From positions 1 to 24,626 of the forward strand of contig JAGGVT010000220.1 in the NCBI GenBank assembly GCA_021157815.1: a DNA stretch of 24,626 nt, read 5' to 3'. The notes under the pieces were generated by a model. That model was given only the letters and a program-made list of their open reading frames with translations. It made no database searches and was not told where the DNA came from. This document shows positions 1 to 24,626 of the stretch, piece after piece. Each line of letters opens with the position of its first letter. The stretch's first letter is position 1. Both the position numbers and the translations under genes were made by a program. Origin of the DNA: a bacterium (GTDB lineage Bacteria > JAJVIF01 > JAGGVT01).

Positions 1-65
1 GTTAGCAGGTTAGTAAGTTAGTAAGTTGTAGTGGTATCCCGGTGAAGGGACACCGGGTTACATGG
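1..65. repeat. Edge of octamer tandem array plus conserved hairpin
   Basis: The window opens with three 8-bp units (GTTAGCAG, GTTAGTAA, GTTAGTAA), then a short linker, then a perfect 7-bp hairpin CCCGGTG/CACCGGG at 38-57 with a 6-nt loop, followed by TTACATGG. The same order (octamer array, CCCGGTG hairpin, CTACATGG) recurs at 2519-2685, so this is one composite repeat present twice in direct orientation. The array is cut by the window edge, so its true length is unknown. Confidence 0.8.
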
Positions 66-108
66 GAAATTGTTTTATATTGAATTTATAGATAGGCAGG
101 GAGAATAG

Positions 109-1032
109 ATGAAAATACTTGTCACCGGGGGCGCGGGATTTATAGGGTCGCATATCACCGACCGAATGATTGAGCTAGGCAATGATGTTGTGATTGTCGA
201 TGATCTCTCAACCGGGAAAGAGGAATATGTAAATCCCAAAGCTAAATTTTTTAAGGTTGATATTACGGATACTGAAGCCCTTCTGAAAGTGTTTCGCGAT
301 GAAAGCCCCGAAATCGTGGCGCATCTGGCGGCTCAGGTCAATGTTCGTGTCAGCATGACAAATCCTGACATGGACGCGCGCATTAATATCATGGGAAGCT
401 TAAATGTTCTTAAGGGCGCTATTGAATGCAACGCGAGGAAATTCATTTTCTCATCGACCGGTGGCGCGATTTACGGTGAACCGGAAAATCTGCCGGTCAG
501 CGAGAAAGCGAAAGAGAATCCGTTATCGCCATACGGACTGGCAAAGCTTACGGTTGAAAACTATATCAAGGTAATCGCGGGACTGAATGACCTGAAATAT
601 ACAATCCTTCGTTACTCGAATGTGTATGGTCCGAGACAAATAGTCAAGGGAGAAAGCGGGGTCATTGCGCTTTTCACCCAGCGAATGCTTGAGGGAAAAA
701 CTCCGGTGATTTTCGGGGATGGCTCCCACACGCGTGATTATGTTTATGTTTCCGATGTTGTCGATGCGAATGTTCTTGCGCTTGAGATTGGCGATGGCAT
801 GACATACAATATCGGGACAGGCACACAAATCGATGTCAACGAGGTATATGAGAAACTCGAAGCGAGTCTGAAAAGCGGGATCAAACCGGAATATGGTGAT
901 GAAATTCCAGGGGAAGTGCGCCATATTGCGCTGGATTGTGATATGATAAGACGTGAGACAGGATGGTCGCCGAAATTTGATTTTGATATCGGCGTGAAAA
1001 CCACAATTGAATATTATCGTGAAATCGTTTGA
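109..1032 (+). CDS. NAD-dependent nucleotide-sugar epimerase/dehydratase (extended SDR, GalE-like)
   Basis: A 307-residue extended short-chain dehydrogenase/reductase, most like UDP-glucose 4-epimerases and related UDP-sugar epimerases. The N-terminal NAD-binding motif TGGAGFIG is at residues 6-13 with D31 placed to bind the adenine ribose. The catalytic Ser/Thr lies in SSTGG (115-119) and the Tyr-Lys pair in YGLAK (Y142, K146). YSNVYGPRQ and GDGSHTRDYVYVSD are typical of the sugar-nucleotide domain. An AGGGAG ribosome site lies 5 nt before the ATG. It probably supplies a sugar nucleotide for surface polysaccharide; the exact substrate cannot be read from sequence. The gene has an unlinked upstream region and is followed by a pseudopilin with its own promoter, so it is probably not co-transcribed with the lipid A cluster. 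Confidence 0.9.
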   Translation: MKILVTGGAGFIGSHITDRMIELGNDVVIVDDLSTGKEEYVNPKAKFFKVDITDTEALLKVFRDESPEIVAHLAAQVNVRVSMTNPDMDARINIMGSLNVLKGAIECNARKFIFSSTGGAIYGEPENLPVSEKAKENPLSPYGLAKLTVENYIKVIAGLNDLKYTILRYSNVYGPRQIVKGESGVIALFTQRMLEGKTPVIFGDGSHTRDYVYVSDVVDANVLALEIGDGMTYNIGTGTQIDVNEVYEKLEASLKSGIKPEYGDEIPGEVRHIALDCDMIRRETGWSPKFDFDIGVKTTIEYYREIV

Positions 1033-1057
1033 CCGGATATGCCAAACAGGTTATAAT
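1029..1057 (+). promoter_or_regulatory. Sigma70-like promoter P1 of the pseudopilin gene
   Basis: TTGACC (1029-1034), a 17-nt spacer, and a perfect TATAAT (1052-1057). This is 11 of 12 consensus positions at ideal spacing. The -35 box overlaps the stop codon of the preceding epimerase gene. Transcription would start near 1064, giving a leader of about 225 nt before the pseudopilin start at 1290. Confidence 0.65.
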
Positions 1058-1063
1058 GTTTTG

Positions 1064-1289
1064 GCTTATCGTGCAAAATCATCGTTCTGGGGTTGTCTAA
1101 ACGATGGTGTTAGGATATAATCTAATTGGTACTTGCAGCTAAAGTTGATTAGAAGTTTTTGGGGTTTGGAAATTATCTCCTGCATCGTTGATTCCCCAGA
1201 CAAAAAATTAATAGTTGATGTCTATTGCAAAGAAGAATGAGAATATCTTTTTTTTATATTATCATATCTCGTATTATGAGGTGAGAGGT
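1064..1289 (+). promoter_or_regulatory. Long structured 5' leader of the pseudopilin gene
   Basis: No open frame of note lies here. CATCGTT (1080-1086) pairs with AACGATG (1100-1106), extendable to about 9 bp. A second CATCGTT at 1183-1189 can pair with the same AACGATG, and CCCCAGA (1194-1200) is complementary to TCTGGGG (1086-1092). The segments 1086-1106 and 1183-1200 can therefore form a two-block 7+7 bp long-range helix that excludes the local hairpin. Between them TCTAATT (1121-1127) can pair with GATTAGA (1147-1153). A run of eight T at 1248-1255 has no GC-rich stem before it. I do not recognise a known riboswitch class. Confidence 0.4.
1093..1121 (+). promoter_or_regulatory. Second, weaker sigma70-like promoter P2
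   Basis: TTGTCT (1093-1098), a 17-nt spacer and a perfect TATAAT (1116-1121). The -35 box matches consensus at four of six positions. It lies 64 bp downstream of P1 in the same orientation, and a transcript from here would lack the 5' half of the leader structure. It could be chance, as the region is AT-rich. Confidence 0.4.
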
Positions 1290-2432
1290 ATGCGGAAATT
1301 AAACAAGGAGCGGGGTTTTACCCTTATAGAGCTCCTCGTAGTTATCACCATTATTGGGATACTAGCAGCTATCGCCCTTCCGAACTACATCAAGGCAAAG
1401 GACAAGGCAAAGGAAGCCGAAGTCAAAGCAAACATCCACACAATTCAGGTTGCTATCGAGCGGTACGATGTGGACCAGGCAAGGTACCCATCATTCCTGC
1501 TTGGTGGAGACACTGAAGGCTGGGTCAAGTGGCATCATAAATATGATGTCGCGGGAGACCCTCCTTCAAACAACCTTGTGCAGGATGTTTTGGTTCAGTA
1601 CGGATACATTACATCTTATCCTGTAAATCCATTTGTCAATGACGGAATGAGTATCATTCAGTCAACAGCGGCAGTTGGAACAGGTCCTGGTGGGCAGTTC
1701 CAGCCAGGCGATGGCGACCCAAGATTCGGTTTCAACGGTAGAGTAATGGGCAACGGTCTTTCAGACCCCGCCTATTATAAACATCGAATTATCGGTATTC
1801 CACCGGTTGAAACTCCACTTATTGAAACCAAGAGAACACTTCAGGATACTGCGGTCACTGCTCTTGGATTCCTTGAGCCGCCCGATGGTATTCACTACAT
1901 GATGGGCGGACGAAAGTCCTTCGATGCTGACGGCGAAGTTATTACAGTTTCAGTATTTTGGCCCGGTAACTTTTTCTATCGCGGCTTGTTTGACCATCCA
2001 CTTGAAAGGAAAGGCTGGACATGGTATGACCCGGGAACAATTCCTGGCGGTACCAAAATGAACCGCTATATCCTTGGTGGTTACGGCTCAACAAGAACAG
2101 CCGGGATGGATGTCATCAGGCTTGAAACTGCAAACTATGATAACTCAGACAATTGCTACTATCGATTGCCTGCACCGTGGTACGAGTACGCAAGAAGCTC
2201 AGGTATCATGTGCGGTTATTCAATGGATGGTCAAGGTTCACCTTGTATTTCCGGCCTTCCGGAAGTGTGCGGTGGCGGTGATGCGTTCACAGGTCCGTTC
2301 TATCCCTACAACAGAGGCGATGACGGAGAAGGTTTCTCCTACGGCCAGTTTATTTATGGCGCGCCGGATGGACATCCGGATGGCGTTATTCTTGTCTTGA
2401 CCGCAGGCGCGGACGTCGAAACATACAGATAA
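1290..2432 (+). CDS. Type IV pilin-like / GspG-like pseudopilin with large C-terminal domain
   Basis: I chose the ATG at 1290 over an upstream in-frame ATG at 1215. It gives a 380-residue protein with a canonical short class III leader MRKLNKERG and places a GAGGTGAGAGG ribosome site just before it. Prepilin peptidase would cut between G9 and F10; the mature protein begins FTLIE with the conserved Glu at +5 (E14), followed by the hydrophobic helix (about 10-31) and KAKDKAKEAEVKANIHTIQ, as in GspG-type pseudopilins. The remaining 300 or so residues are Gly-, Pro- and Tyr-rich and end in DGVILVLTAGADVETYR. That is far larger than the roughly 110-residue globular part of classical GspG. It is expected in a type IV pilus or type II secretion fibre, anchored in the inner membrane before assembly. 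No assembly genes are in the window. The terminator at 2475 closes the transcript. Confidence 0.88.
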   Translation: MRKLNKERGFTLIELLVVITIIGILAAIALPNYIKAKDKAKEAEVKANIHTIQVAIERYDVDQARYPSFLLGGDTEGWVKWHHKYDVAGDPPSNNLVQDVLVQYGYITSYPVNPFVNDGMSIIQSTAAVGTGPGGQFQPGDGDPRFGFNGRVMGNGLSDPAYYKHRIIGIPPVETPLIETKRTLQDTAVTALGFLEPPDGIHYMMGGRKSFDADGEVITVSVFWPGNFFYRGLFDHPLERKGWTWYDPGTIPGGTKMNRYILGGYGSTRTAGMDVIRLETANYDNSDNCYYRLPAPWYEYARSSGIMCGYSMDGQGSPCISGLPEVCGGGDAFTGPFYPYNRGDDGEGFSYGQFIYGAPDGHPDGVILVLTAGADVETYR

Positions 2433-2474
2433 CTTTCATTTGCTGATTTATTAGGGCGAGGCAAAATGATATTG

Positions 2475-2504
2475 AACCCGGACTTGATGGGTCCGGGTTT
2501 TTTT
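2475..2504 (+). terminator. Rho-independent terminator after the pseudopilin
   Basis: Perfect 9-bp stem AACCCGGAC (2475-2483) / GTCCGGGTT (2491-2499), 7-nt loop, T-run through 2504. It lies 42 bp after the pseudopilin stop codon. Confidence 0.9.
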
Positions 2505-2518
2505 GTTGGGGAAAAAGA

Positions 2519-2654
2519 GTTAGCAGGTTAGCAGGTTAGCAAGTTAGCAGGTTAGCAAGTTAGCAAGTTAGTAAGTTAGCAGGTTAGTAAGTTAGCAGGT
2601 TAGCAAGTTAGTAAGTTAGCAGGTTAGTAAGTTAGTAGGTTAGTAAGTTAGCAA
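2519..2654. repeat. Seventeen-unit tandem array of GTTAGYAR octamers
   Basis: Seventeen consecutive 8-bp units without any indel (136 bp). All units fit GTTAG[C/T]A[G/A]; every difference is a transition at position 6 or 8. The four variants are interspersed rather than in blocks. The array ends directly before the CCCGGTG hairpin, as at the left edge of the window. The period of 8 is not a multiple of 3 and no gene covers it. Confidence 0.95.
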
Positions 2655-2656
2655 TA

Positions 2657-2727
2657 CCCCGGTGAAAGGACACCGGGCTACATGGTTTGCTTTGTCCAAA
2701 TTGTAGCCCGGGAATCCATTCCCCGGG
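2657..2727. repeat. Inverted pair of REP-like palindromes
   Basis: A 26-bp arm at 2657-2682 and another at 2702-2727 are imperfect inverted copies of one another, separated by 19 bp. Both contain a TGTAGCCCGG core on opposite strands. Each arm is itself a hairpin: CCCGGTG/CACCGGG at 2658-2677, and CCCGGGAAT/ATTCCCCGGG in the second. The layout (two palindromes head to head) resembles REP doublets of other bacteria. The first arm is a near-exact copy of 38-65. Confidence 0.75.
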
Positions 2728-2760
2728 AAAAACGTCGCTAATTCACGCAAAACTACGATT

Positions 2761-2791
2761 AAACCCGGACTGGAAGGGTCCGGTTTTTTTT
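2761..2791 (+). terminator. Second terminator, near-duplicate of the pseudopilin terminator
   Basis: CCGGAC/GTCCGG stem with a 7-nt loop, followed by nine T (2783-2791). Outside the loop it closely matches the terminator at 2475-2504 (both carry AAACCCGGAC- or GAACCCGGAC-type left arms), but no gene lies between the two. It may insulate the downstream envelope cluster or be what remains after loss of a paralogous gene. Confidence 0.7.
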
Positions 2792-3006
2792 GGTTTGAAC
2801 TTTCATAAAAAAAATGAAAAAAAATCCTGAATTTGGTTCAAAAACAGGTTCACATTCTGGATATTATTAGTGGATAGGTAGAATGGATTTTTATCAGGGA
2901 GTTTGTAAGAAGTTCAGGTAACCTGTGAAAGGTTCTCTTAGTTTAATTAACAAATGATACCAAAAGGCGCTTGCAGCGCCGGTTTATGCATTTTCGGAGG
3001 CATTAG
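2792..3006. other. Intergenic region upstream of the envelope cluster
   Basis: No coding frame seen. It holds an A-rich stretch around 2808-2826 and a 5-bp GC hairpin GGCGC/GCGCC at 2966-2980 just before the ribosome site of the next gene. The promoter of the bamA-lpx operon should lie here, but I found no convincing -35/-10 pair. Confidence 0.4.
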
Positions 3007-3708
3007 ATGAGTTACTCGGAAATGGACTATACAAAAAAAATCAGCTTTGCCGAAGAATGGCTGAAAAGGGCAAAGCGGGAATTTGAGCAGGGGTCGTCTG
3101 TTACAGCGGGAAGCCATATCATTCTGGCGATTGCTGAAATGGAAACATTGAAACGAACGATATTCCCGGATTCAGCGCCGATTCAGAAAACAAGTTCCGG
3201 ACGGTTTCATTCCTTGACTGCGTTGCGGCCTATATTCGCAATCGCGCTTCTCGCAATCGCGCTTGGCATTTTCTCATACACGTTGAGAGGAATGAACGAT
3301 GCGCCTGTGAATGAACAGGCCGCGCTTGAAACTCGTTTGGATTCAATTTCCGGAACTCTTGTTGCCAGAGAGGATTTATTCAGATCTAATAATATAATAC
3401 CGGGAATTAATGAAGTTGAAGATACAGCCACTCCGGTTGAATCTCAGGATGTTGCCGTTGTGAATAATGAGCCAATTCCGGTAGTAAAACCGGTAACGGC
3501 AATTATGCCAAAAGCGCCATCCACCGGAATTAAACCAAAGGTGAAATCGGTAAAACCGGCGGTTGTCGAGGATAAGCCGCTGGTTATGGAAGAGAATAGC
3601 AATCCGCCGTCATGGTTGTTTCAGGCACGTGATGAGTCTGAACTTCTCATGGAGGCAATTCAGCTTGAGGCGATAATCGCCGCGCGTGAAAGCCTTAATG
3701 AGAAGTAG
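3007..3708 (+). CDS. Single-pass membrane protein of unknown function, upstream of bamA
   Basis: I do not recognise this 233-residue protein. Residues 1-53 are predicted mostly helical and charged (FAEEWLKRAKREFEQG, then HIILAIAEMETLKRTIF), followed by one hydrophobic segment at about 75-92 preceded by Arg/Lys. A Pro/Val/Lys-rich linker (about 155-190) leads to a short helical C-terminus rich in Glu. With no cleavable signal, the likely topology is N-terminus in the cytoplasm and a proline-rich stalk in the periplasm, reminiscent in layout only of TonB-like or envelope-spanning anchors. GGAGG lies 6 nt before the ATG. It is the first gene of the plus-strand cluster and ends 43 bp before bamA, so a role in envelope assembly is a guess from context. 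Confidence 0.75.
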   Translation: MSYSEMDYTKKISFAEEWLKRAKREFEQGSSVTAGSHIILAIAEMETLKRTIFPDSAPIQKTSSGRFHSLTALRPIFAIALLAIALGIFSYTLRGMNDAPVNEQAALETRLDSISGTLVAREDLFRSNNIIPGINEVEDTATPVESQDVAVVNNEPIPVVKPVTAIMPKAPSTGIKPKVKSVKPAVVEDKPLVMEENSNPPSWLFQARDESELLMEAIQLEAIIAARESLNEK

Positions 3709-3751
3709 CATTCGTTTTTCTTCATGTTAACTTAAAAAAAGGATTCGAGAA

Positions 3752-5626
3752 ATGATCCACAAAAACACACAATACCTTCTACTGGCTGTTTTGGCAGTTA
3801 TGTTTTTCCTTGGCGCCGGAAGCATTTCACTGGCGCAGGAAAATGATTCAGACACGAATGAAACCAACAATTCTGAAATCGAACCTCTTCCTGACATTGA
3901 AACGGCTGAAGAACCCGTTGACGATGAGGGTGAACTTGAGGTTAAGGCGCTTGAATTCCAGGGCAATATGAGAATCAGCGATGAGCAAATTCTCGCCGTA
4001 ATGGTTACACGCCCGGGTCGAGTGTTTTCACCCGATGAAATTGAAGAGGATATGCTCCGTATCAGCGAAATGGGGTTCTTTCAGGCGCCTCCAAAATACA
4101 CCGCTGAATCGATGGGGTATGGGGTAAAGATAATTGTATTCCTCAAGGAAAACCCGCTGTTCAGTTCACTCGATGTCAAAATCACTGGTCCTGGATTATT
4201 CACCGTTGATGAGATAAAGGAGATGTTTGAATATGAAGTCGGTCAGATTATCTCTGCTAATCTTCTTGTTGAAAATTATGAAAAGATCGAGAACGCGTAC
4301 CGTGCGAAGGGTTATACCGCGGCGACAATCACAAACGTTGATTACAATGATGAAGGCGTTGTTTTTATTGAAATCAACGAGGGAATAATCAGTGAAATCA
4401 AAGTCGAGGGCAATTACAAAACAAGGGACATTGTGATTCTGCGGGAGATAAGCCTTAATCCGGGAGATGTCTATGACGCGATCCAGTTCAGGCATGACCT
4501 TGAAAGCATTTTCGCTCTTCAGTTGTTCGAGGATATCTCTGTTGATTATGAGCTGACGGACACACAGGAGATTGTTGTCATAATCAACGTTACAGAGGCT
4601 CGCACGGGACAGTTCGGAGTCGGCGGCGGTTATTCCAGCCAGGATGGTTTTCTCGCGACGTTCTCATACACTGAACGCAATTTCCGCGGGCTTGGCCAGA
4701 GGATTAATTTCCTCGGGCAGCTGGGCGGCCCTAATCCGGATTTTATGCTGAGCTTCTATTCGCCGCAAATTGACAAGCGGGGAACATCCATGAACGCCGA
4801 AGTTTTCCTGATGTCCAGCACTGACAGGATTCGCAACATTGATGACCCGGATGTGTTTACGAAATTCACGACTGAAAGAAAAGGCGGGTCCCTGAGTTTC
4901 ACGCGCCCGATGTCATCAACCGTGAAAGTTACCACGAAACTAAGCCTGCTTGATGGCACAATTGATGTTGAGGAAGGCGAAATTACACAAGAGGAATTCG
5001 AGGAATACGCAAGCCGTGGATTGATAGAGGGAACATCGAATTCAATCCTGCTTGGCGTTATTAACGATACGCGTGATTTTGTCCTTGATCCGACTACGGG
5101 CTACATGGCAAGTTTGAATGGAACATACTATGGCCTTGGCGGCGACTTTGACGCTTTCAAGGGCGTTGCGGAATACAGGAAATATTACAATCTGGCTGGT
5201 GGGGAAGAGAAACTGGTTACCGGAATTGACCCTAGCAGATTCCATACGAGCAAGGTTTTCGCATACAGGATAATGCTTGGCGGTTCACTCGGCGAATTAA
5301 GCGTATTTGACAGTTTCAAAATCGGCGGAGCGGATACGGTACGTGGAGCTATGGATGCGATTCAGATTGGTGATGAGGTTATTCTTGGAAACGTGGAATT
5401 CCGTTTTCCGGTTATCACGAACCTGTCCGGCGCGGTTTTTGTTGACAGCGGGACAGCCGCTCCACTTGGTGAATCGCTTTGTTTCGGTGACCTTGTAACA
5501 TCAGTAGGCGGCGGCATTCGATATAGAATCCCCTTCTTTGGAATCGCGCCATTAAGGCTTGATTATGGTTATGACATCAAGGAGGGAGCAGGTCGGGTAT
5601 CTTTCGGTTTTGGACAGCTTTTCTAA
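3752..5626 (+). CDS. bamA: BamA/Omp85-family outer-membrane assembly protein with three POTRA domains
   Basis: A 624-residue Omp85 protein that inserts beta-barrel proteins into the outer membrane. It has a signal peptide (1-28, cleavage near SLA/QE), an acidic linker (30-60), and three POTRA-like domains at about 62-134, 138-211 and 212-283, the last starting EIKVEGNYKTRD. A C-terminal barrel follows (about 285-624), opening with FGVGGGYSSQDGF. The strongly conserved VRGF/Y motif of the barrel appears as VRGA (530-533), and the chain ends in Phe (GFGQLF), the usual outer-membrane beta-signal. Proteobacterial BamA has five POTRAs and about 800 residues, so this is a short form. Context (skp-like gene and lipid A genes downstream) favours BamA over TamA or another Omp85 paralogue. 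The three-POTRA architecture alone does not exclude TamA. Confidence 0.88.
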   Translation: MIHKNTQYLLLAVLAVMFFLGAGSISLAQENDSDTNETNNSEIEPLPDIETAEEPVDDEGELEVKALEFQGNMRISDEQILAVMVTRPGRVFSPDEIEEDMLRISEMGFFQAPPKYTAESMGYGVKIIVFLKENPLFSSLDVKITGPGLFTVDEIKEMFEYEVGQIISANLLVENYEKIENAYRAKGYTAATITNVDYNDEGVVFIEINEGIISEIKVEGNYKTRDIVILREISLNPGDVYDAIQFRHDLESIFALQLFEDISVDYELTDTQEIVVIINVTEARTGQFGVGGGYSSQDGFLATFSYTERNFRGLGQRINFLGQLGGPNPDFMLSFYSPQIDKRGTSMNAEVFLMSSTDRIRNIDDPDVFTKFTTERKGGSLSFTRPMSSTVKVTTKLSLLDGTIDVEEGEITQEEFEEYASRGLIEGTSNSILLGVINDTRDFVLDPTTGYMASLNGTYYGLGGDFDAFKGVAEYRKYYNLAGGEEKLVTGIDPSRFHTSKVFAYRIMLGGSLGELSVFDSFKIGGADTVRGAMDAIQIGDEVILGNVEFRFPVITNLSGAVFVDSGTAAPLGESLCFGDLVTSVGGGIRYRIPFFGIAPLRLDYGYDIKEGAGRVSFGFGQLF

Positions 5627-5635
5627 TTTAAAACA

Positions 5636-6979
5636 ATGATTTTAATTCGCACAGGCATATTGGTTGTTTTCTTTTCGTTTCTGATTCAGGGAATCGCAGC
5701 TGGATTCACCGCTGATACGAACGGCGGGATTCGCAACATCTCGATAAATTGCGACTTCACGGTTGATATTCCACAACAGGTAAAGAGCAAAATCATCAAC
5801 ACGCTGGCTCAGACACTTGAAAGCGTTCTTCTCGATAAGGATGGCAAATCGATTGATAACTATCTTAAGGTGAAGGATAAAATCGAGTCGAGCATAATCG
5901 AGGGATTGAATTTCGTGTTTGAGCCAAAGGGGTACGCGGTTGATTCTCTTGATCTGGATTTTGCTGAAACAACACATGCTGATTTTGTTGTTAAACCCTT
6001 TGGCAAATATGTTTCAGATGTCGCGTTTGAGATTGACACGGGCAATTTCCATTCGTTCTGGAAAGAGAGGTTCGAGAGTATTTTCATCAGTTCGGAAACT
6101 CGCATGAGTGATTATTATATAAACATTCTCAAAGGGCTGCCTGTCAATGCTGAGGATTCAGACTGGGCTTTCAATCAGGTGCGCGGTGATATTCAAAACA
6201 AATCAATGCTGAGTGAAATGTTTGAGGATATGCGAATCGATGTTGATGTGCGAATTGGTGAAACAGCGGTGGTTCAGGTTGGATTGGAGCCTCTGGAACC
6301 TGTCGCTGAAACGCTCAGAGTCAGGGCGTACAGTCGTTCGGTTTTCCAGCTTGTGCTTGAGCCTGTCAAGGAACTTGTTACAAGCCATTCGAATATAATC
6401 GTGGGAATCCCTCACAGCTGGCTTGAAAACTCGAAATCTGAAATCGAGAGTGAATTCAGCCGGATAGTATCTGAAGATCCGCTCGCAAGGAAATTGGACC
6501 TTCACACAATCTGCAAATTGTATTTCATCGAAAGGGACCCGGATGCTGTGTATCTTGATGTCAAAACGGAATCCGGCACATGGCGCTTGAGCGCTGAAAT
6601 GATGATTGATATTGGCAACAGCGAAAATCCCAATGAGTTCGAAAGCCATCTGGGAATAATGCTTGGCAGTATTTTCGAGTGTTTTGCGATGGTTAATTTC
6701 TTCCCGGATGAGGTCAGTTTTCATCCTGATGTCGGCATTGGCATTTATCCATTTGTGGGGACATTCATTGCCGGCGCGTGGGATATCGATAATGGGAAAA
6801 TGAAAATCCACGCGCATCAGCACCTGGCAAGAGATATAAGAATTGAAGCGGAGATTTTTTCAGATAAGGACAAGCAGGACCAATATGGATTTGTATATAA
6901 ACCTTTTCAATATGTCTCGTTCGGAGTATTTACCGATGGAGACGATGACTACTGGCTGAGAGCCGCATTCGCCTTTTAG
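5636..6979 (+). CDS. Exported protein of unknown function, possible outer-membrane beta-barrel, between bamA and skp
   Basis: I do not recognise this 447-residue protein. It starts with a hydrophobic signal peptide (about 1-22, cleavage near AAG). Residues 30-300 look alpha/beta, with alternating helical and strand-like segments that could be POTRA-like. From about residue 345 the sequence alternates polar and hydrophobic residues in strand-length blocks rich in Gly and aromatics, and it ends WLRAAFAF with a terminal Phe, like an outer-membrane barrel. The stretch after 345 is short for a complete barrel (perhaps 8 strands). The ATG lies 9 bp after the bamA stop with no clear ribosome site, so translation is probably coupled to bamA. 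Position suggests a Bam-associated or early client protein; this is inference. Confidence 0.75.
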   Translation: MILIRTGILVVFFSFLIQGIAAGFTADTNGGIRNISINCDFTVDIPQQVKSKIINTLAQTLESVLLDKDGKSIDNYLKVKDKIESSIIEGLNFVFEPKGYAVDSLDLDFAETTHADFVVKPFGKYVSDVAFEIDTGNFHSFWKERFESIFISSETRMSDYYINILKGLPVNAEDSDWAFNQVRGDIQNKSMLSEMFEDMRIDVDVRIGETAVVQVGLEPLEPVAETLRVRAYSRSVFQLVLEPVKELVTSHSNIIVGIPHSWLENSKSEIESEFSRIVSEDPLARKLDLHTICKLYFIERDPDAVYLDVKTESGTWRLSAEMMIDIGNSENPNEFESHLGIMLGSIFECFAMVNFFPDEVSFHPDVGIGIYPFVGTFIAGAWDIDNGKMKIHAHQHLARDIRIEAEIFSDKDKQDQYGFVYKPFQYVSFGVFTDGDDDYWLRAAFAF

Positions 6980-6997
6980 CCTGGAATTGAGGATACT

Positions 6998-7483
6998 ATG
7001 AGATTGCCAAACACAAACCAAAACATGAGTGCGTTTTTAAACCTGTCAATTGCCGCGGTGATTCTTGCGATTGGATTTTTCCTTGGCAGTTTGGTTTCGG
7101 TGTCACCGACATCGGCCGCGGGGAGCACTGTTGGATTCATCGACATTGAAGCTCTTCTCGAAATGCATCCGGGATGGACTCCAATAATGGAGAAGATTAC
7201 CGCATATGAAAACAAAGAGCTGCAGAAACTCGAAAAGTACAAGGGCGGGAATCTGACTGAAGAGGAAAAGAAAGAATCCATCGACCTTGCATTGAACATT
7301 CGTGAAAACATTAATGCAAAACGAAAGGAACTTTCCAAACCGCTTTTGGATGACATTCTGCAGAAAGCGAAAAAAATAGGCCGCCAGATTGGCGTTGAGG
7401 TTGTTCTTGACGGCGCGATTGTTCTTTACGGCGGTGTTGACCTGACATCGGCTGTTTATGATGAACTGGAGGCAAATCTTTAA
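6998..7483 (+). CDS. skp: Skp/OmpH-family periplasmic chaperone
   Basis: A 161-residue protein with an N-terminal hydrophobic segment (about 12-34) and likely cleavage after TSA near residue 40. The mature start is GFIDIEALLEMHPGW, as in OmpH/Skp. A helical, Lys/Glu-rich middle (60-130) corresponds to the tentacle coiled coil, and the ending VEVVLDGAIVLYGGVDLTSAVYDEL (134-157) matches the family's closing strands. The family binds unfolded outer-membrane proteins and hands them to the BAM complex. GAGGA lies 4 nt before the ATG. The coiled coil is shorter than in E. coli Skp. It sits in the bamA-skp-lpxD order common in diderm bacteria. Confidence 0.85.
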   Translation: MRLPNTNQNMSAFLNLSIAAVILAIGFFLGSLVSVSPTSAAGSTVGFIDIEALLEMHPGWTPIMEKITAYENKELQKLEKYKGGNLTEEEKKESIDLALNIRENINAKRKELSKPLLDDILQKAKKIGRQIGVEVVLDGAIVLYGGVDLTSAVYDELEANL

Positions 7484-7488
7484 TATTA

Positions 7489-7620
7489 TGCGACCTCTGA
7501 AAAAGGAAGAGATGATGTTGGTTTTAATAAACGAAAAAAATGGATTCCGGGCCAAGCCCGGAATGACAAGCAAATGTCATTCCGGCGAAAGCCGAAATCC
7601 ATCCTTTTTCAGAGGTCGCA
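7489..7620. repeat. Palindromic MITE-like insertion with perfect 19-bp terminal inverted repeats
   Basis: TGCGACCTCTGAAAAAGGA (7489-7507) recurs perfectly inverted at 7602-7620. Inside, a 29-bp arm at 7540-7568 and a 28-bp arm at 7575-7602 are imperfect inverted copies and each is itself a hairpin (CCGGGCCAAGCCCGG; CCGGCGAAAGCCG). The right outer and inner arms are contiguous, while the left ones are split by 33 nt (7508-7540), as if an originally continuous palindrome had gained an insertion. The inner arms belong to the family also present at 24516-24590. No transposase is present and I see no clear target-site duplication. A 74-codon open frame over it (7458-7682) is not a gene. Confidence 0.75.
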
Positions 7621-7627
7621 ATTTTGA

Positions 7628-7657
7628 AATAGCAGAAGGTTTTAACCTTCTGCTATT
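7628..7657. repeat. 14-bp perfect palindrome (hairpin) after the MITE-like element
   Basis: AATAGCAGAAGGTT (7628-7641) and AACCTTCTGCTATT (7644-7657) are exact inverted copies separated by 2 nt. In RNA the loop would open to about 4 nt. No T-run follows on either strand, so it is not a classical terminator. It could be a dispersed palindromic repeat or an mRNA-stabilising hairpin inside the operon. Confidence 0.7.
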
Positions 7658-7674
7658 GAAAAAAACAGTGTCTT

Positions 7675-8448
7675 ATGTATAAACGTAATCCATACATAGC
7701 AGCGATAATGCTCGGACTCGTGATTGGCGGGATAATTTGGTCAGTGATTTTTATCATGCGATACCTGCTTCAAAATCCGATTGAGAAACTCGATATGGCG
7801 GATTTGCCATCAGAGGTAACGCGGTTCGATAGAAATGAATTCACGCCGTTCGAATCGGCTGATGAGCTGGCATGTTTGGAATTGCCTGACAGGTTGCCTC
7901 CGGGAACACGCCAATTTGTTTTCAGGTTCGATAAGGGCTTCACATCACTAAAAAGCAACGAGGAGAAATACACAATTGCCGCTGAAACTAAATCAGCGAT
8001 TGACCCGTTGAGGGATGAAATGCTTCGGGCGAAACTACGTGAATTGATAGATATCAAATCGGAATATGAACAGTCACGCAGAGAACTCGCTACCGGGATA
8101 CACGGCAATCTGATTGAGGAAGTTGGCACAAGCTTATTCAAATATAACGCTTATCAGAAACTTGCGTCAGAATCCCTCTCTTACAGCATGGAAACGACAA
8201 ACGTTTTTCCAATCAGGCAGGCGGAGGCGGTAAGCGAATTTTATGAGTCGCAAAAAGAGTACGCTGGCATGAAACTGGATAGTTTCAATTCGAAATTCAC
8301 TCAGGCGGTTGAAGAGGACATTGGTAATCTGAAACAGAATCAGGACAAATTGAAAGAAGAAAAAGTGATGGAAATTCGCGATTACATTCTGGAAAAAACA
8401 GCGAAGATTGAGGAAGAGATTCGCTCATCTAATGGGCATGACGATTAG
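7675..8448 (+). CDS. Membrane-anchored coiled-coil protein of unknown function
   Basis: A 257-residue protein with a basic N-terminus and one hydrophobic segment (about 8-29), then a periplasmic part. From about residue 112 to the end it is almost entirely charged helix ([53 protein letters not shown]), consistent with a long coiled coil. There is no cleavage motif, so it is probably an inner-membrane-anchored periplasmic protein. The layout resembles a larger, tethered analogue of the Skp-like protein encoded before it, but I see no family signature. The ATG has no obvious ribosome site; the palindromic insertion upstream may have displaced the original one. It ends 8 bp before the likely lpxD ATG. 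Confidence 0.75.
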
Positions 8449-8456
8449 CCGTGAAC

Positions 8457-9461
8457 ATGATTAAACTAAAAGAAATAGCACAGAGCATAAACGCTGAAAT
8501 CATCGGTGATGGAAACCTGCCGATTAATGGTATCAGCTCTATTGAATCTCCAAAAGAGATGACAGTGCTTTTCGCCGAGCGAATGTCAATGCTTAAGGAT
8601 GTTGAATCGTTAACCAAAATCGGAGTAATCGTTGCAGAAAAACCGGATGGCATCAAGGGGAATTTCCTGGTTCATCCAAATCCGCGGGCGGCATTCGCGA
8701 TGGTTACGCGCAGATTCAATCCGCCGTACTGGCTGGGATACTGCGGAATCAGTGGGCATGCTGAGCTCGAGGGAAATGTGCAAATATCCCCAAGCGCGGT
8801 TATTTGCGACAACGTATTTATTGGAACGGGCACATCTGTCGGAGATAACACTCGGATTTTACCAAACGCGCATGTTGGCAGAGATGTTTCAATCGGGCAG
8901 GACTGTGTGATTTTCCCGGGCGCGATGTTGCTTGATGGCGTAACAATCGGCGACAGAGTAATTATCAATTCAAACGCGGTTATCGGCAGTGAGGGATTCG
9001 GATTCGTGAAGTTGGACGACACTCTTGTGAAAATGCCGCAGACAGGTTCAATTGTTATTGGCGATGATGTTGAAATAGGCGCATCCACCTGTATCGACAG
9101 GGGAACTATAGGCAACACGGTAATAGGCGCGGGGACAAAAATCGACAACCTTGTTCAGATTGCGCATAACGTTGAAATCGGGAGGAACGTTCGTATTGCG
9201 GCGCAGGTGGGAATACCCGGACGTGTGCATGTAGAGGATGATGTAATCATCGGCGGACAGGCGGGTTTGCAAAACGGAATTACGATCGGCAAAGGCGCGA
9301 GAATAGCGGGACAGTCCGGTGTTTTTAAGTCGGTACCGGAAGGCGAGTCGGTTTCCGGTTATCCGGCGCTGCCTCATAAACAGGCGTTGGCGCTTATTTC
9401 GCATTTTAAAAAACTGCCGCGCATGTTCGAGAGAATTAAGGAGCTGGAGCAAAGAAAATGA
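8457..9461 (+). CDS. lpxD: UDP-3-O-acylglucosamine N-acyltransferase LpxD
   Basis: LpxD adds the second hydroxyacyl chain, from acyl-ACP, to the amino group of the UDP-3-O-acyl-sugar in the lipid A pathway. The 334-residue chain starts [19 protein letters not shown], the usual N-terminal uridine-binding domain. It continues into left-handed beta-helix hexapeptide repeats (about 100-290, e.g. [26 protein letters not shown]). The catalytic His is in QIAHNVEIG (H237). GFGFV (181-185) and SGYPALPHK (300-308) are family landmarks. A GTG at 8451 is an alternative in-frame start giving two more residues; the ATG fits the family better. The stop overlaps the lpxA start as ATGA. Confidence 0.95.
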
Positions 9462-10390
9462 AAATACATGAAACAGCCATAATTGACAGCAAAGCTGAAA
9501 TAGGCTCGGGAACATCGATAGGGCCCTACGCAAGGGTTGAAGGTGATGTTGTCATCGGCAAAGATTGCGAGATAATGCAGGGTGCGCAGATTCTCACGGG
9601 AGCGCGGATAGGCGATCGCTGCTGCTTTCACCAGGGCACTGTTATCAGCTCTCTTCCACAGGATAAAAAATTCACGGGTGGGCGATCGTTTCTGAAAATC
9701 GGTGATGACAGTGTTATTCGCGAATACGCCACCATTTCCCGGTCAACGCAGCCGGATGGTTCAACTGTCATCGGAAAAAACGCTTATATCATGACCGGCG
9801 TTCATATCGGGCACGATTGCAAAATCAGCGATAGCGTTACGATGGCGAATCTGGTTACACTTGCGGGGCATGTTACAGTCGAAAAACTCGCGACAATCGG
9901 CGGCATGACGGTAATTCACCAGTTCGTGCGCGTTGGTGAACTTGCGATGGTAGGCGGCGACAGCGGTTTGATGATGGATGCTCCGCCTTACATGATTACT
10001 TTCGGTTATGCTCCGGCGCGTGTTTACGGCATAAATTCAATAGGGTTAAGACGAAACGATATTGATGAAGATACACGGATGCTTCTCAAACGGGCATATA
10101 AACTGCTGTTTAGAAGCAAACATAATTTCTCGCAGGCTGTTGAGATAATCCGGAAGGAAATGCCGCAAAGTGACACAATAAAACATCTTGTTGAGTTTTT
10201 CAAAAACACAAAACGCGGGATTTCCGTATCAGCCAATTCCATGAAAATGTCCGGTTATCATGCTCATAACGGGCATAGTGAATCGCATTTCGATTCCCTC
10301 CTGGAGATAGTCAAGGATGAAAAAGTAGTAAGGGAGATCATGTCGTTTCTTGAGACAAAAACAGGGGATACGGACGGGTATGCGAATTAG
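9458..10390 (+). CDS. lpxA: Acyl-ACP:UDP-N-acetylglucosamine O-acyltransferase LpxA, with C-terminal extension
   Basis: First enzyme of lipid A synthesis; transfers a 3-hydroxyacyl chain from ACP to the 3-position of UDP-GlcNAc (or to the 3-amino group of its diamino analogue). Hexapeptide beta-helix over about 1-180. The catalytic His is H119 in HIGHDC, aligning with E. coli H125, and G167 in VGGDSG aligns with E. coli G173, the hydrocarbon-ruler position, where Gly goes with a long (C14) chain. The helical C-terminal domain reaches [10 protein letters not shown] (247-256), where most LpxA proteins stop. Here about 54 more residues follow, including His-rich [14 protein letters not shown] and a short helix. 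The 310-residue length compares with about 260 for the family. The start overlaps lpxD by 4 bp; no lpxC or fabZ lies between them. Confidence 0.95.
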
Positions 10391-10476
10391 CGATAAACAA
10401 TGCCAAATGGGGATGTTATAAATTAAATTCCTAATAGCCAGTGATTAATTCCTGGTTGAGAGGTAAAGCTCGAAAC

Positions 10477-11475
10477 ATGATAAAAAACAGACAAATAAAA
10501 GCAGCGGTTATCGGTGTCGGACAGATGGGAGTGCATCACGCGAGAATTTATTCGCGGATGGCTGGAGTCGATCTGGTTGGAATTTCCGACATTGATGAGG
10601 AACGCGGTAATTGGGTGGCATCGCGCTTTAATACAAAATACTTCAAAGATGCTGAGACGCTGTTGAAGAAAAAGCCAGACGCGGTAACCATCGCGGTTCC
10701 GACATCGCTGCACAGGGAAATTGCAGATATGGCGCTGGATTACAATGCCAACCTGCTTGTCGAGAAGCCGCTTGCGGATAACACAAAAAACGCGTGGGCG
10801 ATTATCAAAAAAGCGAAAAGTGAAAAACGAGTTTTAATGGTCGGGCATATCGAGAGGTTCAATCCCGCGATAGAGTCCCTGAAGAACCTTCTGGCGCTTG
10901 GAACAATGGGCAAAATAAAAAAGATAAGCACTCTCAGGGTGTCGCCTTATCCGGTAAGAATCAACGATGCGGGAATCATTCTCGATGTCAGCTGCCACGA
11001 CATTGATCTAATCAGCTATCTCACGGGAAGCAAGGCGAAAAGCGTTTCCGCGGATGCGAAACAGGAATTTCATAAATACGAGGACGAAGCGAAAATTAGT
11101 TTAAACTTCGAGGACGGCATCAATGCTGTTGTTGAAACAAGCTGGCATTATCCGTATAAAAACAGGCGTCTTCTTTTAATGCTGGAAAAAGGCGCAATTC
11201 TAATTAACTTCATGCGGCAGTCGCTGACAATTTACAATTCCGATGGCGCTGTTTCCGTGCCCGTACATTCCGGGGAGCCGCTTTCAATCGAACTTCACGC
11301 GTTTATCGATACCGTCGCGAATGACAAGCCGTCGCCTGTAAACGGTGAGGACAGCATTTACACTCTCGATGTAACTTCATCAGCAGTTAAATCGTACAAG
11401 GAAAATAAACAGATTAAACTTGGCAATAAGACAACAAACAACACCTATAAGTCTCCTGTACTTGCCATGATCTGA
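10477..11475 (+). CDS. Gfo/Idh/MocA-family oxidoreductase, UDP-GlcNAc 3-dehydrogenase-like (GnnA-like)
   Basis: A 332-residue NAD(P)-dependent sugar oxidoreductase. The Rossmann motif GVGQMGVHHA is at 13-22, the catalytic Lys in EKP (96-98), the substrate-side landmark GHIERFNP at 123-130, and the D170/H174 pair in DVSCHDIDL. GHIERFNP and the DxxxHD segment are shared with UDP-GlcNAc 3-dehydrogenases. In Acidithiobacillus ferrooxidans gnnA and gnnB lie between lpxA and lpxB and make UDP-GlcNAc3N, so position here supports a GnnA role; gnnB is not in the window. I chose ATG at 10477 over GTG at 10441 because the Rossmann fold then starts at the normal distance and GAGAGGT lies upstream (12 nt). 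The 86-bp gap from lpxA carries a TGTTATAAA extended -10-like sequence (10414-10422), too weak to call. Confidence 0.85.
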   Translation: MIKNRQIKAAVIGVGQMGVHHARIYSRMAGVDLVGISDIDEERGNWVASRFNTKYFKDAETLLKKKPDAVTIAVPTSLHREIADMALDYNANLLVEKPLADNTKNAWAIIKKAKSEKRVLMVGHIERFNPAIESLKNLLALGTMGKIKKISTLRVSPYPVRINDAGIILDVSCHDIDLISYLTGSKAKSVSADAKQEFHKYEDEAKISLNFEDGINAVVETSWHYPYKNRRLLLMLEKGAILINFMRQSLTIYNSDGAVSVPVHSGEPLSIELHAFIDTVANDKPSPVNGEDSIYTLDVTSSAVKSYKENKQIKLGNKTTNNTYKSPVLAMI

Positions 11476-11476
11476 T

Positions 11477-12709
11477 ATGGCATCCGCACCCCGTATATTC
11501 ATTTCCACAGGCGAATTGTCAGGTGACTATCACGCCTCCAACCTTGTCAGGGCAATTCGAAATCAATCTCCGGACGCGACTTTCCTTGGTGTCGGCTCAC
11601 ACAATATGAAATCAGCGGGAGTTGAAATCCTGCATGATTCCTCAAGCTGGGGAGGAATTGGAATCTGGCAGGGACTAAAAAAAGGCCCTGCGATTAACAG
11701 GATTCGGCATAAACTAATAGGCGAAATTCCCAGGCTCGATTTGGATTTGATAATAGTTGTCGATTACCGCGTCTTTCACGCGGCGCTTCTGGACGGCATT
11801 AAACATATTGATGTCAAAAAATTGTATTACTTCGCGCCCGTTGTCTGGCCCGGATTTACGACACATGGAATCGGGAAACTATACGCCAATATTCTCGAAA
11901 GCCTGAAGAACATCAATCCGATTGGAGGAAAGGGAACGATAAATAGATTCGAGTCGTTAAGCGAACTCGCGGATAAATTGATTGTGGCGTACCCGTTCGC
12001 ACTGGATGATTATCTCAAAGCTGGCGCGGATGTTGAGTTCCTCGGGCATCCCCTGATGAACGCGATTAAAACGACATGCTCCAAAGAGGAGACTAGAAAT
12101 AAACTTGGACTGGATGAATCATCGAAACTGATAGGAATATTCCCCGGCTCGCGTGACCATGAGCTGGCGTCGCATCTGCCGGTTTTGAAAAAGGTAATCG
12201 CCGGATTGAAAAGTGAAATCGACGATCTGCATTTATACATGCCGATTGCGCATCCCGATCATAAAAGCGTTGTTGCCAAATTGCTCGGCGAACAGGCTGA
12301 TGGAATCCGGTTTGTATCGGGTGAGGATTACGGCATATTCAACGCAAGCGATATCGCGCTTTCCAAAACCGGAACGAGCGTACAGGTGTTAATGGCGCTT
12401 GGTGTTCCTACCGTGGCTTTTTATACGGTGGTTTCATCGCTCTGGTATAATATCTCAATCCGGTTTTTTGTGAATCTTGAGCACGCCGCTTTTCCGAACG
12501 TGCTGGCTGGAAAGAGAATCATTCCGGAATTTATTCAGGATGATTTCAAACCGGATAAATTATTAAGCGCGTCGCTGGAACTGCTTGCGGATGATGATGC
12601 CAGGTCCCGCATGACAAGCGAACTTCTAGCGGTGCGTAACAGCCTTTACAAACAGGATGCGCTCGAAAAAGCGGCGGCAATAGCGCTGGAACTGGCTGAG
12701 AATACATAA
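11477..12709 (+). CDS. lpxB: Lipid-A-disaccharide synthase LpxB (divergent)
   Basis: LpxB condenses UDP-diacyl-sugar with lipid X to the disaccharide. Of its 410 residues, family landmarks are visible: STGELSGDYHASNL (10-23, for AGExSGDxxxA), GVGSHNMKSAG (38-48), YYFAPVVW (117-124), AYPFALDDYLKAGADVEFLGHPL (171-193), IFPGSR (221-226, with R226) and FPNVLAGKRIIPEFIQ (339-354). Several key places differ. The usual IDxPDFN is VDYRVFH (95-101), SGTATLE is TGTSVQV (298-304) so the family Glu is missing, and about 30 extra residues sit at 131-162. It could be a divergent true LpxB or a GT19-related enzyme; the operon position favours LpxB. It begins 1 nt after the upstream stop and abuts msbA. Confidence 0.82.
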   Translation: MASAPRIFISTGELSGDYHASNLVRAIRNQSPDATFLGVGSHNMKSAGVEILHDSSSWGGIGIWQGLKKGPAINRIRHKLIGEIPRLDLDLIIVVDYRVFHAALLDGIKHIDVKKLYYFAPVVWPGFTTHGIGKLYANILESLKNINPIGGKGTINRFESLSELADKLIVAYPFALDDYLKAGADVEFLGHPLMNAIKTTCSKEETRNKLGLDESSKLIGIFPGSRDHELASHLPVLKKVIAGLKSEIDDLHLYMPIAHPDHKSVVAKLLGEQADGIRFVSGEDYGIFNASDIALSKTGTSVQVLMALGVPTVAFYTVVSSLWYNISIRFFVNLEHAAFPNVLAGKRIIPEFIQDDFKPDKLLSASLELLADDDARSRMTSELLAVRNSLYKQDALEKAAAIALELAENT

Positions 12710-14812
12710 ATGAAAGGCAAGAATCCAAACAATAATCCGAAAACGCTTCGGAAGATATTTCAGCTTCTTCAACCTGTAAAGGCGTTGCTGATTATTGCAC
12801 TCATTTGTACAGCTTTTTCCTCAGGATTCCAGCTTGCTACAATTAAAATGGCTCAGTATTTCATCGATGATGTCTTGCCGTCAATTGAACAACAGGTAGA
12901 GCAAATTGAAATCTCTGAAGAGCAAATTGTATCTCTGAAAGAATCATGTCCCGTTGTTGCTGATTTAAAGGATGAAGAGGTAGCATTAGTTGTAAAATTA
13001 CTTCAAGCGGAAAATACTTCAATAGCTATCAAAATTCAGGATTTAAAAAATAGAGATCCGTTTTTTAATAACCTGGAAGATGAGGATATCTCCGAATTAA
13101 TTAAAACGGTTGATGATTATGAACCATCAACAATACAAAATAAAATTGACAAAACCTTATCAGGATATTTCCAGTCGATAGATGTTCGCTCATTTATTTT
13201 CATTGTTATGATTTTGTTTGTTTCCTATGGTGTAACTCATGGTATTGGCATGTTTTTATCAGTGTTGTTAGGACAGAAGGTTGTACTGAATCTCAGGATG
13301 ACGATTTTTAATCATCTTCAGGAATTAAGTTCTAACTTTTATGAAGATCAACAAACGGGTGGAATAATGTCCTGGTTGACAAATGATATTAATGTTTTCA
13401 GGATGTTCTCATCCAATCAATTAAACAGCTTTGTGCAGAATTCCGTATTGGTTCTTGGCGCTTTGATTGGTTTGTTTTTCATCAGCTGGCAGCTCGCATT
13501 GGTTTCGTTTTGTATCGTACCGCTGCTTGGAGTGGTTATTCATTATGCGGGAAGCCGCATGAGAAAAGCAACACGGCGTGTTCAGGAAAAACTCTCGGAC
13601 ATTTCCTCAGTGCTGCACGAGGTTATAAGCGCTATTCAGATTGTGAAATCATTCGGAATGGAATCACATGAGGTTGGTCGTTTTAAAAATGAGAACGTTC
13701 AGACATACAAAGCGGAAATGAAGAAAGCCTGGATATCCGCGCTTCTGCAGCCTGCAATCCAGATGGTTGTTGCTATTGGGATAATGGTGATTTTGTTGAT
13801 CGGTATTAATCAACTGTCAAATGGGATACTTCAAACCGGACAGCTGATTGTATTCGTTACGTTTTTACATATAGTTAGTGATAAAGGCAAACGTCTGGGG
13901 CAGACATACGCAAACCTGAATGAACTGTTTGCCGCTGGTGATCGGATATTTGAATTCCTCGATGTTAAATCTGACATTGTTGAAATCGAGAATCCGGTTG
14001 AACTTGCTGATGTAAAGGGGGACGTAACGTTTAGGAATTTGAGTTTCTCCTATGATAATTCCGATCTGGTTTTGAAAAACATTAATATTGCTGTGCCATC
14101 CGGAAAGGTGATTGCGCTGGTAGGCCCATCAGGAGCGGGAAAATCATCGATGGGAAAACTTCTGCCCAGATTCTATGACCCTACAGGCGGACAGGTTCTT
14201 GTTGACGGTGTTGATATAAAAACAGCGTCGATCAAAAGCCTCAGAGCGCAGTTGGGAATCGTGCCGCAGGAAACGATTCTCTTCAGTACAACGATTAGGG
14301 AGAACATTGCGTACGGCAGGCTGGATGCGTCGATGGAGGATATTATAGAAGCGGCGAAAGCAGCGAACGCGCACGAATTTATAACCAAACTTCCGGATGG
14401 CTATGATACGCTTGTTGGGGAGAGGGGATCAAAACTGTCCGGCGGACAGGCGCAGCGCGTTTCGATCGCGCGAGCGATTCTGAAAAATCCACGGATTCTT
14501 ATTCTCGATGAGGCGACCAGTTCACTTGACGCACAAAGCGAGGAACTTGTCCAGCAGGCGTTGGAAAAACTGATGGCTGGGCGAACGACTTTTATAATTG
14601 CCCACCGGCTGACTACAATTAAAAACGCGGATGAGATAATCGTTCTGAGCCAGGGGGAAATCGCGCAGCGCGGAACGCATGAGGAGCTAATGGGTGTCGA
14701 TGGAATCTACAGGAATCTTTATCAGATGCAGTCCGTAGGCGCGAACGGTGATATCGACAACAGGAGCAGTCATTCAGATAAACCTGATTATTCCAGAGAG
14801 GATGATTCATGA
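12710..14812 (+). CDS. msbA: Lipid A export ABC transporter MsbA-like, with large periplasmic insertion
   Basis: A 700-residue ABC half-transporter that should flip lipid A-core across the inner membrane. The membrane domain spans about 20-390. The nucleotide-binding domain has Walker A GPSGAGKS (472-479), Q-loop Q520, signature LSGGQ (576-580), Walker B ILILD-E (596-601) and switch H632, all intact. MsbA proteins are usually near 580 residues. The excess is mainly an acidic, helical segment at about 54-158 between TM1 and TM2, predicted periplasmic (residues such as EEQIVSLKESCPVVADLKDEE), plus a polar C-terminal tail (672-700). DNA over the insertion and the next helices (about 12870-13440) is visibly AT-richer than the neighbours. 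Its ATG directly follows the lpxB stop, and its end overlaps kdsB by 4 bp. General multidrug exporters have similar domains; context decides for MsbA. Confidence 0.88.
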   Translation: MKGKNPNNNPKTLRKIFQLLQPVKALLIIALICTAFSSGFQLATIKMAQYFIDDVLPSIEQQVEQIEISEEQIVSLKESCPVVADLKDEEVALVVKLLQAENTSIAIKIQDLKNRDPFFNNLEDEDISELIKTVDDYEPSTIQNKIDKTLSGYFQSIDVRSFIFIVMILFVSYGVTHGIGMFLSVLLGQKVVLNLRMTIFNHLQELSSNFYEDQQTGGIMSWLTNDINVFRMFSSNQLNSFVQNSVLVLGALIGLFFISWQLALVSFCIVPLLGVVIHYAGSRMRKATRRVQEKLSDISSVLHEVISAIQIVKSFGMESHEVGRFKNENVQTYKAEMKKAWISALLQPAIQMVVAIGIMVILLIGINQLSNGILQTGQLIVFVTFLHIVSDKGKRLGQTYANLNELFAAGDRIFEFLDVKSDIVEIENPVELADVKGDVTFRNLSFSYDNSDLVLKNINIAVPSGKVIALVGPSGAGKSSMGKLLPRFYDPTGGQVLVDGVDIKTASIKSLRAQLGIVPQETILFSTTIRENIAYGRLDASMEDIIEAAKAANAHEFITKLPDGYDTLVGERGSKLSGGQAQRVSIARAILKNPRILILDEATSSLDAQSEELVQQALEKLMAGRTTFIIAHRLTTIKNADEIIVLSQGEIAQRGTHEELMGVDGIYRNLYQMQSVGANGDIDNRSSHSDKPDYSREDDS

Positions 14813-15534
14813 AAGTGCTTGGTGTTATACCCGCCCGCTGGGGTGCGAAACGATTTCCCGGCAAAGCGCTAGCCCCTATACTGGGAAAGCCGATGATCCT
14901 GTGGGTTTTGGAAGGTGCATTGAAAGCGGAGCGCTTGGATGATGTTATTGTCGCGACCGATTCGGATGTGATTCATAAAACCGTTTCCGATGCGGGTTAC
15001 AAAGCGGCCATGACTAGTGAGGGCCATCCAAGCGGAACGGATAGAATCTGGGAGGTCGCCAGGAATCACGATTGCACGCACGTTTTGAACATACAGGGCG
15101 ATGAGCCTCTGTTGAAGGGCAGGACAGTTGATCAGCTGATATCAGTTCTGGACAAAAAACCTGAAATGAAAATGGCGACAATGATTACATCTTTGGATGC
15201 CAATGATGCCGGCGATCCCAATCGAGTCAAGGTTGTTGTCGATGATCAGGAAAAGGCTATATATTTCTCCAGATGCCCCATACCTTATTCTTTCAGCAAT
15301 ATGCCACATAATGAATATATGCTGCATATAGGGCTATATCTTTATGAAAAGCGCTTTTTAAAAGCCTTCATCGAGCATGGGCAGTCCCGGCTTGAAAAGC
15401 TCGAAAAGCTTGAGCAGCTTCGCGCGCTTTCGATGGGAGTTTCAATAGATGTCGTTCACACGTCTGACCGGATGATGGGTGTTGACGCGCCCGAGGATAT
15501 TCCGCTTGTTGAATCATTCCTGAAGGAGTCCTGA
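14809..15534 (+). CDS. kdsB: 3-deoxy-manno-octulosonate cytidylyltransferase (CMP-Kdo synthetase)
   Basis: KdsB activates Kdo as CMP-Kdo for WaaA. The 241-residue chain carries the nucleotide-binding signature VIPARWGAKRFPGK (6-19), VATDSD (48-53), HPSGTDRIWE (73-82), the metal-binding QGDEP (96-100, D98), RCPIPY (155-160) and the closing GVDAPED (224-230, for GVDTPED). Length is normal for the family. It starts inside the msbA stop (ATGA) and is followed 15 bp later by waaA, its immediate user. Confidence 0.95.
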   Translation: MKVLGVIPARWGAKRFPGKALAPILGKPMILWVLEGALKAERLDDVIVATDSDVIHKTVSDAGYKAAMTSEGHPSGTDRIWEVARNHDCTHVLNIQGDEPLLKGRTVDQLISVLDKKPEMKMATMITSLDANDAGDPNRVKVVVDDQEKAIYFSRCPIPYSFSNMPHNEYMLHIGLYLYEKRFLKAFIEHGQSRLEKLEKLEQLRALSMGVSIDVVHTSDRMMGVDAPEDIPLVESFLKES

Positions 15535-15549
15535 TATCGGGGATTAAAT

Positions 15550-16842
15550 TTGACAAAACCACCGCTGATATTCCATTTTCTAAAAGGGCTCTTGATTCTT
15601 GCCAGACCGTGGTATCCGTTTCTAACGTGCAGATTGGGCAAATCACCCGGATTGAAAGGTACGATGGAACCAAGATTGATGCGGGAGAAAATACAACCCG
15701 CGATTCCGCCATCGATATGGCTTCACGCTGTCAGTGTGGGAGAGGTGGAGGCGGCTATTCCAATAGCGTTGAGGATAATCAAGAGATGGGGCGCGGACAG
15801 TCTGCTTGTAACAACGACAACAAAAGAGGGATATGCGGTCGCACAAAAGAAAATAGTTGAACTAAAGCACCTGACATATTACCCGTTCGATATCCCGCAT
15901 ATAATCGATAAATTCCTGGATCATTACACGCCATCACTCTATATATGCATGGAAACGGAACTCTGGCCAATATTGACAAGCGCGTTGACGAAACGAAATA
16001 TCACGATGATTCTTGCCAACGGTCGAGTATCCGACAGGCTCAAAGGAACACCGTGGCTTCTAAGGCCGCTTTATCGCTGGATGTTTCAGGCATACAGCTG
16101 GATTGGGCTTCAAACTGACGAGGATTTTCAGCGATTGAAATCATTCACAAGTAAAATCGATAATGCTGTGGTTGCGGGAAATACAAAATTTGATCTGCCT
16201 GACCCGTCGCTAAAACCGGATGAAATAGCTGATTTAATGCGGACTATCGGTCTTCGTGATGGTTCGGTAATTGTATTCGGCAGTACTCATCCCGGTGAGG
16301 AAGAGATAATTGCGGATGTGTTTAATTCGTTAAAGGAACGCCTGAATGATATTTCAATGATTATCGCGCCCAGGCATATAACACGCGCTGACGAGGTGGC
16401 TTCTATTCTCAAAAGCGCTGGAATTACCTTTAATAATCGAACTGACACACTTGACGGAAAACATAATCACAAAAACGCGGATTGCCTTTTGCTGGATACA
16501 GTTGGAGAACTTACACGAATGTATTCGCTTGGGCAGATTGCGTTTGTCGGGGGGAGCTTAATTAAAAGGGGCGGACACAATCTTCTTGAACCTGCCGCCG
16601 CGGGATTGCCGGTTCTGCACGGGCCATATATGGACAACTTCCGGGCGATAACGTCCTTTCTACACAACGCAAACGCCGCATTGGAAGTGGCGGATGGGGA
16701 TGCTCTTAAAAATGCGATTTATGAACTTCTTTCAGATTCAAGCAAACTGGAGCGCATGAAACAGAATTCCCTGGACGCCTATGAAAAGGGCAAGGGCGCA
16801 ACGGATAGAATAATTTCGAAAATCGAGGAATTAATGCCGTGA
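15550..16842 (+). CDS. waaA: Kdo transferase WaaA (KdtA)
   Basis: Transfers Kdo from CMP-Kdo to the lipid A precursor at the inner membrane. The 430 residues have an N-terminal hydrophobic anchor (about 7-27). The motif IWLHAVSVGEVEAA (56-69) holds the catalytic Glu E65, aligning with E31 of Aquifex WaaA. Further motifs are METELWP (134-140), FGSTHPGEEE, APRHITRADEV and the nucleotide-binding GGSLIKRGGHNLLEPAAAG. The start is a TTG: no ATG or GTG is in frame between the upstream in-frame stop (15532) and the TTG, GGGGA lies 6 nt before it, and the next ATG would delete the membrane anchor. Length is normal. Whether it adds one or more Kdo units cannot be told. Confidence 0.95.
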   Translation: MTKPPLIFHFLKGLLILARPWYPFLTCRLGKSPGLKGTMEPRLMREKIQPAIPPSIWLHAVSVGEVEAAIPIALRIIKRWGADSLLVTTTTKEGYAVAQKKIVELKHLTYYPFDIPHIIDKFLDHYTPSLYICMETELWPILTSALTKRNITMILANGRVSDRLKGTPWLLRPLYRWMFQAYSWIGLQTDEDFQRLKSFTSKIDNAVVAGNTKFDLPDPSLKPDEIADLMRTIGLRDGSVIVFGSTHPGEEEIIADVFNSLKERLNDISMIIAPRHITRADEVASILKSAGITFNNRTDTLDGKHNHKNADCLLLDTVGELTRMYSLGQIAFVGGSLIKRGGHNLLEPAAAGLPVLHGPYMDNFRAITSFLHNANAALEVADGDALKNAIYELLSDSSKLERMKQNSLDAYEKGKGATDRIISKIEELMP

Positions 16843-17915
16843 CCGAACGAGACTACAGGACATATAAAAAAGGATTATCAGAGAGAAAGTCGGGAAACGT
16901 ATTGACATCGAAGATTGCAAGATTGTTTGAACTTGTCTCTCACAGGCGCATTATGTCCCGGTCACTGGAAAAAACAAAACTCGACGCGAAGCTTGTAAGT
17001 GTCGGAAATATTACTTTTGGGGGAAGCGGGAAAACTCCCCATGTTGAATTTCTTGCATTTCATTTTGCACAGCGAGGCTTGAAAACAGGCATAGCGACAG
17101 GCGGTTGGGGCGGCTCGGCACGAAAGGAGGGGATACTTGTATCAGATGGCGATAAAATATACACGGATTTTGAATCAGCAGGCGATGAGGCAATGTCGAT
17201 TTCTGAAAGCGTTTTGGAAATCAGCGTTCCTGTATTCGCGCACTGGAACAGGATTATTGCGGCGGAAGAGCTTATAAATCGGTTCAACTGCGATGCTGTA
17301 ATTCTGGATGACGCATATCACTTTGTATCGGTTGAAAAGGACGCGGACATTCTTCTTGTAGATTCGCTTAATCCTCTTGGTGGAGGGCATCCGCCGAATA
17401 CCGGTTTAATGCGGGAACCGATAAGCGCAATTGCGAGGGCCGATGCGATAATCCTAACGCACGCTGACCTGGTGGAAAAAGATTCTTTGGATGAACTGAA
17501 GGCACTGATTAAAACTGAGAAGTTCGAGAATCCCGTATTCGAATCATCGTATGAACCTCAATCTATCGCCTGTGTTTATGGGGATGACATCGGCATGGAA
17601 AAACCTCAGAATGCGAAACTGATTCCACTGTCGGGACTAGGCAATCCGGAATCTTTTGAAAAGTCGCTTGCAACTGCGGGAGTTGTAAATGCAAATCCAA
17701 TTAGATTCAACGATCATAACATATACACGCAAAAGGATTTGGATTTAATCAATGCCGCTATTGATGAGGATTCCGCGGATGGTGTGGTTACGACATCGAA
17801 AGACTTGATACGAATAAAGAATCATGCTGATAAGATCAACGGAAGCATATATGTTTTACATTCTGAAATAATCGTGGACAGCGATTTTCTGGAATGGCTT
17901 GATGAGAGGGTTTAA
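16839..17915 (+). CDS. lpxK: Tetraacyldisaccharide 4'-kinase LpxK
   Basis: Phosphorylates the 4'-position of the lipid A disaccharide on the cytoplasmic membrane face. The 358-residue chain has the LpxK P-loop GNITFGGSGKTPH (56-68), GDEAMSISE (115-123), ILDDAYHF (155-162, where most relatives have ILDDGFQH) and PNTGLMREP (186-194, for LPAGPLREP). The lost Gln of the DDGxQH motif is unusual, but the two Asp and the His remain. The start is GTG overlapping the waaA stop (GTGA), with GAGGA 9 nt upstream; no nearby ATG fits. It is the last gene of the plus-strand cluster and converges with rsmA across 18 bp in which I see no terminator. Confidence 0.93.
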   Translation: MTERDYRTYKKGLSERKSGNVLTSKIARLFELVSHRRIMSRSLEKTKLDAKLVSVGNITFGGSGKTPHVEFLAFHFAQRGLKTGIATGGWGGSARKEGILVSDGDKIYTDFESAGDEAMSISESVLEISVPVFAHWNRIIAAEELINRFNCDAVILDDAYHFVSVEKDADILLVDSLNPLGGGHPPNTGLMREPISAIARADAIILTHADLVEKDSLDELKALIKTEKFENPVFESSYEPQSIACVYGDDIGMEKPQNAKLIPLSGLGNPESFEKSLATAGVVNANPIRFNDHNIYTQKDLDLINAAIDEDSADGVVTTSKDLIRIKNHADKINGSIYVLHSEIIVDSDFLEWLDERV

Positions 17916-17933
17916 GTGTAAGATAAAACCATA

Positions 17934-18794
17934 TTAATTCCCTTGTTTTTCGATTTCTTCAAACAGCCTGGTAAATTCATCAAGAGACAAACACTCGGCG
18001 CGAATCATCTTATCAAGCCCAATCATCTCAATAATTGACTCAACGCATTTCTTGTCAACTCCCAGATGCCAGTTCTGAAGGTTGTTAGCGAGAGTTTTGC
18101 GTTTCATTGAAAACGATTGCTTTATCATCGAAAAGAATTTCTTCTTATTGTCAGCATTGAATCTGAATTTGTCTTTGGTAACAAGTTTCAAAACTCGCGA
18201 GCCAACTTTCGGCTGCGGATAAAAAGCTCCGGCGTCAACATTGACAACACCAGTAACCTTGCAATGATAATCGCAAAATACGGAAAGACGTCCGCGCGCT
18301 TTTGTTCCGCAGTCAGCTGTGATTCTATCAGCGACTTCACGCTGCATCATAAGTAGTGTTTCCGAAGGCAGTGGGGGAGAGCTGAAAATCCTTTCAAGAA
18401 TCGGCGATGTAATCTGATAGGGAATATTTCCAATGACTGCGAAGCTTCGATCTTCCAGATTATCAGGCGGATACTCATTAAGGAAATCGCCATGAACAAG
18501 CACATTATCGCAATGCTGCGCAAGTTCCTTTTCAAGCCAATCACGGAGAACCTTGTCAACCTCATAAACAATAAAATTCGAAACGCCGCTTGCAATCGGG
18601 ATTGAGAGCGCGCCAAGTCCGCCTCCTATTTCAATAACAGTGCTATTCTTCTCAAGGTCGATTAAATCAAGAATGCGATTGCGAATGGTATCGGAGATTA
18701 AAAAATTCTGTCCAAGTGATTTGTCGGGGCGTATAGCAAGTTTGCGTTTTACAGAATGTGTGAACTCATTAAGGCTTTTTGTGTTGTAAGTCAT
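17934..18794 (-). CDS. rsmA: 16S rRNA (adenine1518/1519-N6)-dimethyltransferase RsmA (KsgA)
   Basis: Dimethylates two adjacent adenines in the last hairpin of 16S rRNA during small-subunit assembly. The 286 residues carry KSLGQNFL (25-32), the SAM-binding motif EIGGGLGAL (55-63), acidic E78, the GDF motif with D103, the catalytic NIPY (123-126, variant of NLPY), QREVADR (151-157), FYPQPKVGS (191-199) and KRKTL (231-235). Length is normal. It is the last gene of the minus-strand set, 19 bp downstream of the metallopeptidase fusion; no strong ribosome site is visible, so coupling to that gene is likely. Confidence 0.96.
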   Translation of the reverse strand: MTYNTKSLNEFTHSVKRKLAIRPDKSLGQNFLISDTIRNRILDLIDLEKNSTVIEIGGGLGALSIPIASGVSNFIVYEVDKVLRDWLEKELAQHCDNVLVHGDFLNEYPPDNLEDRSFAVIGNIPYQITSPILERIFSSPPLPSETLLMMQREVADRITADCGTKARGRLSVFCDYHCKVTGVVNVDAGAFYPQPKVGSRVLKLVTKDKFRFNADNKKKFFSMIKQSFSMKRKTLANNLQNWHLGVDKKCVESIIEMIGLDKMIRAECLSLDEFTRLFEEIEKQGN

Positions 18795-18813
18795 CTATTT
18801 ATGCCTGTTACCG

Positions 18814-21273
18814 TTATGAGCCAGTTTGCGCTGCGTCATAGATTATATTTGTCAGGTTGAGCATGTTAAGTTCGATCGGCTTGCGCCCCAAGTCAAGCCA
18901 TGTCCAGACGATTCTATCACGCCATTTAAGAACCTTTGCTTTCTCCGCTTCCGATAATTCGTAATCCTTGTTGAATACGCTGTCAGTCCAGAGGTAGGCG
19001 AGTTCATACTGCTCGCTTCTGAACGCCGATTCGATAAGCGACAGGTCAGCCGCTTTTGTAAACATATCATCATAACCATACATTGCGAGAAATCGTTTTA
19101 GGAATTCGACCGACTCCCCGTATTCCCCATCAATCCAGAGCGAACGCCCAATAAGGTAAACAGCGGGCCAGAAATTCGCGTCAATCATAAGTGCCTGTTG
19201 ATAATAAAACCTGGGGTCGGATGTTTCAGTGTCAAGCGCCTTGAACATCAAACGCCTGAGTTCATCGGATTCATGGTCAAGAATAGCGAGTTTGATTATG
19301 CTGTCTCGTTTCATTGATGCTGAGATTGCCTTATCAAGCGCTTTTTGAACCTCGACGCGGCAATCCGACCATCTCTGTTGTTTCGCGAGAATGATTCCCC
19401 TTCTGCGCAGCAGCTGCGCTTTGTAGCCATCGTTCGATTTAGGATGCGCCATCAGTTCCGAAGCCAGTTTAAGCGCCTGATTATAGTTTTCCAATCCGAC
19501 AAGCGCGGATATTTTCCCCCAGCCATGATAAGGATCATCAGGTTGGAATTTTATTAGCGCGTCATAATCTCTGAGCGCCTTTTTGTATTGCTTGTGTTGA
19601 AGCGCTTTTAACGCCTCCGCGTTTCTCTCAGCAACCTCATGCGAACATCTCTGCTCAGTGAAAGCGGGCCGCTGGAACATGTATTGCGCGAGAGCGGCGC
19701 CTTCATCCGCCTCGGGAATTGTTTTTAAAAATTGAAGCCACTCCTCGGTAAGTTCCTGAAGGGTTTTATCGTACGCCGCCTTGTACGGTTTGTCTGAGAA
19801 GAACAATCCGGCTTTTATAAAACAGATTTTGAATTTCTCGACTCCGTAAGTGTCAATAAGCCATCTGACAAACGAGCCGGAAATATAATAGGAAACAGTA
19901 ATTCGCTGCGACCAGAATCCCTCGTTAGTCATTGTATTAATGGGGCTTGCGCGATTATCGATTTCGCCTTTCATAATTGACTGTGCCCACTGGTGATGGG
20001 TCAACGCTCCGGCATCCCACTCGCTTGCCTCGCTGAGACCTTCGCACAAGCCGGTCTGAAGGCTGATGTTCACAATCGACCTGCCAAATTCACCAGCGAG
20101 TATGTGTGTCAATTCGTGTTTAAGAGCGCGGATATCATAATCGGAATACTCAACATGAATCATCGCCATCCACGGCTTAGCGAAAACCGACCCGCCGACG
20201 CCTGTGAGTTTCGTTTTCTGTGCTCGTGTTGGATAGATGTAACACGTAACAACCGGCGGGTTTTCAAGTTTCAGTTCCTCGACAATCCTGGCGTAATGCC
20301 ATTCATGTTCCTTTAGGATACGATTCATTTCACCCGTTATTGGCGAATCGGATGGATAGCGTAGTTCAATTCCTTTTCCAACAAGGCGGCCATCCATCAG
20401 TTTATTCAAATACGCGGTGTTAATGTCGATTCCAAGTGGCCCTTTGTAGATAAAAAGGATAACGAGGTAGATAATAACAATCCCGTTGATTAAAGTTAGC
20501 AGGTATCGCAAGGCATTTGTAAAAGGTGATTTAAACAATCCTTTGAGAAATACCCCGGGAAGATTTCTTTCATATCCAAGAATTGAGAGGAAGAAAGTAA
20601 GATACGCGAAAGTGAATGCGATTGATCGCGCGAGCAGAAACGGTGCATCAATTGGTACAACTGTATTGTAATTAAACAGAACAACAGAACCGAGTATGAA
20701 ATTATAAAATCCGACACGAGGGCCGGCATATAGTTTCCAGAGTGTTACAAGAATTGTCAGGATGGAGTATGCCAGAAACAGGAGGTATCCGCGCTTTGCG
20801 TTACCCTTGGAAAACAGAGTAAACGAGGTTGCCATTAAAAGAGCGCACAAACCGGTTACAACCGGAATAAGAAGGTAGAACAAGATTCCCTGCATGATGT
20901 TGCAGTTGGTTATATGAAAAGCGTTTAGAAGAAGCACTGCCAGTGGAATCGCTGCAAGGAACGACATAATCACAACCAGCGCCCGGTTTCGAGCGAACAA
21001 AACAAGTGCGAACTCACGTTCAGTGTATTTCTTAAGTTCTATTTTCTTTTGGAGTTGTGATGTTTCATACGCCGCAATCAATGCAATAATCTGCGACAGG
21101 AAAATTGAAATCAAGATGCTGAATTCGTAGCCGAGAAGATTCAACATCGCCTCGCCGCTGAAAGCGCATCCGAGTGACACCAACAGCAGAAACAATGCAG
21201 CAAGATACAAACTTTTCGATTTAAACCACCGTTTTAAACAGCTTTTGAATTCCTCTTTAAAAACCTTGTCCAT
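18814..21273 (-). CDS. Polytopic membrane protein fused to HExxH metallopeptidase and TPR-like domains
   Basis: An 819-residue protein with three modules. Residues 1-280 hold about seven or eight hydrophobic helices (near 22-38, 50-69, 97-117, 128-151, 161-181, 190-201, 211-233, 254-277), with a cytosolic-looking basic N-terminus resembling ABC-2-type permease subunits. Residues about 300-520 form a gluzincin (peptidase MA-like) domain: HELTH (386-390) gives two zinc ligands and the catalytic Glu, E411 in CEGLSEASEW is the likely third ligand, and SYYISGSFVRWLIDTYG (461-477) is a typical substrate-side helix. Residues about 548-765 are helical repeats of TPR type (ALKALQHKQYKKALRDYDAL; EYGESVEFLKRFLAMYG). 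The peptidase and TPRs are probably periplasmic. The ATG directly follows the queC stop. I know no characterised protein with this arrangement. Function unknown; envelope protein turnover is a guess. Confidence 0.85.
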   Translation of the reverse strand: MDKVFKEEFKSCLKRWFKSKSLYLAALFLLLVSLGCAFSGEAMLNLLGYEFSILISIFLSQIIALIAAYETSQLQKKIELKKYTEREFALVLFARNRALVVIMSFLAAIPLAVLLLNAFHITNCNIMQGILFYLLIPVVTGLCALLMATSFTLFSKGNAKRGYLLFLAYSILTILVTLWKLYAGPRVGFYNFILGSVVLFNYNTVVPIDAPFLLARSIAFTFAYLTFFLSILGYERNLPGVFLKGLFKSPFTNALRYLLTLINGIVIIYLVILFIYKGPLGIDINTAYLNKLMDGRLVGKGIELRYPSDSPITGEMNRILKEHEWHYARIVEELKLENPPVVTCYIYPTRAQKTKLTGVGGSVFAKPWMAMIHVEYSDYDIRALKHELTHILAGEFGRSIVNISLQTGLCEGLSEASEWDAGALTHHQWAQSIMKGEIDNRASPINTMTNEGFWSQRITVSYYISGSFVRWLIDTYGVEKFKICFIKAGLFFSDKPYKAAYDKTLQELTEEWLQFLKTIPEADEGAALAQYMFQRPAFTEQRCSHEVAERNAEALKALQHKQYKKALRDYDALIKFQPDDPYHGWGKISALVGLENYNQALKLASELMAHPKSNDGYKAQLLRRRGIILAKQQRWSDCRVEVQKALDKAISASMKRDSIIKLAILDHESDELRRLMFKALDTETSDPRFYYQQALMIDANFWPAVYLIGRSLWIDGEYGESVEFLKRFLAMYGYDDMFTKAADLSLIESAFRSEQYELAYLWTDSVFNKDYELSEAEKAKVLKWRDRIVWTWLDLGRKPIELNMLNLTNIIYDAAQTGS

Positions 21274-21954
21274 TTATTCATCGCCCTCGTATGGTATGGG
21301 ATCATCAAATCCCGCATCCTCAAACGCTTTCAAGCGAAGGATACACGAGTCGCAGACACCGCACGCTTTTTCGGTATTTTGATAACAGCTCCATGTCAGT
21401 TCAAAAGGCACATTAAGCTCCATTCCTTTTCTAACTATTTCGGCTTTTGTAAGATGCATTACAGGCGCTATGATGTTCAGATTTGTTTCGGGACGTGTGC
21501 CCTCGTTAACAGCCTTGTTAAATGCTTCGATGAACGATTCCCGGCAATCGGGATAACCGGATGAATCCTCCTCCACGATGCCGATGAAAATCGCCGATGC
21601 TCCAAGTACCTCAGCCCAACTGACCGCGGCGCTGAGAAGATGTGCGTTTCTGAATGGGACATAAGTATTCGGTATCCGGGTTTTATCTATGCCGCCTGTG
21701 TGAATGTCAATGTCAGGATCAGTCAGTGCGCTTCCGCCTATTTGTGTTAAATGCGACAGCGAAAATGCCATGGTTTCGTTTATGCCGTAGTGGTTTGTGA
21801 TATCGCGAAACGCCTTTATTTCCCTGTCCTGCGTGAGTTGCCCGTAATAGGCATGCATCGCGGCGACATCATATTTCTCAAGCGCGATTGCGAGTGTAAC
21901 AGCGGAATCCATCCCACCACTCACAAGGCAAATAGCTTTCTGTTTTTTCGGCAT
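21274..21954 (-). CDS. queC: 7-cyano-7-deazaguanine (preQ0) synthase QueC
   Basis: Converts 7-carboxy-7-deazaguanine to preQ0 with ATP and ammonia, a step in queuosine synthesis. The 226 residues carry the PP-loop SGGMDS (12-17), RIPNTYVPFRN (93-103), GIVEEDSSGYPDCR (125-138) and a complete four-Cys zinc site (C190, C198, C201, C204 in SCYQN...CGVCDSC). GGTGA lies 6 nt before the ATG. On the same strand a perfect TATAAT at 21996-22001 is suitably placed, but no -35 box matches. No queD, queE or queF is nearby, and the genes that follow (membrane peptidase, rsmA) have no queuosine link, apart from rsmA also acting in RNA modification. Confidence 0.96.
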   Translation of the reverse strand: MPKKQKAICLVSGGMDSAVTLAIALEKYDVAAMHAYYGQLTQDREIKAFRDITNHYGINETMAFSLSHLTQIGGSALTDPDIDIHTGGIDKTRIPNTYVPFRNAHLLSAAVSWAEVLGASAIFIGIVEEDSSGYPDCRESFIEAFNKAVNEGTRPETNLNIIAPVMHLTKAEIVRKGMELNVPFELTWSCYQNTEKACGVCDSCILRLKAFEDAGFDDPIPYEGDE

Positions 21955-22116
21955 AACAAATCACCAGACTGTGATTGATGTACAACTGCATTTGCATTAT
22001 ACCGTACTTAGTGAAGTTGTGTATTAACAACACCACGACAAAGTAATGCCAGATTGCAGATCAGGTAAGTTTACAATCGGAATAACAGTTGGATTAATGA
22101 ATTATAAATTATATTT

Positions 22117-22125
22117 TGCTATACT
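22117..22125 (+). promoter_or_regulatory. Possible extended -10 promoter of the lipoprotein gene
   Basis: TGCTATACT, an extended -10 (TGnTATACT, 5 of 6 to TATAAT), 42 bp before the lipoprotein ATG in an AT-rich divergent intergenic region. No recognisable -35 box at 15-18 nt, which extended -10 promoters can lack. Chance occurrence in AT-rich DNA is possible. Confidence 0.3.
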
Positions 22126-22167
22126 TAACTTACTCTTTTAAAAATCTGACAGACAGGTGATGAAAAA

Positions 22168-24138
22168 ATGAAACTAAGATACCTGTTGCTTCTATTACTG
22201 ATTTTCGCTAGTTTTATTCTTGTGTCATGCTCGAACAATGGCAAAGGTAAGAATGTCCTTGATGAAAATCCGTTGGCTCTGCCCGCATCTCACGAGGGAA
22301 CACAGGGCTATGCCGACTGGGGAGATTTCACTATCCAGCTGGATATCGAGAATCGGAAGGCAGAACTTATCCCAAATCGAGATTCGGACATACATCTTGA
22401 TGTCAACCCGTATCTCGCCGGTGGTGACCTGAACGTATCTTTCGTAAGCTGGGATCCTGTTACATATGAACTGAAACTTGATTTCGAACTGAATAATCCG
22501 ACCAACCTCAGTGTAAGCGATGTGAGATTGATATTCACAGATTTCGCTCAAGTTTCTTATCCGCAATATCTTATTGAGCCCGACAGCTGGACCACCGCCA
22601 TGACAGGCAATGTCAGGCCATTCCTCGCATTCAAGAAGGATATAACTAACAGGGTGTTTTCAGGATTAGATTCGGAAACTCTGACTGCACGAATATACTG
22701 GCCTCCGGGAAGTCCGTTTATGCTGAATTTCAAGGTTACGGCATGGTTGTGGCTTAATTGCCAGGATGTATATGAGATTAACAACATGGGCCAATCAGGG
22801 CGCTTGTTCCAGAATTCAGGAACATCAATTATAAGCTGTTATCCAAAGGACTGGCAAAATGATGTTTTCCAAGTCAGATTGTGGGCAAATGCGTTGACTG
22901 GTGAAATTCATGAAATGACCAAAGAGGGACTTTTCTGGGAATATGAGCTAACGAACATACTTAACAAGCCTCCGGGATTATACCAAGTCTGGATCGAGGC
23001 AATTTCTCCGAATCCGCAGAATTATTCAACCTGGAATAAAATGTACATAAAAGTCGACGACTATGGATGGCAAAGTTCCCCCAACTATTATCATGGTGAA
23101 ATTAGCTACGGATCATACGATATTGCCTGTTATGCCTACGATGGCTATGACCGGGTTAATATTCTGAGTGGCAAAGGAAATGCGACAGGTTGGATATCCC
23201 ATTCTCCAGGTATTAATCATAGCGCCCAGGATCTGGTTAACCTCAAGAATCTTGATCCCAATTATCCGGCATATCAGCCGTGGTGTCCTGAGAAAATTGA
23301 TGCTGCTAAGGATGGCGCGTTTGCCTGGACAAATCTGAACCATACCATATGGTACAGTTTCTACAAGAACTATAATACATTGTCGTTTATGCGAAACTCC
23401 CTGATTTTCGCGTATGAACCTCTTTATAATGATAACCGTGCTCTCTGGTATCAGGGGGGTACTGAAAATGGGCTTGTCCCGTATGACGTTTGTGATACTT
23501 TTGCGGGAAGGCTGGGCGCCTTGATGGCATATAACGGGCCAAATAAAACAGCAGTGATTGCTGTTTATGATGGGCCGGCTACTGGAAATTACAACTATTT
23601 CGACCGAGACTTAAATGGATTTAATCAGTTTACCTCGACAATGTTCGGTTCCGATGATGGGCAGATTATTCTTCAATTCACATCCGGTATTGACATTATG
23701 GAAACGGATGTACCTGGCGAATATCTTGTCTTTCTTTCCCAATATTATGTCAGCAAGATTGAAGTTTTCAAGATGGTGGTTGGCAGCACTAACATTGAAT
23801 ATGTTGATACTATTCACATTTCATACATGGGTGAACCTGCTCCAATAGATATTGAGCTTCTGCCAGCGAATCCAGACTATGATCCTGCCCCTGACACTGA
23901 CATTTTGTGTGTGCTGGTGGACAGGCAGGAAGTTAACGGGCAAACTGGTGGAATTGTTTTGATGTATGATGCCAATACGCGCAATTATCTGGGATCAATT
24001 GGCGATCCAAGCGTTCCAGCATGTCCATTTCCCCCTAGACGGATGGATACAGATGATGACAGTTTCTCAATTGTGATATCACAACAGAGCAATGCTTCAA
24101 TGATATTAACACAGTGGACATATTACGAAGTTCCCTAA
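22168..24138 (+). CDS. Large surface/periplasmic lipoprotein of unknown function
   Basis: A 656-residue secreted lipoprotein: a Leu-rich signal (1-20) ends in lipobox LVSC, with C21 as the lipidated residue; Ser at +2 would allow outer-membrane sorting under the E. coli rule. Residues about 45-190 are beta-rich (FTIQLDIENRKAELIP; LKLDFELNNPTNLSVSDVRLIF), like an immunoglobulin or cadherin-type domain. A second beta-rich section lies at 190-300 (CYPKDWQNDVFQVRLWANALTGE). The C-terminal half is rich in Tyr, Trp and Gly with short strand-like blocks that could form a propeller, though I cannot define blades. No catalytic motif seen. AGGTGA lies 7 nt before the ATG. It is monocistronic in appearance, divergent from queC and followed by the 24169-24378 element. 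Confidence 0.82.
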   Translation: MKLRYLLLLLLIFASFILVSCSNNGKGKNVLDENPLALPASHEGTQGYADWGDFTIQLDIENRKAELIPNRDSDIHLDVNPYLAGGDLNVSFVSWDPVTYELKLDFELNNPTNLSVSDVRLIFTDFAQVSYPQYLIEPDSWTTAMTGNVRPFLAFKKDITNRVFSGLDSETLTARIYWPPGSPFMLNFKVTAWLWLNCQDVYEINNMGQSGRLFQNSGTSIISCYPKDWQNDVFQVRLWANALTGEIHEMTKEGLFWEYELTNILNKPPGLYQVWIEAISPNPQNYSTWNKMYIKVDDYGWQSSPNYYHGEISYGSYDIACYAYDGYDRVNILSGKGNATGWISHSPGINHSAQDLVNLKNLDPNYPAYQPWCPEKIDAAKDGAFAWTNLNHTIWYSFYKNYNTLSFMRNSLIFAYEPLYNDNRALWYQGGTENGLVPYDVCDTFAGRLGALMAYNGPNKTAVIAVYDGPATGNYNYFDRDLNGFNQFTSTMFGSDDGQIILQFTSGIDIMETDVPGEYLVFLSQYYVSKIEVFKMVVGSTNIEYVDTIHISYMGEPAPIDIELLPANPDYDPAPDTDILCVLVDRQEVNGQTGGIVLMYDANTRNYLGSIGDPSVPACPFPPRRMDTDDDSFSIVISQQSNASMILTQWTYYEVP

Positions 24139-24168
24139 ATGTAACCTGGAATGCCTTTATTAAAATAT

Positions 24169-24378
24169 GGCTCTTCAATAAATCGTGTGGGTTGAGTTTC
24201 GATTGAGTAAAAAAAGGGTTTATTCCACCAAAGTGAATAAATACAATATAGATGAGGATTTACAGCATAGTATATTGATAACATCAGATTTGAAGCCTCA
24301 TGTGGGCGTACCCCGTTATTGGGGAATGCCCCTTTTTTTACGGGAGGGCAAATAACCCACACAGTTTATTGAAGCGCC
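24169..24378. repeat. 210-bp element with 25-bp imperfect terminal inverted repeats
   Basis: The left arm 24169-24193 and the inverse of the right arm 24354-24378 match at 22 of 25 positions, sharing the core CTTCAATAAA and GTGTGGGTT. Inside are further hairpins: TTTATTC-CAC/GTGAATAAA around 24219-24243 and a terminator-like stem at 24304-24339. No transposase is encoded; a 75-codon minus-strand frame across it (24135-24362) shows no protein character. It is consistent with a MITE, an IS remnant, or a structured RNA locus. I see no clear target-site duplication. Confidence 0.65.
24304..24339 (+). terminator. Rho-independent terminator-like hairpin
   Basis: GGGCGTACCCC (24304-24314) pairs with GGGGAATGCCC (24321-24331) over 11 positions with one mismatch and one wobble, with a 6-nt loop, followed by C and seven T (24333-24339). 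It lies 166 bp after the lipoprotein stop, inside the inverted-repeat element, and could end the lipoprotein transcript or belong to the element. Confidence 0.7.
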
Positions 24379-24462
24379 GAATGTTTAAATGTTCACTTAC
24401 AATTACGTCCAATAAACACCAGTAAGCCGGTATATTCTCTATTAATCAGCAACCTGGCAATT

Positions 24463-24492
24463 GCTCTCTAGCTTAATCGGATACTAGGGAGC
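24463..24492. other. 9-bp hairpin in the 3' gene-free region
   Basis: GCTCTCTAG (24463-24471) and CTAGGGAGC (24484-24492) are inverted copies with one T-G wobble and a 12-nt loop. No T-run follows. The surrounding stretch 24379-24515 otherwise shows no gene, promoter or RNA that I can support. Confidence 0.4.
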
Positions 24493-24515
24493 CTAAATCC
24501 GCGATTGAACTCGTT

Positions 24516-24590
24516 GTCATTCCGGGCTTGACCCGGAATCCATCTTGACAAGCGAAAAAGATATGGATTCTGAATCAAGTTCAGAATGAC
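24516..24590. repeat. Inverted pair of dispersed GTCATTCCGGG palindromes
   Basis: A 28-bp arm at 24516-24543 (GTCATTCCGGGCTTGACCCG...) and an imperfect inverted copy at 24563-24590 are separated by 19 bp. Each arm is itself a partial hairpin. The same family, also as an inverted doublet, occurs at 7540-7602, so it is dispersed in this genome. Similar short palindromes with the GTCATTCC/GGAATGAC ends are widespread in bacterial intergenic DNA. Confidence 0.8.
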
Positions 24591-24626
24591 AATTTATCAC
24601 CCAATTGGTGAATTCAATGTTAACCA

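Follow-up and report, generated by a model that had tools for sequence, protein, structure and literature searches.

Periplasmic proteases keep the envelope of two-membraned bacteria in order without ATP, and the NosDFY and FtsEX systems probably pass energy on to partner proteins in the periplasm. The membrane domains of ABC-2 transporters contact their ATPase at the cytoplasmic TM2–TM3 loop. In Myxococcus xanthus AM003 a 1200-amino-acid protein (L330:3500–7099) joins a long polytopic N-terminal part to an M1 peptidase. The gene immediately upstream of this ABC-2/M1 fusion encodes an ABC ATPase, the two together spanning L330:2594–7099. Such fusions carry the annotation 'ABC transporter permease/M1 family aminopeptidase' in other records, and the pair offers a natural ATPase-coupled comparison for the family described here. 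The Escherichia coli protein BepA, an M48 protease of the periplasm, has a TPR domain that forms a cup around its protease domain (PMC7950410). The 819-amino-acid protein analysed in this study combines an ABC-2-fold membrane domain, a gluzincin metallopeptidase domain and a TPR tail. No characterised family with this architecture was found in Pfam, NCBIfam, PDB sequences or the literature searched, and the same literature yielded neither biochemical or genetic work on any family member nor the term 'peptidase MA family'. The preliminary description had stated that no characterised protein is known with all three parts in this order; none was found, although its claim has to be tempered by the existence of the related ABC-2/M1 architecture.

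The gene occupies positions 18814–21273 of the window (the whole 24,626-nucleotide stretch analysed, a 24.6-kb contig from a genome of 3.2 Mb) and is read from an ATG start on the minus strand; the plus strand of this interval has stops throughout. The open reading frame and its length of 819 residues thus stand as first described, with the strand as a refinement. It is not a chance frame because relatives at 20–35% identity span its full length in many genomes, and the family profile reached E values down to 1e-300. Upstream, the TAA stop of queC (21274–21954, minus strand; PF06508, E=4.2e-71) directly abuts the ATG, and downstream rsmA/ksgA (17934–18794, minus strand; PF00398, E=2.6e-52) starts 19 nt past the stop codon, so that the coupling to queC and the position of rsmA were both reported correctly. 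This linkage is local, as the two other full-length members from the same class (L012 and L013) have different neighbours; it is context only and says nothing on the function of the 819-amino-acid protein.

Elsewhere in the window, positions 3752–17915 (plus strand) form a compact envelope/LPS island in the order bamA, skp-like, lpxD, lpxA, a Gfo/Idh oxidoreductase gene, lpxB, msbA, kdsB, waaA and lpxK; the Omp85 and POTRA domains of bamA were confirmed, and most of the other names were assigned by reading translations. Lying between lpxA and lpxB, the oxidoreductase gene occupies the place of gnnA, and the lipid A would then be of the GlcN3N type. A type IV pilin/pseudopilin-like protein (1215–2432, plus strand; N_methyl motif, E 5.7e-10) has an unusually long globular part of ~350 residues with no Pfam match, and three exported or membrane-anchored proteins with no Pfam match at E<=0.001 are encoded in or near the envelope region (5636–6979, 7675–8448 and 22168–24138, plus strand).

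The gene belongs to a widespread single-copy family and is no peculiarity of its source genome. A search seeded with the 819-amino-acid protein found relatives in 10 of 59 genomes, and profile searches found a single copy in 102 of the 117 genomes sampled from the phylum of G031 (taken as Myxococcota), in 76 of 84 of the phylum of G042 (taken as Poribacteria-type) and in 7/7, 7/9 and 2/2 genomes of the phyla of G038, G056 and G046 respectively; in a broad sample the gene was present in 35 of 385 genomes. Three of the four genomes sampled from the source genome's own phylum carry the full gene, and no full-length copy was found in the fourth (G003, 82% complete). A contig scan with a 4-row alignment placed the family in named records of Poribacteria, Latescibacterota, Dadabacteria, Desulfobacterota, Myxococcus, Corallococcus and Archangium, and further in Ignavibacteria, Chlorobiota, Bacteroidetes MAGs and Oligoflexia; the phyla covered also include Ignavibacteriota and Bdellovibrionota. 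The lineages that carry it are diderm. No relatives were found in viral contigs among the candidate stretches searched. In a quick tree the sequences grouped largely by phylum, the 819-amino-acid protein lying beside its class relatives and deep branches being weakly supported, and this phylum-wise grouping suggests old, mostly vertical inheritance. M. xanthus itself carries a member (L226), which makes the role of the family testable in a tractable organism. A record labelled 'Comamonas sp. KCTC 72670' (L216) contains a member 89% identical to that of M. xanthus, and this genome is probably mislabelled or contaminated.

The full-length AlphaFold2 model, built from an alignment of 45 sequences (pLDDT 89.9, pTM 0.88), has three parts, and in the model the order is an ABC-2-like membrane domain, then the gluzincin domain, then the TPR array. 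Together with the fold matches, it bears out the proposed three-part architecture in every part. A Foldseek search with the whole model gave TPR proteins first, and the membrane domain was consequently folded and searched alone. Residues 1–240 (20554–21273, minus strand; domain model pLDDT 89.9) comprise an N-terminal amphipathic helix and six TM helices in the ABC-2 (type V) exporter fold. Foldseek placed PmtCD and NosY first (best E 0.04, prob 1.00), and the best match listed in structural comparison of the domain folded alone was NosY (7o12_E; VIA Z 18.9, rmsd 3.1, 223 aligned), a Z score that indicates a shared fold and is by itself no proof of homology. All 50 matches listed were ABC exporters, with ABCG2, ABCA1 and others following NosY. 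By sequence, just one family member matched Pfam ABC2_membrane (E 0.03) and a PDB sequence search gave no match for this part, the ABC-2 character being visible by structure alone. A seventh TM helix (residues 250–275; 20449–20526, minus strand), helical in both models and coinciding with a family hydropathy peak at 264, would lead the chain out to the periplasm; of the 'seven or eight' helices first suggested, the models and hydropathy support seven and not eight.

The mean number of Lys and Arg residues per loop, averaged over 45 members, was 2.2, 0.1, 3.9, 1.2, 2.3, 0.4 and 3.6, and this alternation leads to a predicted topology with the N-terminus inside, seven TM helices and the C-terminus outside. 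The charge bias predicts that the peptidase and TPR domains are located in the periplasm, in support of the suggestion that the peptidase is secreted and tethered to the inner membrane. Glu50, Cys124, the GxxxGPxYD loop, the peptidase, Cys543 and the TPR array are all predicted to be outside. Judged from the family alignment, conservation of the membrane domain is one-sided and concentrated on the three periplasmic loops, which average 1.72–1.96 bits per position. The TM5–TM6 loop (residues 184–213; 20635–20724, minus strand) has a mean of 1.95 bits, with 20 of its 30 positions above 1.5 bits, and contains the family motif GxxxGPxYD, at which the 819-amino-acid protein itself reads GSVVLFNYN. 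Glu50, Gly195 and Arg216 are almost invariant among the 163 distinct members. Cys124 (20902–20904, minus strand), in the predicted periplasmic TM3–TM4 loop, is almost invariant in the family alignment and invariant in the 4-row alignment (A4), and Cys543 (19645–19647, minus strand), at the junction of the peptidase and TPR domains, is kept in 162 of 163 members. Of the 160 members with a residue aligned at each of these positions, 158 have both cysteines, and in four members the sole cysteines in the aligned region are the equivalents of these two. The simplest reading of this co-conservation is probably a Cys124–Cys543 disulfide.

The peptidase domain spans residues 279–522 (19708–20439, minus strand). 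It matched PF13485 (Peptidase_MA_2) at 27.7 bits (E 2.9e-6) within the whole protein and at 30.8 bits (E 3.2e-7) when searched alone, still below the gathering cut-off of 32.4 bits, and 21 of 37 family members match this profile at E<=0.01. In the AlphaFold2 model, residues 278–522 align with a Vibrio collagenase (8jt1; Z 15.6, rmsd 3.7, 224 aligned), so that the gluzincin fold expected around residues 386–411 is present. The predicted zinc-binding and catalytic HELTH motif lies at residues 386–390 (20104–20118, minus strand), and Glu411 (20041–20043, minus strand), part of an EG motif in the next helix (407–418), is the presumed third zinc ligand; both are positioned as first reported. Tyr462 (19888–19890, minus strand) is a candidate transition-state-stabilising residue, by analogy with gluzincins in general. 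His386, Glu387, His390, Glu411, Gly412 and Tyr462 are invariant in 163 of 163 distinct members despite a mean column identity across the family of ~33%. On the basis of HExxH, Glu411 and the modelled fold, the domain is a gluzincin (peptidase clan MA(E)) with predicted activity. Inspection of residues 358–378 revealed no GxMEN-type motif ahead of HExxH, which makes an endopeptidase more likely than an aminopeptidase, and Pfam searches of the 819-amino-acid protein gave no match to the M1 profile PF01433 and none to the M48 profile PF01435 at E<=1. The C-terminal TPR-like array noted earlier corresponds to a solenoid of residues 544–794 in the model (18892–19644, minus strand; TPR_2, E 2.2e-5); fold matches to residues 535–670 reach a Z of about 16, and Pfam TPR models match 27 of 45 members.

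The invariant catalytic set, the predicted outside location, the TPR tail and the one-sided conservation together point to a membrane-tethered periplasmic endoprotease. We propose, with moderate confidence, that the protein is an inner-membrane-anchored periplasmic zinc endoprotease that is built on an ATPase-free, ABC-2-derived platform, carries a TPR array and acts in envelope quality control or processing. The N-terminal ABC-2 domain, having lost its ATPase, would serve as a platform facing the periplasm, and the seventh TM helix would carry the chain outward to the gluzincin domain. The TPR solenoid may select or hold substrates, while a probable Cys124–Cys543 disulfide would fasten both the protease and the TPR array to the membrane domain on its conserved periplasmic side. 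We infer endoprotease activity and the class of substrate, the likeliest job being quality control of envelope proteins that emerge at, or are stuck in, the inner membrane, or else their processing. Its working mode may be comparable to that of BepA, as a protease with TPR, but tethered to the membrane. A bolder version, which we offer as tentative and on balance doubtful, is that the family represents a distinct class of membrane protease in which an ABC-exporter fold no longer uses ATP and is disulfide-stapled to a periplasmic gluzincin–TPR unit; the fold itself would draw substrates that bear lipids or membrane anchors out of the inner membrane and hand them to the protease. With its catalytic set intact and no functional annotation, the family would be a missing component of envelope upkeep.

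Perhaps the strongest competitor, although we consider it unlikely, is a dedicated processing or regulatory protease for one envelope target, such as a lipoprotein, a pilus or an LPS-assembly factor, with no part in general quality control. One copy per genome and conservation in specific phyla would fit such a role, as would the recurrence of export-pathway neighbours (lspA, an SPase-II-like gene and ffh) and of a DUF4440 lipoprotein in Myxococcota. In a Dadabacteria-type clade (L165, L166, L167, L171, L178, L183 and L202) lspA (Peptidase_A8, E 2.4e-40 at L167) comes after the family gene, accompanied in most loci by riboflavin synthase (ribE); the SPase-II-like gene adjoins the family gene at L019, and ffh, encoding the SRP GTPase, is directly upstream at L156 and abuts the family gene at L157. 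In Myxococcota a divergent PilZ gene is recurrent and the DUF4440 lipoprotein gene lies downstream in many loci, and PEGA-type kinases complete the clade-specific neighbours. A further, conserved cluster (L018, L152, L153 and L199) consists of genes for a lipoprotein, the family protein, a ~880-amino-acid protein and a C-terminal-processing-protease-like protein, with a PEGA-type Ser/Thr kinase gene upstream in several. However, each of the linkages cited for a dedicated target may be a single evolutionary event inside one clade. The comparison of loci found no operon partner conserved across phyla, the recurrences being clade-specific; a survey of homologues for conserved neighbours, as the preliminary description had suggested, thus gave none that extend to several phyla, and the class of the 819-amino-acid protein shares none of the linkages cited.

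Another possibility is that the protein is an ATP-driven periplasmic protease, in which an ABC-2 homodimer pairs with an ATPase encoded elsewhere and the energy of cytoplasmic ATP hydrolysis is passed through the membrane to the protease, in the manner proposed for NosDFY and FtsEX. The fold, with its elbow-like N-terminal helix, does match ABC-2 exporters, NosY best of all, and the M. xanthus fusion, whose second membrane half shows weak sequence similarity, has its ATPase directly upstream. We nevertheless regard an ATP-driven mechanism as distinctly improbable, and an ABC ATPase was rejected as a neighbouring partner, being directly upstream in just one of 49 loci (L017), where it is accompanied by a separate ABC-2 permease. 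At L154 an ABC ATPase gene is found ~1.4 kb downstream of the family gene, with a DegP-like gene in between. The cytoplasmic TM2–TM3 loop of the family averages 0.45 bits per position with no column above 0.97, varies in length (down to 0–5 residues in a few rows of the alignment) and does not show the motif seen in genuine ABC-2 permeases, and the remaining inside loops are also weakly conserved. In a control set of 28 genuine ABC-2 permeases the same loop reached 1.8–1.9 bits with one Pro in 28/28, against 0.88 bits for the family subsampled to 28 sequences, in which the periplasmic loops reached 2.0–2.3 bits. The degenerate coupling loop and the near-absence of an upstream ATPase thus indicate that ATPase coupling has probably been lost while the ABC-2 fold was retained, and the family is a promising candidate case of an ABC-exporter fold put to a new use in the absence of an ATPase. 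An aminopeptidase or dipeptidase scavenger, whose membrane domain moves peptides in or out while the peptidase trims them, has the ABC-2/M1 fusion as its nearest architecture but is very improbable given the missing GxMEN motif and M1 match, the dissimilarity of the M. xanthus M1 region past the HExxH helix and the lack of an adjoining ATPase to power transport.

The tethered endoprotease that we favour resembles several known systems in part. The Vibrio/Grimontia collagenase, an M9 gluzincin, shares the gluzincin fold over residues 278–522 but is secreted, has 12% identity over the aligned part and has no ABC-2 membrane domain. A second Peptidase_MA_2 architecture (L020, in G035) is a 311-amino-acid protein with a signal peptide, the peptidase and a C-terminal TM helix; it belongs, on a weak match, to the same peptidase superfamily and has neither an ABC-2 domain nor a TPR tail. 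NosY of NosDFY, ABCG2, ABCA1 and PmtCD have the same fold of elbow helix and six TM helices, but each works with an ABC ATPase partner, whereas the 819-amino-acid protein has none fused or adjacent and a degenerate coupling loop. BepA likewise has a zinc protease followed by a C-terminal TPR domain, in the periplasm, and a plausible envelope quality-control role is common to both; the two are not relatives by family, BepA being an M48 protease and the present protein Peptidase_MA_2-like, and BepA has no ABC-2 membrane domain. The closest architecture is the ABC-2/M1 fusion, which also carries an ABC-2-like membrane part, a further hydrophobic segment and then a zinc peptidase in one chain. Its second membrane half aligned in register with residues 87–232 over 136 columns (hhalign E 1.2e-4, prob 55%), whereas a canonical ABC-2 permease and a ComEC-like protein gave probabilities of 0.5% and 0.3% against the family as controls. 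The fusion differs in having two membrane halves rather than one, an M1 rather than a Peptidase_MA_2-like peptidase (with no similarity between the two past the HExxH helix; hhalign prob 2.9%), no TPR match, an ATPase gene directly upstream and a coupling-loop-like motif, ERDAG...AP, that is lost in the 819-amino-acid family. On this weak similarity, the family may be a shortened cousin of the ABC-2/M1 proteins: one membrane half and the ATPase would have been lost, the peptidase is a different gluzincin, and a TPR tail would have been added. As a set, the three parts form a variant of the related ABC-2/M1 architecture and are not unprecedented.
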